NCBI GenBank assembly: GCA_025927835.1
Contig: JAICKR010000004.1
Location: forward strand, 1-51,721
Direction: 5' to 3'
Length of the DNA: 51,721 nucleotides
Source: Jatrophihabitans sp.
Lineage (GTDB): Bacteria > Actinomycetota > Actinomycetes > Mycobacteriales > Jatrophihabitantaceae
Position numbers and translations under genes: made by a program
Shown: positions 1-51,721 of the stretch, piece after piece
How the letters are laid out: each line of letters starts with the position of its first letter
Position numbering within the stretch: position 1 is the stretch's first letter
Notes under the pieces: model-generated
Databases searched by the model: none
The model's input: only the letters and a program-made list of their open reading frames with translations
What the model was told of the DNA's origin: nothing

Positions 1-742
1 CGGTGCGCCGGTAGCCGGCCTCGACGTCGCCGGTGAAGTCGCCGATCCGGGTGAGCGGCGGTTGCAGCAGCACGAGCACCAGCCCGTCGTCGCACGGGAA
101 CGCGGTGCCGAGCTCGGCGCCGTCGCGCCACTGCCCGGCGACCTCGCGCTGCGCATCCACGGCGTCGCGCCAGTAGGCGTAGTAGCACGCCCGTCCGCTG
201 GCACGCCTGCGATAGGGCGTCGCGGCGCCGACGTGTCTGGCGATCGTGCTGCGCCGGCCGTCGGCGCCGACGACGAGGCCGGCGCGCAGCTCGTGCGGGC
301 CGGAAGAGTCGCGATAGCGCACCCCGGTCGCGCGTCCGTCGTGCTGGACGACCTCGGTGACGCTGGCGTGCTCGCGCACGTCCGCACCGGCGTCGCGCGC
401 GGTGTCGACGAGTGCGGCGTCGAGTCCGGCGCGTCGCACGCACATCGCGTGCGCGATGCCGTCGACCGGGGTGTAGTCCGCGCGCACCTCGATACCGCCT
501 CCGGACGCGTACGCGATGGGCAGCGGCGGGGCCCCGAGTTCGGTCACCGCGTCGAGCGCGCCGAGTTCCTGCAGCTCGGCCAGCCCGGCCGGCCAGAGCA
601 GGTGGGTGGACAGCGTGTCGGACGGGAACCGGGCCCTGTCGAGGACGACGACGTGCCGCCCGCGCGACGCCAGCGCGATGGCGGTGGCCGAGCCGGCACA
701 GCGCGCGCCGACCACGACGACGTCGGCGTCCTCGCGCGTCAC
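1..742 (-). CDS. FAD-dependent monooxygenase / geranylgeranyl-reductase-like flavoprotein (3' end outside window)
   Basis: About 247 residues are visible from a GTG start at 742; the C-terminus lies beyond base 1. The N-terminus has a hydrophobic strand followed by a dinucleotide-binding turn (VVVVGARCAGSATA, residues about 7-20), a variant of GxGxxG common in class A flavin monooxygenases and geranylgeranyl-reductase-like proteins. A second FAD motif, VGADGRRSTIAR, lies near residue 160 and matches the DG motif of these families. The start lies only 4 bases after the stop of the upstream flavoenzyme gene, so the two are probably cotranscribed from the promoter at 2527-2555 and share its TetR-type control. 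Substrate unknown. The fold assignment is firm; the choice between hydroxylase and reductase is not. Confidence 0.85.
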   Translation of the reverse strand, partial: MTREDADVVVVGARCAGSATAIALASRGRHVVVLDRARFPSDTLSTHLLWPAGLAELQELGALDAVTELGAPPLPIAYASGGGIEVRADYTPVDGIAHAMCVRRAGLDAALVDTARDAGADVREHASVTEVVQHDGRATGVRYRDSSGPHELRAGLVVGADGRRSTIARHVGAATPYRRRASGRACYYAYWRDAVDAQREVAGQWRDGAELGTAFPCDDGLVLVLLQPPLTRIGDFTGDVEAGYRRT

Positions 743-746
743 GGCG

Positions 747-2519
747 TCACGGCACCAGGTCGAGCGCGTTCTTCAGGTGCGCCCGGTACAGGACCCGGTC
801 GACGTTCTTGAGCAGCTCGAACTCCGGCGGCCGGTACAGCTTGTACATCGTGGCCGGCGTCGCGTTCGACCCGGACTCGTCGAGCAGCGCGTTGACCGCG
901 GCGCGTCCCGACTCGTTCGCGCCCTCCATCGTGGCGAGGTCGATGTTCGTCTGCACGTAGTCGCCGGACAGGAAGAGGTTCGGGATCGCGGTGCGCGCGG
1001 TGGGCCGGTTCGTCCACGAGCCGGCGGTGTTCACGAGCAGCGGCGTCGCGTTGGTGTTGCGCCGCAGCGCGGGGTGCCACTGCACGCCGGGGTCCATGAA
1101 GGAGGAGTGCAGGATGCCGTCGGGCAACTGCTTGCGTGCGGTGTCGTGCATCTTGATCTGCGTCCACACCTCCTCGGCTATCTCGGCCGGGGTGCAGCGC
1201 TTGGCCGGTTTGCCGTACAGGACGCCCGGCTCGTCCCAGTTGGAGATGTCGACCGACAGGCAGTCGACGACGCTCCCGTCGCCGTAGTCGCGGTTGAACA
1301 CGCGGTGGTTCCAGAACTGCGCCTGGGTGAGCGCGGTGAGCGCCCACGGCGCGTCGATGAAGTCGATGTGCCCCTTGACGATGTTCACCGGCTGCTTCAG
1401 GAAGAACTGCACGCCGACCATCCAGTCGGTGACGAGCGCGTCCATGTGCTCGAGGCTCGGGTCGGCGGCGAGTATCGGCGCGTTCCACAGTTTGCGTGCA
1501 CGCTCGACGGGCATCGCGCTGATGATCCAGTCGTAGCCGTCGGCGGTGTAGGCGTGGCCCTTCGGATCGCGGATGCGTACCTCGCTGACCCGGCCGCCCG
1601 ACATGGCGAGGCCGGTCACCTTGTGCCCGAGCCGGAAGACGACGCCGCGGCTACGCAGGTAGGCGACCCAGGGGTCGATCCACGCTTCGTTGGTGGGTGC
1701 GTTGAGGACGCGGTCGAGCGGGCCGTCGTTGCCGCGCCCCATGATATTCATGAGGAACGCCTCGCCCATGTTGCCGATCGTGCGGGTCGACGCGACTGTC
1801 GCCTTGGCCGCGACGACGTCGCTGGTGAGGCCCTTGGCGAGGACGGTCTGGTACTCCTTCGAATGCCGGTCGGCCTTGACGTAGTCCCACCAACTGATGT
1901 GCTCCCACTCGCCGAAGCGGCGTTCGTCGCAGCTGGTGAGGAAGACCAGCAGCTTCTCGACGAAGTACGCGAGCTCGTTCGGCATCACAGACTTGCGGCC
2001 GAGGTTGTCGAGCAGGTAGCGGCGCAGGTAGTCGACGGTGAGCAGCTCGGTCGGGTCCGGGCCGAGGCCGAACGGGCCGCCGTCGGGACGGCCGTTGGCG
2101 CGCAGGAACTTGCCGCCCTGCGCGGCCATCAGGTTGTCGTGCACGCCGTTCGTGTTCCCGGCGAACGGGATGCGGCGCATCGTGTCGGGCACGTGGTGAT
2201 AGAAGCCGGGGAAGAAGCGGAAGCCGTGCTCGCCGGGCAGGTTCTTGCGGCCGCCGCGCGCGGTGTGCGCGACCGGGATGCTGCGCGCCTTGCCGCCGAG
2301 CGCGGTCGGTTCGTAGACGGTGACCTTGAAGCCGCGTTCGGCGAGTTCGTGCGCGGCGGCGAGCCCGGCCATGCCGCCGCCGAGCACGGCGACCCGTTTG
2401 CCGGCGTAGGTGGCGGCGCCGGCCGGACGCGCGCCCAGCTCGCCGAAGGCGGCAGCGGCGAGCCCACCCGCGACGGTCAGCCCGCTGTTCCGGACGAAGG
2501 TGCGGCGGCTCATCGTCAT
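747..2519 (-). CDS. Tat-exported FAD-dependent amine-oxidase-fold oxidoreductase (phytoene desaturase / hydroxysqualene dehydroxylase-like)
   Basis: 590 residues. The N-terminus carries a twin-arginine motif (SRRTFVR) followed by a hydrophobic, alanine-rich stretch ending near residue 35, so export by the Tat pathway as a folded flavoprotein is likely. Directly after it comes a classical FAD-binding turn (VAVLGGGMAGLAAAHEL) and the second FAD contact region GGKARS, as in the amine oxidase / phytoene desaturase superfamily. The remainder has the length and pattern of Tat-type FAD oxidoreductases related to hydroxysqualene dehydroxylase and carotenoid desaturases. The substrate cannot be read from the sequence. 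The ATG at 2519 lies 7 bases after a -10 element, implying a leaderless message, and supports this start over the ATG two codons later. It leads a two-gene operon with the flavoprotein downstream. Confidence 0.85.
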   Translation of the reverse strand: MTMSRRTFVRNSGLTVAGGLAAAAFGELGARPAGAATYAGKRVAVLGGGMAGLAAAHELAERGFKVTVYEPTALGGKARSIPVAHTARGGRKNLPGEHGFRFFPGFYHHVPDTMRRIPFAGNTNGVHDNLMAAQGGKFLRANGRPDGGPFGLGPDPTELLTVDYLRRYLLDNLGRKSVMPNELAYFVEKLLVFLTSCDERRFGEWEHISWWDYVKADRHSKEYQTVLAKGLTSDVVAAKATVASTRTIGNMGEAFLMNIMGRGNDGPLDRVLNAPTNEAWIDPWVAYLRSRGVVFRLGHKVTGLAMSGGRVSEVRIRDPKGHAYTADGYDWIISAMPVERARKLWNAPILAADPSLEHMDALVTDWMVGVQFFLKQPVNIVKGHIDFIDAPWALTALTQAQFWNHRVFNRDYGDGSVVDCLSVDISNWDEPGVLYGKPAKRCTPAEIAEEVWTQIKMHDTARKQLPDGILHSSFMDPGVQWHPALRRNTNATPLLVNTAGSWTNRPTARTAIPNLFLSGDYVQTNIDLATMEGANESGRAAVNALLDESGSNATPATMYKLYRPPEFELLKNVDRVLYRAHLKNALDLVP

Positions 2520-2526
2520 GGCTCGG

Positions 2527-2555
2527 AGCTAACCAACGCGGCTGTTGGTTGTCAA
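2527..2555 (-). promoter_or_regulatory. Promoter of the flavoenzyme operon with embedded TetR-type operator
   Basis: Reading the minus strand, TTGACA (2555-2550) is followed by exactly 17 bases and TTAGCT (2532-2527), then 7 bases to the ATG at 2519. The perfect inverted repeat AACCAAC-N6-GTTGGTT (2531-2550) fills the spacer and touches both hexamers. A dimeric repressor bound there would block RNA polymerase. The divergent TetR gene next door is the obvious candidate. The hexamers and palindrome are seen directly; the regulator assignment is inferred. Confidence 0.75.
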
Positions 2556-2594
2556 TCAGCGACCGCTTCTGTTCAGGGGCTTCGGTCTGGCTGA

Positions 2595-2600
2595 TAACCT
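2595..2600 (+). promoter_or_regulatory. -10 element of the TetR gene, leaderless start
   Basis: TAACCT is followed by 6 bases and GTG at 2607, the spacing expected when transcription starts at the first base of the start codon. No Shine-Dalgarno sequence precedes the start. A weak -35 (TTCAGG) lies 17 bases upstream. Confidence 0.5.
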
Positions 2601-2606
2601 GCCGTG

Positions 2607-3230
2607 GTGTCGGAAGCGGCGGTCGACGAGGGTGTGCGTCGGCGGATCCGCGCGCCGGAGCGCCGCGCCCGCATCGTGACTGCCGCGCTCGAGGCGTTCG
2701 GCGCCATGGGCTACGACGGCACCGGGCTGGAGCGCATCGCAGAGACCGCCGGCGTCACCCGCGCCGTGTTGTACGACCACTTCGCGTCGAAGAAGGCGCT
2801 CTATCTGGACGTGCTCACCGGGCAGAGCGGCGTCTTCCTCGGCCACGTCGGCGCGTCGATCACCGGCGAGGGCACGCCGGAGCAGCGCATGCGCTCGACG
2901 ATGGACGCTGTGTTCAGTTACGCCGAGCGGTACCCCCACGCCTGGCGGCTGCTCTTCGGGCCGGTGCGCTGCGCCGAGCCGGAGATCGTCGCCGCGCACG
3001 ACACGATCCACGCGGTGCGGGTCGAGGCGGTCGCCGGCCTGCTCGCCGAGGACGCGCGCGGCATCGGCATGGACCCGGACAGCACGCAGATGCGCATCAT
3101 GGTCGAGATGTTGATCGCGTCCATCCGCGGTGGCGTCGACTGGTGGCAGACGCACCGCGCGACGTCACGCGCCGAGTTGCTCGACGCCGGCATGGAGCTG
3201 CTCTGGCGCGGTCTCGGCCGCGCGTCCTGA
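2607..3230 (+). CDS. TetR/AcrR family transcriptional regulator
   Basis: 207 residues from GTG 2607; another in-frame GTG at 2604 is possible, but the -10 spacing favours 2607. The N-terminal helix-turn-helix is typical: RIVTAALEAFGAMGYDGTGLERIAE, then AGVTRAVLYDHFASKKALY, where the recognition helix and the YxHFxSK signature are recognisable. The C-terminal ligand domain is helical and unassigned. The gene diverges from the Tat flavoenzyme operon, and the 20-bp palindrome between them is the likely binding site, giving repression of the operon and possibly of itself. The inducer may be a substrate of the flavoenzymes. Family assignment is firm, target assignment inferred. Confidence 0.92.
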   Translation: MSEAAVDEGVRRRIRAPERRARIVTAALEAFGAMGYDGTGLERIAETAGVTRAVLYDHFASKKALYLDVLTGQSGVFLGHVGASITGEGTPEQRMRSTMDAVFSYAERYPHAWRLLFGPVRCAEPEIVAAHDTIHAVRVEAVAGLLAEDARGIGMDPDSTQMRIMVEMLIASIRGGVDWWQTHRATSRAELLDAGMELLWRGLGRAS

Positions 3231-3235
3231 ATGCC

Positions 3236-3249
3236 TCGCCGCGCGGCGA
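3236..3249. terminator. Possible bidirectional terminator between convergent genes
   Basis: TCGCCGCGCGGCGA is a perfect 14-bp palindrome that can fold as a 5-bp stem with a 4-base loop. It lies in the 23-base gap between the convergent TetR and membrane-protein genes. It is short and has no U-tract, so only weak evidence. Confidence 0.3.
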
Positions 3250-3253
3250 CGAC

Positions 3254-5395
3254 CTACATCGGGCGGATCTTCGACAGGCTCGGCATCCGCGGCCGCACCG
3301 AGGTTCGCCGCGGCGGGGCCAGCCGCGCCTCGATGACGCCGACCTGGATCGGGTCGACCCAGTAGTCGCTGTGCTTGAGCCGCACGTTGCGCCGGCGCGC
3401 GGGATCGGCCAGCCAGTAGTCGTTGATCGCCCACTGCACCGCCTCTGCATCGGGCTCGGCGAGTTCTTGCGCGAGCGGCGTCGCGATCGGATCGCTGGAG
3501 CGCCAGAAGTTGTCCCAGCTAGCGACCGCGGTCGCGACCGAGCCGAAGAACTCGTGATGGAAGTGCAGCGGGAAGAAGGTGGCGTAGAGCGACGACAGCG
3601 GCGTGCCGCAGGTGACCAAATGGATCTGGGAGGTGTCGGTGGTCGTCGCCCACCACAACGGGTGGCGCTTCGTCTGCTCTGACGTCCCGTCCGGGTCGTC
3701 CGCACGCAGGCGTTCGAGTCGCTTCAGCTCCTGGACGTAGGCGGCGCAGATCACCGACCCCTGGCTGTGGCCGACGAGCGCGACCTCGGCCCCGGCCCAC
3801 TGGGACTCGAGCAGGTAGTGCAGCCCGGCGACGACGCCGCGCCGGTACGACGTGCCCGACAACGGATGCGCCGTGACATCCCAGAACGCCGCAAGGTCGG
3901 CCACGAAGGTCACCTTGCGGTGCAGCGACCGGAGGCTGCCGACAGCGATCAGAATGATGAGCACGACGAGCGCCTCGACGAGGAGGGACCCGGTCACCGC
4001 ACGCACCCGCGGGGTGATCGGCAGGTCGACGAGCACCCCGACCAATGCGGCGACGCCGATGATGACGGCGGACAGCACGATCGTCGGCACGATGGTCTCG
4101 GCGAGCGTGGCCGTCGTACGCGCGGCGAGCGACTCGAACGCGTCGACCTCGCCCGGGATGATGCCGCCCGCGTCGGGCTGGTCGAGCGACGCGACGCGGC
4201 TGTAGTAGCGCGGGCCGCGCGGGTGGAACAGCAACACGAGTCCGAACGCGACGACGACGGCGAGCAGGATGCCGAGCGTCACCACGCCGACCATGTCGAG
4301 CGGGTAGTTCGCGTTGCCGTTCGGGTTCTGCGCCGATACGAGGCCCGCCACGAACCCCGGCCGGATGACGAGCGAGGGCGCGTCCACCCCGGTGGTGAGG
4401 TGGACGCCGCCGTGCCGCAGCACCGACGCGACCCAGTGTGTCGCCCACCCGAGACAGACGTTCACGATCGAGCCGACGAGGCACAGCAGGATCGGCGCCA
4501 GCGCGATGAGCAGCGCCGCGCCGGCCAGCGCCGGCGGCAGCGCATGCCGCTCCTCCGTCGACGTCGGCCGCGCCTGGTCGAGATCGGCCCGGCGCGCCTC
4601 TCGCGCCATCTGGGCCCGGCAGAAGAGCAGGCCCACCGCGCACAGGGCGCACAGCGCCATCGCGGCGACCGACACCGCGACCATCGCGTCCAACCGGTCC
4701 AGCCCGGGTGCGTCCGGGGCCTGGCTGGCCGGCACGATCGCGCGCAGGTGCAGCCACGGCGCGTACTGCGCCGGCCGGCCGAAGATGATGTACGAACCGA
4801 ACGCCGCGACCACGGCGACGTGCGCGCCGACATAGGTCCAGTTCGTGCAGTTGTCCGCGCGGGTGAGCCTGCGCAAGACCACCCCGAGCGGCAGCACGCC
4901 GGCGGCCACGGCGCACGCGATCTGGTGCGCGTGCACGCCGAGCGCTACGTCGAACCACAGGACGCCTTCGGCCAGCGCCATGAGCCATGCCGTGGCCAGC
5001 GCGGTGACAGCCAGGCCGGAGACCCAGACGCTGACCTTCAGCCACAGCCGCGCACGCTCGGCCCACGTGGTCGTCTCGCTCGGGCCCATGTACGCCGCCA
5101 CGTTCACGAGGGTGAACGGCAGGGCGAGGTACCAGAGCAGCTTGGCGTTCTTGCGCGAGGTCTTCGACCAGTTCACCAGCCGGATCGGGTGCGCCGGAAT
5201 GGTCGGCGGTTCCGCGATCTCGAGGCTGTCCTTGCGCCCGCGCCACGTCTCGGTGACGACCGGCGGCAGTCTCTGCACGGCCGCGACCGGATGGCCGAGA
5301 CCGCTCCAGTCGTCGTGATAGCCGATGCCGTGGACGCGAACCTCGGCCCGTTCGTCGATCGGACCGGCGCCACCGTCGGGCGGAAGCTCGCTCAC
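3254..5395 (-). CDS. Polytopic membrane protein with a C-terminal alpha/beta-hydrolase (lipase-like) region
   Basis: 713 residues from a GTG start preceded by a GGGGG ribosome-binding stretch. The N-terminus (EVRVHGIGYHD) resembles the first strand and oxyanion region of serine hydrolases. Several hydrophobic segments of membrane-spanning length follow between about residues 80 and 500. A nucleophile-elbow motif, VALVGHSQGS, occurs near residue 543, and TCGTPLSSLYATFFP follows. The apparent arrangement is a lipase-type hydrolase whose first strand and nucleophile elbow are separated by a large membrane domain. I do not recognise a named family. It could be a membrane lipase or esterase, or a protein with a degenerate hydrolase fold. 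No operon partner is evident; the next minus-strand gene ends 72 bases upstream of this start. Confidence 0.8.
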   Translation of the reverse strand: MSELPPDGGAGPIDERAEVRVHGIGYHDDWSGLGHPVAAVQRLPPVVTETWRGRKDSLEIAEPPTIPAHPIRLVNWSKTSRKNAKLLWYLALPFTLVNVAAYMGPSETTTWAERARLWLKVSVWVSGLAVTALATAWLMALAEGVLWFDVALGVHAHQIACAVAAGVLPLGVVLRRLTRADNCTNWTYVGAHVAVVAAFGSYIIFGRPAQYAPWLHLRAIVPASQAPDAPGLDRLDAMVAVSVAAMALCALCAVGLLFCRAQMAREARRADLDQARPTSTEERHALPPALAGAALLIALAPILLCLVGSIVNVCLGWATHWVASVLRHGGVHLTTGVDAPSLVIRPGFVAGLVSAQNPNGNANYPLDMVGVVTLGILLAVVVAFGLVLLFHPRGPRYYSRVASLDQPDAGGIIPGEVDAFESLAARTTATLAETIVPTIVLSAVIIGVAALVGVLVDLPITPRVRAVTGSLLVEALVVLIILIAVGSLRSLHRKVTFVADLAAFWDVTAHPLSGTSYRRGVVAGLHYLLESQWAGAEVALVGHSQGSVICAAYVQELKRLERLRADDPDGTSEQTKRHPLWWATTTDTSQIHLVTCGTPLSSLYATFFPLHFHHEFFGSVATAVASWDNFWRSSDPIATPLAQELAEPDAEAVQWAINDYWLADPARRRNVRLKHSDYWVDPIQVGVIEARLAPPRRTSVRPRMPSLSKIRPM

Positions 5396-5467
5396 CTGGA
5401 TCCCCCGTCGCCTACTGACTGTGGCTGCAGATGATCGTCCGGTGCGCGCGCCAGGACAAGGCTTGCG

Positions 5468-5845
5468 CTACACCGTGGTGCGGACCATGTCGTCCGGTGA
5501 CCACACCGCCTTCATGTCCTTGACCTTGCCGTCCTCGGCGAACGTCATGATGTCGACCGGGTTCAGCTGGATCGTGAACTCCGGGAAGTATGTCGTGATG
5601 TTGAACTCGAACACGGCGACGTTGCCTGCTGCCTTGAACGAGACGAGCTCGGTGGCACGCTTGATCGGCTCGATCACCTTGTAGAACTCGAGAACGGCAT
5701 CGCGCCCGACGTGCGGCGGCGTCCCGACCGGGTCCTCGACCGTCGCGTCCGCGGCGTACAACGCAGTGATCTCCTCCGCCGTGCCGCTCCCGACCAGGGC
5801 CAGGTACGACTCGACGACAGCGCGCATCTCGGCACCCGACGGCAC
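5468..5845 (-). CDS. Ketosteroid-isomerase-like / SnoaL-like NTF2-fold protein
   Basis: 125 residues. The start is set at GTG 5845 because GGGGAGG lies 4 bases upstream; the ORF runs further but without such support. The sequence matches the delta5-3-ketosteroid isomerase branch of the NTF2-like fold: YLALVGSGTAEEITALYAADATVEDPVGTPPHVGRDAV, where Tyr and Asp positions typical of the active-site pocket are present, followed by AVFEFNITTYF and DIMTFAEDGKVKDMKA. Members isomerise steroid double bonds or act on other hydrophobic ketones. No steroid catabolic genes adjoin, so the substrate is open. Confidence 0.85.
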   Translation of the reverse strand: MPSGAEMRAVVESYLALVGSGTAEEITALYAADATVEDPVGTPPHVGRDAVLEFYKVIEPIKRATELVSFKAAGNVAVFEFNITTYFPEFTIQLNPVDIMTFAEDGKVKDMKAVWSPDDMVRTTV

Positions 5846-5909
5846 GCGACCTCCCCGACTAGAACAGGTTCTCGTCGGCAAGCTACCTCACCGGGGCGCG
5901 GCGGACGAC

Positions 5910-6086
5910 TCAGCCGAGGCCGGCCAGCGCCACGGCCGCAGCGGCGACACAACAGAGGCTGGTGGCCAGCATCCAGCCCGGGTTCGGCGCGGTGGGCGTG
6001 GCGCGGGCGTTGGCCTGCCGGGCGTGCGCGCACACGTACATGAACGCGGCGGTGGCGAGCGCCATGCCGCTCGCCGTGATCGTCAC
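5910..6086 (-). CDS. Short membrane ORF downstream of the DUF202 gene, possibly a remnant second DUF202 protein
   Basis: 58 residues from GTG 6086 (VTITASGMALATAAFMYV at the start), with two hydrophobic segments and a basic loop (ARQANARAT) between them. DUF202 genes often occur in pairs. A reading frame beginning at the ATG that overlaps the DUF202 stop (near 6141) runs only 19 codons and then stops just where this frame begins. One frameshift would join the two into a roughly 77-residue protein. It may therefore be a decayed or frameshifted second partner, or a genuine short gene with a weak start. No ribosome-binding site is obvious. Confidence 0.35.
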   Translation of the reverse strand: MTITASGMALATAAFMYVCAHARQANARATPTAPNPGWMLATSLCCVAAAAVALAGLG

Positions 6087-6138
6087 GGGGTTGTCGCGGG
6101 CGAGAGGCTGCGGGGCTGTGCGGGCCGGCCGTCGACCA

Positions 6139-6534
6139 TCATCCCGCCAGTGAGATGACGAAGACGGCTACGCCGACCGCCGTCAGCACCACGCCGACGA
6201 CCGGCAGCAGCAGCGAGCGGCCCATCGGCTGACGCAGCCGCATCGCTCGCTGGTTGCGCAACCAGTGCGGATAGGCGGCCGCGCTGACCATCAGGCCGAG
6301 CACCGCCAGCACGACGCCGACCTCGCGCCGCAAGCCGTGCAGGTCGGAGGACGAGACCAGTTGGACGACGGCGACCGCCGCGGCCATAACGCCGAGCGCC
6401 GTCCGGATCCAGGCGAGGAAGGTGCGTTCGTTGGCCAGCGAGAACCGGTAGTCGGGCTCCTCGCCGACGTCGTCGACGCGCAGCCGATCGCTGAGCCACG
6501 TTCGGCCGGCAGAGGGCCCACGACACGCGCTCAC
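6139..6534 (-). CDS. DUF202 (YidH-like) small membrane protein
   Basis: 131 residues. GTG 6534 is chosen because AGGAG lies 8 bases upstream. The family signature RFSLANERTFLAWIRTALGVMAAAVAVVQL lies near residues 30-60, and two further hydrophobic segments follow (VGVVLAVLGLMVSAAAY and LLLPVVGVVLTAVGVAVFVISL), so three membrane spans are expected. The function of DUF202 proteins is not established. A short membrane ORF follows immediately downstream and may be its partner. Confidence 0.85.
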   Translation of the reverse strand: MSACRGPSAGRTWLSDRLRVDDVGEEPDYRFSLANERTFLAWIRTALGVMAAAVAVVQLVSSSDLHGLRREVGVVLAVLGLMVSAAAYPHWLRNQRAMRLRQPMGRSLLLPVVGVVLTAVGVAVFVISLAG

Positions 6535-6677
6535 GCTCAGCACTCCTGACATCACGCCGCGCGCGCAGCGTCATTACTCCGTGGAGTGGCGGCGCCATGT
6601 TGCGCGCGTACTCGGGTGATCGACAACGCTATCAGCGCGGGGCGGCGCGGGCCGCGCAGCCAGGGCTCGAGGAACGA

Positions 6678-6713
6678 CGCGGCCGCCGGTCCCTTTCGAG
6701 ACCGGCGGCCGCG
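6678..6713 (-). terminator. Strong GC hairpin terminator of the secreted 640-residue protein gene
   Basis: A perfect 14-bp inverted repeat (CGCGGCCGCCGGTC and its complement) encloses an 8-base loop, starting 9 bases beyond the stop codon at 6723. There is no U-tract, as is common for actinobacterial terminators. The hairpin could also work on the opposite strand. Confidence 0.75.
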
Positions 6714-6722
6714 CGCTACTCG

Positions 6723-8645
6723 TTACGGGTTGCCGACGCGGCTGATCCGGGTGGACCAGTTCGCGAGGGCCGAGCGCGTTCCGTTGCACTCGCCGAAGGG
6801 AGTGGCGGTGTACTGCGCGAACGTGCAGGTCTGCCCGATCCACTCGTTGGCGACCCAGAGGTTGCCGGACGCGTCGACCGCGGCCGCTCCGTAGTCACCC
6901 CAGCGCGGGCGTCCGCCGAAGCCGCGGTAACCGGAGAAGCCGTCCTCCGGGCCGACACCCTCGGCGACGACCTGCACCGGACCGGTGACACCGGCCGCGG
7001 ACAGGTTCACGTACGCCGCGCTCGGGTAGTGGTTCGCGCCGGCGAGCGTGACGCCGATGACGGACGAGCCGTCGGGACGCACGCCGAGTGCCGGCATCAG
7101 CAGGTTGTTACCGGCGACCGCCACCCGTCCGCTGTGCAGGACGGAGGTCGACAGGTTGCCGTTGTCCGCCGTGGCCGGCGCGGTGATGTACCACGCGATG
7201 CCGGCCTTCTGCACCGCCGGCGAGCCGACGTCCACGGCAGTGCCATGGCTGCCGAACAGGGTGCCGCCGGCGTAGGTCACCTGCTGCATGCGCGAGTCGA
7301 GCGAGTCGAGCGGACGCTCGGTCTCCTTGAACTTGTCGGGCGTGCCGAGCGTGAGCTTGGCGCACGCCGTGATGTTCAGGCAGTCGGCAAGCGGCACCGA
7401 CCCGACCTTCTGGTCGGACGGCAACGGCACCGCGTACTTGTCGACCGTCGACGTCACGACGTGGAAGCCGAGCCTCGGCGTAGTGGCCAGGCTGGACGTG
7501 TTGGTCAGCGACCAGGTCAGCAGATCGGTGGACGAGCCCGCCGTGTTGCCGGTCTCCTCGGCGGCGTCCGTGCTGAGGAAGTACTCCGTGCCACCCGCCT
7601 CGGCCGAGTAGTCACCGGTCGTCGGCGACTGCGCGGGCCAGATCGTGAAGCCAGGCTTGCCGCCGGGCGCGGCCCGGGTCGTGTCGACCTGGGTCACGGT
7701 CACGGACGAGGCGCCGGAGGCCAGCTGGGCCTTGGACATCGCGTAGATCTGCGAGCCGTTGAAGCCGTCCGCGAAGACCGGGTACTCATTCGTGGTGATG
7801 TAGTAGCCGGTGGCGTCGACGCCGATGTGCGGGTAGTCGCCGAGGCACGGGCAGTTGGCATGGTTCTGCGAGCCGTTGCTGCCGTCGTCGGTCGCGTCGA
7901 TGTGCGTGATCGTCCACGGGTCGAGCGGGTTGCTCGTCGTGCTCACCGCGGTGTCGAGCGTGTTCGTGCCGGCGGGCACGAAGTTGCCGGCCGCGTCCGC
8001 GTCGTAGGTCAGGATCGTGAGGAAGAACCGGCCGGTCGTCGGGTCGAACAGGCAGGTCGGGTCGGTCGTCTGCTTGGGGCCGGCGACACCGGTCGACCTG
8101 TTGATCTCGACCGGGTACTGGAAGAACTCGTTGAGCGCCTCGAGCCGCAACCGCATACCGGACGCGGCGTCATAGACCGCGATCGCGTTGTTGACAGCCT
8201 CGAACACGAAGCCGTTGCCCACGCACAGGGCCTGGTCGGGCGGTTCGAGCGACCACTGGTTGCCGCCCGCGACCTCGAGCCGCTGCTGGTGGTGGTTGAT
8301 GCCGGAGAACGACTGCGCGCCGACCGCGTCCTGCACCGGGCTGCTGGCGGTCGGGATGCCGGCCAGGCCGGGTCCGCCCCGGGTGACCTTCGCGTTCGAG
8401 CTCTCGCTGCGGTTGGCCACCGCTTCCTTCGTCGCCTCGGCCTCGGGGCCGATGGCCGGAGCCAACTCCCCGGCGCCAGGTTCGCGCTTGAGCTGCGTCT
8501 TCTGCACGCCGTGGATCACTCGGGTCGTGATCGCGGCGTTGGCGTTCGCGGCCGAGGCGGCGCTCGGCGCGATCGTCGCGACGGTCACCAAACCGGCGCC
8601 GGCGAGCACCATGGACGCTAGAGCGGACGTGAGCCTTTTGGGCAT
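6723..8645 (-). CDS. Large secreted protein of unknown function
   Basis: 640 residues with a Sec signal peptide: basic MPKR, a hydrophobic core to about residue 25, and an Ala-x-Ala-type cleavage region (PSAASAANA) near 30-34. AGGAGG precedes the ATG by 5 bases. The mature part is rich in Asn, Gly, Thr and Trp and has repeated strand-turn patterns (for example NQWSLEPPDQALCVGNGFVFEA, CLGDYPHIGVDATGYYITTNEY, GDYGAAAVDASGNLWVANEW) suggestive of a beta-propeller-like architecture. Paired cysteines (CPCLGD; CLNITAC; CTFAQ and ECNG) could form disulfides outside the cell. No catalytic motif recognised. It is monocistronic, with a strong terminator behind it and a possible operator (8695-8725) in front. 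Confidence 0.85.
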   Translation of the reverse strand: MPKRLTSALASMVLAGAGLVTVATIAPSAASAANANAAITTRVIHGVQKTQLKREPGAGELAPAIGPEAEATKEAVANRSESSNAKVTRGGPGLAGIPTASSPVQDAVGAQSFSGINHHQQRLEVAGGNQWSLEPPDQALCVGNGFVFEAVNNAIAVYDAASGMRLRLEALNEFFQYPVEINRSTGVAGPKQTTDPTCLFDPTTGRFFLTILTYDADAAGNFVPAGTNTLDTAVSTTSNPLDPWTITHIDATDDGSNGSQNHANCPCLGDYPHIGVDATGYYITTNEYPVFADGFNGSQIYAMSKAQLASGASSVTVTQVDTTRAAPGGKPGFTIWPAQSPTTGDYSAEAGGTEYFLSTDAAEETGNTAGSSTDLLTWSLTNTSSLATTPRLGFHVVTSTVDKYAVPLPSDQKVGSVPLADCLNITACAKLTLGTPDKFKETERPLDSLDSRMQQVTYAGGTLFGSHGTAVDVGSPAVQKAGIAWYITAPATADNGNLSTSVLHSGRVAVAGNNLLMPALGVRPDGSSVIGVTLAGANHYPSAAYVNLSAAGVTGPVQVVAEGVGPEDGFSGYRGFGGRPRWGDYGAAAVDASGNLWVANEWIGQTCTFAQYTATPFGECNGTRSALANWSTRISRVGNP

Positions 8646-8694
8646 GGAATCCTCCTCGTCGGCCCCCCAACGCGGCGAGCAAACGATCTCATCC

Positions 8695-8725
8695 GATTGC
8701 GGAAAGCGCTAGGAGGAGCGCAATC
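8695..8725. promoter_or_regulatory. Inverted repeat upstream of the secreted-protein gene, candidate operator
   Basis: GATTGCG (8695-8701) and CGCAATC (8719-8725) form a perfect 7-bp inverted repeat with a 17-base spacer that itself contains the palindrome AGCGCT. It lies about 50 bases upstream of the minus-strand start at 8645, where a promoter is expected. A smaller repeat, TCTCAG-AG-CTGAGA (8816-8829), lies nearer the divergent Rieske gene. No regulator is assigned. Confidence 0.4.
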
Positions 8726-8884
8726 ACCGGTCGGCGAGGACGGCCGTCGCCGCGTTGCTACTACTGCAGCCATTTCCAGGCGGTGTCCATCGAACCGGGC
8801 ACCGCGCTGGGCCGTTCTCAGAGCTGAGAGGCGATCACCGACACTCGTCCGAGCACAGCCGGCCAGCGAGAGAAGGAAGCTGCC

Positions 8885-9229
8885 ATGAAGGAGATCGGTC
8901 CCGCCGTCGAGTTCCCGCCCGGCACGATCCGCGGAGTGGATCGCTACGCGGTCGGCAACAACGGCGCCTACTTCGCGGTCAGCCGGCGGTGCCGCCACCT
9001 GAGCGCCGACCTGGCCGGCGGCAGCATCGACGCCGACGGCTGCCTCGTCTGCCCGTGGCACCGGTCCGCGTACGACGTCCGCACCGGCCGGATGGTCCGC
9101 GGCCCGCAAGGCGTCTTTGCGAAGATCCCCGGGCTCGGCCCGCTGTTCAAGGGGCTGACCAAGGTCGTGCCGCTGCGTCGTCGACAGGTGTCGCTCCAGG
9201 ACGGCGACCTCTACCTCGCCGACTCCTGA
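8885..9229 (+). CDS. Rieske [2Fe-2S] domain protein
   Basis: 114 residues from an ATG with GGAAG 6 bases upstream. Both iron-sulfur cluster motifs are intact: Cys-x-His in SRRCRHLSADLAGG (about residues 35-48) and Cys-x-x-His in GCLVCPWHRSAYDVRTG (about residues 55-71). As a single-domain Rieske protein it probably acts as a ferredoxin-type electron carrier or assists an oxygenase. A basic tail (VVPLRRRQV) could mediate partner contact. The flavo-oxidases and exporter downstream are on the same strand, but the 239-base gap contains a separate promoter, so co-function is only a possibility. Confidence 0.92.
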   Translation: MKEIGPAVEFPPGTIRGVDRYAVGNNGAYFAVSRRCRHLSADLAGGSIDADGCLVCPWHRSAYDVRTGRMVRGPQGVFAKIPGLGPLFKGLTKVVPLRRRQVSLQDGDLYLADS

Positions 9230-9380
9230 CCGGAACTCCGCGGACTCAGGCAGAGCTGCCTCGACGGCGACGACGCGACGTTCCCACCGGCGCAGCCACT
9301 CGGCACGGGCTGCGCGTCGTGGGCGGTCGGCGCCCTGGCGAGCGATCCGGATGCCGCCGTGTTCGAACGCCCGTAACGCC

Positions 9381-9435
9381 TCAAGAACGTCCGCAAGGCC
9401 GCCGCAAGTACGCCGCAACCATCCGCTCCCAGGCT
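9381..9435 (+). promoter_or_regulatory. SARP-type promoter of the MFS exporter: four nCAA repeats plus -10
   Basis: TCAAG 9381, GCAAG 9393, GCAAG 9404 and GCAAC 9415 are direct repeats at steps of 12, 11 and 11 bp. The last 7-bp unit ends at 9421, and exactly 8 bp later comes CAGGCT (9430-9435), which fits a nAnnnT -10. There is no -35 hexamer; the repeats occupy its place. This is the known layout of SARP-activated promoters. Two other promoters in the window share it. Confidence 0.75.
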
Positions 9436-9468
9436 GTCGAGCAGCAACCCGACGTCCTAGGAGCCATC

Positions 9469-10908
9469 ATGTTTCGCCGTTCACCTGCCCGCCCGGGCAC
9501 GACGCTCGCCGTCGTCTGCATCGCGACCGCGATGCTCATGCTCGACATCGCCGTGATCAACAGCGCGCTGCCCCGCGTCGCGCTCGATCTGCACGCCAGC
9601 CTGTCCGGCGTCACCTGGATCATCGACGCTTACACCCTCGCGCTGGCCGCCACCGTGCTCACCACCGGCTCGCTGGCCGACCGGTTCGGCCGGCGGCGCA
9701 CCTTCCTGGTCGGTCTCGGCATCTTCACCGTCAGCTCGATCGTCTGCGCGCTGTCGGCCAACATCGCGACCCTGGACGCGTCCCGCGCGATTCAGGGCAT
9801 CGGCGGCGCGGCCATGTTCAGCACCTCGCTGGCGCTGCTGGCTACCGCCTACCCCGACTGGACGCAACGCGCCAAGGCGCTCGCGATCTACGGGGCGACC
9901 ATCGGCGCGTCGTTCGCCGTGGGTCCGCTGGTCGGCGGCGCGATGACGAGCTGGTTCGGCTGGCGCTCGGTGTTCTGGCTCAACGTGCCCATCGGCATCG
10001 TCTGCATCCTCGGCGCGCTGCGCGTGACCGAGTCGCGGGACCCGCACCCGCGCCGTCCCGACTGGATCGGCCAGGCGCTGTCGGCCGGCAGCCTGTTCCT
10101 GGTGATCCTCGCGCTGCTGCGCGGCAACGAGGTCGGCTGGGGCGCGACGTCCACCGTCGTCGAGTTCATCGGTGCCGGTGTGCTCGGTCTTGCGTTCCTT
10201 GCGGTCGAGTCGCGCATCGCCGAGCCGATGCTTCCGCTCACCCTGTTCCGCGACCGCACCTTCACCGGTATCCAGCTCACCGCGATGGGCATCTCCGCGT
10301 CGCTGTTCGCGATCTTCGTGTACATGACGTTCTACTTCCAGGGCGTCACGCACCTCTCGCCGATCGAGGCAGGCGCGGCCTACATCCCGGGCACGATGCT
10401 CAGCTTCGTGGTCGCCGGCGCCAGCGCGTCGCTGGTGACCCGCATCGACAGCCGCATCCTGCTCACCGTCGGCCTGGTATTCGTCGCGGCCGGTATGGGC
10501 CTCGGCCTGCTCGTCACCGCCGACTCGTCGTGGACCGCGCTGTTGCCCTCCGAACTGGTCGCGATGTTCGGCTGCGGCATCGTGAATCCGGTACTCAGCG
10601 GAATGGTGCTCAGCACCGCGCCGAAGGGCCAGGAAGGTCTCGCGGTCGGCGTGCACGACACCGCCCGGCACACGGGCATCGCGCTCGGCGTCGCCGTCCT
10701 CGGCGCGCTCATCCCGAGCCAGGCGCTGGCCACCAGCCACAGCGAGGCTGCCTTCGTCCACGGCTTCCACAACGCCGTGTGGGTGGCGACCGCCATCGCC
10801 GCACTCGGCGCGCTGGCGACTTGGCTGCTCGTCCGCCCGACGCGACAGAGCGACCCGGACGCCGAGCTGGCCCAGCTGGTGACCGAGGCCGAACTCGCCA
10901 CCGTCTGA
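9469..10908 (+). CDS. MFS transporter, DHA2 (EmrB/QacA) drug:H+ antiporter type
   Basis: 479 residues. ATG 9469 has AGGAG 5 bases upstream. About fourteen hydrophobic spans are visible. The motif-C-like stretch and the loop 2-3 signature (GSLADRFGRRRTFLVG, near residue 75) fit the DHA2 branch, as do MLDIAVINSALPRVALDL in span 1 and the antiporter-type VGPLVGGAMTSWFGWRSVFWLNVPIG. These proteins sit in the cytoplasmic membrane and export hydrophobic or cationic compounds using the proton gradient. The gene has SARP-type activator repeats in its promoter and lies just upstream of a SARP-LAL regulator, with a hairpin terminator between them. It probably exports the product or substrate of the two flavo-oxidases in the same regulon. 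Confidence 0.93.
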   Translation: MFRRSPARPGTTLAVVCIATAMLMLDIAVINSALPRVALDLHASLSGVTWIIDAYTLALAATVLTTGSLADRFGRRRTFLVGLGIFTVSSIVCALSANIATLDASRAIQGIGGAAMFSTSLALLATAYPDWTQRAKALAIYGATIGASFAVGPLVGGAMTSWFGWRSVFWLNVPIGIVCILGALRVTESRDPHPRRPDWIGQALSAGSLFLVILALLRGNEVGWGATSTVVEFIGAGVLGLAFLAVESRIAEPMLPLTLFRDRTFTGIQLTAMGISASLFAIFVYMTFYFQGVTHLSPIEAGAAYIPGTMLSFVVAGASASLVTRIDSRILLTVGLVFVAAGMGLGLLVTADSSWTALLPSELVAMFGCGIVNPVLSGMVLSTAPKGQEGLAVGVHDTARHTGIALGVAVLGALIPSQALATSHSEAAFVHGFHNAVWVATAIAALGALATWLLVRPTRQSDPDAELAQLVTEAELATV

Positions 10909-10922
10909 TGCACTCCCGTCCT

Positions 10923-10958
10923 CGCCCTGCGCCGCATGATCGACCGCGGCGCAGGGCG
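10923..10958 (+). terminator. Hairpin terminator after the MFS gene
   Basis: CGCCCTGCGCCGC (10923-10935) pairs perfectly with GCGGCGCAGGGCG (10946-10958) around a 10-base loop, 15 bases after the stop codon. It separates the exporter from the regulator gene, which has its own -10 at 11062-11067 (TAGGCT). Confidence 0.75.
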
Positions 10959-11088
10959 AAGCCGTTCCCGCGCACGGGACATCGCCGACAAGCCGGTACG
11001 AACTCACCGTCCGAGCCGGAAAATCGATCTTCGGGGACGTGTGCGCGGCGCGTCGATTACCTAGGCTTGCCACCCGGGAGGGAGTGCG

Positions 11089-14000
11089 GTGTCGGACGGT
11101 CGCGGGCTCGAGATCGGGGTGCTCGGCGAGTTCACCGCGTCGCACGACGGCACCCTGCTCGACCTCGGCGGACCCCGGCAGCGCGCCGTGCTCGCGATGC
11201 TCGTCATCGGCCGCGGACGGCTCGTCAGCGCCGAACAGCTGATCGACAACCTGTGGGCGGACGACCGGCCGGCCAACGAGTTCGCCAGCCTGCAGTCCTA
11301 CGTTTCGCACCTGCGCAAGCGGCTCGAGCCCGAGGCGGCCGCGCGCACCCGCTCCGGTGTCATCGCCCGGCAAGCGCACGGCTACGCGGTGCGGCTCGCG
11401 CCGGATGCCGTGGACGCGTGGCGCTTCGAGCAGTTGCTGACCGCTGACGGCGGCGACGTCGTCCAGCGGCTGACCGAGGCGCTGGCGTTGTGGCGGGGTG
11501 CGCCGCTGGCCGACTATGCCGACAGGCCGTGGGCGCAACCGGAGATCGTCCGGCTGGACGAGCTGCGCTCGGTCGCCCGCGAACGACTGGCGCAGGCGCG
11601 CGTCGACCGCGGCGAGGCCGCGGTGCTGGTCGGCGAGCTCGAGACCATGGTCGTCGAGGCGCCGCTGCGCGAGGAGCGCTGGCGACTGCTCGCGCTCGCG
11701 CTCTACCGGGCCAACCGGCAGGCCGATGCGCTCACCGCGCTGCGCCGGGCTCGCACGACCTTCGCCGACGAACTCGGTGTCGACCCCGGGCCCGCGCTGC
11801 GCGCACTGGAAGCCGACATCCTCGCGCAGGCACCGTCGCTCGACGCGCGGGCGCCCGCGCCGAGGGTGTTCGTCCCGACCGCCGCACTCGTGATGGAACG
11901 CACCGTCGACGACCTCGCCGAGCGCGACGCCGAGCTGGCGCAGCTGCAGCAGGCGCTGGCGCGGCTCGCCGGCGGCCAGCCGACCGGCGTGCTGATCGAA
12001 GGACCGGCCGGCATCGGCAAGACCCGGCTGCTCGACGAGCTCGGCGCGCAGGCCCGCGAGCACGGCGTACGCGTCCTGCTCGCCCGGGGCAGCCCGCTGG
12101 AGCGCGCGTTCGGCTACGGCGTCGTGCGCCAGCTGCTCGAACCCGCCATCAATGACGACATGCTCTGTGCCGCAGCCGCGCCGGCGCGGGCGGTGTTCGA
12201 CCTCGCCGCTGAGCACAGCGAGGGCTCGCTCGCCGTGCTGCACGCGCTCTACGCGGTCACCGCGCAGCTCGCCGCCGAGGGCCCGCTGCTGCTCGGCATC
12301 GACAACCTGCAGTGGACCGACGCCCCGTCGCTGCGCTACCTCGCCTACGTCGCACGGCGGATCTCCGGCGTCCCGACGATGATCGCCGCGACGATGCGCA
12401 CCGGTGAGTCACACGAGATCGCCGACCTCGTGGCCGAACTCGCCTGGGACACCGACACGCTGCTGCTGCGCCCGCAACCGCTGACCGAGGACGCGACCAG
12501 CGGGCTCGTCGCGCGTGCGTACGGGCGGCCCGCCGCGCCCCTGTTCGTCGCCGCCTGCCACCGCACCACCTCGGGCAACCCCCTGCTGTTGCGTCAGCTG
12601 CTGCAAGCCCTCGTCACCGCGGACGTGAAGCCGGACGCCTCGCACGCACAGGCGGTGCTGGCCGTCGGCTCGCGTGCGGTGTCGAGCCAGGTGCTGCTGC
12701 GGCTGCGCCGGATGCCCGAGCCGTGCCGGCGCGTCGCGCGCAGCGTCGCGGTGCTGGGCGAAGCCGCACAGCTGCCGCATGTCGCCGCGCTGTCCGCGCT
12801 GCCGGAAGCCGACACGGCGGCGGCCGTCGCCACCCTCACCCGCGCCGAGATCCTGCGCGACGAGCACACGCTCGGTTTCGTCCACCCGATCGTCGCCGAG
12901 GCGATCTATCGCGACGTCCCCTCGGTCGAGCGCGGGCTCGAACACGAGCGTGCGGCCGCACTCCTGCTCGCGCGCGACGCCGGCCCGGAGCAGGTCGGCG
13001 CGCATCTCCTGCTCGCCCCGACCCGCGGCGACGCGACAACCGTCCGGACGTTGCGTGCGGCGGCGGGGCGGGCCGCCGATCGCGGCGCGGTCGACAGCGC
13101 CGTCACCTACCTGCGCCGCGCGCTCGACGAACCACCCGATGCCGCCGCCCGCCCGCACGTACTGCTCGAACTCGGCCTCCAGGAGGCGCTCGTCGACGGA
13201 CGGGCCGGCACCGAGCGGCTGCGCGCCGCCTACGAACGCGCCGACGACCCCGAAACCCAGGTACGCATCGCCACCGCCATCGCGCACACGCAGGTGTTCG
13301 CGAGCGAGCGCGGCGCGGCGGTCACGTTCGCCCGCGACGCCATGCGCCGGGTGCCCGATGGCATGGACGATGCGCGCGACGGCCTCACCGCGCTGCTGCG
13401 CATCGGCGGGCTCATGCAGGCCGTCGACCCGGCGCTGTGGCGCGACGACGACGTGCCGGAACCGACCGGCACCGGCGTCGGCGCGCAGATGTTGCGCGCC
13501 ACGCTCGGGTGGGAGGCGATGCTCGCCGGCACCGACCGCGAGCGTGCCGTGCGCCTCGCCCGACGGGCGACCGCGGACGACCGGCTCTGGCACGGCGACA
13601 CCGGGCTGCTCTGGTGCATCGCCGCTGCCACCCGCATGTACGCCGACGACGACCTCGGCGACTTCTGGCTGCGCACCCGCACCGCCGCGCACGCACGCGG
13701 CTCGCTGTTCGCGGTGCTCGCCGTCAACCAATGGGAAGGCGTGTGGCGCTGGCGGCGCGGCGAACTCGCCGAGGCCAAGGCACTCATCAGCGAGGCGCAC
13801 GAGCAGGACCGGATGTGGGGCGGGTCGGGCGTCGGGCTGTCCTATTCCTACGGCGCGCTCGTCGGCATCGATCTCGACCGCGGCGACCTCGACGGCGCGC
13901 GGGCGCTGCTCGGCGCCGCACCTGACGACGCGCGCCACGGCGACGGCGGCCGGCTGCTGCGGCTCGTCAGCGCCGGCATGCTCGTCGGCGACGGACGCTT

Positions 14001-14604
14001 CGTCGAGGCGCTGGCCGCGCTGGACGACATCCGCGACCCGGTCGGCGTCGTCAACCCTGCCTTCAACCCGTGGCGGCGGGTGCGTGCGGCCGCGCTGGCC
14101 GGGCTCGGTCGCGCCGACGAGGCGCTGCCACTCGTCGAGGAGGAGGTCGCGCTGTTGCGTGCCTGGGGCGCGCCGTCCGCGTTGGGGCTCAGCCTCACCG
14201 ACCTCGGTCGGACGACCGGACGCCGTGAGCATTTCGTCGAATCGGTCGCGCTGCTCGAGAACACCGACGCCGCCTACGTGCTGAGCCGGGCCCGGTTGGC
14301 GCTCGCCGAGCACCCCGACACCCCTGCGCCGGAGGCGATCGCGCTGCTGCGCCAGGCGGTCGACGGCGCCGTCGCGTGCGATGCGCACGGTGTCGCCGAG
14401 CGGGCCTGCGCGGCGCTGCGCCGGCACGGCGTGGACGCCCCGGACCTCCCGGTCCGCACCCCCGGCCCGTCCGCCACCCAGCAGCGGGTCGCCGCGCTCG
14501 CCGCCCGCGGCCTGGACGTCGCGGCCATCGCGCAGGCGCTGTTCCTCACCCCGCAGACCGTCCAGACCGCGCTGGGTGAGCTCGCCGTCGGGGGCGTCCG
14601 GTGA
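11089..14604 (+). CDS. SARP-LAL hybrid transcriptional activator (BTAD + AAA ATPase + C-terminal HTH)
   Basis: 1171 residues from GTG 11089, preceded by GGGAGGGAG. Residues about 5-95 form an OmpR-type winged helix (LEIGVLGEFTA, GGPRQRAVLAMLVI, SLQSYVSHLRKRLEP). Residues 98-240 are the helical BTAD domain of SARPs (FADELGVDPGPALRALEADIL). A STAND-type ATPase follows, with Walker A GPAGIGKT at 305-312 and Walker B LLLGIDNLQW near 400-408. A long helical sensor region fills most of the rest. The last 45 residues (SATQQRVAALAARGLDVAAIAQ, then LFLTPQTVQTAL) look like a LuxR-type HTH, shortened at the end. Such proteins integrate a signal with ATP binding and activate secondary-metabolism genes. 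The flanking exporter and oxidase genes carry matching repeat promoters, so it is very likely their activator. A TAGGCT -10 at 11062 and a ribosome site drive its own expression. Confidence 0.93.
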   Translation: MSDGRGLEIGVLGEFTASHDGTLLDLGGPRQRAVLAMLVIGRGRLVSAEQLIDNLWADDRPANEFASLQSYVSHLRKRLEPEAAARTRSGVIARQAHGYAVRLAPDAVDAWRFEQLLTADGGDVVQRLTEALALWRGAPLADYADRPWAQPEIVRLDELRSVARERLAQARVDRGEAAVLVGELETMVVEAPLREERWRLLALALYRANRQADALTALRRARTTFADELGVDPGPALRALEADILAQAPSLDARAPAPRVFVPTAALVMERTVDDLAERDAELAQLQQALARLAGGQPTGVLIEGPAGIGKTRLLDELGAQAREHGVRVLLARGSPLERAFGYGVVRQLLEPAINDDMLCAAAAPARAVFDLAAEHSEGSLAVLHALYAVTAQLAAEGPLLLGIDNLQWTDAPSLRYLAYVARRISGVPTMIAATMRTGESHEIADLVAELAWDTDTLLLRPQPLTEDATSGLVARAYGRPAAPLFVAACHRTTSGNPLLLRQLLQALVTADVKPDASHAQAVLAVGSRAVSSQVLLRLRRMPEPCRRVARSVAVLGEAAQLPHVAALSALPEADTAAAVATLTRAEILRDEHTLGFVHPIVAEAIYRDVPSVERGLEHERAAALLLARDAGPEQVGAHLLLAPTRGDATTVRTLRAAAGRAADRGAVDSAVTYLRRALDEPPDAAARPHVLLELGLQEALVDGRAGTERLRAAYERADDPETQVRIATAIAHTQVFASERGAAVTFARDAMRRVPDGMDDARDGLTALLRIGGLMQAVDPALWRDDDVPEPTGTGVGAQMLRATLGWEAMLAGTDRERAVRLARRATADDRLWHGDTGLLWCIAAATRMYADDDLGDFWLRTRTAAHARGSLFAVLAVNQWEGVWRWRRGELAEAKALISEAHEQDRMWGGSGVGLSYSYGALVGIDLDRGDLDGARALLGAAPDDARHGDGGRLLRLVSAGMLVGDGRFVEALAALDDIRDPVGVVNPAFNPWRRVRAAALAGLGRADEALPLVEEEVALLRAWGAPSALGLSLTDLGRTTGRREHFVESVALLENTDAAYVLSRARLALAEHPDTPAPEAIALLRQAVDGAVACDAHGVAERACAALRRHGVDAPDLPVRTPGPSATQQRVAALAARGLDVAAIAQALFLTPQTVQTALGELAVGGVR

Positions 14605-14610
14605 GCCGTC

Positions 14611-14642
14611 TCAAGCCGACCGCAAGTCCGCGGGGCGACGAT
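14611..14642 (+). promoter_or_regulatory. SARP-type promoter of the first flavo-oxidase: two nCAA repeats plus -10
   Basis: TCAAG 14611 and GCAAG 14622 lie 11 bp apart, starting 7 bases after the regulator's stop codon. The second 7-bp unit ends at 14628, and GACGAT (nAnnnT) begins 8 bp later at 14637. The register is the same as in the promoters at 9381 and 16063. Confidence 0.68.
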
Positions 14643-14677
14643 GGTGTCACCTTGCCGACAGTGAGGAGCACCGTCCG

Positions 14678-16057
14678 TTGAGCAGATCCACGACCGCATC
14701 ACCGCCGCCTGCGGCAGCCGAGTCGCTGCGCGGGCTCTGCGGCGGTGCGGTGCACCTGCCCGGCGACCCGGGCTTCGACATGGCGAGCTCGCCGTGGAAC
14801 CTGCAGGTGCAGCATCACCCCGCGGCGGTCGCGTACCCCGCCTCGCCGCGCGAGGTTGCCGACGTGCTGCGCGCGGCCCGGGGCGCCGGCCTGCAGGTCG
14901 CGCCGCAGGGCACCGGGCATGGCGCGGCTCCCCTCGACGGTCACCTCGGCGCGTCGGTGCTGCTGCACACCGCCGGGTTGAACGAGCTGTCGATCGACGT
15001 CGACACGCGCCGGGCGCGGGCCGGCGCCGGCGTGCTGTGGGGCGACCTGGCCGAGGCCGCCGGGCGCGACGGGCTCGTCGGGCTGCACCCGTCCGCCCCG
15101 GACGTGGGTGTCGTCGGCTACTCGATCGGCGGCGGCATCGGCTGGTACGCGCGCCGCCTGGGCCTGCAATGTCACTCCATCACCGCCGCCGAGGTCGTCC
15201 TCGCCGACGGCAGCGTCGTGCGGGCCAGCGCCGACGAGGAGCCCGAGTTGTTCTGGGGACTGCGCGGCGGCGGCATGCCGCTCGGCGTCGTCACCGCCCT
15301 GGAGTTCCAGCTCTACCCCCTGGACACGGTGGTCGCCGGCTTCCTCGCCTGGGACCGGACACGGATGGAGCAGGTCCTTCCGGCCTGGGCGCAGTGGACG
15401 ACGACGGCGCCCGACGCGGCAACCACGTCGCTGCGGCTCGTGACCGCACCGCCGATGCCGCAGATCCCGGCCGAGCTGCACTTCCGCGAACTGCTCGTCA
15501 TCGACGGCGCGGTGCTGGGCAGCGACGACGAGGCGGCGGCGATCCTCGCGCCGCTGCGTGCGCTGCGTCCCGAGTTCGACACGGTGACCCGGGTACCGGC
15601 GCCGTCGCTCGTCCGGCTGCACCTCGAGCCCGAGGGCCCGACCCCCGGATACGCCAGCAGCCGGCTGATGAGCGGGCTGCCCGACGACGCGATCGCCGCG
15701 GTGCTCGACATCGCCGGCCCGGGCGCCGCGGACGGCCCCGACATCACCGAGTTCCGTCAGCTGGGCGGCGCGCTGCACCGCCCGAACGAGGGCGCCGCGC
15801 TGTCGTCGCTGGACGGCGAGTTCCTCGTCCTCGGTTTCGGGCTGCGTCCGGACCCGGCCGAGTGGGACGAGGCACGCGAGCAGGCGGTGCGGTTGCTGGA
15901 CGCGTTGCAGCCGTGGCAGAACGGCCGCGAGTACCTGCCGATGCTCGACGAGCGCAGTGACACCCGTAAGGCGTTCCCGCCCGGTGTGCACACGCGGCTG
16001 TCCGCGTTGCGCGCCGCCGTCGACCCGGATCGGTTGTTCGTCGGGCCGCACCTGTAG
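14678..16057 (+). CDS. FAD-linked oxidase, berberine-bridge-enzyme / 6-hydroxynicotine-oxidase type (paralog 1)
   Basis: 459 residues from TTG 14678, with GAGGAG 9 bases upstream; no better start agrees with the promoter. The PCMH-type FAD domain is clear: AVAYPASPREVADVLRAARGAG near 45-65, then APQGTGHGAA, whose His is the likely 8-alpha covalent FAD anchor, and VGVVGYSIGGGIGWYARRLG around 150. The Cys that gives a second covalent bond in bicovalent BBE enzymes is absent (SAPDVGVVGY). The substrate half ends with a BBE-like segment (YLPMLDERSDTRKAF). Such enzymes oxidise alcohols, amines or phenolics with O2, releasing H2O2. It has its own SARP-type promoter and a paralog directly downstream. 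Confidence 0.9.
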   Translation: MSRSTTASPPPAAAESLRGLCGGAVHLPGDPGFDMASSPWNLQVQHHPAAVAYPASPREVADVLRAARGAGLQVAPQGTGHGAAPLDGHLGASVLLHTAGLNELSIDVDTRRARAGAGVLWGDLAEAAGRDGLVGLHPSAPDVGVVGYSIGGGIGWYARRLGLQCHSITAAEVVLADGSVVRASADEEPELFWGLRGGGMPLGVVTALEFQLYPLDTVVAGFLAWDRTRMEQVLPAWAQWTTTAPDAATTSLRLVTAPPMPQIPAELHFRELLVIDGAVLGSDDEAAAILAPLRALRPEFDTVTRVPAPSLVRLHLEPEGPTPGYASSRLMSGLPDDAIAAVLDIAGPGAADGPDITEFRQLGGALHRPNEGAALSSLDGEFLVLGFGLRPDPAEWDEAREQAVRLLDALQPWQNGREYLPMLDERSDTRKAFPPGVHTRLSALRAAVDPDRLFVGPHL

Positions 16058-16062
16058 CTGTC

Positions 16063-16128
16063 TCAAGTCCGTCGCAAGTTCTGGCTCAACGCCGGCGCAA
16101 CCGCGTCCCAAGAGGTGCGCCACAGGCT
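16063..16128 (+). promoter_or_regulatory. SARP-type promoter of the second flavo-oxidase: five nCAA repeats plus -10
   Basis: TCAAG 16063, GCAAG 16074, TCAAC 16086, GCAAC 16097 and CCAAG 16108 are spaced 11, 12, 11 and 11 bp. After the last 7-bp unit come 8 bp and then CAGGCT (16123-16128), the same hexamer as in the exporter promoter. CAGGCTGTC is identical in both and sits at the same distance from the final repeat, although this array has one more unit. Confidence 0.75.
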
Positions 16129-16165
16129 GTCTCCACACACAACGACGTGACCTGGAGGCACCGAA

Positions 16166-17536
16166 ATGACGTACACACTTTCCCTGACCGAAGTCCTCGA
16201 CGAGCTGCGCGCCGTCGTCACCGGCACGGTCGCCGAGCCCGGCGACGCCGCATACGCCGAGCTCGTCACCCCGTGGAATGTCGCCGTGGAGATGCAGCCG
16301 ACCGCGGTGGTCGCGGTACGCAGCGCGGCCGACGTCAGCGAGACTGTCGCGTTCGCGCGCCGGCACGGCATGACGGTCGGCGTACAGGCCACCGGCCACG
16401 GCGCGATCTCCTCACTCGCCGGGCACCTGCTCGTCGTCACCCGGGAGCTGGACGAGCTGACGGTGCACCCGGCCGAGCGGTGGGCGCGCGCCGGCGCCGG
16501 TGTGAAGTGGGCGCGGGTCATCGAGGCGGCCGCCCCGCACGGGCTCGCGCCGCTGAACGGGTCGTCGAGCGACGTCGGCGTGGTCGGCTACACGACCGGT
16601 GGCGGCGTCGGGCCGATGGCGCGGACGTTCGGCCTCGCCTCCGACCGGGTGCGGGCGTTCGAGGTCGTCACCGGTGACGGCGTGCTGCGGCGCGTGACGC
16701 CGACTCAGCACGCCGACCTGTTCTTCGCGCTGCGCGGCGGCAAGGGCGTCGGCGGCATCGTCACCGCCGTCGAGTTCGACCTGCTGGACGTGCCGACGTT
16801 CTACGGCGGCGCGCTCTACTTCGACGGTGCGGACATCCCCGCCGTCATCGACCGTTGGCGCTCGTGGTCGGTTGCACTGCCCGAGCGGGCCACGACCTCG
16901 TTCGTGATCCTCCAGCTGCCGGACGGCCCGGAGTTCCCGCCGTTCCTGGCCGGCCGCACGTCGATCGGCGTCCGGTTCCTGTGGGTCGGCGACGCCGCGG
17001 ACGGTGCGCAGCTGCTCGCACCGATGCGCGCGGTCGCGCCGATGCTGTTCGACGACGTGGCGGTCAAGCCGTACGAGGCCATCGACTCGGTGCACGCCGA
17101 CCCCGTCGACCCGATGCCGGTGACAGACCGCGGCATGCTGCTGACGTCACTGACCGACGAAGCGGTCGAGCGGTTGCTCGCGCTGGTCGGCCCGGGTTCG
17201 GGTTCGCCGCAGGTCGCGGTCGAGATCCGGCAGGCCGGTGGGGCGCTGGGCCGCGAAGGCGCGCACCCGTCCGCGTTCGACCATCGCGGCGCCGGCTACA
17301 GCGTGCTGACCATCGGCATCGCGTTCGACCCGCGCGTCGCTCCGCATTCAGCGGCCCTGTTCCGGTCGTTGTCGGAGTGGGATTTCGGTGGTGTGTGGCC
17401 GAACTTCGCACCGCCGCACGACGCAGTGACTGCGCGGCGAGCGTATGGCCCGGCCACGCTCGCCCGGCTCTCCTCGGTGGCCGAGCAGTACGACCCGGAC
17501 GGCGTCCTCGCCGCAGGAGCCTTCGCCCGGGCCTGA
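16166..17536 (+). CDS. FAD-linked oxidase, BBE-like (paralog 2)
   Basis: 456 residues from ATG 16166, with GGAGG 8 bases upstream. It shares the domain order of the preceding oxidase: VAVRSAADVSETVAFARRHG, GVQATGHGAISS with the likely FAD-linking His, SSSDVGVVGYTTGGGVGPMART without the second anchoring Cys, and LFFALRGGKGVGGIVTAVEF. The C-terminus lacks the full BBE segment and ends ARLSSVAEQYDPDGVLAAG, the usual close of such oxidases. Sequence identity to paralog 1 is moderate, so the two may act on successive intermediates rather than be redundant. It has the largest SARP repeat array of the three promoters and a strong hairpin terminator behind it. Confidence 0.9.
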   Translation: MTYTLSLTEVLDELRAVVTGTVAEPGDAAYAELVTPWNVAVEMQPTAVVAVRSAADVSETVAFARRHGMTVGVQATGHGAISSLAGHLLVVTRELDELTVHPAERWARAGAGVKWARVIEAAAPHGLAPLNGSSSDVGVVGYTTGGGVGPMARTFGLASDRVRAFEVVTGDGVLRRVTPTQHADLFFALRGGKGVGGIVTAVEFDLLDVPTFYGGALYFDGADIPAVIDRWRSWSVALPERATTSFVILQLPDGPEFPPFLAGRTSIGVRFLWVGDAADGAQLLAPMRAVAPMLFDDVAVKPYEAIDSVHADPVDPMPVTDRGMLLTSLTDEAVERLLALVGPGSGSPQVAVEIRQAGGALGREGAHPSAFDHRGAGYSVLTIGIAFDPRVAPHSAALFRSLSEWDFGGVWPNFAPPHDAVTARRAYGPATLARLSSVAEQYDPDGVLAAGAFARA

Positions 17537-17550
17537 TCGATCGGCAGCGA

Positions 17551-17587
17551 CCGGTCGGGTGGCGCGAGATTCGCGCCACCCGATCGG
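17551..17587 (+). terminator. Hairpin terminator closing the SARP regulon
   Basis: CGGGTGGCGCGA (17556-17567) pairs with TCGCGCCACCCG (17571-17582) around a 3-base loop. The stem extends outward by five more pairs including one G-U, giving about 17 bp. It starts 15 bases after the stop codon at 17536 and has no U-tract. Confidence 0.8.
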
Positions 17588-17674
17588 GCCGACCGGCTGC
17601 GAGCACGGTGCTGGCGTCGGTGGACCGATCTTGACGGGGAACTCGGTGATTGCGTGCCGAGTGGGTGCGCATCG

Positions 17675-17704
17675 TTGACGTTGTGGCCCGTGTGTCGATA
17701 GAAC
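17675..17704 (+). promoter_or_regulatory. Likely promoter of the giant gene pair
   Basis: TTGACG (17675-17680) is followed 18 bases later by TAGAAC (17699-17704). A small inverted repeat GCAAT-N6-ATTGC (17715-17730) lies just downstream in the leader, where a regulator could bind. Confidence 0.45.
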
Positions 17705-17761
17705 GCGCGTGTTCGCAATGCCGGAATTGCAACACCTTGCCGAAGAGAGGCAGGTACGGCC

Positions 17762-20700
17762 ATGCCGCCTCGCCCGCGCACCAACAAGGCCACGACGAAG
17801 GCCGTGAAGAAGGTCGCGAAGAAGGCGGTCAAGAAGGCGGTACCGGCCAAGAAGACCGCGACGAAGGCAGCGACCGTCGGCACCGTCAAGCCGGTCACCT
17901 TCACGCAGGGCACGGCGCAGCTCATCGAGCTGCAGGTGCCGCTACCGGGCGCACCACAGCCCGACGTCGAGTTCCGGATCGTGCGCCCCGACGACCTCGT
18001 CGTGCTGGCGGTGCGCTGCTACGCGATGGACCTGGTCAAGGACGACCTCGGCCCGGCACTGGTGCCGGAGGGCGACGACGCGTTCATGATCGTCAGCTAC
18101 ACGTTCCAACACGTCGGTGAGCAGGCGTTCCTCGAACAGGGCTTCCCGCCACACGTCGTCGAAGCTCGGCACACGCCGGTCGAAGTACTGGTCGCCGAGC
18201 CGTCCCGCCTTGCCTACGACGTCCCGGCAGACGAGCGCATACCGTTCAGCACCGACGGCGTGCTCGCGGCGCTGAGCCGGTTGCAGCTGCGCGTCGTGCC
18301 GCTGGCCACGCCGCGCCCGGCGGCCACCCGGGTGATCAAGTTCCCGCTCGTCACGCTCGAGGACGGGACCGTGTTGCAGTACTCGGGCAACGGCATCTCC
18401 CTGGTGAAGAACCGCGGCAGGCAGACCGCGCCGCAGACGGTCGACGAGCTCATCACCCACTCCGCGTCGCTACGCGCGGCGCGCACCCTGCTCGCGTACG
18501 CGGGCGCCATCGACACGGTCGCCCATTCCTCGCTGGGCGACGTCACCCGTGGCCCGATCACGATCAACCCCGGGCCGAGGCGAGCCACTCGCGCGCCGCG
18601 ATTCGACGAGACGGCGATCGAAGCGCCGTGGCGGCTGATGATCTCGCCGAGCACGCTGGGCGGGTTCACGCACGCCACGAAGCCGGTGCACGCGCCGCAG
18701 GACGTGAACCGGATCGAGCTGTGGCACAGCCGTCTCGGCGTCCGCCACATCGACCCGGACGGGGACATCACGATCGACGAACGCGACGACCCGCAGCGCG
18801 CCATCCGCGCGGTCTGGGCGCGCGACGACGCCGGCGCTCGGCCGGTGTCGGACATCAACAGCCACCCGTTCCGCACGTCGCTCAACGGACGGGACCGATC
18901 GGTGCTCGTGACCGAGAGCGCCGACACGTCCATCGCGAAACCGCAGCCGGTCGACGCCAAACGGCTGTACCTGTCGAGCCAGGGCGCGTGGCTCGATCTG
19001 CACGGCGCGTGGGACACCGACCTCTACGGGGCGCTGCCGGGCAAGATCGAGTCCTGGGACCACATCGCGCCGATGGGACGCGACCAGTTCGTCAAGGTCG
19101 TCTACCCGGGCTACCTCTACCCCTTCGGGCACAAGGCGTCGTTCATCAAGGTCACCGAGCGGCGCATCGACCCCGACGTGGTGCCGCCGGTCGCCTATCT
19201 GTACCAGCACTTCTTCATCCTCGTGAAGGAGCCGATTCGCTACTACGACAGCCTCGACATGCCGTTCGGCAAAGTGGAGCTGCGTCCGGTCGTGACACCG
19301 TTCCTCGACGACCCGAACGACCTCGCCAACCCCAACGCCATCAAGAACCAGGACCTCTTCTGGCCGACGCTGGACGGCGTCAAGTTCGAGTTCACGCTCG
19401 ACTGTCTGGACCAGGAGAAGCGGCGCGTCGTGCTGCAGGCGCCGCTGATGTTCGTCAGCGCATCCTTCGGCAGCACCAAGGCCGAGCGAAACCTCGTCCG
19501 CGACTCGTACGTGAAACCCGACACCGGCAAACCCGCCCCTCGCGAGATCCCGGGGCTGTCCCGCTCCATCGCGCTCGCGAAGAGCCGGAAGCCGGGCGAC
19601 ACCGCGTTCGAGACGCACGCGCTGCGCTTCACCGGTGAACCCGGCACGCCGACTGCGCCGACCTCGACGCCGAAACTGTCCGGCGCGAACATCGTCGTCC
19701 CGGCGATGAAACACCTCGCCCCGGCAGCCGACGCCGTGGACGTCCATTACGCGACGCCGTACCTGAACCACGGCTTCGGCGGCGTGAACGGCACCCCGCA
19801 GGTCTTCCTCGAGCTCGACACGATGTCGCCGATCGAGTTCGGCGACGGCAGCCCTGCGGCCAGCACCGCGAAGTCGGGCGGCTTCCTGCAGCCGAGCCTG
19901 CCGGTGCGTGGTCTGTCGCGGGCGCTGGGCACGGTCGGTCAGGTCGACAGCATCGTCAACCCGCCGGCGGGCAAGCAGCCGTTCGACCCGATGACGTTCC
20001 TCGATGGGGTGCTGCCGAAGCTGTTCGGGCTCTTCTCCCTGGTCGACATCCTCGAAGCGGTCGGTCTCGACAAGGCGCCGTCCTTCGTTACCGAGACCCT
20101 GAACGAGGTCGCACAGCTGCTTGCCGACCTGCAGTCGCTGCAGCAGACGCTCGAGAACGGCGTCACCGAGCTCAGCACGCTGGCCGTCAACGCGGCGACC
20201 GCACCGCAGCAGCAGGCGGCCGACGCCGCGAAGACCGCACTCGACGCGGTCAAGGCCGCGTTCGCGCCGAAGCTCGCCGCGCTCACGGGCGACATCTCTG
20301 CGCTGACGTCCTCCGGTGACGTCGCGACGTTCACCACGAACGCGACCGCGATCCTCACCGACCTCGCCGCAGTGCTCACCACGCTCGACCAGCAGACCAA
20401 GACGCTGCAGCTGCCGCCGGTCGTCAAGGCGCAGCTGCAGCGGCTCGTCGCGGCACTGGCGCCGCTCATGGATGTCGCGAAGATCGCGAAGCAGATCCAG
20501 TCGATCGTCGCCTTCGTTCAAGGCCTTGACCCGAGCAACCTCGCACTGAAGTGCAGCTTCACCTGGCAGCCGCCGCTGAAGAACTACCCCGACGGCCCTG
20601 CCGACAAGGCGCTGTTCTACGTCGACCCGCAGGGCCTCGTCCTCTCCATCGAGGCGCGCGCGTCCGGCAAGGACGGGGTCGGCGTCGACGTGCTCGCGCA

Positions 20701-21589
20701 GCTGTCCGACTTCGGGCTGAACCTGTTCGAGGACTCGACGCTCATCACGATCGCGATCGACCGGCTGTCGTTCCGGGCCAGCAACGGGAGCAAGCCCGAG
20801 GTCGACGTCGTCATGCGCAACATGGAGTGGCTCGGCGCGCTCTCGTTCATCCAGACGCTCGAGACACTCATCCCGTCGGACGGGTTCAGCGACCCGCCGT
20901 ATGTGGACGTCGACGCGAGCGGCGTGAAGGCCGGCTTCGATCTCGCGCTGCCCAGCATCGGCGTCGGCGTCTTCAGCCTGGAGAACATCTCCCTCGGCGC
21001 CGACGTCAACGTGCCGTTCCTCGGCGACGCGGTCACCGTCGGCTTCTACTTCTGCACGCGGGAGAAGCCGTTCCGGCTCACCGTCATGTGCGTCGGCGGC
21101 GGTGGGTTCGTCGGCATCCGGCTCTCGCCCAAGGGCCTCGTGCTGCTCGAGATGTCGCTGGAGGCGTGTGCCCAGCTCGGCATCGACCTCGGCGTGGCCT
21201 CCGGGTCGGTATCGATCACGATCGGGGTCTACCTGCGGCTGGAGGGCGAGAAGGGTTCGCTCACCGGTTACTTCCGCATCCGCGGCGAGGTCGACGTCCT
21301 CGGCGGCATCTTCTCCGCGTCGATCACGCTGGAACTCTCACTGACCTACCAGTTCGACACCGGCAAGCTGACCGGACGTGCCTCGATCCAGATCGAGGTC
21401 ACCATCTTCTTCTTCTCCTTCTCGGTCGAGGTGTCGTGCCAGCGGACGCTGGCAGGCTCGAACGGCGACCCGACCTTCGCCGAGCTGCTCGGCATCACCA
21501 ACGGCGGGCAGGACCTGCCCGATCCCGGCGCACCGGACGGCGGAGTCCCTGACTGGACCGACTACTGCGACGCGTTTGCGAGCGTGTGA
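17762..21589 (+). CDS. Giant protein of unknown function with Lys/Ala-rich tail, helical middle and beta-rich C-terminal half
   Basis: 1275 residues from ATG 17762. Residues 1-45 are strongly basic, with many Lys in AxKK-type repeats (TKAVKKVAKKAVKKAVPAKK), like actinobacterial histone-like or HupB tails. Residues about 50-740 show no recognised domain. Residues about 770-935 are helical and Leu/Ala-rich with coiled-coil character (LLADLQSLQQTLENGVTEL). From about 945 onward the chain has many alternating-polarity strands (VSITIGVYLRLEG, GYFRIRGEVDVLGG, SASITLELSLTYQF, IQIEVTIFFFSFSVEVSC), as in long beta-sheets or hydrophobic grooves. There is no signal peptide. It is followed after 3 bases by another giant gene, so the two proteins are probably made together and may form a complex. 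I do not recognise a characterised family. Confidence 0.85.
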   Translation: MPPRPRTNKATTKAVKKVAKKAVKKAVPAKKTATKAATVGTVKPVTFTQGTAQLIELQVPLPGAPQPDVEFRIVRPDDLVVLAVRCYAMDLVKDDLGPALVPEGDDAFMIVSYTFQHVGEQAFLEQGFPPHVVEARHTPVEVLVAEPSRLAYDVPADERIPFSTDGVLAALSRLQLRVVPLATPRPAATRVIKFPLVTLEDGTVLQYSGNGISLVKNRGRQTAPQTVDELITHSASLRAARTLLAYAGAIDTVAHSSLGDVTRGPITINPGPRRATRAPRFDETAIEAPWRLMISPSTLGGFTHATKPVHAPQDVNRIELWHSRLGVRHIDPDGDITIDERDDPQRAIRAVWARDDAGARPVSDINSHPFRTSLNGRDRSVLVTESADTSIAKPQPVDAKRLYLSSQGAWLDLHGAWDTDLYGALPGKIESWDHIAPMGRDQFVKVVYPGYLYPFGHKASFIKVTERRIDPDVVPPVAYLYQHFFILVKEPIRYYDSLDMPFGKVELRPVVTPFLDDPNDLANPNAIKNQDLFWPTLDGVKFEFTLDCLDQEKRRVVLQAPLMFVSASFGSTKAERNLVRDSYVKPDTGKPAPREIPGLSRSIALAKSRKPGDTAFETHALRFTGEPGTPTAPTSTPKLSGANIVVPAMKHLAPAADAVDVHYATPYLNHGFGGVNGTPQVFLELDTMSPIEFGDGSPAASTAKSGGFLQPSLPVRGLSRALGTVGQVDSIVNPPAGKQPFDPMTFLDGVLPKLFGLFSLVDILEAVGLDKAPSFVTETLNEVAQLLADLQSLQQTLENGVTELSTLAVNAATAPQQQAADAAKTALDAVKAAFAPKLAALTGDISALTSSGDVATFTTNATAILTDLAAVLTTLDQQTKTLQLPPVVKAQLQRLVAALAPLMDVAKIAKQIQSIVAFVQGLDPSNLALKCSFTWQPPLKNYPDGPADKALFYVDPQGLVLSIEARASGKDGVGVDVLAQLSDFGLNLFEDSTLITIAIDRLSFRASNGSKPEVDVVMRNMEWLGALSFIQTLETLIPSDGFSDPPYVDVDASGVKAGFDLALPSIGVGVFSLENISLGADVNVPFLGDAVTVGFYFCTREKPFRLTVMCVGGGGFVGIRLSPKGLVLLEMSLEACAQLGIDLGVASGSVSITIGVYLRLEGEKGSLTGYFRIRGEVDVLGGIFSASITLELSLTYQFDTGKLTGRASIQIEVTIFFFSFSVEVSCQRTLAGSNGDPTFAELLGITNGGQDLPDPGAPDGGVPDWTDYCDAFASV

Positions 21590-21592
21590 GCG

Positions 21593-24500
21593 ATGGCCGT
21601 CATCGAATCCTTCCTCGTCACCGCACTGCCGTTCAGCGCCGACCCGGCGCAACACCGGCACATCTCGCTGTTCATCACCCACCGGCTTACGCCGAACGAT
21701 GCGCAGGGCGAGGTGGGTGACTTCCCGAACATCGCTCGGTGGACGGACCTGCTCGCCGGCTCGACGGTTACCGTCACCGGGCACACCTCCGGCGGCGCCG
21801 CGCGCGCGATCGCCGTCACGCCGCAGTGGGCGCAACTCGACACGACACTGTGGCCGCGCGTGTTCTCCGAGGACCTACCCGTGCTGCCATGGAACACACC
21901 CGACCCGGCGAGCAAGCAGTGGCGCACCTTCCCGGCGCACCGCATGCAGGCGCACGCCCTGACGGCGCACGCGCTGAGCACGTACTCCTCGCCCGTCACG
22001 CCACCGTCGACCAGCCAGAGTTTGCTCGCCGCGCCTCTGCTGCAGGCGCTGTTCCACGTGCGCGACTCGTCGGTCGCGCACCTGCTGGAGTCCCAGCCCG
22101 AGCTCGACGCGCGGGTGACGAAACTGCTCGACAGCGGCACCGCGCATGGCCCGTTCGTCGCCGATGTCGACGCGTCGCTGCGCTACTTGATGCTGCTGGC
22201 CGGCGATGCGCATCTCGCGCATCGCTATTACGACCGTCCCGAAGAGCAAGGCGAGTACCACGCGAAGCCGACCGGCGCGAGGACGCCTCCGGTGGTGCAG
22301 CCGCCGCCGGACTTCCACCGGCGCGCGAGCCTCATCGGCGACCTGTCGCCGCTGCTGCGCAAGCTGGGCCTGGTGATCGACCTCGAGGTCATCGACGTGA
22401 GTCAGCTCGCCGGGCTTGCCGACATCACCGCGCAGGTCACCGTCCCCGGTCTGGCGAATCCGATCACGACGCAGCCGCGGGTGAGCTGCCAACTGGCCGG
22501 CGGCACCTTCACCGCGGTGTCGACGGGCGACTACCACCAGGCGATGCTGCGGCTCGGCGACGAGGACCTCTACACGCTGCTCGATCTCGACCCGGACGCG
22601 TCCGGACTCAAGCTCGAGCAGTACGTCCGCAACATCCCGCGAATGGCCGCCGTCGAGGCCAACGGCGATCCCGGCAACGCGGCGCCGTCCACGCTGCGCG
22701 CCACCGGATTCGCGATCGCGCGCAACGACCGCGCCACCCCGGTCAAGGAACAGCTCACCGACGCTCCGAAGAAGGACGCGGACCTGGCGTCCGGCAAGGC
22801 GGCACCGCTCTACCTCGAGGATGTCGCCCGCGGCGTGCGGCTCGAGGTGTGGGATGACGTGTCGAAGATCTGGCACTCCCTGCACCGGCGACTGCTGACC
22901 GTCGACATCGACGGCGCGGGCGGGCCGGTGCTCAGCGAGGCCCCGGACTGCGGCTTCCTGCAGGGCGCGGCGCTGACGCGCAGCGGGGACGACCCGAACG
23001 CGCCGCTGAACCTGCACGAGGTCCTCGCCGGCTGGGACGGGTGGTCGCTGTCGGCGCCTCGGCCCGGCAAGGTCGTCGTGCACGACGACGATCCGGGTCA
23101 CGACCGCGAGCACGAGAAGCTCGTCGACCCGCCCGTCCCCGTTCCGGACCCGGACCACCCGGTCGCGAACACCGTGAAGGTGGAGCCCGGCACGCTGCCG
23201 CGGCTGCGCTACGGGCGCAACTACTCGTTCCGGGCGTGGGCCGTCGACCTCGCCGGGAACAGCTCGCCGCACACCGTCGCCGGGCCGGCGGACGCAGGCA
23301 CGTCCGGGGTCAGCGGAACCGGACCCCCAGCCGGCGCGGGGAACGCCCCCGCGAGGGCGAGCGCGCCCGACGGGCCACTGGCATCGCACGCCGCCGAAGC
23401 GGCCGCAACCGAGCGATTGAGCGCGCTGGGTCCCACCACGCTCGGCGCCGGTGCCACCGCGAAGACGCTGTCCGAGGATCTGCGCCAACTGCGCGGCGCC
23501 GTTCTGCAAGCACGTCCACTGCCCCAGGGCCTGCAGCTCGACGCGAGCGACGCGCCACGCAGCGTTGCCGAGGTCGCGACCATCACCGGCCACGAGGAGC
23601 TGGATCGGGTGATCAAGGCGCGCCGGACCGCGCGCGTGCCCGCGCCGGCAGCCGCTGCGCGTCAGGCGCTCGTCGAGCAGGCGATGACGACGCAGCTGCA
23701 CGCGGCACCCGAGCTCGTCCGCCGTACCGACACGCAGGTCGCGTCGGCGACGTTCGCGCAGGCGCTCACCACCTCCGCGGCGTCGTTGCCCGAGTTGCAG
23801 CAGGTCGGGCTCGGCGGCGTGTACGTCGGCCTGCTGGACGGGGTCACCGCGCCGCGTCCGTTCCTGCGCTGGGATCCGGTGCTCGAACCGACCGTCGTTC
23901 CCCGCTTCGCCTACACCGACGCCGAATCGCTGCTCACCCTCGTGATCCGCTCCGGCGTGGAAGGGCCGGGCCCGGACGGCATCACCATGACGGTCGTCCC
24001 GCCCGATCAGTACGTCGCGTCCGTGCAAGCCGCCACGCCTGACTACGCGACGAACTGGCGTGCGGACTCGCAACGGCATCTCGTCCCGCCGAAGGCCACG
24101 CAGTACGAGTGCGAGCTGCACGGTCTCTTCGACGCCGCGATGGGTGCCGGCGACCCGGCGTCGATCAAGGCGGCGCTCGCGGTCGCGCTGCGCGAGTCGG
24201 GCACGTTGACCGACACGACGATCGCCGACCTGGCGGAGCCGGGCGTGCGCAACCCGGTCGTCGGCATCGAGCTCGTCACCGGCCCGACGGCGGACGACCC
24301 GCTGCACACCGACCCGGCGCAGATCCCGCGCGGCGACGGGCTCAGCCGCGGCCAGTACGCGATTCACACCGAGGAAGACCTGGCCCTGCCGTACCTGCCC
24401 GACCCGCTTGCAGACGGGGTGTCCTTCATGTTCCCGGACGCGGGCAAGGGCACGGTGCTCTCCGGCCTGCTCGCGATGGAGGGGACGCACCTGCCGTACG

Positions 24501-26236
24501 GAGGCGCGTGGCCCGAGCGGATCCCGTGGCGGATGGTGCTGGCGAGCTCCGACACGCTGCGCGCCGAGGCGGACGGTGCTGTTGTCACGTTCGGGCTGCC
24601 TGCGGGGCAGCAGCTGCGCATGCGGCTGAGCAGCTCGTTGCTCGAGAAGTCGCTCGACCTGCTCGGGCTGTGGCGCAGCATGCCTGCCAATGTGGCGTCC
24701 GATCCGATGCTGACCGAGGCAGCGGTCGACGGGTGGCTGTGGGCACTCACGCCGGCCACGTCGCTGCGGCTCGTGCACGCCGTGCCGCGCCCGCTGCTCG
24801 CGCCGCACTTCACGCTGCTGCGGCCCACCCGCACCGCCGGCAGCACGACGGTCACGCTCGTCGCCGGTGTGGACGTCCACGGCGCGAGCACCGACCGCCT
24901 CGACATCGAGGCGAAGTGGACCGAGATCGTCGACGACGTCACGAAGCCCGCGGTCGAACGGGTCGACGCCAACGCGCAGGCCTGCCACACGACGGTCGCC
25001 GCGGACGAGGACCTCGCCGTCCTGGCTGACGCCGACTTCGACCTGCCGCTGCCGGACGGCACGGTCGTCCATGTGCACGCCGCACAGCACCACCTCGGCG
25101 ACACCAAGCACCGGATGATCGACTACCGAGCGCGCGGCACGACACGCTTCGCGGAGTACTTCGACCCGCACCTGTTCCCCACGACGGACGACAAGTCGGT
25201 CGCCGGGCCATGGCGGCGCGTGAACGTGCCGAGCAGCGCGCGCCCACCGAAGCCGGTGGTGCACGACGTGCTGCCGCTGCTGCGCTGGCACGAGGAGACG
25301 GAGCAGAATCAGCCGTTCGCGCTGTCCCGCACCCGGGCGTGCGGCGTGCGCATCTACCTCGAGCGGCCGTGGTTCGCGTCGGGCAACGGCGAGCTGCTCG
25401 GTGTGCTGCTGCGTTCGGGGCCCGATGCGCTGACCGGCAACGAGGTCAGCCAGTGGGGTGCGGATCCGGTGTTCCGCCAGCAAGGCCCGGTCGAGCGCGG
25501 CGAACTGCCGCTCACCGACTTCCTACAGGCGAGCGGTCTGGACGACAGCGACGAGGACGCGCGGCCGGTGCGACGACCCGCCATCGAGCACCTCGTCGAT
25601 CTGCCGGGCACGCCGGAGGCGTACGTGCTCGGGTACCGACCCGAGTGGTCGGCCGAGCGCAACATGTGGTTCGTCGACATCGCGGTCGACCCGGGTACGG
25701 CGTTCTGGCCGTTCCTGCGCCTGTCCGTCGCGCGCTACCAGCCGAGCTCGCTGCCAGGGCTCGCGCTGTCGCCGGTCGCGAAGTGCGACTTCGTCCAGTT
25801 GCTCCCACCCCGCACCGCGCTGCTCTCCCGGCCCGACGCCGATACGGCCCGCATCATCGTCACGGGACCGGTCGGCATCCCGCACCTGCCCAACTCGCGC
25901 GACGACGGGGTGGTCGCGCTGTTCGAGTCGCGGGTCATGATCGCCCGGCTGGAGAAGCGGGTGCGCGCCGTACCGACCGACCTCGGCTGGACCACCGTCC
26001 ACACGCAGGTGCTGCCGGTACGCGGCATGTCCGGCGCCACCGTGTCGTGGGCGGGCGAGCTGACGCTGCCCAAGCCGATCGCGCCGGTGCGGCCGGGGGC
26101 GAACTCGCAGTGGCGGGTCGTCGTCGAGGAGTGGGAGGGGCTGCCGGCCGACCCGGTGCCCTACGAGGGCGCGGTCGTCGCCGACGGCCTGCGGCTCGGA
26201 CGGCGCATCATGTACGCCGACCAACTGCACCTCTGA
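21593..26236 (+). CDS. Giant protein of unknown function, partner of the upstream giant gene
   Basis: 1547 residues. ATG 21593 is 3 bases after the preceding stop and lacks a strong ribosome site, pointing to translational coupling. No signal peptide or clear membrane spans. Recognisable only in outline: an Fn3-like strand pair near residue 540 (LRYGRNYSFRAWAVDLAGNSSP), then a low-complexity Ala/Gly/Pro linker at about 560-600, then alternating beta-rich segments with many Trp, Pro and Asp (RFAYTDAESLLTLVIRSG; VVPPDQYVASVQAATPDYATNW; YVLGYRPEWSAERNMWFVDIAVD). The layout suggests an extended multi-domain scaffold or surface structure rather than an enzyme. No homology to the partner is evident by eye. 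Confidence 0.85.
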   Translation: MAVIESFLVTALPFSADPAQHRHISLFITHRLTPNDAQGEVGDFPNIARWTDLLAGSTVTVTGHTSGGAARAIAVTPQWAQLDTTLWPRVFSEDLPVLPWNTPDPASKQWRTFPAHRMQAHALTAHALSTYSSPVTPPSTSQSLLAAPLLQALFHVRDSSVAHLLESQPELDARVTKLLDSGTAHGPFVADVDASLRYLMLLAGDAHLAHRYYDRPEEQGEYHAKPTGARTPPVVQPPPDFHRRASLIGDLSPLLRKLGLVIDLEVIDVSQLAGLADITAQVTVPGLANPITTQPRVSCQLAGGTFTAVSTGDYHQAMLRLGDEDLYTLLDLDPDASGLKLEQYVRNIPRMAAVEANGDPGNAAPSTLRATGFAIARNDRATPVKEQLTDAPKKDADLASGKAAPLYLEDVARGVRLEVWDDVSKIWHSLHRRLLTVDIDGAGGPVLSEAPDCGFLQGAALTRSGDDPNAPLNLHEVLAGWDGWSLSAPRPGKVVVHDDDPGHDREHEKLVDPPVPVPDPDHPVANTVKVEPGTLPRLRYGRNYSFRAWAVDLAGNSSPHTVAGPADAGTSGVSGTGPPAGAGNAPARASAPDGPLASHAAEAAATERLSALGPTTLGAGATAKTLSEDLRQLRGAVLQARPLPQGLQLDASDAPRSVAEVATITGHEELDRVIKARRTARVPAPAAAARQALVEQAMTTQLHAAPELVRRTDTQVASATFAQALTTSAASLPELQQVGLGGVYVGLLDGVTAPRPFLRWDPVLEPTVVPRFAYTDAESLLTLVIRSGVEGPGPDGITMTVVPPDQYVASVQAATPDYATNWRADSQRHLVPPKATQYECELHGLFDAAMGAGDPASIKAALAVALRESGTLTDTTIADLAEPGVRNPVVGIELVTGPTADDPLHTDPAQIPRGDGLSRGQYAIHTEEDLALPYLPDPLADGVSFMFPDAGKGTVLSGLLAMEGTHLPYGGAWPERIPWRMVLASSDTLRAEADGAVVTFGLPAGQQLRMRLSSSLLEKSLDLLGLWRSMPANVASDPMLTEAAVDGWLWALTPATSLRLVHAVPRPLLAPHFTLLRPTRTAGSTTVTLVAGVDVHGASTDRLDIEAKWTEIVDDVTKPAVERVDANAQACHTTVAADEDLAVLADADFDLPLPDGTVVHVHAAQHHLGDTKHRMIDYRARGTTRFAEYFDPHLFPTTDDKSVAGPWRRVNVPSSARPPKPVVHDVLPLLRWHEETEQNQPFALSRTRACGVRIYLERPWFASGNGELLGVLLRSGPDALTGNEVSQWGADPVFRQQGPVERGELPLTDFLQASGLDDSDEDARPVRRPAIEHLVDLPGTPEAYVLGYRPEWSAERNMWFVDIAVDPGTAFWPFLRLSVARYQPSSLPGLALSPVAKCDFVQLLPPRTALLSRPDADTARIIVTGPVGIPHLPNSRDDGVVALFESRVMIARLEKRVRAVPTDLGWTTVHTQVLPVRGMSGATVSWAGELTLPKPIAPVRPGANSQWRVVVEEWEGLPADPVPYEGAVVADGLRLGRRIMYADQLHL

Positions 26237-26240
26237 CTGT

Positions 26241-26246
26241 TAGCCT
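26241..26246 (+). promoter_or_regulatory. -10 element giving a leaderless phosphoesterase message
   Basis: TAGCCT is followed by 6 bases and ATG 26253. The gap to the preceding stop is only 16 bases and contains no Shine-Dalgarno sequence, so the gene appears to have its own leaderless promoter despite its position behind the giant pair. Confidence 0.5.
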
Positions 26247-26252
26247 CGAAAC

Positions 26253-27257
26253 ATGCGGGCACGATTCGTCGCTCTGTGGGTCGCAGCACTGACGCTGGTG
26301 GGCAGCTTCGTCTACGGCGTCACGACCAGCCCTGCGAAGACCCCGAGTCATCAGGCGGCACCACGCGCCAAGCCCACTGGGTGCGGCCACGGCAAGAACA
26401 CCTGCACCCCGACGCCGACGACCACCGTTCCGACGACGCCGTCGAGCAGCACCTCGACGACTCCCCCACCGCCCGCGCACAAGGTGATGGTGATCATCGA
26501 GGAGAACCACAGCCAGACCGAGGCGATCACGTTGATGCCGCATCTGGCGTCGTGGGCGAACACGTACGGCAAGGCGACGGCCTACACCGCGGTGACGCAC
26601 CCGTCGCTGCCGAACTACCTCGCGATCGCGGGCGGCAGCACGTTCGGCGTCGCAGACGACAACGCCCCGAGCTCGCACCCGATCAGCGGCGACTCGGTGT
26701 TCGACCAGACGATCACCGCCGGTCTGCACGCCAAGACCTACGCCGAGGGCATGACCAGCAACTGCATGCTCAGCAACACCGGCCGTTACGCGGTCAAGCA
26801 CAACCCGTGGGCGTACTTCAACGGTGCCACCCAGCGTGCGAACTGCAACGCCAACGACGTGCCGCTCGGCACCACGAGCACCGGTAATCTGCGCAACGAC
26901 ATCGCCGCGGGCACCCTGCCGAACACCGGCATGATGATCCCCGACCTGTGCAACGACGCGCACGACTGCAGCCTGCTCACCGCGGACAACTGGCTCAACG
27001 GGTGGGTGCCGCAGCTGATGAGCGGGCCTGACTACACCTCCGGCAACCTCACCATCGTCATCACCTTCGACGAGGACGACTCGTCCGCCGGCAACAACGT
27101 CGCCTTCGTGGTCATCGATCCGCGACTGAGCGGCAAGGTCGTGGCGAGCGCCGCGACCCACTACAGCCTGACCCGCTGGCTGGACGCGAACGTCGGTGCG
27201 CCGCTCCTGCGCAGCGGCGCGACCGCGCCCGATCTGAAATCCGCCTTCGGCATCTAG
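26253..27257 (+). CDS. Secreted or anchored phosphoesterase-family protein (acid phosphatase / phospholipase C-like)
   Basis: 334 residues. A signal peptide or single N-terminal anchor (ALWVAALTLVGSFVYGV) is followed by a Thr/Pro/Ser-rich linker of about 40 residues, a usual stalk for exported actinobacterial enzymes. The catalytic domain carries the hallmarks of the Pfam phosphoesterase family: VMVIIEENHSQTE with the metal-binding Glu/Asn, THPSLPNYLAIAGG with the Asn/Ser region, DNWLNGWVPQLM, ITFDEDDSS with metal-binding Asp residues, and HYSLTRWLDANVG near the end. It should hydrolyse phosphate esters or phospholipids outside the membrane. It follows the giant gene pair closely but has its own promoter. 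Confidence 0.88.
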   Translation: MRARFVALWVAALTLVGSFVYGVTTSPAKTPSHQAAPRAKPTGCGHGKNTCTPTPTTTVPTTPSSSTSTTPPPPAHKVMVIIEENHSQTEAITLMPHLASWANTYGKATAYTAVTHPSLPNYLAIAGGSTFGVADDNAPSSHPISGDSVFDQTITAGLHAKTYAEGMTSNCMLSNTGRYAVKHNPWAYFNGATQRANCNANDVPLGTTSTGNLRNDIAAGTLPNTGMMIPDLCNDAHDCSLLTADNWLNGWVPQLMSGPDYTSGNLTIVITFDEDDSSAGNNVAFVVIDPRLSGKVVASAATHYSLTRWLDANVGAPLLRSGATAPDLKSAFGI

Positions 27258-27277
27258 CGCGTGCCGGACCGGATCAC

Positions 27278-28342
27278 CTAACCGCCGGACCGCGTTCCGT
27301 CACCCCCCTTGTCGGGTGTCCGCCGTTCGCGGTCGTCGAAGCGCACGTCGATCGTCTCGAATCCTTTGGCCCGCTGCGCCTGCGCCTGGCCGGCATAGGC
27401 CTTGCGGTCGCCATGCGTCAGCTGGACGTCGTCGGTGAAGGGCGTCAGCAGCGCGCGCGGGTAGAGCCGGTCTACGCGCACGACGTTGATCTCGACGCAC
27501 AGCACGGTCGCGGTCGCGGCGAGGTACAGGAAGGAGAAGAGGCCGAGCACGAGCGCGAACACTCCGTTGGTCTCGCTGGCGTTGCGGACGACGTGGTTGA
27601 CGTAGGTGGCGCCGAAGCTCTGCAAGAGTTGCCACAGGGTCGCGAGGATGAGCGCACCCGGCATGACGTCGCGGATCGTCAGGTCGCGGGTCGTCGCCAC
27701 CCGGAACGTCAGCAGGAACACCGCGACGTTGATGCCGAACGCCGCGATGATCGTGACCACACGCAGCGCCCAACCGAACGAACCGACGTCGGTCGTGCCG
27801 ATCGCGGCCAGGCCCGTCGTGGCGAGCAGCGCGACTCCGGTTGCGGCGACGAGGACGAGGCTGCGCGCGCGTGCCTTGAACGGATTGGGACGGTTGTTGC
27901 GCGGCACCGCCCAGGCCGTGTTCATCGCGTACTGCAGTGCCTGCGCCGAACCGAGGCTGCCGTACACCGCGCCGACGATGCCGACGACGATGCCCGTCGT
28001 GCCGCCGCCGAAGCGGCCGGGTTGGTGCAGCTGCCCACCGATGACCGGGAACTGTCCGAGCGCCGACTGCAGGATGCTGTGCTGCAGGTGCGCATCGCCG
28101 CGCAGTGCCAGCCCGAGGATGCTCGACGCGAGCAGGAGCAGCGGGAACAGCGAGAGGAAGGCGTAGAACGCGAGCACCGCCGCCAGGTAGCCACCGAAGT
28201 CGTCCGCGTACTTGTAGACGACCGCGAGCGGGAAGGCGGCTCGCTTGTGCCGACGTTGGAACCGATCGAGCCGCGCGGTCAGACGACGCGGTGGCTCCTC
28301 TCGTTCGGCGCGACCACGCGGCGCGAGAGTCGAGTCGGTCAA
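27278..28342 (-). CDS. YihY/BrkB family inner membrane protein
   Basis: 354 residues from TTG 28342, which has GGAGG 4 bases upstream. The family pattern is clear: a basic N-terminus, YLAAVLAFYAFLSLFPLLLLASSILGLAL, the GIVVGIVGAVYGSLGSAQALQYAMNTAW segment, and DVMPGALILATLWQLLQSFGATYVNHVV, with about six membrane spans and a charged cytoplasmic tail. Despite the old name ribonuclease BN, these are membrane proteins of uncertain transport function. It is followed downstream by a convergent gene and lies behind the secreted peptidase gene on the same strand with a 100-base gap. Confidence 0.93.
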   Translation of the reverse strand: MTDSTLAPRGRAEREEPPRRLTARLDRFQRRHKRAAFPLAVVYKYADDFGGYLAAVLAFYAFLSLFPLLLLASSILGLALRGDAHLQHSILQSALGQFPVIGGQLHQPGRFGGGTTGIVVGIVGAVYGSLGSAQALQYAMNTAWAVPRNNRPNPFKARARSLVLVAATGVALLATTGLAAIGTTDVGSFGWALRVVTIIAAFGINVAVFLLTFRVATTRDLTIRDVMPGALILATLWQLLQSFGATYVNHVVRNASETNGVFALVLGLFSFLYLAATATVLCVEINVVRVDRLYPRALLTPFTDDVQLTHGDRKAYAGQAQAQRAKGFETIDVRFDDRERRTPDKGGDGTRSGG

Positions 28343-28442
28343 CGCACCTCCGCCGGGATGCCTGCACGCACCCGCGTCACAGTGCCCTCGCGCGGATCTT
28401 GCCCAGCACGTCGGGCGCCGTACCGCCGGCGCGCCCGTCGGC

Positions 28443-30122
28443 TCAGCGCGCCGGGAGCTGCGCCTCCTCTCGCACGGCCGGCGCGCGCACCTTCGGCGCG
28501 TTGCGGGCTGCGTGCGTCGCCGCCGCCTGGATCCCGGCCACGTTGGCGAAGGCCATGTGCACCACCATCTGCGCGAACGCCCGCGAGACGACCGTCATCA
28601 CGATCTGGTTGTTGTTGCCGAGGTTGTCGCACCAGCGGAAGGGGTTGTCGACGCACCCGCCGTCGGTACTCGGCACCGTGCCCTCGTAGTTGCCGAGGTA
28701 GCCGCCGAACAGGTCGACCTCGTCCTGCGTCTTGCAGCAGTCCTGCCCGGTGAGCACGCCGCTCGCTGCGATGCCGGCCTGGTTGAAGGTGTACGCGTCG
28801 GTGCCGACCGGCGAGAAGAAGATGTGGTTCATGCCCTGCGAGTCGAAGTAGTTGACAGCCTGGTCGCGGGCGATCTTCGACGGCGCGTAGATGTTCGCCG
28901 GGAACTGGGTGCTCACCGTCCGGCCGAAGAAGTCGACAGCCGCGGGATCGAGGATGCCGAGGTCGTAGTTCGGCGTGGCAGTCACGTCGGCGTCCAGGTC
29001 GTAGCCGATCTTGCCCAGGGCGGTCGGCGACAGGCTGTTGACATACGCCTGCGAGCCGAGCAGCCCGAGCTCCTCGCCGCCGAACCAGATGAAGCGCAGC
29101 TTGTTGGCCGGACGCACGCGCGCCATCTGGTGCGCGATCGCGAGGATCGTGGCCGAGCCTGACGCGTTGTCGAGCATGCCGGCTCCGTAGATCGCGTCGA
29201 GGTGCGCGTCGACCACCACGGTGTGGTTGGCGTTGCCGTACTTCGAGTCGGCGATGACGTTGTAGTCGTTGGCGTTGTCGTTGACCGTGAAGTGGGTGTC
29301 CAGGTCGACGACCGGCAGCGCGGTGCTGTTCGCCACGGCCTGGTTGTACTGGTCGAGGAGGTCGCTGCCGATCGCGAACGTCGAGAACGCGACGGGGACG
29401 GACGGATCGAACGGGTTGTTGTCGGCGTCCAGGAAGCTGCCGTTGATCGGGCCGGTGCGGCCCGGGTTGCCCTCGTTGAAGATGACGACACCGCTGGCGC
29501 CGGCCGCCTGCGCGTTGAGGATCTTGACGCCGTAGTTGCAGCCGCCGCGCTGGATCAACGCGACACGTCCCGCCACGAAGCCGCTGAAGTCAGCGGGGGT
29601 ACAGCCGCTGGTCGAACTCGCGGTCGGCGTCGGCGGGATGACGATGCCGCCCGCGGGCTGGATGGCGGCAGTCGTCGTGCCGTTCACCTGGCCCGGGTTC
29701 CAGCCGGTGCCCAGCGGGTAGTCCTGCGCGGTCGGCGAGACCTCGCGGAAGGTCGGCGTGCCGACCCAGGAGAAATAGGGGAACTGGTAGGTCTGGATGT
29801 GGACCGAGTAGCCCCAGTCGGTCATGAGGTTCGCGACATAGAGCGCGGACGCGAGATAGCCCGGCTCGCCGGAGTTGCGCGACGGGTGGCCGTCCGGCCC
29901 CGGGTTGTCGTCGGCGATCTGCTGGAACTGCTTCATGTACGCCCACAGCTCGTCGGTGCGGATGCACTCGAGCAGCTTCGACGCCGTGTTGTTCGGACGG
30001 GCGGCGCACTGCGTGGCCGTGACCGCTCCTGCGTTGTCGGGCAGGGCGATGGCGCTGCCCAGGACGACGAGTGCCGCGGCGAGCGGGGCGAGAAATGTGG
30101 TGAGACGACGCCGGTGTCGCAT
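28443..30122 (-). CDS. Secreted M28-family metallo-aminopeptidase with PA domain
   Basis: 559 residues. ATG 30122 is chosen because GGAAGGGG lies just upstream and the signal peptide (MRHRRRLTTFLAPLAAALVVLGSAIAL) then starts properly. A protease-associated domain (FSGFVAGRVALIQRGGCNYGVKILNAQAAG) lies near residues 180-215, inserted before the catalytic core as in M28 enzymes. Zinc-binding residues are visible in VVVDAHLDAIYGAGMLDNASGSAT (His and Asp) and in FIWFGGEELGLLGSQAYV (catalytic Glu). It should release N-terminal residues from peptides outside the cell, like the Streptomyces aminopeptidases. Downstream, a Cys pair (DCCKTQ) and CVDNPFRWC could form disulfides. Confidence 0.92.
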   Translation of the reverse strand: MRHRRRLTTFLAPLAAALVVLGSAIALPDNAGAVTATQCAARPNNTASKLLECIRTDELWAYMKQFQQIADDNPGPDGHPSRNSGEPGYLASALYVANLMTDWGYSVHIQTYQFPYFSWVGTPTFREVSPTAQDYPLGTGWNPGQVNGTTTAAIQPAGGIVIPPTPTASSTSGCTPADFSGFVAGRVALIQRGGCNYGVKILNAQAAGASGVVIFNEGNPGRTGPINGSFLDADNNPFDPSVPVAFSTFAIGSDLLDQYNQAVANSTALPVVDLDTHFTVNDNANDYNVIADSKYGNANHTVVVDAHLDAIYGAGMLDNASGSATILAIAHQMARVRPANKLRFIWFGGEELGLLGSQAYVNSLSPTALGKIGYDLDADVTATPNYDLGILDPAAVDFFGRTVSTQFPANIYAPSKIARDQAVNYFDSQGMNHIFFSPVGTDAYTFNQAGIAASGVLTGQDCCKTQDEVDLFGGYLGNYEGTVPSTDGGCVDNPFRWCDNLGNNNQIVMTVVSRAFAQMVVHMAFANVAGIQAAATHAARNAPKVRAPAVREEAQLPAR

Positions 30123-30160
30123 TGGGCCCCTTCCACGAATCGTGGTGTTCGCACCTTGTG

Positions 30161-30174
30161 GGCGCATATGCGCC
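30161..30174. promoter_or_regulatory. 14-bp perfect palindrome upstream of the M28 peptidase gene
   Basis: GGCGCATATGCGCC is self-complementary and lies 39 bases upstream of the start at 30122, just downstream of a possible -10 (ATAGGT on the minus strand). A second palindrome, CCACGA-A-TCGTGG (30133-30145), lies next to the ribosome-binding site. Both could be operators; no regulator is encoded nearby. Confidence 0.4.
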
Positions 30175-30250
30175 TCATCTCACACCTATGGGCGATTCGC
30201 GGCAAGATGTTCTTTTCCCAACCGTCCCGGGTGGGTCAAACGGCCCCGGC

Positions 30251-31240
30251 TCAGACGCGCGGGCGCTGCACGACCTCGTGCACGAAGGCGGCCGCGTCGT
30301 CGAGAGCCTCCGACGCGTTGCGCGAGAGCCGGTGCGCGACCTGGAAGACGTGGTACTGGCGTGGCCAGAACCGCAGCCGGACGTCGCCGCCGGCCGCCTC
30401 CAGCGCCTCCGCGTATGCCCGCGCGTCACCGGCGAGCATCTCCGACTCGCTCGCCTGGATGAGCACGGGCGGCATGGTGCTGAGGTCGTCCTGCGTGAGC
30501 GCCAGCTCGGGATGGTCGGGTGGCGTGCCGCGGTGATACGCCGACATCGCCGCGCGGCCCGCGCCCGCGCCGGCGAACAGGGCGTCCCGTCCGTGTGCCT
30601 GCTCGTACGCGACGCACAACTCCATCGACACGTCGATGACCGGCGAGAACGCCACGATGCCGGCCGGCACCGGCAGGCCGGCACGGCTGGCCCGCGGGCC
30701 GAGCCCGAGTGCAAGGTGGCCACCCGCCGAATCGCCCATCACCACGATCTGGCGCGGGTCGAGGTCCTGCGCCAGTAGCCACGAGTACGCGCGCAGCACG
30801 TCGTCGGCCGCGGCCGGGAATCGGTGTTCCGGGGCGAGCCGGTAGCTCACCGAGAAGCACGACCGTCCCGTCCGCTTGGAGATCTCGCCGACCAGGCCGC
30901 GGTGCGAGCGCGTCGAGCCGGCGACGAACGCCCCGCCGTGGACGTAGAGGATCACCGAATCGTCGCGCGTCGTCACACCCGGCGCCTCGACCCACTCGCC
31001 GCGCACCTGCCCGTCGGCGCGGCGGAACCGCACCGCCTCGATCCGGGTGGCCGGATCGACGCCGAGGTCGGGCCGGGTCATCTGCCACTCGAGCATCGCC
31101 CGCAGTGCGCGCACCTCGGAGCGCAGCAGCCGGCCGCGCCGGGCGACCGCCAGTGAGTAGAGCTCGAGGGCGCGCAACGTGCTCTGCGTTCCCGCGCGGC
31201 GGAGCCGACGGCGCAGGTCCGGTATGGCGCGTGGGGACAT
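30251..31240 (-). CDS. Alpha/beta hydrolase, hormone-sensitive-lipase (HSL) type esterase
   Basis: 329 residues from ATG 31240, with AGAGAGG 5 bases upstream; an earlier in-frame start lacks this. The HSL family oxyanion motif HGGAF occurs in VILYVHGGAFVAGSTRSHRG and the nucleophile elbow in VVMGDSAGGHLALGL. The acid is likely the Glu in ASESEMLAGDA, a common replacement in this branch, and the His is in RQYHVFQ near the C-terminus. It should hydrolyse short-chain esters in the cytoplasm. It sits in a run of minus-strand hydrolase genes without overlap. Confidence 0.92.
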   Translation of the reverse strand: MSPRAIPDLRRRLRRAGTQSTLRALELYSLAVARRGRLLRSEVRALRAMLEWQMTRPDLGVDPATRIEAVRFRRADGQVRGEWVEAPGVTTRDDSVILYVHGGAFVAGSTRSHRGLVGEISKRTGRSCFSVSYRLAPEHRFPAAADDVLRAYSWLLAQDLDPRQIVVMGDSAGGHLALGLGPRASRAGLPVPAGIVAFSPVIDVSMELCVAYEQAHGRDALFAGAGAGRAAMSAYHRGTPPDHPELALTQDDLSTMPPVLIQASESEMLAGDARAYAEALEAAGGDVRLRFWPRQYHVFQVAHRLSRNASEALDDAAAFVHEVVQRPRV

Positions 31241-31303
31241 CGACACCTCTCTACCCAAGCCGGCGGGAGCTCTCGCGCGGCAACGCTGTGACGCTCGGTG
31301 CGG

Positions 31304-33097
31304 CTAGACGCTCGTCGGCGTCACTGGTTGTGCGCTGCTCGCCGGCGCCGGGACGGGCGCGCCGACGCGCAGGAACGAGCCGGTGCGCTCGGCGCCGAGC
31401 AGGGGCGTCGGCTCGCCGCCGGCGACGACGACCCGTCCACCGATCAGCACAGCGGGGACGGCAGCGTTGTTGCGGTTGACCATCCGGGACAGGTTGCCGA
31501 ACTGCAGGACCGGGTTCTCGTGGTAGCTGTCGAGCTCGGCGTCGAGATGTTCCGGGTCGAGCACGACCAGGTCGGCGCGGTCGCCGATCCGCAGATGCCC
31601 GGCGTCGATGCCGTACCAGTCGGCGAGCTCGCCGGTGAGCCGATGCACGGCGTGCTCGATCGTCATGAACGGCGTGCCCGCCTCCGCGGCGTCGCGGACG
31701 TGGCGCAGCATGCGCAGGCCCATGTTGTAGAACGCCATGTTGCGCAGGTGCGCGCCGGCGTCGGAGAAGCCGAGCTGGACGCCGGGCTCGACCGCGATCT
31801 TCTTGAGGATCTCCGGACGATGGTTGGAGATCGTCGTGCGCCACCGCATCGCGGTGCCGTACTCGACGACGAGGTCGAGGAACGCGTCCACCGGGTGCAC
31901 TCCCCCTCGCTCGCGCCCGACCTGGCCGAACGACTTGCCGATCACGGTCTCGTCCGGGCACTCGACGATCTCGGCGTCGAAGAAGTCGCGGTGCCAGACG
32001 CGCGGCCCCCACTTGTTCTCGTAGTCCTTGCGGAACGCGCGACGGTACGCCTCGTCGCGCAGCAGCTCGTCGCGCGCGACGGCGTCCGAGAGGTGCAGCG
32101 CGGCGGCACCGGTGCCGAACTCCTCGAAGATGACGAGGTCGATCCCGTCCGCGTACACCTCGAACGGCACGGGCAGGTGCTGCCAGCGGAAGTCGCCACC
32201 GAGCTTGTTGATCGCGCGCGCAGCCGGGCCCATCCCGCGGATGATCACCGGCAGCGCCTTGAGATCGGCCGCGGACAGCAGCGACGTCTTGAGCTTGTTG
32301 CGGCCCACGCCGAGCGAGGTGAGCAGGTTCGAGACCACGCTCATCGGGTTCTTGATGTCCGGGCCTGACTGCAGCACCCGCTCGCGGCGGCGCAGGATCG
32401 CGTTCAGCCTGCGCAGCTCCAGAGGCTTCGCGAAGGTGGACGGCAGCGTGCGCGACCGGCAGTGCTCGCCGTCGATCTTGTCGAACAGCAGTTGCTGTGA
32501 GGACATGCCGAGCAGGCCGGCGTCCAGTGCCTCGTCGAGCATCGCCTCCATCCGGGCGAGCTCGGCGCGGGACGGGCGCACCTCTTTGCGGGTCGCGCGG
32601 TCGAGGCCCATCGTCGCGGTGCGGATGTCGGAGTGCCCGAGGAAGGCGGCCAGGTTCGGCCCGAGCGGCAGCCGTTCGAGCGCGTCGATGTACTCGGCGG
32701 CGCTCGTCCAGGTCTTCGCCTTGTCGACGGCCGAGATGACGTGCCGGCGCGGGATCGCCTCCACCCGGCCGAACAGGTCTCCGGCGTTCACCCCGTCGAC
32801 GTACACGGTCGACAACGAGCAGGAGCCCATCACGATCGTCGTGACGCCGTGGCGCACCGATTCCGGCAACCCGGGGCCTTCGAGCACCTCGATGTCGTAA
32901 TGGGTGTGAATGTCGATCATCCCCGGCAGCACCCACTTGCCGGCGGCGTCGATCACGACGGTGTCGGCGCCGGCCTCGAGCGGATCGGGTGAGATCGCGA
33001 CGACCTGCCCGTCGCGGATGCCGACGTCGCGGACCGCGGAAGCAGCGCCCGTACCGTCGAACCAGCGGCCACCCCGGACGATCGCGTCGTAACCCAC
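31304..33097 (-). CDS. Amidohydrolase, N-acyl-D-amino-acid deacylase type
   Basis: 597 residues from GTG 33097. The start of the amidohydrolase sandwich (YDAIVRGGRWFDGTGAASAVRDVGI) follows at once, which fixes the N-terminus. A nAnnnT sequence 5 bases before the GTG may indicate a leaderless message. Metal-binding HxH lies in GMIDIHTHYD near residue 65, and VTTIVMGSCSLS follows as in D-aminoacylases. Later motifs include QLGFSDAGAHLRNM, with the conserved Asp near residue 470, and HAVHRLTGELADWYG with IGDRADLVVLDP, typical of the C-terminal sandwich return. The family removes acyl groups from D-amino acids or related amides using zinc. The exact substrate is unknown. Confidence 0.9.
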   Translation of the reverse strand: MGYDAIVRGGRWFDGTGAASAVRDVGIRDGQVVAISPDPLEAGADTVVIDAAGKWVLPGMIDIHTHYDIEVLEGPGLPESVRHGVTTIVMGSCSLSTVYVDGVNAGDLFGRVEAIPRRHVISAVDKAKTWTSAAEYIDALERLPLGPNLAAFLGHSDIRTATMGLDRATRKEVRPSRAELARMEAMLDEALDAGLLGMSSQQLLFDKIDGEHCRSRTLPSTFAKPLELRRLNAILRRRERVLQSGPDIKNPMSVVSNLLTSLGVGRNKLKTSLLSAADLKALPVIIRGMGPAARAINKLGGDFRWQHLPVPFEVYADGIDLVIFEEFGTGAAALHLSDAVARDELLRDEAYRRAFRKDYENKWGPRVWHRDFFDAEIVECPDETVIGKSFGQVGRERGGVHPVDAFLDLVVEYGTAMRWRTTISNHRPEILKKIAVEPGVQLGFSDAGAHLRNMAFYNMGLRMLRHVRDAAEAGTPFMTIEHAVHRLTGELADWYGIDAGHLRIGDRADLVVLDPEHLDAELDSYHENPVLQFGNLSRMVNRNNAAVPAVLIGGRVVVAGGEPTPLLGAERTGSFLRVGAPVPAPASSAQPVTPTSV

Positions 33098-33141
33098 GCA
33101 CCAATGTGACCAGGTGGTCGCCGGGCGGTCAAGGCGGGGGC

Positions 33142-34035
33142 TCAGGCGGATTCTGCGCGGCTCAGCAACTCGTCGAGGATCTCGCCCTCGCGGTGGTAGG
33201 CGACCAGGTGCCCGCCGCCCGTCCACTCCTCGAGCCGGGCATCGGGCAGCTCGTCGACGAGCCGGCGGGCCGCGCTGAGCGGCGCGTTGTGGTCGTCGGG
33301 AGCATGTCGCCACAGCACCGAGGTCCGGACGGCGCCGAGGTCGATGTCGGCCCAGCGCTTGATGATCGCCATCGTCTCGTCGGCCCATCCGTCCACGCCC
33401 TGGGCGAGCGCCTCGCGGGTCGCGCGGACGAAGGCGTCCTGCCACACCGGGTCGGACATGATCGCCAGGTCCTCGGGCGGGGCGGTGGCCATGATGTCCG
33501 CGAACGCGGCGAGCGGGTCGTCGACGATCGCCTCGCGGATCGGGTTCAGCAACGCCAGCAGCGCGGGCATGTCGTCCTTGAGCGCGAGCATCCTGGCCTG
33601 CCGGTTGATCGGCAGCACGTCCTCGGCTTCCGCATCGGTCATCGGCGCCGCGCCCGCGAGGATCGTCGCGGCGCTGACGCGATCCGGATGATGCGCGCAC
33701 AGCGCGAGGATGTGCGGCGCACCGCCGCTCGCGCCGTACACCGGCAGCCGCTCGATGCCGAGCTGGTCGAGGATCGCGGCCGTGTCGTCCGCGTGCTCGG
33801 CGAAGCCGCGGCCCGGCAGCGCGGTGGAGACGCCCATGCCCGGACGCTCGGTCGTGATGATCAGCAGTTTGCGCTCGAGCCACGGCTGCTGGTCGGCGCG
33901 CACCGTCCAGCGAGAGCCGGGCGTGCCCGGCACGCGCAGCACCGGACGGCCCTCCGGGTCACCACTCTGCGTCCATCCGACGGTGCGGCCGTCGTGCAGC
34001 TGCAGGGTGTGATCGGTGACGAGATCGGTCCACAT
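33142..34035 (-). CDS. Alpha/beta-hydrolase fold protein
   Basis: 297 residues from ATG 34035. The fold is clear: VGWTQSGDPEGRPVLRVPGTPGSRW, with the strand and oxyanion turn of the lipase superfamily; TERPGMGVSTALPG, the usual RPG-x-G loop; VYGASGGAPHILALCAHHPDR, with the nucleophile Ser in GxSGG; and a C-terminal GGGHLVAYH with the catalytic His. It resembles cytoplasmic esterases or haloperoxidase-like hydrolases; the substrate is not readable. The start is 8 bases from a TAGGGT -10, so the message is leaderless or nearly so. It diverges from the DUF3556 gene. Confidence 0.9.
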   Translation of the reverse strand: MWTDLVTDHTLQLHDGRTVGWTQSGDPEGRPVLRVPGTPGSRWTVRADQQPWLERKLLIITTERPGMGVSTALPGRGFAEHADDTAAILDQLGIERLPVYGASGGAPHILALCAHHPDRVSAATILAGAAPMTDAEAEDVLPINRQARMLALKDDMPALLALLNPIREAIVDDPLAAFADIMATAPPEDLAIMSDPVWQDAFVRATREALAQGVDGWADETMAIIKRWADIDLGAVRTSVLWRHAPDDHNAPLSAARRLVDELPDARLEEWTGGGHLVAYHREGEILDELLSRAESA

Positions 34036-34043
34036 GCTTGTCG

Positions 34044-34109
34044 ACCCTAGGCCGCCGAACCGGCCGGGCGTCCGGCTTTCGCTCTGGGCAGACAGCCGCT
34101 GGATAGCAT
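34044..34109. promoter_or_regulatory. Divergent -10 elements between the hydrolase and DUF3556 genes
   Basis: On the minus strand TAGGGT (34049-34044) precedes the ATG at 34035 by 8 bases. On the plus strand TAGCAT (34104-34109) would start a leader of about 45 bases before ATG 34162. Confidence 0.45.
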
Positions 34110-34161
34110 GGCGCGCGCTCGGTGCGCCGTTGCGGCGACCAGCGCCGATCGAGGGGTCCAG

Positions 34162-35889
34162 ATGGGTTTCTTGAAGCCGACCACGCCGGTCATCGACCAC
34201 GCGGAATGGTCGACCGGCACCCGCGCGGAGCGGATCGTGCCGATGGCCCGGCACTGGGCCGAGGTCGGGTTCGGCACGCCGGTCGTGCTGCATCTCTTCT
34301 ACGTCGTGAAGATCCTGGTCTACACGCTCACGGCCTGGCTGGTCGCGCTGAGCACGACGGGCATCGACGGCTTCACCGACGTCCGGCACTGGTACGCCGA
34401 GCCGATCGTCTTCGAGAAGGTCGTGCTGTTCACGATGCTGTTCGAGGTCGTCGGGCTGGGCTGCGGGTTCGGGCCGCTGAACAACCGCTACATCCCGCCG
34501 ATGGGATCGATCCTCTACTGGCTGCGGCCGCGGACGATCCGGCTGCCGCCGTGGCCGCGCCGGGTGCCGCTGACGAAAGGCGACACCCGGACGCCGCTCG
34601 ATGTGCTGCTGTACGCCGCGCTGCTCGTCGCCCTCGTCATTGCGCTGTGCTCCGACGGCACCGGGCCGATGCCCGAGCTCGGCACGTCGGTCGGGGTGCT
34701 GCCGAGCTGGCAGATCTGGACGGTCGTCGGCCTGCTCGCCGTGCTCGGCCTGCGCGACAAGGTGATCTTCCTGGCCGCGCGCGGCGAGGTGTACGGCAGC
34801 CTCACCGTGGCGTTCCTGTTCGCCCAGCAGTCCGGTGTCGACATGATCATCGCGGCAAAGCGGGTGTGCGTGACGATCTGGCTCGGCGCGGCCTCGTCCA
34901 AGCTCACCAAGCACTTCCCGTTCGTGATCTCGACGATGATGAGCAACAACCCGGTGCTGCGCCCGAAGTGGCTCAAGCGCCGGTTCTTCGAGCACTTCCC
35001 GGACGATCTGCGACCCGGGTTCCCGTCCCGGCTGATCGCGCACATCTCCACCGCGATCGAGGGTCTCGTCCCGATCGTGCTGTTCTTCAGCCACGGCGGA
35101 ACACTGGGCACCGTCGCCGCGATCGTCATGCTCTGCTTCCACTTCGGCATCCTGTCCGCTATCCCGATGGGCGTGCCGCTCGAGTGGAACGTCTTCATGA
35201 TGTTCAGCGTCGTGGCCCTGTTCGTCGGGCACCCGCACGCCGGCCTCGGCGACGCGACCAGCCCGCTGCCGTTCCTGCTGTTCGCGCTCGTCGCCGGCAC
35301 GGTCGTCCTCGGCAACCTCTTCCCGCGCACGATCTCGTTCCTGCCGGGCATGCGGTACTACGCCGGCAACTGGGACGTCGGCCTGTGGTGTGTGAAGCCG
35401 TCCGCGTCGGCGAAGATCGAGAAGGAGGTCGTCTCGATCGCGAGCATGCCGCAGTCGCAGATGGCGAAGGTCTACGGCAGCCCGCAGATGGCCGAGATGT
35501 ACCTCTACATGGGCTATGCGTTCCGCGCGTTCAACAGCCACGGCCGCGCGATGTTCACCCTCGCCCACCGCGCCATGGCCGGGCTGGACGAGTCGGAGTA
35601 CATCTTGATCGACGGCGAGCGCATCTGCAGCACCGCGGTGGGCTGGAACTTCGGCGACGGCCACATGCACAACGAACAGCTGATCGAGGCGCTGCAGCGC
35701 CGCTGCGCCTTCGAGCCGGGCGAGGTGCGGGTCGTCCTCATAGACGCCCAGCCCATCCACCGGCAGCGCCAGGAGTACCGGCTCGTCGACGCGGCCACGG
35801 GCGAGTTCGAGCGCGGCCACGTCCGGGTCGCCGACATGGTCACCGCGCAGCCGTGGGACGACACGATCCCCGTGCACGTCAGCGGATGA
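34162..35889 (+). CDS. DUF3556 transmembrane protein
   Basis: 575 residues. The start is set at ATG 34162, which has GAGGGG 6 bases upstream and gives the family N-terminus ([20 protein letters not shown]); an earlier in-frame ATG overlaps the -10. The family, found mainly in mycobacteria and relatives, is recognised from [38 protein letters not shown] and [21 protein letters not shown]. About eight to ten hydrophobic spans occupy the first 430 residues and a soluble domain follows ([13 protein letters not shown] onward). Function is not established. Its stop overlaps the ATG of the UvrA-like gene by 4 bases, so translation of the two is coupled. Confidence 0.9.
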
Positions 35890-38327
35890 CGGTGACCGAG
35901 CAGGCGATGATCCGCGTCCGCGGCGCGCGCGTGCACAACCTGCGCGACGTCGACGTCGACATCCCGCGCGACGCGCTGGTCGTGGTCACCGGCGTCTCGG
36001 GGTCGGGCAAGTCGTCGCTGGCCTTCGGCACCGTGTACGCCGATGCGCAGGCGCGGTACCTGGAATCGGTGGCGCCCTATGCACGGCGGCTCATCGACCA
36101 GGTCGCGACACCCGAGGTCCGCGAAATCACCGGGCTGCCGCCGGCGGTCGCGCTGCAGCAGTCGCGGGGGGCATCGCAGTCCCGGTCGACCGTGGGCACG
36201 CTCACCGCCTTGTCGAACTCGCTGCGGATGCTCTTCTCCCGCGCCGGGACGTATCCCGCCGGCGCGCCGCGGCTGGATTCGGACGCCTTCTCCCCCAACA
36301 CACCGGCCGGCGCGTGCCCGCGGTGCCACGGTTTGGGCCGGGTGCACGAGGTCACCGAGGCCTCACTGGTACCCGACCCGGAGTTGTCGATCCGCGAGCG
36401 GGCGGTGGCGGCGTGGCCCGGTGCGTGGCAGGGCAAGAACTACCGCGACATCCTGGCGACGCTCGGTTACGACGTCGACCGGCCCTGGCGGGAACTGCCG
36501 CAGGCCGAGCGCGACTGGATCCTGTTCACCGACGAGACACCGATCGTGACCGTGCACGCCGAGCGCGAGGCACACCGCATCCAGCGGCCCTACCAGGGCA
36601 CGTACCAGAGCGCGCGCCGCTACGTCCTCCACACGCTCGCGACCACGCAGAGCGCGACGCTGCGCAGGAAGGCGCTGCAGCACGTCGAGGTGCGTCCGTG
36701 CCCGGTGTGCGGCGGCGCGGGACTTCGACCCGAGGCGTTGGCCGTCACCGTCACCGGCTCGACCATCGCCGAGCTGACCGCACTGCCGCTGACCGCACTC
36801 GCCGCACGGTTGCCGCAGGTGGGCGACGGCGATGTCGCGCGCACGATCGTGCCCGACCTGCTGGCCCGGATCGACGCGCTGACCGAGCTCGGGCTGGGCT
36901 ACCTCGCGATGAACCGGGCCACGCCCACGTTGTCGTCGGGCGAGCTGCAGCGGTTGCGCCTGGGCACCGCCCTGCGATCCACCCTGTTCGGCGTCGTCTA
37001 TGTGCTGGACGAGCCGTCGGCCGGGCTGCATCCCGCCGACCCCGAGGCGCTGCTCGGCGTGCTCGACCGGCTGCGCGCTGCCGGCAATTCGCTACTTGTC
37101 GTGGAGCACGAGATCGACGTCATCCGGCATGCCGACTGGCTGGTCGACGTCGGCCCGGGCGCGGGCACGCACGGCGGACGCGTCCTCTACAGCGGCCCGC
37201 CGGCCGGGCTCGGGCAGGTGGCGGAGTCGGTGACCGCTCGCTACCTCGACGGGCCGGCTGCTCTCGCGCCCCGGCACCGGGTGCCGACCGGCGTGGTCGA
37301 ACTGCGCGGCGTCACGCACCACAACCTGACCGACGTCGACGTCGGCGTCCCACTGGGTGTCTTCACCGCGGTCACCGGCGTGTCCGGATCAGGCAAGACG
37401 ACGCTGGTGACGGGCGTACTCGCCGCCGCGGTGCGCGAACGGCTCGGCGCGGCGCGCGCGTCCGATGACGACGACCCGGACGCGCCGCACACCGAGGACG
37501 ACACGACCGGCAGCACGCAGCGGATCACCGGCCTGGAGGCGATCGACCGGCTGGTCGAGGTCGACCAACGACCGATCGGGCGCACCCCACGCTCGAACCT
37601 GGCGACCTACACGGGGCTGTTCGACGGGGTGCGCAAGCTGTTCGCCGCGACCGACGAGGCGCGTCGCCGCGCGTATCAGGCCGGCCGCTTCTCGTTCAAC
37701 GTCGACGGCGGCCGTTGCGAGAACTGCCAGGGCGAGGGCGCGGTCGCCGTCGAGATGCTCTTCCTGCCCGGCACCTACTCGCCGTGCCCGGTGTGCCACG
37801 GCGCGCGCTACAACCCGCAGACTCTCGCGGTGCGCTACCGCGATCTCTCGATCGCGGACGTGCTGGCGCTCACCGTCGACGCAGCAGCGTCGTTCTTCGC
37901 CGACGTGCCCGCCGTAGCCCGCAGCCTGGACACCCTGCGCGACGTGGGGCTGGGCTATCTCACGCTGGGCCAGCCCGCCACCGAACTCTCCGGCGGCGAG
38001 GCTCAGCGGATCAAGCTGGCCACCGAACTGCAACGGGCCCGGCGCGGCCGGACGCTGTTCCTGCTGGACGAGCCCACGACCGGCCTGCACCCCGCCGACG
38101 TCGAGCAACTGATGGCTCTGCTCCACTCGCTCGTCGACGCCCGCAACACGGTGATCGTGGTCGAGCACGACATGACCGTCGTCGCCGGCGCCGACCACGT
38201 CATCGACCTGGGTCCGGGCGGTGGCGACGAAGGCGGGCGCATCGTCGCCATCGGTTCGCCTGCCGAGGTCGCCGCCTCGACCGCCAGCCGCACCGCCGCG
38301 TACCTGAAAGCGGCACTGCCCAGCTGA
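35886..38327 (+). CDS. Class II UvrA-like ABC ATPase
   Basis: 813 residues from an ATG that overlaps the DUF3556 stop (ATGA). Two ABC ATPase modules are complete: Walker A VSGSGKSS near residue 38 and VSGSGKTT near 498, with signature motifs [12 protein letters not shown] near 350 and [12 protein letters not shown] near 701. Zinc-type Cys motifs remain ([24 protein letters not shown] with [14 protein letters not shown]). Canonical UvrA has about 950 residues, and this protein is shorter in the N-terminal region where the UvrB-binding part lies. That matches class II UvrA paralogs, which are linked to resistance against DNA-binding drugs rather than general excision repair. It should bind DNA as a dimer. 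The coupling to a DUF3556 membrane protein is unusual. Confidence 0.9.
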
Positions 38328-38344
38328 GATCAGCTGGTCAGCTG
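38321..38344. terminator. Possible bidirectional terminator spanning both convergent stop codons
   Basis: CAGCTGA (38321-38327) recurs inverted as TCAGCTG (38330-38336) and again at 38338-38344. Pairing of the first with the third gives a 7-bp stem with a 10-base loop. The stop codons of the UvrA-like gene and the amidohydrolase gene both lie inside these repeats, only 2 bases apart. Confidence 0.35.
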
Positions 38345-39436
38345 ATACACCTCGCGGGCGTTGCCGCTGAACATCCGCTCGGCGGCGTCGTCCAGCCATC
38401 CGTTGCGCGTCTGCGCCGAGAGCCGTTCACGCACGACGGCCCAGGCGTCGCGCAGCACGCCGGCGGCGAACCAGTGCGTCTCGGGCACCCCGTGTCCGTC
38501 GGTGCCGAACAGGACCCGGTCGACCGGCGCAAGGTCGAGCAGGCGCAGCAGCCGGTCGGCCGTCGTCGCCGGGCTGAACAGGTTCACCAGCGAGAACTCG
38601 GCCCAGAGGTTCGGATGCACGAACGTCAGGTACGCGAGTTGCTCGTGCCAGGGATAGCCGGCGTGGATGAGCACGACGTTCGCAGCCGCACCTTCCGCCG
38701 TACGCAGGACGTCGTCGAGCAACACCGGATGTGCGTCCGCCAGCCGGATCTCCGAGTCGCCGAAGCCGGTGTGGATCTGGATCGGCAGGCCGAGGTCGGC
38801 GCACTGCGCGAACGTCCGGCGCAGCAGGTAGTCGCGCAGCAGCTTGGCCCGCCGCCGGACCGGTCCCTCGGTCGCCACGGAGCGGTATGCCTGCTCCGCG
38901 GTGACCGTCGGGTCCACCGCGAGTCCGGTGCGATAGGCGAGGACGGTCTTCAGCCCCGCCGCCCCGTTGGCGGCGCCGGACTCGATGAAGTCCGAAAGCG
39001 CGGATTCGATGTGCCGGCCGTCGGCGCCCTGAGCCAGAAGGGGGTCGATGAGCGCTTCGACACGCAGCAAGGACCACGTGGGCGCGCCGGACACGGCCTC
39101 GTACCTGGCGAGATCACCGGGCCCGAGCGGTGTGGGCCCGCCGTCGAGCAGCATGCCGCCGATGCCGGCATCGGCGAACAGGCGCCGGACGTAGGCGGGC
39201 CAGTCGTGGGCCGCCGCCTGCTCGCGCGCCGGCAGGACGTCGTCCGGCGTGCAGTCGAGCAGCGCCGCCAACCGGTGGCACAGCATCTCGAGCATCAGCC
39301 GGTGCGGCGCCGCCTGCTGGCGCCGGCCTTGCGCGGCATCGCCGACCAGGAGCGACATTTCCCCGAGGTCCAACGGCTCGGGTGTGAGCGGAAAGGGATG
39401 AGCGTGGTCGTCGAGCAGCGCGGGTGATTCAGTCAC
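38330..39436 (-). CDS. Amidohydrolase family 2 protein, FluG N-domain-like
   Basis: 368 residues from a GTG that overlaps the permease stop by 4 bases (GTGA). A metal-binding HxH occurs near the N-terminus (LLDDHAHPF), followed by IQIHTGFGDSE, VVLIHAGYPWHEQ and LFGTDGHGVPE, the His and Asp ligands expected in TIM-barrel amidohydrolases of this family. It is the last gene of the regulator-ligase-Dabb-permease-amidohydrolase operon. In fungal FluG an amidohydrolase of this type is fused to a glutamine-synthetase-like domain; here the two are separate genes in one operon. Hydrolysis of an amide, perhaps a gamma-glutamyl or cyclic product of the pathway, is inferred from context only. Confidence 0.88.
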   Translation of the reverse strand: MTESPALLDDHAHPFPLTPEPLDLGEMSLLVGDAAQGRRQQAAPHRLMLEMLCHRLAALLDCTPDDVLPAREQAAAHDWPAYVRRLFADAGIGGMLLDGGPTPLGPGDLARYEAVSGAPTWSLLRVEALIDPLLAQGADGRHIESALSDFIESGAANGAAGLKTVLAYRTGLAVDPTVTAEQAYRSVATEGPVRRRAKLLRDYLLRRTFAQCADLGLPIQIHTGFGDSEIRLADAHPVLLDDVLRTAEGAAANVVLIHAGYPWHEQLAYLTFVHPNLWAEFSLVNLFSPATTADRLLRLLDLAPVDRVLFGTDGHGVPETHWFAAGVLRDAWAVVRERLSAQTRNGWLDDAAERMFSGNAREVYQLTS

Positions 39437-40929
39437 GTGATGATCGGCGCCGCCTTGCCCAGCGCGTTCGGGTCGTCCAGATCCGCGGCGTCTTCACCGC
39501 CCTCTTCGCCGAGGATCGACCCGATACGTTCCACGGCTTCGGGATTGCGAGAACGCAGCGCGAGAAGCACGAGGAGGCCGACCACGATCCACGCCAACGC
39601 GACGTACGGCGTGTAGTCGAGCGGAGTGGGTGGCACCGGATAGATCGATCCGTAGAGCGCGGCGCCGAAGACCGCAGCGCCGATCAGCGGGACGACCACG
39701 TGGGCGAGCGGGTTCCAGCGGCTGTGCGTGCGTCGGAAGAAGATGATGCCGCCGAAGCACAGCATGATGTAGACGACGATCACGACGAGCGTGCCCAGCG
39801 TGGCCCAGAAGAAGTACGTGAGCAGCGCCGGCCCGGCGCCGAGGTCGTCCGTGAACCCGTACCAGCTGATCAATGCCATGCCGACACTCGCGGTGGCGAC
39901 CAGCAGCGTGGCGTTGGCCGGCGTGTGGAAGCGGTGGTGGGTACGTCCCAGCCAGCGCGGGGCCACGCCTTCCCGACCCATCGCGTACACGGTGCGCGTC
40001 GATGCCGTCGCGCAGGCGACGCAGACGATGAACGCCGACAGCATGGCGCCGATCTCGGTCAGCGTGCCCACCCACCCGGTCAGATAGCGGTCCGCGATCG
40101 TCTTCAGCGGCAATGGATCGCCGGAGAGCTTGTCGACGCCGTCCCCGATGGCCATCGAGTAGGTCGTCCACAGGTAGAACAGGATCGCGAACACGGTGGC
40201 CGCGATGATCGCGATGGGAATGTTTCGCCTCGGATTCCTGGTCTCCTCGCCGAAGTCCGCGGCGGTTTCGAAGCCGATGTAGGAGGTGACGCCGAGGATG
40301 ATCCCGTAGAACACCCCGTGGAAGCCGCCACTCACGGTGTGCGAGAAGGTGAACGGCGCTCCCGTGTTGCCGTGCGCGCCACCCTTCGCCGTGGTCACCA
40401 GGTTGATGATCAGGATGACGGCGACGGTCAGGACCCCGATGAGCAGTTGCAGCCGAGTGGTGACCTTGATGCGGACGATCGACAGCCCGACCAGCAGCGC
40501 CATGCCGATGAGGAACAGCCAGAACCACCAGCTCTCGTCCAGCCCGACGAGATCACTGAAGAGGTACGCCACACCGGCCATCGTCATCGGCACGAAGCAG
40601 GCCAACCCGAACGCGTAGAGCCAACCGGCCATGAATCCGGCGGACTTCCCGAGGCTGCGGCTGGCGTAGGTGTATGCGTAGCCCGCCGAAGCCATCCGGC
40701 GCGTGAAGCCGATGACCACGAAGGCCAGCGCCAGGCAGCCGATGCCGCCGAGCAGGAAGGCCAGCGGGGTGGATCCGCCTGCGGTCGCCGCGACGCCCGG
40801 CACGTTGAGGAACGAGGCCATGCCCGGCGCGATCACCGATACCGAGATCGCGATCGCGTCGGGGAGGGTCAGCGAGCCTTTGGCGAGCTGCTGGTCCGGG
40901 GCGAGCTGCGTGCTGGATTGGACGGCCAT
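39433..40929 (-). CDS. APC superfamily amino acid/amine permease
   Basis: 498 residues. ATG 40929 is preferred because AAGGAG lies 5 bases upstream; a GTG two codons earlier overlaps the Dabb stop but has no room for a ribosome site. Twelve or more hydrophobic spans are visible. Span 1 carries the substrate-binding turn of APC transporters (DAIAISVSVIAPGMASFLNV), and span 3 follows as MASAGYAYTYASRSLGKSAGFMAGW. The central part GFETAADFGEETRNPRRNIPIAIIA is the family signature after span 6. It sits in the cytoplasmic membrane and probably imports the amine or amino acid handled by the neighbouring ligase. Confidence 0.93.
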   Translation of the reverse strand: MAVQSSTQLAPDQQLAKGSLTLPDAIAISVSVIAPGMASFLNVPGVAATAGGSTPLAFLLGGIGCLALAFVVIGFTRRMASAGYAYTYASRSLGKSAGFMAGWLYAFGLACFVPMTMAGVAYLFSDLVGLDESWWFWLFLIGMALLVGLSIVRIKVTTRLQLLIGVLTVAVILIINLVTTAKGGAHGNTGAPFTFSHTVSGGFHGVFYGIILGVTSYIGFETAADFGEETRNPRRNIPIAIIAATVFAILFYLWTTYSMAIGDGVDKLSGDPLPLKTIADRYLTGWVGTLTEIGAMLSAFIVCVACATASTRTVYAMGREGVAPRWLGRTHHRFHTPANATLLVATASVGMALISWYGFTDDLGAGPALLTYFFWATLGTLVVIVVYIMLCFGGIIFFRRTHSRWNPLAHVVVPLIGAAVFGAALYGSIYPVPPTPLDYTPYVALAWIVVGLLVLLALRSRNPEAVERIGSILGEEGGEDAADLDDPNALGKAAPIIT

Positions 40930-40931
40930 CG

Positions 40932-41279
40932 TCACTCCTTCGGCAGAAGCACAGCGTCTTCGGTGAGCAAGTAGTCGAACGCAAGCGGCGTGATGTTGTT
41001 GTCGATGACCCAGGACAGGAACTTCTGGTGCACCGGGTGGGCCTGATAGCTGCGCATCTTCTCTACGCTGTCGAATTCCATGTAGAGCAGGTACTGATAG
41101 CCGCGGGCGCGGTCGGTGAACAGGGCTTCACCGAACCGCAGGGCTCGGATTCCGGGGATGTTGTCCGGCCATTCGCGGATGTAGGAGTGGATGTCGCCGG
41201 CCTGCTCGGCCGTCGGCTCGTCCGGAAAACTGAACAGCACGACATGCTGGAGTACGGGCGAGCCCGCGGCGCTCGCCAT
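40932..41279 (-). CDS. Dabb-domain (stress-responsive A/B barrel) protein
   Basis: 115 residues. The ATG overlaps the ligase stop by one base (TGATG), so translation is coupled. The Dabb pattern is complete: LQHVVLFSF at the first strand, QYLLYMEFDSVEKMRSYQAHPVHQKFLSWV in the middle. Such small dimeric ferredoxin-like barrels often act as decarboxylases, cyclases or monooxygenase-type enzymes, or bind metabolites. Its fixed place between ligase and permease suggests a catalytic or scavenging step in the same pathway. Which one cannot be read from the sequence. Confidence 0.85.
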   Translation of the reverse strand: MASAAGSPVLQHVVLFSFPDEPTAEQAGDIHSYIREWPDNIPGIRALRFGEALFTDRARGYQYLLYMEFDSVEKMRSYQAHPVHQKFLSWVIDNNITPLAFDYLLTEDAVLLPKE

Positions 41280-42781
41280 CAGTAGAACTCGAAGTACTCG
41301 CGCATCTGCCAGGCGGCGGATGCGTCGTCCGGATCGTCGGCGGCCTCGCAGGCGGCACGATGCCGACCTGTCTCCGCGCGCTTCATCATGAGGTAGTAGT
41401 CGACGAATTCCGTTCCGAACTGCTCGCGGTAGAGCGTGTCCTTGTCCAGGGCGTCGAGCGCCTCGTCCAGAGAGGTCGGCAGCGGCTTCGCCTCGGCCAC
41501 GTACGGGTCCTCCTCGATCCGCGCCGGCGGCTGGAGCTGCCGTTCGACGCCGTCGAGGCCGGCAGCCAGGTCCGCCGCCAGGTAGAGATAGGGGTTGGCC
41601 GCGGGCTCGCCGACCCGGTCTTCGAGGTGCGTGCCGGGATCACCGGGCCCGCCCTGCACCCGCACCATCGCGCCGCGGTTCTCCACCGCCCAGCAGATCC
41701 GGTCCGGGGCGAACGAGTACGGCTGGAAGCGGGTGTAGCCGTTGACGGTCGGGGTGGCGAACGCGGTCATCGCCGCGGCGTGCTCGAGCAGACCGCCGAT
41801 GTAGCTGACACCCAGCTCCGACAGCACCTCATCCTCCGCGGTGAACGCGTTCTCCCCGGCCGAATCGAGCAACGAGAGATGCAGGTGCCAACCGGAGGCG
41901 AAGAAGTTCGGCAGGATGGGTTTGCACATGAAGGTCGCGAGCAGCCCGCGCCGCGCGCAGATCTGCTTGATCGCGCTCCGGAACAGGACCATCGCGTCGG
42001 CCGTGCCGAGCCCCGGCCGCGGGCTGAGACTGAACTCCATCTGGCCGGGGCCCCACTCGTCCTCCATCGACCGCGGCAGCAACCCCACCGCACCGAGGCC
42101 GTCGCGCAGCGCGATGAGCGTCTCGTTGACCGAGTCGAGCCGGACTTCGGACAGGTACTGGTAGCCGAGCTGGAACGGTTCCACGCGCGGCACGGCAGCC
42201 GGCTGCGTGGTCGCGTCCAACGAGATGTTCGGGTCACAGAGGCGGGTGATGTAGAACTCGACCTCGAGGCCACTGAGGTAGCTCAACGAACGCTGCTCGA
42301 GGCGTTCCAGTTGGTTGCGCAGGATCCGGCGTGGGTCGAGCGGCATCGGGCGTCCGTTGCTGAAGTACGCGTCGGAGAGCATCCACCCGGTGCCCGGCGA
42401 CCACGGCAGGACCTGGAAGGTCGTCGGGTCGGGCACGATGACGATGTCCGGGAAGCCGGTGAACTCCTCGATCCCGAACCCGCCGCCGCGGACGAAGGCG
42501 GGAGGGAACACGGTGTTCGCGGAATCCAGGCTGTAGATCGCGCCCGAGAAGTCCAGGCCGTTGCGGAATGCGGCGATGGCGGCGTCCGGGGAGAGGAACT
42601 TCCCCCGCGGCTGGCCGTGCTGGTCCACGATGATCACCCGAATCGTCTGCAGACCCGACTCACGGATCCGGGCGGTGACCTCGTCGGCGGCCTCGCGTTG
42701 CTCGTCGGTGTGCAGCTGATGAGTGCTGACGAAATCGTGCTGGCCGACGCCGGCGGTCCGGGACGGATCTGGCTGCTTCAT
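41279..42781 (-). CDS. Glutamine-synthetase-like gamma-glutamyl ligase
   Basis: 500 residues; the ATG overlaps the regulator stop by 4 bases (ATGA). The glutamine synthetase fold is clear: GLEVEFYI (metal-binding Glu), DEWGPGQMEFSL, FASGWHLHLSL (the ATP/Glu-site His), RFQPYSFAPDRICWAVENRGAMVRV and ANPYLYLAADLAAGLDGV. Two sites differ from true glutamine synthetase. The usual R-x-E-x-R at the glutamate/phosphate site is HLEDR (His near residue 385), and the DGSS region of the ammonium site is replaced by FSGAIYSLDSANTV. The adenylylation Tyr segment is not recognisable. This points to ligation of glutamate to an amine, as in GlnA3/GlnA4- or PuuA-type enzymes, and its permease and amidotransferase neighbours agree. 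The amine is unknown. Confidence 0.88.
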   Translation of the reverse strand: MKQPDPSRTAGVGQHDFVSTHQLHTDEQREAADEVTARIRESGLQTIRVIIVDQHGQPRGKFLSPDAAIAAFRNGLDFSGAIYSLDSANTVFPPAFVRGGGFGIEEFTGFPDIVIVPDPTTFQVLPWSPGTGWMLSDAYFSNGRPMPLDPRRILRNQLERLEQRSLSYLSGLEVEFYITRLCDPNISLDATTQPAAVPRVEPFQLGYQYLSEVRLDSVNETLIALRDGLGAVGLLPRSMEDEWGPGQMEFSLSPRPGLGTADAMVLFRSAIKQICARRGLLATFMCKPILPNFFASGWHLHLSLLDSAGENAFTAEDEVLSELGVSYIGGLLEHAAAMTAFATPTVNGYTRFQPYSFAPDRICWAVENRGAMVRVQGGPGDPGTHLEDRVGEPAANPYLYLAADLAAGLDGVERQLQPPARIEEDPYVAEAKPLPTSLDEALDALDKDTLYREQFGTEFVDYYLMMKRAETGRHRAACEAADDPDDASAAWQMREYFEFY

Positions 42782-43395
42782 CGGGACGCGTTCCGTTGCG
42801 TCGTCCCGGCGGTCGTCTCGGCGCGCGCCACCTGGTTGTCGAGCATCGCGGTCAACAGCTCCTCGGCGGTGTTCTTCGGTTTCATCTGGGCGATGGTGAT
42901 GGACGTTTCGGTGCGCTGGATGCCTTCGATCTGCCAGATGTGGTTCAGCAACAGATCGCGGAGATGGCCCTCGTCCCGCGCGCGTAGGCGGACGAGCATG
43001 TCGAACGGCCCGGTGACGAGGAGCACCTCGTCGATCTCGGGGATGTTCGACAGTTCCTCCATGACGAGTCCGAGCTGGTAGCCGGGAACCGCGGTGATCG
43101 TCAGGTAGACGGTGGTCTGATAACCGAGCGCGCTCCAGTCGACACGCACGCCATAGCCGGTGATCACCTGCCGGCGTTCCAGCCGAGCGATCCGTTCCGC
43201 GATCGCCGGGGCGGACATCTGCATCTCGCGTGCGAGGCTGCGCTGCGACAAGCGCGCGTCGCGGCTGAGCAGGCGCAGGATGCGCAGGTCGACCGCGTCG
43301 AGGGCGATCGGCGCGGACGGTGTCGCGGCGTGGTCACGAATGGTCCGCAGCGGGGTGCCCGTCGGTTGAACCGACCGGCGCTTCGCTTGAGCCAT
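42778..43395 (-). CDS. Lrp/AsnC family transcriptional regulator
   Basis: 205 residues from ATG 43395, with GGAAGG upstream. The N-terminal HTH (LDAVDLRILRLLSRDARLSQRSLAREMQMSAPAIAERIARLERRQVITGY) and the RAM ligand-binding domain (VYLTITAVPGYQLGLVMEEL; EVLLVTGPFDMLVRLRARDEGHLRDLLLNHIW; TETSITIAQ) are both complete. An extra basic stretch of about 35 residues precedes the HTH. As first gene of the ligase operon and divergent from the aminotransferase operon, it probably senses an amino acid or pathway intermediate and controls both arms. Confidence 0.95.
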   Translation of the reverse strand: MAQAKRRSVQPTGTPLRTIRDHAATPSAPIALDAVDLRILRLLSRDARLSQRSLAREMQMSAPAIAERIARLERRQVITGYGVRVDWSALGYQTTVYLTITAVPGYQLGLVMEELSNIPEIDEVLLVTGPFDMLVRLRARDEGHLRDLLLNHIWQIEGIQRTETSITIAQMKPKNTAEELLTAMLDNQVARAETTAGTTQRNASR

Positions 43396-43471
43396 CTCGC
43401 CTTCCGTCCATGCGTGCCGAAGTATGAATCGGTTGTCAGGAGCAAGGTAGCGGTGCAGTATTGCTGCTGAG

Positions 43472-43508
43472 CGTAAGCTCGTGCACAGAATCGTCTGGCG
43501 AACGTAAG
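43472..43508. promoter_or_regulatory. CGTAAG direct repeats in the divergent regulator/aminotransferase control region
   Basis: CGTAAG occurs at 43472-43477 and 43503-43508, a separation of 31 bp or about three helical turns, inside the 124-base region between the divergent operons. Lrp/AsnC proteins are multimers that often contact several phased sites. Whether these repeats are their sites is inferred. Confidence 0.35.
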
Positions 43509-43519
43509 GCGCTGTCAAG

Positions 43520-44752
43520 ATGGAATCGGGTTCTGCTCCACGGTTGGCCACCGACCCCCAATCGCCCGACTGGACCGGGCGGCTCGCCGTCCGGACGCGC
43601 GGTCGCGACGGCACCCTGTCGGCGATCCTCGCGACGGCCAACGCCGAGGGGATCATCAACTTCTCCGGCGGCTTCCCCGAGCACGCCCTGTTCCCGACCG
43701 ATGTGCTCCATCCCTTGGTGGAGAAGCTCCTGCACGATGACGCCTCCGTTGCGCTGCAGTACGCGCCGACGGAAGGCATCGCGAGCACGCGCGCGCAGCT
43801 ACGCGACCAACTCGAGGAACGCCAGGGCCGACGCCCGGCGGAATCCGAGCTCATGGTGACCAGCGGCGGGATCGACGCCATCACGCTGATCGCGAAGAGC
43901 ATGCTCGACCCGAATGACACGGTCGTCGTCGAGGAACCGAGCTATGTCGGAGCAGTCACCGGCTTCACCAGCTTCGACGGGACGGTGCTCGGGATACCGA
44001 TCGATTCCGACGGACTCGACGTCGAGGCACTGGCGCGTCTGCTCGAAGGCGGGGCGCGTCCGAAGCTGCTCTACGTCATCCCGGAGCATCAGAACCCGAC
44101 CGGCTGGACGCTGTCCGCCGACCGACGACCGGCGCTCGTCGAGCTCTGCCGGCGCTATGGGGTGTTGATCGTCGAGGACGTCGCCTACCGCGAGCTGAGT
44201 TTCAGCGCCGAAGTCGCGCCGAGCCTGTGGTCGCTGGGGCCGGACGTCGTCGTGCAGATCGGCACGTTCTCCAAGACGTTCTTTCCCGGCGTCCGACTCG
44301 GCTGGGCCGCAGGCCCGGCGCCGATCATCGCCCAGATGGTCTTCGCCAAGCAGAACTCCGACCAGTGCGCCGGCGCGCTGGGCCAGCGGTTGCTCGAGGA
44401 GTTCGTCCGCGCCGGCTATTACGACGAGCATCTCGCACGGGCCCGAGCTCTCTATCAGCGCCGCGCGGCCGCGATGGAGGCCGCGCTGAGTGAACAGTTC
44501 GCCGGCACTCGCGCTACCTGGTCGCATCCGGACGGCGGCTTCTTCTGTTGGCTGCGGCTGCCCGGCGTCGATACGACCGCGCTCGCAGCCCGTGCGCGCG
44601 ACGACGACGTCGCCTTCGTCCCCGGTGCCGGATTCTTCGCCGGCATCGCGGATTCCGAGCACCTCAGACTGTCCTACAGCCGCGTCAGCGAACCGGACAT
44701 CGGCGAAGGCATCGCCAGACTGGCTTCCGCTGCCGGCTACTCCCGCCCGTGA
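43520..44752 (+). CDS. PLP-dependent aminotransferase, class I/II fold (2-aminoadipate/MocR-type catalytic domain)
   Basis: 410 residues from ATG 43520. The PLP lysine is K252 in GTFSKTFFPGVRLGWAAG. Upstream landmarks are INFSGGFPEHALFPTD, QYAPTEGIASTRAQL, MVTSGGIDAITLIAKSMLDPNDTVVVEEPSYVG, IPEHQNPTGWTLSADRR (the NPTG loop) and VEDVAYRELSF (Asp for the pyridine nitrogen). The last part, GGFFCWLRLPG, matches the same branch as LysN and kynurenine/aminoadipate aminotransferases. It is the first gene of the plus-strand arm of the amine locus, divergent from the AsnC gene. It probably moves the amino group of the imported compound or a derivative to a keto acid; the substrate is not fixed. Confidence 0.93.
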   Translation: MESGSAPRLATDPQSPDWTGRLAVRTRGRDGTLSAILATANAEGIINFSGGFPEHALFPTDVLHPLVEKLLHDDASVALQYAPTEGIASTRAQLRDQLEERQGRRPAESELMVTSGGIDAITLIAKSMLDPNDTVVVEEPSYVGAVTGFTSFDGTVLGIPIDSDGLDVEALARLLEGGARPKLLYVIPEHQNPTGWTLSADRRPALVELCRRYGVLIVEDVAYRELSFSAEVAPSLWSLGPDVVVQIGTFSKTFFPGVRLGWAAGPAPIIAQMVFAKQNSDQCAGALGQRLLEEFVRAGYYDEHLARARALYQRRAAAMEAALSEQFAGTRATWSHPDGGFFCWLRLPGVDTTALAARARDDDVAFVPGAGFFAGIADSEHLRLSYSRVSEPDIGEGIARLASAAGYSRP

Positions 44753-44770
44753 CGTACCGAGAGGATCTGC

Positions 44771-45199
44771 ATGTCCCACCCGCACTTCAGTGTTGACGCG
44801 GACGGCGAGCCGACGGCCAAGGGCCGGTTCGTCGACGTCCCCGACATCGAGACGGTCGAGTACGTACCCGGGCTCACGTTCCGGCCGGTGCTCGGTGAGA
44901 AGTCGCTGGTCAACTTCGTGTCGTTCGAGCCGCATACCGAGGCGCCGATGCACGTCCATGCCGAGGAGCAGGTCGTGGTCGTCACCGAGGGCGAGTTCGA
45001 CTTCACCATCGACGGCGAGACCCGCACGATGCGGGTCGGTGATGTTGCGGTGATTCCGTCGTGGGTGCCGCACGGGGCGCGGACCGGTGACAAGCCGTGC
45101 CGCGAGATCGACATGTTCACGCCTCCTCGTGCGACGTTGATCGAGCATGCGCGGGAGCAGATCCGTACCGGCGCGCCGGTCGACGAGTCGCCGGTCTGA
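44771..45199 (+). CDS. Single-domain cupin protein
   Basis: 142 residues, ATG 44771 with GAGAGGA 6 bases upstream and 18 bases after the aminotransferase gene. Cupin motif 1 is PHTEAPMHVHAEEQVVVVTEGEFDF, with His residues and a Glu as expected for metal binding; motif 2 is MRVGDVAVIPSWVPHGART. The domain is probably a metal-dependent dioxygenase, isomerase or sugar/acid-binding enzyme. It lies between the aminotransferase and the SDR gene, so it may process an intermediate formed by the former. Confidence 0.9.
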   Translation: MSHPHFSVDADGEPTAKGRFVDVPDIETVEYVPGLTFRPVLGEKSLVNFVSFEPHTEAPMHVHAEEQVVVVTEGEFDFTIDGETRTMRVGDVAVIPSWVPHGARTGDKPCREIDMFTPPRATLIEHAREQIRTGAPVDESPV

Positions 45200-45200
45200 G

Positions 45201-45989
45201 GTGGACCTCGGTCTCACCGGCCGCCGCGCGCTCGTCACCGGCGGATCGAAGGGCATCGGCTTCGCGGTGGCCGCCGAACTGCTGGCCGAAGGCGCGTCGG
45301 TAGCCATCTGTTCCCGTACGCCGGACGAGGTCAAGCGGGCCGCCGACGAACTGCGATCGAGCCACCCCGACGCCGAGGTCGTCGATCTCGTCGCCGACGT
45401 CACGGATGTCGAGCAGGTGCAGACGCTGGTGGACGATTCGGCCGGACGGCTCGGTGGGCTGGACATCCTCGTCAACAACGCGGGCGGCGCGCATCCGGGC
45501 AACTTCGAAACGCTGACCGAGGAGGACTGGCGCGGCGATCTCGACGTCAAGCTCTTCTCGCAGATCCGTTGCTTCCGGGCGGCGCTGCCGTACCTGCGAG
45601 AGAGCACGGCGCCGCGGGTCGTCAACGTCAACGCGGTGTACGGGAAGTATCCGGACCCGGCGTTCTTCGCCACGACCGTGATCAGGGCGGCCTGCCTGAA
45701 CCTGAACAAGGTGCTCGCCCAGGAGTTCGGCGCGGAACGCATCCTGGTCAACAGCGTCAACATCGGCTTCGTCGACACCCCGCAGTGGGAGAACATCCGC
45801 CGCCGCCGCGCCCCCGACAGCAGCAAGGAGGAGTTCTTCGGCCGCCTGTCCGAAGCCGAGGTGCCGCTCGGCCGCTTCGGCCGGGCGGACGAGGTGTCCG
45901 GGTTGGTTGCTTTTCTCGCCGGTTCGCGCGCGTCCTACATCACCGGCGCCGTGATCGACGTGGCCGGCGGGATGGGCAAGTACGTCTGA
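45201..45989 (+). CDS. SDR-fold protein lacking the catalytic Ser-Tyr-Lys residues
   Basis: 262 residues from GTG 45201, one base after the cupin stop. The Rossmann half is intact: VTGGSKGIGFAVA binds NAD(P) and LVNNAGG is present. The catalytic half is not. Aligning VVNVNAVYGKYPDPAFFATTVIRAACLNL to ordinary SDRs without gaps puts Ala at the active-site Ser (A145), Thr at the Tyr (T158) and Arg at the Lys (R162). The following NSVNIGFVDTP and GAVIDVAGG are normal. It may bind cofactor without reducing or oxidising, work by another mechanism, or be a regulatory or substrate-channelling subunit. Lack of frameshifts and tight spacing argue against a pseudogene. Confidence 0.88.
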   Translation: MDLGLTGRRALVTGGSKGIGFAVAAELLAEGASVAICSRTPDEVKRAADELRSSHPDAEVVDLVADVTDVEQVQTLVDDSAGRLGGLDILVNNAGGAHPGNFETLTEEDWRGDLDVKLFSQIRCFRAALPYLRESTAPRVVNVNAVYGKYPDPAFFATTVIRAACLNLNKVLAQEFGAERILVNSVNIGFVDTPQWENIRRRRAPDSSKEEFFGRLSEAEVPLGRFGRADEVSGLVAFLAGSRASYITGAVIDVAGGMGKYV

Positions 45990-46822
45990 TGTGCCGCATG
46001 GTCGGCTGGGTGTCCGCGGTGCCGGTGACCGCCCGAGAGCTGCTCGGCGATGCGGCGATCGAGCGATTGCGGGCGCTGTCCGCCGTGCATTGCCACGGCT
46101 GGGGTGTGGCATGGCGCGAAGGCGACGGTGTCCGTGTCCACCGCGCGGCTCTGCCGGCCGGCGACGACCGCGACTTCGGGCGCGTGGTCGACGAACTCGC
46201 GGTCACGTCAGCCGTGCTGCACATCCGGCTGGGCACGCCGGGGCTCGGGCGCGAAGCTGCTGACGCCCATCCGTTCACGGACGGGCAATGGGCGCTGATC
46301 CACAACGGCGCGGTGGCCCCGGTCACCAGTGTCGACAAGCTTCTCGGTCCGGCTTCGGCCCGGCGTCCGGTCGGTAGCACCGACAGCGAACGCTGGTTCC
46401 TGGCACTGCGCGATGAGATCGATGGGGGACGGTCCGTCCCGGAAGCCGTCAACACCGTGATCGCACGCGCGCACGCGGCGGGGTTACGCGGCTCGAGCTG
46501 GAACAGCATGCTGCTGGGACCCGACGCGCTGCACCTCGTCAACCACCACGACCACGCGTTGCTGCCGGCCGACATCGCACTGTGGCCCGACGAATGCCCG
46601 AAGGACATCCTCTGCTGGCCGCCGTACTTCGACCTGCGCGTACGGCAGCGCGACGGCGCATCGGCCGTCATCTCCTCCGGCATCGTCGACGACGTCACCG
46701 ATTGGCAGCTGCTGCCCAACCACTCCGCGTCACACCTGTCACTCGACGGCCGCCCGTTGCGCACCACCATGCTCGACGCACGGGTGTCTCGTCCGGCTCC
46801 TTCGACGACGGCGGCGTACTGA
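45989..46822 (+). CDS. Class II glutamine amidotransferase (N-terminal Cys nucleophile), YafJ/EgtC-like
   Basis: 277 residues. Start and preceding stop overlap by one base (TGATG). MCRMVGW places Cys2 as the N-terminal nucleophile after Met removal. The family motifs follow: HCHGWGVAWREGDGV, AVLHIRLGTPG (the Arg contact for the glutamate), DAHPFTDGQWALIHNGAV (Asn and Gly of the oxyanion hole) and STDSERWFLALR. Such enzymes hydrolyse gamma-glutamyl amides; EgtC does so in ergothioneine synthesis. In this locus it is the natural candidate for removing the glutamyl group added by the ligase at 41279, a step done by the unrelated class I enzyme PuuD in putrescine pathways. This role is inferred. 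Confidence 0.92.
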   Translation: MCRMVGWVSAVPVTARELLGDAAIERLRALSAVHCHGWGVAWREGDGVRVHRAALPAGDDRDFGRVVDELAVTSAVLHIRLGTPGLGREAADAHPFTDGQWALIHNGAVAPVTSVDKLLGPASARRPVGSTDSERWFLALRDEIDGGRSVPEAVNTVIARAHAAGLRGSSWNSMLLGPDALHLVNHHDHALLPADIALWPDECPKDILCWPPYFDLRVRQRDGASAVISSGIVDDVTDWQLLPNHSASHLSLDGRPLRTTMLDARVSRPAPSTTAAY

Positions 46823-46888
46823 GCCGCCGGGTCGTCGTGGCTTGATCCACGGCACGAGCAGTGCCGCTGCCTCGGTAACGATGCGCGT

Positions 46889-47464
46889 TCAGGACTCCCG
46901 CGTGGCGGGCCACGCCAGGCTGCCGAACGCCACGACGAGCGCGACGTTCACCGGCACCGCGAGCGCCGCGATGTTCCCGATGTGCGCGACCGGCCAGGCG
47001 ATCGCCGCGACGAGCACGAGCCCGGCCGGCCAGCGGTGGCCGAGCTTGGCGAGCCCGGCCGCGATGAGCGCGAGCGACACCGGGAAGAACAGGCCGAGCG
47101 GCTTGATCAGGTTCGCCGCGCCGGAGCGGTCGACCAGCTGGGTGTCGCCGAGGGACATGTGGATCGCCTCGAAGCCGTAGGCGACGTTGCCGGCCATGCC
47201 GATCAGTCCGACGAGCAGGATGAACGCGGCCAGTTTCGATGCCGGCGGCAGCCAGCCAGCCACCCGCAGGACGACGACGCCGTAGCCGATCGCGCCCAGC
47301 ACGTGAATGATCCCCGCGGTGCCGTCGTCCCAACCTCGTGCGGCGTAGGTGGAGTCCGCCACGAGGTAGATCAGCGGGGCGATGAGGAGCGAGGCGGTGA
47401 GCATCCTGCTCGTCGGTGTGGTCGTGGCCGGTTCGGTCACCGGCGCGGCGATGGTGGCGTGCAT
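46889..47464 (-). CDS. Small polytopic membrane protein, function unknown
   Basis: 191 residues from ATG 47464 with AAGGGA upstream. After a short Thr/Ala-rich start there are about six hydrophobic spans (SLLIAPLIYLVADST; GIIHVLGAIGYGVVVLRVAGWL; LAAFILLVGLIGMAGNVAYGF; IKPLGLFFPVSLALIAAGLA; LVLVAAIAWPVAHIGNIAALAVPVNVALVVAFG). It is divergent from a membrane-anchored LuxR regulator gene. Such pairs are common in actinobacteria, where the regulator controls its neighbour, but no function is assigned. The shared control region has two palindromes. Confidence 0.8.
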   Translation of the reverse strand: MHATIAAPVTEPATTTPTSRMLTASLLIAPLIYLVADSTYAARGWDDGTAGIIHVLGAIGYGVVVLRVAGWLPPASKLAAFILLVGLIGMAGNVAYGFEAIHMSLGDTQLVDRSGAANLIKPLGLFFPVSLALIAAGLAKLGHRWPAGLVLVAAIAWPVAHIGNIAALAVPVNVALVVAFGSLAWPATRES

Positions 47465-47526
47465 GGCAGGTCCCTTCGTAGTCGGCGTCGTAGGGAACCT
47501 TCGCCCGGCGGGCGCCGCGCCCACCA

Positions 47527-47566
47527 CGGGGTAAGCCCTGGAATGCAGCCGCAGGGAAAACCCTGG
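47527..47566. promoter_or_regulatory. Two tandem 15-bp palindromic boxes between the membrane protein and LuxR genes
   Basis: CGGGGTAAGCCCTGG (47527-47541) and CAGGGAAAACCCTGG (47552-47566) agree at 12 of 15 positions and are 25 bp apart. Each has GGG and CCC arms around a 4-base centre, the shape bound by dimeric LuxR/LiaR-type HTH proteins. If the LuxR gene starts at 47594 both boxes are intergenic. Confidence 0.55.
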
Positions 47567-47593
47567 GCCGCCGGCCGCGCGGGACGTGCCAGC

Positions 47594-48976
47594 ATGACGA
47601 TCGTGATCGTCGCTGGTTCCTGGAGTGCCCGCGGCCGGGCGCCGTTGCTGCTGCTCAGCGGAGTCGTGGTCGCGGTGAGCTTCGGGCTCGCGCGCGGAGT
47701 GTGGCTGCCGAACCTGCACAACGGGCTGCTCGCGCTGGCCTTCACCGTCGTCGGCGGGTACGTGCTCTTTCAGCGTCCGGGGCATCGGGAGGGACGGCTC
47801 TTCCTTGCCACCGGCGTCGTCGAGGCGGTGCTGTTCCTGGGCCGGCAGATCGGGCACCGGCCGACCGCGCCCGGTTCTGCTTGGTGGGGTTGGCTCGGGG
47901 TCTGGCCGACGGCTGCCGCGCTGGCGCTCACCACGTTCTCGGTGCTGTGTTTCCCGGACGGCCGGCTGCCGGCGCCGGCGTGGCGATGGGTGGCGGGCGC
48001 TGTCGTTCTTCTCGCGGCGACGTGTGCCGCTTTGTCGGCGATCTGGCCGGTCGAGTACGGCTCGGCGGACGTGACGCTCGAACATCCGGTGAACTCGACG
48101 TCGCCCTCCGGCATTGCCGATCTGTGGTCCGCGATCGCCCATCCGACCTACGCCGCATTCCAGCTGCTGTGGGTCGTCACCGTCGTCGTTCGGTGGCGCG
48201 CGGCAGGGCAGGCCGTGCGCCGCCAGCTGACCTGGCTGCTGGCGGCAGCCGCGGTGTCGTTGATCGCCCTCGCGGTCGGGCTGGTCGCTGCCGGCTCGCC
48301 GCGCGCCGGCCTGCTGACGGCGACGCTTGTCCCGGTCGCGGCGGGCTGGGCGATCGTCCACGGCCAGCACGTGATGGCCTACTCGGCGCTGACCTGGCTG
48401 TCCCGCACCGAGGTCGATCCGGCCAACCTGCCCACCGAGCTCGCCCGGACGGTCGCGGAGGCACTCAGCGCTCCGGGCGCGACGCTGTGGATGGGCAGCG
48501 ACAAGGTGCACGCGATCGGCGTCTGGCCCGAGACGGACGCCGACATCGCGGTGACGACGATCGAGGAACTCGAGCGATCACCGGCGGTGCACATGCGGCT
48601 CGTGACCAATCGCGGAACCGAGGTGGGCGCGCTCAGCGTGGACCGCGCCGGGACGGATCAGCTGTCACTTGCCGAGAGCCGGCTGTTCGACGACCTTGCC
48701 GCGCAGGCCTCGCTGGTGATCGATCACATCGGGCTCGCCGACGTCATCGCGCAGCAGCGGCGAGCCGGACATCTGGACGGCTTCTCCCGCCGGGAGCGGG
48801 AGGTGCTCGAGCTGATGGCCCGCGGCCGGTCGAACTCCGCGATCTGCGAGGAGCTCCACCTCAGCATCAAGACCGTGGAACCGATCGTCAGCGCGATCTT
48901 CACGAAGCTCGACCTGCACAGCGACGCGGCGAACAACCGCCGCGTGCTCGCCGTGCTGGCCTACCTGCGGACCTGA
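47594..48976 (+). CDS. Membrane-anchored LuxR-family transcriptional regulator
   Basis: 460 residues from ATG 47594; an in-frame ATG at 47543 would place the palindromic boxes inside the gene, so the later start is preferred. About eight hydrophobic spans fill residues 15-265 (for example LLLLSGVVVAVSFGLARGVW, WPTAAALALTTFSVLCFPDGRLP, AFQLLWVVTVVVRW). A GAF-like sensor segment follows (VDPANLPTELARTVAEALSAPGATLWMG; LAAQASLVIDHIGLADVIAQQ). The C-terminal HTH is typical of LuxR proteins (GFSRREREVLELMARGRSNSAICEELHLSIKTVEPIVSAIFTKL). It probably senses a membrane or envelope signal and controls the divergent membrane protein and itself. Confidence 0.9.
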   Translation: MTIVIVAGSWSARGRAPLLLLSGVVVAVSFGLARGVWLPNLHNGLLALAFTVVGGYVLFQRPGHREGRLFLATGVVEAVLFLGRQIGHRPTAPGSAWWGWLGVWPTAAALALTTFSVLCFPDGRLPAPAWRWVAGAVVLLAATCAALSAIWPVEYGSADVTLEHPVNSTSPSGIADLWSAIAHPTYAAFQLLWVVTVVVRWRAAGQAVRRQLTWLLAAAAVSLIALAVGLVAAGSPRAGLLTATLVPVAAGWAIVHGQHVMAYSALTWLSRTEVDPANLPTELARTVAEALSAPGATLWMGSDKVHAIGVWPETDADIAVTTIEELERSPAVHMRLVTNRGTEVGALSVDRAGTDQLSLAESRLFDDLAAQASLVIDHIGLADVIAQQRRAGHLDGFSRREREVLELMARGRSNSAICEELHLSIKTVEPIVSAIFTKLDLHSDAANNRRVLAVLAYLRT

Positions 48977-49040
48977 ACCCGCCCTGTATCGCTAGCCTTC
49001 GGGCGGATACTCCGCTGTGGCGGGAGGAGGCAGTCGAGCC

Positions 49041-50147
49041 ATGAAACCCCCACCGCCGACGCAGGCGCCGCCGCCGGGCATCGCCTCCACCGTGGTCGTG
49101 ACGCTGCTGCTCGGCGTACTCGGATTGATCCCGGCGATCTGGAACACCCGCAGCGAGCGGCGACAGGGCCGTCCGACCCGGAGGTACTGGACGGCCTTCT
49201 GGTGGTCGATCCTCGGCAACGTCGTGGTCGCGGGTGGGCTCGTCGCGGGGTTGCTCGTCGCGACGGACGACGGGAACGACACGAAGACCGTGGCCGCGCA
49301 GAAGCCCACCGCATCTGTTGCCCCGCAGACGTCGAAGTCGACTCGAGTCGTCGCGGTCGGCGCAGCGTTCACCGATCCGAATGCCGTCCGCGCGCTTCTT
49401 TCGGACACGAGCAGCGACGTCGCAACGACCAACACCTACGACTACCGCAATCTCGCCGTGTTTCGTCGGGACGCCCTCGCAGTGACGACAGGATCGTTCA
49501 CGGAACAGATGAGGAGCACGATCGACGATCTGATCGAAGTCAATGCGCCGAAGCTGCACGCTCGGCAGCACGCGGAGATGGTCGATGTCGGCGTATCCAG
49601 CATGACGACCGACACTGCGAAGCTCGTCGTCTTCGGCAAGCTCGCGGTTTCCAACACCGAGTATCCGAACGGGCGCACCGATCCGTTCGAGGCGGTCGTG
49701 ACGGTCGCGAACGTGGGCGGACGATGGCTGCTCACCGATCTGAGGACCAGCGGCGCCGCACGCTGTGCGCCGCCAGGAACGCCGGACCTCGCCCACGCGG
49801 CTGCGTCCGCCGAAGTCGGAGCCGCCGCTCTGACGACCTACCACCGAAGCACGTTCGAAGCCGATTACGAACGCACGCTCTCGATGACGACCGCGCCGTT
49901 GCGCGAGGACATGGAAGCCCAGCGGGCACGGACGTTGAAGGCGCTGCGCGCCGGACACTTCGACCTGCACGCCGAGGCCACGGCGTGCGCGGTCGCCTCA
50001 GCCGACGACACGAGCGCGGTGATCCTCGTTGCCTTGAACGGCTACCGGTCGGGCGACCCGACTCCGTCACCGCAGCAGCTCGCGGTGACGGTCGAAAAAG
50101 TAGGCGGGCGATGGCTCATGTCGGACGTCCACCCCGTCACGTCCTGA
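49041..50147 (+). CDS. Membrane protein with two tandem Mce-associated/NTF2-like extracytoplasmic domains
   Basis: 368 residues from ATG 49041 with GGAGGAGG upstream; an earlier GTG overlaps that site. A Pro-rich start (MKPPPPTQAPPPG) and two spans (STVVVTLLLGVLGLIPAIW; WWSILGNVVVAGGLVAGLLVA) come first. Residues about 110-230 resemble Mce-associated membrane proteins: VATTNTYDYRNLAVFRRDALAVTTGSFTEQMRSTIDD, VDVGVSSMTTDTAKLVVFGKLAVS and VTVANVGGRWLLTDL. A second copy of the pattern fills residues 240-368: ALTTYHRSTFEADYERTLSMTTAPLREDM, AVILVALNGYRS and VTVEKVGGRWLMSDV. The domain pair would lie outside the membrane. No mce operon is visible, so its partner is unknown. Confidence 0.75.
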   Translation: MKPPPPTQAPPPGIASTVVVTLLLGVLGLIPAIWNTRSERRQGRPTRRYWTAFWWSILGNVVVAGGLVAGLLVATDDGNDTKTVAAQKPTASVAPQTSKSTRVVAVGAAFTDPNAVRALLSDTSSDVATTNTYDYRNLAVFRRDALAVTTGSFTEQMRSTIDDLIEVNAPKLHARQHAEMVDVGVSSMTTDTAKLVVFGKLAVSNTEYPNGRTDPFEAVVTVANVGGRWLLTDLRTSGAARCAPPGTPDLAHAAASAEVGAAALTTYHRSTFEADYERTLSMTTAPLREDMEAQRARTLKALRAGHFDLHAEATACAVASADDTSAVILVALNGYRSGDPTPSPQQLAVTVEKVGGRWLMSDVHPVTS

Positions 50148-50202
50148 GAAAGGGCGATCGCCACCTCGATTTCCAGTCTGGACGGAATCTCGAGCCTGGC
50201 AC

Positions 50203-50223
50203 TAGGGTGTGATCCGCATCACA
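50203..50223 (+). promoter_or_regulatory. CRP-type box TGTGA-N6-TCACA overlapping the -10 of the unknown-protein/B12-enzyme operon
   Basis: TAGGGT (50203-50208) is a good -10 for the gene at 50295. The perfect palindrome TGTGATCCGCATCACA (50208-50223) starts on its last base and covers the expected start point near 50215. The arms match the CRP/Cmr consensus of actinobacteria without a mismatch. Binding there should block transcription, so repression by a CRP-family protein is predicted. Confidence 0.7.
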
Positions 50224-50294
50224 AAGCTCGATCCAGCGCACTGGAACGTTCGCGCGATCCGGCAACCGGTGCCGGACAGATCAGGGGGTGTCTG

Positions 50295-51251
50295 ATGTCG
50301 AGTTTCCACGCGTCCTGCAAGAACTATCCGAGCGGCACCGATCTGCCGTCCGGGTTCAGCGTCAACGACACGTTCACCGGGTCGATCGACTTCCCGATCA
50401 CGGCCGCCGCGTACGTCGGCACCCAACCGTTCCTGTTCTGGGACACCGGCCGGCACGTGACGAACAAGCGCACGGTGCACTGGACGTTCGACCACACCGA
50501 CCAGTGGACGAACTGGTCCGCGACCGCGTGGTACGGAACACCCGGAGGCAACGGCGGGCCCTACGTCACCGCAGCCGCGTATCACGTCGGGCACGCCGTG
50601 CTCGGCCCGACGCCGATCGCGGCGCCGCCGGCCAGCACGTTCCACAACGGCCCCGGCGCCGGTGACATCGCGTGGCCGTGGCTGGGCAACGACCACGTCG
50701 TCAACACCACCTGGGGAGCAGGCACCGTCCACGCCCTCGACCACATGACCGACGGCGCCGACTCGTGCGAGTTCGGCTCGTGGACGAAGCTGATCGCGGG
50801 TGGCGACGACAGCTCGGTGTTCGAGGAGAACGACGACGACGTCACCACGAGCACCGGCATCTTCGGCGTGCCGGCCGGCGCTGCGGGCGACGCCGACAAC
50901 CACTACGCGGCGACTGAGGGTGCCGCCATCCTCGCCGGCTACGTGACACCCGTCCGCGGCAAGGTGAAGCGACCCGGTGATGAGCCCGGCTGGTGGACGA
51001 AGTACTTCGACCGCGGCGACCCCGCCGCGTACCGGATCTTCGTCGAGTCGGTGCTCGAAGGGATCGAGAAGGTGGCGGCAGGCGGCGCCGACAAGGCGCC
51101 CGACCTGTTCGTCGGAGTGGTCGAGCGGGCCCGAAGCATGTCGCAGGCTCAGCTCACCCGGGTCGCTGCGGAGATGCGGGGGATCATGAACCGCGGCGAG
51201 GCGGCACTGAAGTCGGTCGAGGCGCTCGCCTCGAAGCGCGCCGGCCAGTAG
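50295..51251 (+). CDS. Unrecognised 318-residue protein coupled to a cobalamin-binding enzyme
   Basis: 318 residues from ATG 50295 with GGGGGT 6 bases upstream. There is no signal peptide. The first 220 residues are rich in aromatic, Gly, Thr and Asn residues and predicted strands (SVNDTFTGSIDFPITAAAYVG; KRTVHWTFDHTDQWTNWSATAW; DSCEFGSWTKLIAGGDDSS), suggesting a beta-sandwich or lectin-like fold. The last 90 residues look helical and charged (AAYRIFVESVLEGIEKVAAGG; LTRVAAEMRGIMNRGEAALKSVEAL). The stop overlaps the next start by one base (TAGTG), so it is made together with the cobalamin-binding protein and may be its partner or substrate. I know of no matching characterised family. Confidence 0.8.
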   Translation: MSSFHASCKNYPSGTDLPSGFSVNDTFTGSIDFPITAAAYVGTQPFLFWDTGRHVTNKRTVHWTFDHTDQWTNWSATAWYGTPGGNGGPYVTAAAYHVGHAVLGPTPIAAPPASTFHNGPGAGDIAWPWLGNDHVVNTTWGAGTVHALDHMTDGADSCEFGSWTKLIAGGDDSSVFEENDDDVTTSTGIFGVPAGAAGDADNHYAATEGAAILAGYVTPVRGKVKRPGDEPGWWTKYFDRGDPAAYRIFVESVLEGIEKVAAGGADKAPDLFVGVVERARSMSQAQLTRVAAEMRGIMNRGEAALKSVEALASKRAGQ

Positions 51252-51721
51252 TGCGAACGCGCAGAGTTCTGCTGGTCGGGTTCGAGGATCAGGACAACCT
51301 GGGGATCCGGTACCTGTCCAGCAGGCTGCTGGCCGACGGCCACCACACGAGGATCGCTGCGTTCAGCGCGGACCCCGGCCCGCTGCTGGACATCGTCCGA
51401 ACCGAAGAGCCGGACGTCATCGGCTTCTCGCTCATCTTCCAGTACATGGTTCCGGAGTTCGGCGCGGTGATCCGCGCGTTGCGTGCGGCGGGAGTGCGGG
51501 CGCACATCACGATCGGCGGGCATTACGCATCGTTCGCCCCCGCTGAGCTGCTGCGGATGATCCCGGAACTGGATTCGGTGGTGCGCTTCGAGGGCGAGGA
51601 GACGCTGGGCGAACTGGTGTCGAAGCTGGACGACGGCTGGCGCTCGATCGACGGCATCGCCCTGCACGACGGCGCATCGGTGCGCGTCAACCAGGCGAGG
51701 ACCGGCTCGCGGGCGATCGAC
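51251..51721 (+). CDS. Cobalamin-binding protein, probably B12-dependent radical SAM enzyme (truncated by window end)
   Basis: 157 residues visible from GTG 51251. The N-terminal Rossmann-type B12 domain of the radical SAM/B12 family is recognised from RRVLLVGFEDQDNLGIRYLSSRLLADGHH, EEPDVIGFSLIFQYMVPEF, AHITIGGHYASFAPAELL and VVRFEGEETLGELV. The DxHxxG motif of methionine synthase is absent, as is usual in this family, which binds cobalamin base-off/His-off. The CxxxCxxC cluster site would lie beyond base 51721, so radical SAM activity is inferred from the N-terminal domain. Such enzymes methylate unactivated carbons or phosphorus, or rearrange substrates. Confidence 0.82.
   Translation, partial: MRTRRVLLVGFEDQDNLGIRYLSSRLLADGHHTRIAAFSADPGPLLDIVRTEEPDVIGFSLIFQYMVPEFGAVIRALRAAGVRAHITIGGHYASFAPAELLRMIPELDSVVRFEGEETLGELVSKLDDGWRSIDGIALHDGASVRVNQARTGSRAID

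Follow-up and report, generated by a model that had tools for sequence, protein, structure and literature searches.

What switches on the exporter and the two flavo-oxidase genes that flank a large regulator gene in this stretch of Jatrophihabitans DNA (hereafter the window, all 51,721 nucleotides of it), and can that control be read from their promoters? The sequence-only reading had proposed three arrays of nCAA repeats at 11- or 12-bp steps, each with an nAnnnT hexamer at a fixed distance, and a search for chains of CAA[GC] units, together with a reading of the stretches themselves, found all of them present. The features in question are the following.

9381..9421, + strand: array 1, four nCAA units, CAA starts at 9382, 9394, 9405 and 9416 (steps 12, 11, 11)
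9430..9435, + strand: proposed -10 hexamer of the exporter gene, CAGGCT, 10 bp past the last CAAC, placed by the conserved geometry
9469..10908, + strand: MFS exporter gene, DHA2/EmrB type (Pfam MFS_1, 6.2e-58)
10923..10958, + strand: perfect 13-bp inverted repeat with a 10-nt loop between the exporter and SARP genes, from sequence reading
11062..11067, + strand: possible -10 of the SARP gene, TAGGCT, from sequence reading
11089..14604, + strand: gene of a large SARP (SARP-LAL) with a winged HTH, BTAD, AAA_16, a TPR-like stretch and a degenerate C-terminal LuxR-type HTH (Pfam)
14611..14628, + strand: array 2, two nCAAG units, CAA starts at 14612 and 14623 (step 11)
14637..14642, + strand: proposed -10 hexamer of oxidase A, GACGAT, from sequence reading and the chain search
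14678..16057, + strand: gene of flavo-oxidase A (FAD_binding_4, Pfam 2e-26), TTG start
16063..16114, + strand: array 3, five nCAA units, CAA starts at 16064, 16075, 16087, 16098 and 16109 (steps 11, 12, 11, 11)
16123..16128, + strand: proposed -10 hexamer of oxidase B, CAGGCT, from sequence reading and the chain search
16166..17536, + strand: gene of flavo-oxidase B (FAD_binding_4, Pfam 1.1e-22)

In all three arrays exactly 10 bp separate the last CAAx from the nAnnnT hexamer, and this gap is equal to the 8 bp given by the sequence-only reading, which counted the unit as a 7-bp nCAAnnn. The arrays are all intergenic, most of their steps are 11 bp, and a scan of positions 9000 to 18000 for a sigma-70-like promoter with a -35 box found none, in agreement with the earlier description of these promoters as lacking a -35. 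The layout is that published for SARP operators (11-bp or 22-bp steps, with the 3′ repeat 8 bp from the -10), apart from one 12-bp step each in arrays 1 and 3. That step is dispensable, and the invariant core consists of the two promoter-proximal units and the gap.

The repeats were then weighed against their background. Chains of at least three CAA units within the window were confined to arrays 1 and 3, while about 0.1 such chains would be expected in first-order Markov random sequence of the same dinucleotide frequencies. The source genome comprises 3.3 Mb and is 76% complete, and further targets may be missing from it. A genome-wide pattern search, which had been suggested together with the arrays and was run here in a two-unit version (CAAS-N7-CAAS-N10-nAnnnT), gave 5 matches, 3 of them inside the 6.7-kb cassette stretch, versus 3 for the reversed pattern. 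CAAS triplets with 11/11 steps (26 bases) occurred, among the matches listed, only within arrays 1 and 3; the other CAAS triplets of the genome mostly had 12/12 steps (28 bases), a step that fits the codon phase of coding DNA. Taken together, CAAS triplets at 11- or 12-bp steps were as frequent in the genome as in the reversed control, and the CAAG-pair pattern showed no excess over 61 whole genomes (about 79 matches versus about 108 in the reversed control, summed). Thus, the CAAG-pair pattern is no regulon finder alone, and becomes informative only in the vicinity of SARP genes or when at least three units are present. The common 12/12-step triplets and the lack of genome-wide enrichment of the two-unit pattern are the data that would speak for chance or codon-phased repeats as the origin of the arrays. 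One of the genome's two other CAAS-pair sites (G000:C205:4695-4725, at locus L224) is some 5 kb away from another SARP gene and precedes an aldo/keto-reductase-like ORF, a possible further SARP target.

The protein encoded at 11089 carries the domains of its family, with an N-terminal OmpR-type winged HTH followed by a BTAD (Trans_reg_C, 2.6e-11; BTAD, 6.9e-33; Pfam) as in SARPs, and an ATP-binding LAL-like half (AAA_16, 2.2e-20; Pfam) as in SARP-LALs. Its nearest solved relatives are EmbR and AfsR. The GerE-like segment at its C terminus is degenerate (17.7 bits, with a cutoff of 23.5), and GerE scores above the cutoff at the C terminus of the relatives in L039, L053, and L054. Upstream of the SARP gene we found no CAA array, and there is thus no sign of autoregulation through the CAA box. 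The inverted repeat at 10923-10958 is possibly a transcript end, without a T run, and it was absent from the output of the terminator scan.

Classical SARPs have TCGAG-type boxes, and nCAAG, aligned in the 8-bp register, differs from TCGAG only at the third base and in its free first base. For the SARP-LALs PimR, SanG, and PolR, the published operator consensus consists of CGGCAAG heptamers at 11-bp steps (PMC5930380, PMC3367932), and PimR binding requires at least two heptamers, with 4-bp spacers preferred (PMC5930380). The bases ahead of CAAG vary among the window units (CCGCAAG, TCGCAAG, and TCTCAAG), and their CAAG core and 4-bp spacing fit this consensus. The sequence-only reading had taken a CAA-core box to be unlike the TCGAG-type boxes of classical SARPs, and its view of the box as unusual has to be withdrawn, since CGGCAAG is already the consensus of these three regulators. 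The 11089 protein and its sites resemble them in combining an N-terminal SARP with an ATP-binding half and in having CAAG-core heptamers at 11-bp steps in two or more units. As with SanG and PolR, the operator here covers the -35 position, whereas that of PimR lies well upstream of it. SARP-LALs of the PimR type are described in the literature as lacking a C-terminal LuxR-type HTH; in contrast, relatives of the 11089 protein keep a GerE-like C terminus, and the predicted targets here are redox and export genes and not an antibiotic cluster. A search of 395 genomes with the PimR operator as the positive control found nothing.

A second likeness is to AfsR of Streptomyces coelicolor, also a large SARP with a nucleotide-binding domain and TPRs, whose promoter has 11-bp direct repeats, a 3′ repeat 8 bp from the -10 and a poor or no -35 (PMC10936776). 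In the structure of AfsR with RNA polymerase, two 11-bp repeats that span -40 to -19 are occupied by a SARP dimer, which touches sigma region 4 and the alpha C-terminal domain; the -35 of this promoter is poor (PMC10936776). AfsR is, however, a global regulator with a TTCA-type box, unlike the CAAG box here, and its recognition-helix residues T88/R92 correspond in the alignment to S70/H74 of the 11089 protein. The DNA word and the mechanism are already known in kind, and what is new here is how widely the clade extends, together with its predicted redox targets and the C-terminal LuxR-type HTH.

A scan of genome contigs with the SARP alignment A1 yielded 80 loci from many actinobacterial groups, picked by SARP similarity and not by the box. 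The SARP co-occurs with an oxidase A relative (at least 46% identity) in 15 distinct loci, one of which is the window; the others are L039 and L040 (two genomes of the same family), L053 (Kribbella), L054 (a Nitriliruptorales MAG), L055, L070, and L075 (Frankia and Parafrankia), L057, L060, and L073 (Dactylosporangium), L063 (Hamadaea), L066 (Nocardioides), L071 (an Actinomycetota MAG), and L077 (Geodermatophilus). Two CAA units at an 11-bp step, the fixed gap and nAnnnT precede the oxidase A gene in 15/15 of these loci, and the site also precedes the oxidase B gene in 4/5. In L039 and L040, relatives with 46% identity, a CAAG array separates the SARP gene from the flavo-oxidase gene that follows. 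The five-unit array before oxidase B, with steps of 11, 12, 11, and 11, recurs exactly in L054, and extra upstream units are offset by about 14 bp in L070 and L075 and by 12 bp in the window and L054. At L053 and L066, a CTTGAGCCGG element (CAAG on the other strand) lies 5′ of the oxidase B array, and some promoters, as at these two loci, may hold an inverted unit.

The geometry proved specific over 1.78 Mb of SARP loci, in which nAnnnT stood at gap 10 in 32/36 arrays of at least three units versus 0 to 3 at any other gap. Among the CAAG pairs of these loci, 52/96 with an 11-bp step had the hexamer, whereas none of the other steps between 5 and 19 gave more than 1; in the same test of hexamer placement tetramers other than CAAG gave 0 to 6. 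Reversed sequence of the SARP neighbourhoods contained the site in 2/176 cases. When all tetramers and gaps were searched for the SARP class of the window, CAAG with gap 10 ranked first, with 28 loci and none in the reversed control. An alignment of 87 sites brought out a third CAAG unit, one step further upstream, for which no selection had been made. The arrays are far from chance. Their mostly 11-bp steps, their intergenic position and this extreme conservation and gap specificity already contradict an origin as chance or codon-phased repeats, to which we assign only a vanishing likelihood.

On the grounds of geometry, conservation, the CGGCAAG operators of SARP-LALs and the AfsR structure, the arrays are read as SARP operators. 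Our preferred interpretation, with a probability of about 0.82 as judged from sequence comparison, is that through them the cassette SARP-LAL (11089-14604) would activate the MFS gene and both oxidase genes from SARP-type promoters without a -35. The conservation at all the SARP-oxidase A loci and the word search that singled out CAAG at gap 10 lend support to the same proposal in the sequence-only reading, which had named the 11089 SARP as the likely regulator and these three genes as its targets. SARP domains would occupy neighbouring nCAAG units, spaced by one helical turn, and the two promoter-proximal units would replace the missing -35 element. If the hexamer is placed at -12 to -7, the proximal CAA triplets would begin at positions -37 and -26, which matches the AfsR units to about 1 bp. 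The bound SARP would bring sigma region 4 and the alpha C-terminal domain to the weak nAnnnT -10, and further upstream units (up to five in all, sometimes past a 12- or 14-bp step) are probably auxiliary and add cooperativity to the binding. A signal presumably controls the activator through its AAA/TPR half.

Several points tell against this interpretation: the SARP gene has no array of its own, the CAAG pair is not enriched in the genomes of relatives, the genome holds other SARPs, and the link between helix class and box fails the independent-pair test described below. With at least 10 further SARP- or AAA-related matches in the genome and a CAAG word widely common to SARP clades, the arrays could be genuine SARP operators that answer chiefly to another SARP, with the cassette SARP acting on other genes or on these as well. 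We consider this improbable, as the site travels with the pair of 11089-type SARP and oxidase over distant actinobacteria, and the CAAG-pair site is entirely absent from two same-genus genomes in which no close relative of the 11089 SARP was found. Still less credible is a non-SARP activator that binds direct repeats spaced by a helical turn, with the SARP gene as a chance neighbour, because the geometry equals published SARP geometry, the word equals the SARP-LAL consensus, and the site accompanies one SARP class while a sister class has another word in a similar layout.

Among the predicted targets, the exporter scored 227.8 bits against NCBIfam efflux_EmrB, slightly below the cutoff of 230.2. 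Oxidases A and B are 36% identical to each other, and their closest solved relatives are the mitomycin radical oxidase McrA (PDB 9r43; 4.5e-52 for A and 1e-82 for B) and then EncM. The cassette resembles the bagremycin and ferroverdin clusters (FevR/BagI, FevB/BagJ, FevA1/A2, BagK/G; PMC6692506), in which a SARP, a transporter and two FAD-dependent oxygenases of the same families occur together. FevR, however, is a small SARP (its profile has 315 positions), unlike the large one here, and the scores against the fev/bag families lie far under their cutoffs; for the FevA1/BagK profile NF041226, with an NCBIfam cutoff of 800 bits, oxidase B scored 400 and oxidase A 241. Core biosynthetic genes of the fev/bag type were not seen here, and no PKS, NRPS or similar core gene was seen among the neighbours scanned by Pfam and NCBIfam, two large ones being without a family match. 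Literature searches on a regulon of a SARP with FAD oxidases and on the mitomycin radical oxidase found nothing relevant. The cassette is most likely a small-molecule oxidation-and-efflux module, for detoxification or tailoring. That the exporter and the two oxidases form one pathway, as had been suggested, is possible but unproven, and detoxification is at least as likely as a single biosynthetic pathway.

Around the cassette, a short Rieske [2Fe-2S] protein gene (8828-9229) ends just 5′ of array 1. Directly 3′ of the cassette, 17762-21589 and 21593-26236 encode very large proteins of 1275 and 1547 aa with no Pfam match, the first of which starts with an alanine/lysine-rich, histone-H1-like tail. 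A DUF3556 transmembrane protein is encoded at 34108-35889 (full-length match, E 2.7e-271).

The same search over all tetramers and gaps was applied to a sister SARP class, where the top word was GCTG/CTGA in 16/21 loci, with 0 in the reversed control. Members of this class, which have a TFVAALRR-like recognition helix (L047, L052, L083, L107, L118, L173, and others), carry GCTGA repeats at 11-bp steps and then nAnnnT at a fixed distance. The word thus appears to differ from one SARP clade to another, within a layout that stays similar. The box was found nearby in 46/61 proteins with [AS]70/[HN]74 versus 22/115 others. A residue code in the recognition helix gained no support from phylogenetically independent pairs, of which only 5 were usable, and the association of helix class with box may reflect shared ancestry alone.

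We give roughly even odds to a broader picture. Large SARPs of a widespread and so far undescribed actinobacterial clade, many of them with DNA-binding domains at both ends, would run small redox or detoxification modules (FAD oxidases, hemerythrin-like proteins, alcohol dehydrogenases, MMPL or MFS exporters) and not antibiotic clusters; the regulons of this clade would be readable near these genes from the strict CAAG-N7-CAAG-N10-nAnnnT pattern, and a sister clade would use GCTGA in a similar layout. From sequence alone, the analysis connects a conserved lineage of large SARPs with concrete target promoters, and it does so for groups in which we found no described SARP regulon. Judging by these targets, small redox and export modules may often be what "antibiotic regulatory proteins" control. 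The CAAG and GCTGA clades, with their distinct words, provide material for deciphering a SARP recognition code, and the strict geometry makes the three promoters directly and cheaply testable.

In the wider set of SARP loci, the genes behind CAAG sites encode hemerythrin-like proteins (23), flavo-oxidases (22), protein-kinase-like proteins (6), alcohol dehydrogenases (5), MMPL exporters (3) and small groups. Of these names, hemerythrin, alcohol dehydrogenase and MMPL were each checked by Pfam in one or two members, and kinase was read from N termini only. The hemerythrin-like protein gene, the commonest behind a CAAG array near other SARPs of the class (L101, L116, L119, L227, and others), is divergent from or near the SARP gene, and such targets suggest oxygen or redox control.

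What the first reader, a model, noticed from the sequence alone, without database searches (positions are those of the whole stretch)
17762..26236. Two coupled giant genes of unknown function covering 8.5 kb
The 1275- and 1547-residue proteins are 3 bases apart, have no signal peptide and no recognised enzyme domain. The first joins a lysine-rich tail, a coiled-coil-like section and about 330 residues of alternating-polarity strands, which could form a long hydrophobic groove or sheet. The second has an Fn3-like element and many beta segments. A scaffold, secreted particle or lipid-handling structure are all possible. This is the best candidate here for an undescribed system.
Basis: partly seen in the sequence, partly recalled or inferred. 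Interest (0 to 1): 0.75.

Follow-up and report, generated by a model that had tools for sequence, protein, structure and literature searches.

The report
Undescribed giant gene pair in bacteria
Two very large neighbouring genes of unknown function turn out to travel together as an inseparable pair across many bacterial phyla, one of them carrying a long greasy sheet and swappable address tags, which suggests an undescribed two-part machine for holding fatty or other water-shy material.

Summary
Two intact genes (A, 1275 aa; B, 1547 aa; 3 bases apart) match no curated family and no solved structure. They are co-conserved: A lies just upstream of B in 76 of 80 fetched relatives (the other four are cut at contig ends), and B occurs in 13 of 14 A-positive but 0 of 26 A-negative genomes. 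The pair is rare, patchy and spread over at least seven phyla; the A and B trees mirror each other (r = 0.89). Both genes are under purifying selection, strongest in A's C-terminus. No third gene is conserved beside them.

A has a basic N-terminal tail, a beta-rich half, a helical bundle, and a sheet with one almost charge-free face, predicted to curve like a beta-barrel or lipid-transfer-protein sheet. B is predicted to end in tandem Fn3-like sandwiches. A's N-terminus varies by lineage: basic tail, LysM repeats, or a Tat signal (9 of 90). Three pairs have a tatA-like gene of their own.

Best explanation (confidence 0.35): a two-subunit carrier for lipid or other hydrophobic cargo, placed by A's N-terminal tag. 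Co-conservation, tags and fold are computed; cargo binding is inferred. Rivals: envelope scaffold, pore former, plasmid-borne defence.

The parts
17762..21589 (+). Gene A, 1275 aa
   Evidence: homologue directly upstream of B in 76 of 80 loci
17762..17896 (+). A residues 1-45: lysine/alanine-rich basic N-terminal tail; lineage-variable region
   Evidence: sequence; the same position carries LysM or a Tat signal in relatives
17987..20101 (+). A residues 76-780: beta-rich N-terminal half with conserved motifs (RPxDLL, ELWHTRLG, GRDHYVRVVYxGYLFPFGHRA in the family consensus)
20105..20518 (+). A residues 782-919: predicted helical bundle
   Evidence: model helices 707-844; four-helix-bundle matches, Z about 12
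20540..21451 (+). A residues 927-1230: antiparallel sheet; strongly amphipathic strands from residue 1044 (base 20891)
   Evidence: more constrained than A as a whole in 7 of 7 species pairs
21554..21580 (+). Conserved C-terminal motif of A, here WTDYCDAFA (residues 1265-1273)
   Evidence: motif within the last 20 residues of 75 of 84 A sequences
21590..21592 (+). 3-base spacer between the stop of A and the start of B
   Evidence: gap of 30 bases or less, or ORF overlap, in 74 of 84 pairs
21593..26236 (+). Gene B, 1547 aa
24782..26233 (+). B residues about 1064-1547: region equivalent to the Fn3/Ig-like sandwich tandem of the B model (boundary approximate, from shared invariant residues)
26253..27257 (+). 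Phosphoesterase-family gene (PF04185) 17 bp after B; co-transcription is inferred and it is not conserved with the pair

Best explanation
A and B are the two subunits of one complex that binds lipid or another hydrophobic cargo. In A, the C-terminal amphipathic antiparallel sheet, next to a helical bundle, forms a trough or near-barrel whose greasy face meets the cargo. B, a chain ending in Fn3/Ig-like sandwiches, caps or completes the particle. A's variable N-terminus is an address label: a basic tail (attachment to DNA or other polyanions, as here), LysM repeats (peptidoglycan) or a Tat signal (export already folded, with unsignalled B riding along, sometimes with its own TatA). Shown by computation: the pair, its co-inheritance, the tags and the predicted fold. 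Inferred: that A and B bind each other, that the greasy face binds lipid, and that B is co-exported.
For: Pairing: A directly upstream of B in 76 of 80 loci; B in 13 of 14 A-positive and 0 of 26 A-negative genomes; mirror-tree r = 0.894 against a permutation maximum of 0.175; 49 of 61 splits shared. Sheet: across the 11 strands of at least 6 residues from A residue 1044 on, charged or amide residues average 4% on one face and 32% on the other, and the hydrophobic face is the more conserved (3.22 against 2.74 bits). dN/dS of the last 330 residues of A is below that of the whole gene in 7 of 7 species pairs. Foldseek's top PDB matches for A are microsomal triglyceride transfer protein (E 2e-6), with lipovitellin fourth. 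One A relative has a Pfam apolipoprotein A1/A4/E match at E = 7.7e-8, below the curated cut-off. Tags: Tat signals in 9 of 90 A sequences and none in 88 B; tatA-like genes in 3 of 97 loci, all within 300 bp of A or B, two of them confirmed against solved TatA; LysM in six A sequences. The window tail resembles the lysine-rich PAKKA tail with which the Rhodococcus lipid-droplet protein MLDS binds DNA (PMC5504291, passages seen).
Against: The lipid-transfer matches are poor globally (TM 0.06-0.10, rmsd above 30 A, probability 0.14-0.54), and outer-membrane barrels align better over the sheet (Z up to 13.4). No lipid enzyme recurs among neighbours: at most 3 of 103 nearest genes share any family, and the window's phosphoesterase has no counterpart in the other loci. 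Hydrophobic faces are often the more conserved ones simply because they are buried. Folded complexes of several hundred kDa would be extreme Tat cargo. A basic tail was found in only 6 of 90 A sequences by a crude criterion.
Confidence: 0.35

Rival explanations
1. A and B build a cell-envelope or extracellular scaffold (adhesin, coat or particle). The sandwich tandem of B and the amphipathic sheet of A are assembly surfaces, and LysM, Tat or basic tails anchor the structure.
For: Tandem Fn3/Ig-like sandwiches in B (PorU C-terminal part Z 9.7 over 98 residues, fibronectin fragments Z about 9). LysM and Tat tags on A. Giant, variable-length versions on plasmids.
Against: Most A sequences (69 of 90) show none of the three tags and B never shows a Tat signal; the greasy sheet is the most constrained part tested, which would be unusual for a plain scaffold.
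Confidence: 0.25
2. A is a pore former: its C-terminal sheet closes into a transmembrane barrel in a target membrane and B is the partner or delivery subunit of a two-component antibacterial or anti-host toxin.
For: The sheet aligns best with monomeric outer-membrane barrels (CymA Z 13.4, 185 residues, rmsd 4.8; OmpG Z 13.0). Patchy, transferred distribution.
Against: No immunity-like third gene is conserved; the hydrophobic face is more conserved than the polar face, the reverse of what is usual for lipid-exposed barrel surfaces (the rule is recalled); no match to a toxin family in Pfam.
Confidence: 0.15
3. The pair is a plasmid- or island-borne anti-phage or anti-plasmid defence module.
For: In the rhizobial giant branch the pair lies beside Dpd genes (L114), SIR2 (L017), HsdR/DUF4062/restriction genes (L110) and an N-6 methylase/UvrD/nuclease cluster (L116).
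Against: Nearest neighbours in the main branch are mostly ordinary metabolic and regulatory genes; nine A sequences carry export signals. The PADLOC library was not searched.
Confidence: 0.08

Closest known systems
Large lipid transfer proteins (microsomal triglyceride transfer protein, lipovitellin/vitellogenin)
   Same: Order of a beta-rich N-terminal part, a helical part and large amphipathic sheets (their architecture is recalled); top Foldseek matches of A
   Different: No sequence match; global superposition is poor (TM about 0.1); two bacterial genes; mostly no secretion signal
MLDS, the lipid-droplet protein of Rhodococcus (PMC5504291, passages seen)
   Same: Apolipoprotein-like part plus a lysine-rich tail with PAKK-type motifs (resemblance only)
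   Different: MLDS is a small single-gene protein and its lysine-rich tail is C-terminal; no giant partner is described in the passages seen
Outer-membrane beta-barrels (CymA, OmpG)
   Same: Long amphipathic antiparallel hairpins; the best structural alignment of A residues 1043-1234
   Different: No Sec signal; A ends in a helix and a conserved WxxYCxAFA motif, not a beta strand; also found in monoderm bacteria (Paenibacillus, Streptomyces)
Fibronectin type III and alpha-2-macroglobulin/complement domain tandems
   Same: C-terminal part of B is a run of similar sandwiches
   Different: Only single-domain or loose multi-domain similarity (rmsd about 9 A or more over several domains); no sequence match

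Membership tests
Large lipid transfer protein superfamily | Vitellogenin N-terminal domain recognisable by profile | tested here: not met
   Pfam scans of window A (E up to 1) and of 16 A relatives (E up to 0.1) list no such family
Large lipid transfer protein superfamily | Overall fold (N-sheet, helical arch, A- and C-sheets) | tested here: inconclusive
   MTP and lipovitellin rank 1, 2 and 4 in Foldseek, but TM 0.06-0.10 and rmsd above 30 A
Large lipid transfer protein superfamily | Binds or transfers lipid | not testable with these tools
   needs biochemistry
Outer-membrane beta-barrel | Amphipathic antiparallel strands forming a closed barrel | tested here: inconclusive
   Z up to 13.4 with CymA over 185 residues; closure cannot be read without coordinates
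Outer-membrane beta-barrel | Sec signal peptide and terminal beta-strand signal | tested here: not met
   Window A starts with a basic tail without a hydrophobic stretch and ends in a predicted helix plus a short tail; no signal-peptide program was available
Rhs/Tc-type giant toxins | Rhs, SpvB, MidN/MidC or Tc domains | tested here: not met
   No such Pfam family in window A or B or in the 16+16 relatives
Tat substrates | S/T-R-R-x-F/L-L motif followed by a hydrophobic stretch at the N-terminus | tested here: met
   Met in 9 of 90 A relatives (one, L016, borderline), not in the window's A or B
MLDS-like lipid-droplet proteins | Localisation on lipid droplets through an apolipoprotein-like domain | not testable with these tools
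   Apolipoprotein match only in one distant relative (E 7.7e-8, below cut-off)
Contractile injection systems | Sheath, tube and baseplate genes near the pair | tested here: inconclusive
   None among the 25 commonest families of 103 nearest neighbours; rarer families were not displayed, and the recurrent flank clusters were not all named

The most novel reading that the evidence does not exclude
The A-B pair is a bacterial counterpart, of independent origin, of animal lipoprotein assembly: a horizontally spread two-gene lipid particle in which one subunit holds lipid on an amphipathic sheet and helices, and a swappable N-terminal label sends it to the nucleoid or inclusions, to the cell wall, or out of the cytoplasm by Tat with a dedicated TatA.
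Probability: 0.22. Interest if true: 0.9.

Novelty: categorically new. Interest (0 to 1): 0.7.

Why it matters
Gene pairs of 8-15 kb are costly, yet this one is kept under purifying selection in about 2% of sampled genomes of the window's phylum (6 of 296) and in scattered members of at least six other phyla, including cultured and tractable species (Cupriavidus metallidurans CH34, Achromobacter, Sinorhizobium meliloti, Streptomyces, Mycobacterium). If it handles lipid, bacteria would have a protein particle for hydrophobic cargo unrelated in sequence to known systems. If not, it is still a widespread unassigned two-subunit machine with a ready experimental handle.

Tried and rejected
Rejected: (1) Chance ORFs in high-GC DNA (dN/dS). 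(2) Phage or virus origin: no tblastn match of A in 50,697 phage records, no B relative in viral contigs, no convincing PHROGs family, no convincing viral fold for A. (3) A conserved operon with a third gene: none found. (4) An association with lipid enzymes suggested by the window's phosphoesterase and by single patatin, GMC-oxidoreductase and lipase-like neighbours: not recurrent. (5) A and B as homologues of each other: profile comparison gives one 36-column match, probability 0.7%, E 0.079. (6) Hits to peroxiredoxin, Baculo_PEP_C and phrog_6183 are noise over short or helical stretches. (7) The Tat call for L079 was dropped because the stretch after RR is not hydrophobic. (8) A guess from memory that A might be related to DUF6603: no Pfam hit to it, and no paper holds the term.

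No whole-length match to any solved structure was listed for A or B; only parts of the models were really tested there. VIA-align jobs were 2 of 4 used.

Rows dropped before counts: structure alignment A6 holds the window and 70 of the 76 loci with A (L046, L047, L048, L063, L071, L086 left out as near-copies); A7 holds 63 of 80 B plus the window (near-copies, partial or broken B, and L074/L091 with artificial starts left out). The 103 neighbours of A8 come from a reduced list of loci (near-copies, the window and the giant-branch plasmids left out by hand, only genes of 120 aa or more within 1500 bp).

Literature searches found no paper on this pair; the family has no name to search by, so this is weak evidence. 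Of the papers, passages of PMC5504291 were seen; for all others only the search listing with the start of the abstract.

Full report
Observation. The two ORFs are exactly as described: A at 17762-21589 (1275 aa) and B at 21593-26236 (1547 aa), + strand, 3 bases apart. They are far longer than the stop-free runs expected by chance at 70% GC (maximum 727 codons in 50 simulations) and have the codon-position GC pattern of genes. The window is the whole of contig C20 of a 3.3-Mb draft genome in 255 contigs, estimated 76% complete.

No known family. Pfam, NCBIfam and PHROGs gave no significant match for either protein. Of 16 diverse relatives of each scanned against Pfam, one A has LysM domains and one B a Big_2 match at E = 0.0068; the rest are single weak matches, mostly over the helical part. 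Single-sequence and profile searches of all PDB sequences found nothing meaningful.

A real, widespread, patchy pair. tblastn of A against 72,556 plasmid records hit 17. In all 7 fetched records (L011-L017) a second giant gene follows A; in 6 of 7 it is a BLASTP relative of B, while in L017 the 2569-aa gene in that place shows no BLASTP similarity to the others. A scan of 84,980 species genomes with a B profile confirmed 184 relatives; the best 80 were fetched. A lies directly upstream on the same strand in 76 of 80; the other four (L027, L054, L066, L098) start at a contig end. In a further check, B was found in 13 of 14 A-positive and in 0 of 26 A-negative genomes; the exception, G020, is a 3.1-kb contig with a weak A match. 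The A-negative genomes were chosen from those listed as lacking A. Prevalence of A: 3 of 61 relatives, 9 of 200 genomes of the order, 6 of 296 of the phylum; each tally includes the window's own genome. Neither of the two same-genus genomes has it.

Inheritance. In 64 loci the A and B trees correlate at r = 0.894 (maximum of 999 permutations 0.175) and share 49 of 61 splits. Phylum labels need 12 changes on the A tree where 6 is the minimum, with, for example, an Oscillospiraceae bin inside Pseudomonadota and three Pseudomonadota rows among Actinomycetota. Some of these are metagenome bins, so single placements may be contamination; transfer of the pair as a unit is the likely reading. Both genes are under purifying selection in 7 of 7 species pairs (dN/dS 0.08-0.41 for A, 0.07-0.28 for B); for A the last 330 residues are more constrained than the whole in 7 of 7, for B in 4 of 7.

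Context. In 74 of 84 pairs the gap is 30 bases or less or the ORFs overlap (starts are first possible codons, so overlaps are upper bounds). No third gene is conserved: the commonest flank clusters are scattered in position and strand or reflect Achromobacter synteny, the adjacent same-strand genes tested are unrelated to one another, and among 103 nearest neighbours no family occurs more than 3 times. The next gene downstream is on the opposite strand in 46 of 75 loci. The pair is therefore a self-contained two-gene module. In the window a PF04185 phosphoesterase follows B by 17 bp, but no other locus has its homologue.

Anatomy of A. The model of residues 76-1275 (71 sequences) has mean pLDDT 82.2 and pTM 0.67; model numbers are shifted by 75 to give A residues. 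A beta-rich half (to about 780) is followed by a helical bundle (782-919; four-helix-bundle matches, Z about 12) and then about 17 strands (927-1230). From residue 1044 on, one face of the strands is strongly hydrophobic. Over the 11 strands of at least 6 residues, charged or amide fractions average 0.04 on that face and 0.32 on the other, and the hydrophobic face is the more conserved (3.22 against 2.74 bits). Residues 1043-1234 align with outer-membrane barrels (CymA Z 13.4, 185 residues, rmsd 4.8; OmpG Z 13.0), while Foldseek's first whole-chain matches are microsomal triglyceride transfer protein and, fourth, lipovitellin, with poor global superposition. The C-terminal motif WxxYCxAFA is present in 75 of 84 A sequences.

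Anatomy of B. The model of a complete 1203-residue relative (L085, residues 4-1203; 64 sequences) has mean pLDDT 88.6 and pTM 0.71. The tested part (model 775-1200) is a tandem of Fn3/Ig-like sandwiches (PorU Z 9.7 over 98 residues, fibronectin fragments about Z 9); Foldseek also lists mastigoneme, insulin-receptor and alpha-2-macroglobulin/complement chains. Z values near 8-9 may mean only a common arrangement.

Address labels. The N-terminus of A differs between lineages while the body is conserved. The window has a lysine/alanine-rich tail; a crude filter found such tails in 6 of 90 A sequences. Mycobacterium, Mycolicibacterium, Williamsia and Nocardia members carry LysM (five by pattern; L036 by Pfam). 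Nine of 90 begin with a Tat-type signal: Streptomyces L014, S. meliloti L015 and L116, Ruegeria L016 (borderline), R. ruizarguesonis L110, A. vitis L114, Kapaibacteria L090 and Armatimonadota L095 and L099. None of 88 B did. A tatA-like gene was found in 3 of 97 loci, always beside the pair: just after B in L015 and L111 (44 and 21 bp) and 297 bp before A in L099; two match solved TatA at E = 1.2e-7 (L015) and 6.6e-12 (L099). L111 has no recognisable A in the fetched stretch. That Tat exports folded proteins and can carry an unsignalled partner is recalled knowledge.

Mechanism. The best-supported reading is a two-subunit carrier for lipid or other hydrophobic material whose place in the cell is set by the N-terminal label of A. 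The pair, the co-inheritance, the labels and the fold class are computed; the A-B contact, the cargo and the co-export of B are inferred. The parallel with MLDS, which combines an apolipoprotein motif with a DNA-binding lysine-rich tail (PMC5504291, passages seen), and the apolipoprotein match in one relative point the same way but do not prove it. Against it stand the equally good or better barrel matches, the lack of recurrent lipid genes nearby, and the missing coordinates. An envelope scaffold, a pore former and, for the rhizobial giant branch near defence genes, a defence role remain possible.

Novelty. 'Categorically new' refers to the family level: no curated family, no solved relative by sequence, and no paper found by eight searches, which is weak because the pair has no name. 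The mechanism itself may prove to be of a known kind.

Noticed in passing
L015 22685-22858, L111 16576-16713, L099 1-204: tatA-like genes beside the pair in lineages with Tat-type A (in L111 A itself was not found); an unusual pairing of a giant substrate with its own TatA.
   Followed up: partly
L017, L110, L114, L116: On rhizobial and Agrobacterium plasmids the giant version (A of 2277-3106 aa) lies beside defence genes: SIR2, restriction genes, N-6 methylase/UvrD/nuclease, Dpd genes.
   Followed up: partly
L032 6309-22790: Nocardia abscessus carries two A-B pairs in tandem.
   Followed up: no
L013 15794-20117, L038 9881-13934, L114 9419-14957: Apparently broken copies: A in two ORFs (L013), B in three ORFs (L038), B in two ORFs (L114).
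   Followed up: no
L031 14524-15447, L032, L038: A related gene of about 307 aa follows the pair in Mycobacterium and Nocardia (70-72% identity); by eye it looks peptidoglycan-binding, and it resembles part of the Williamsia tyrosinase gene after B. No PDB match.
   Followed up: partly
window 23275-23820 (approximate): Alanine-rich insertion of roughly 180 residues in the window's B, absent from the six relatives in alignment A3.
   Followed up: no
window 11089-14604: Large SARP-type regulator (BTAD, AAA_16 and Trans_reg_C domains) upstream, followed by two FAD-binding oxidoreductases (14381-16057, 16166-17536); relatives of both oxidoreductases also lie near the pair in Crossiella (L087).
   Followed up: partly
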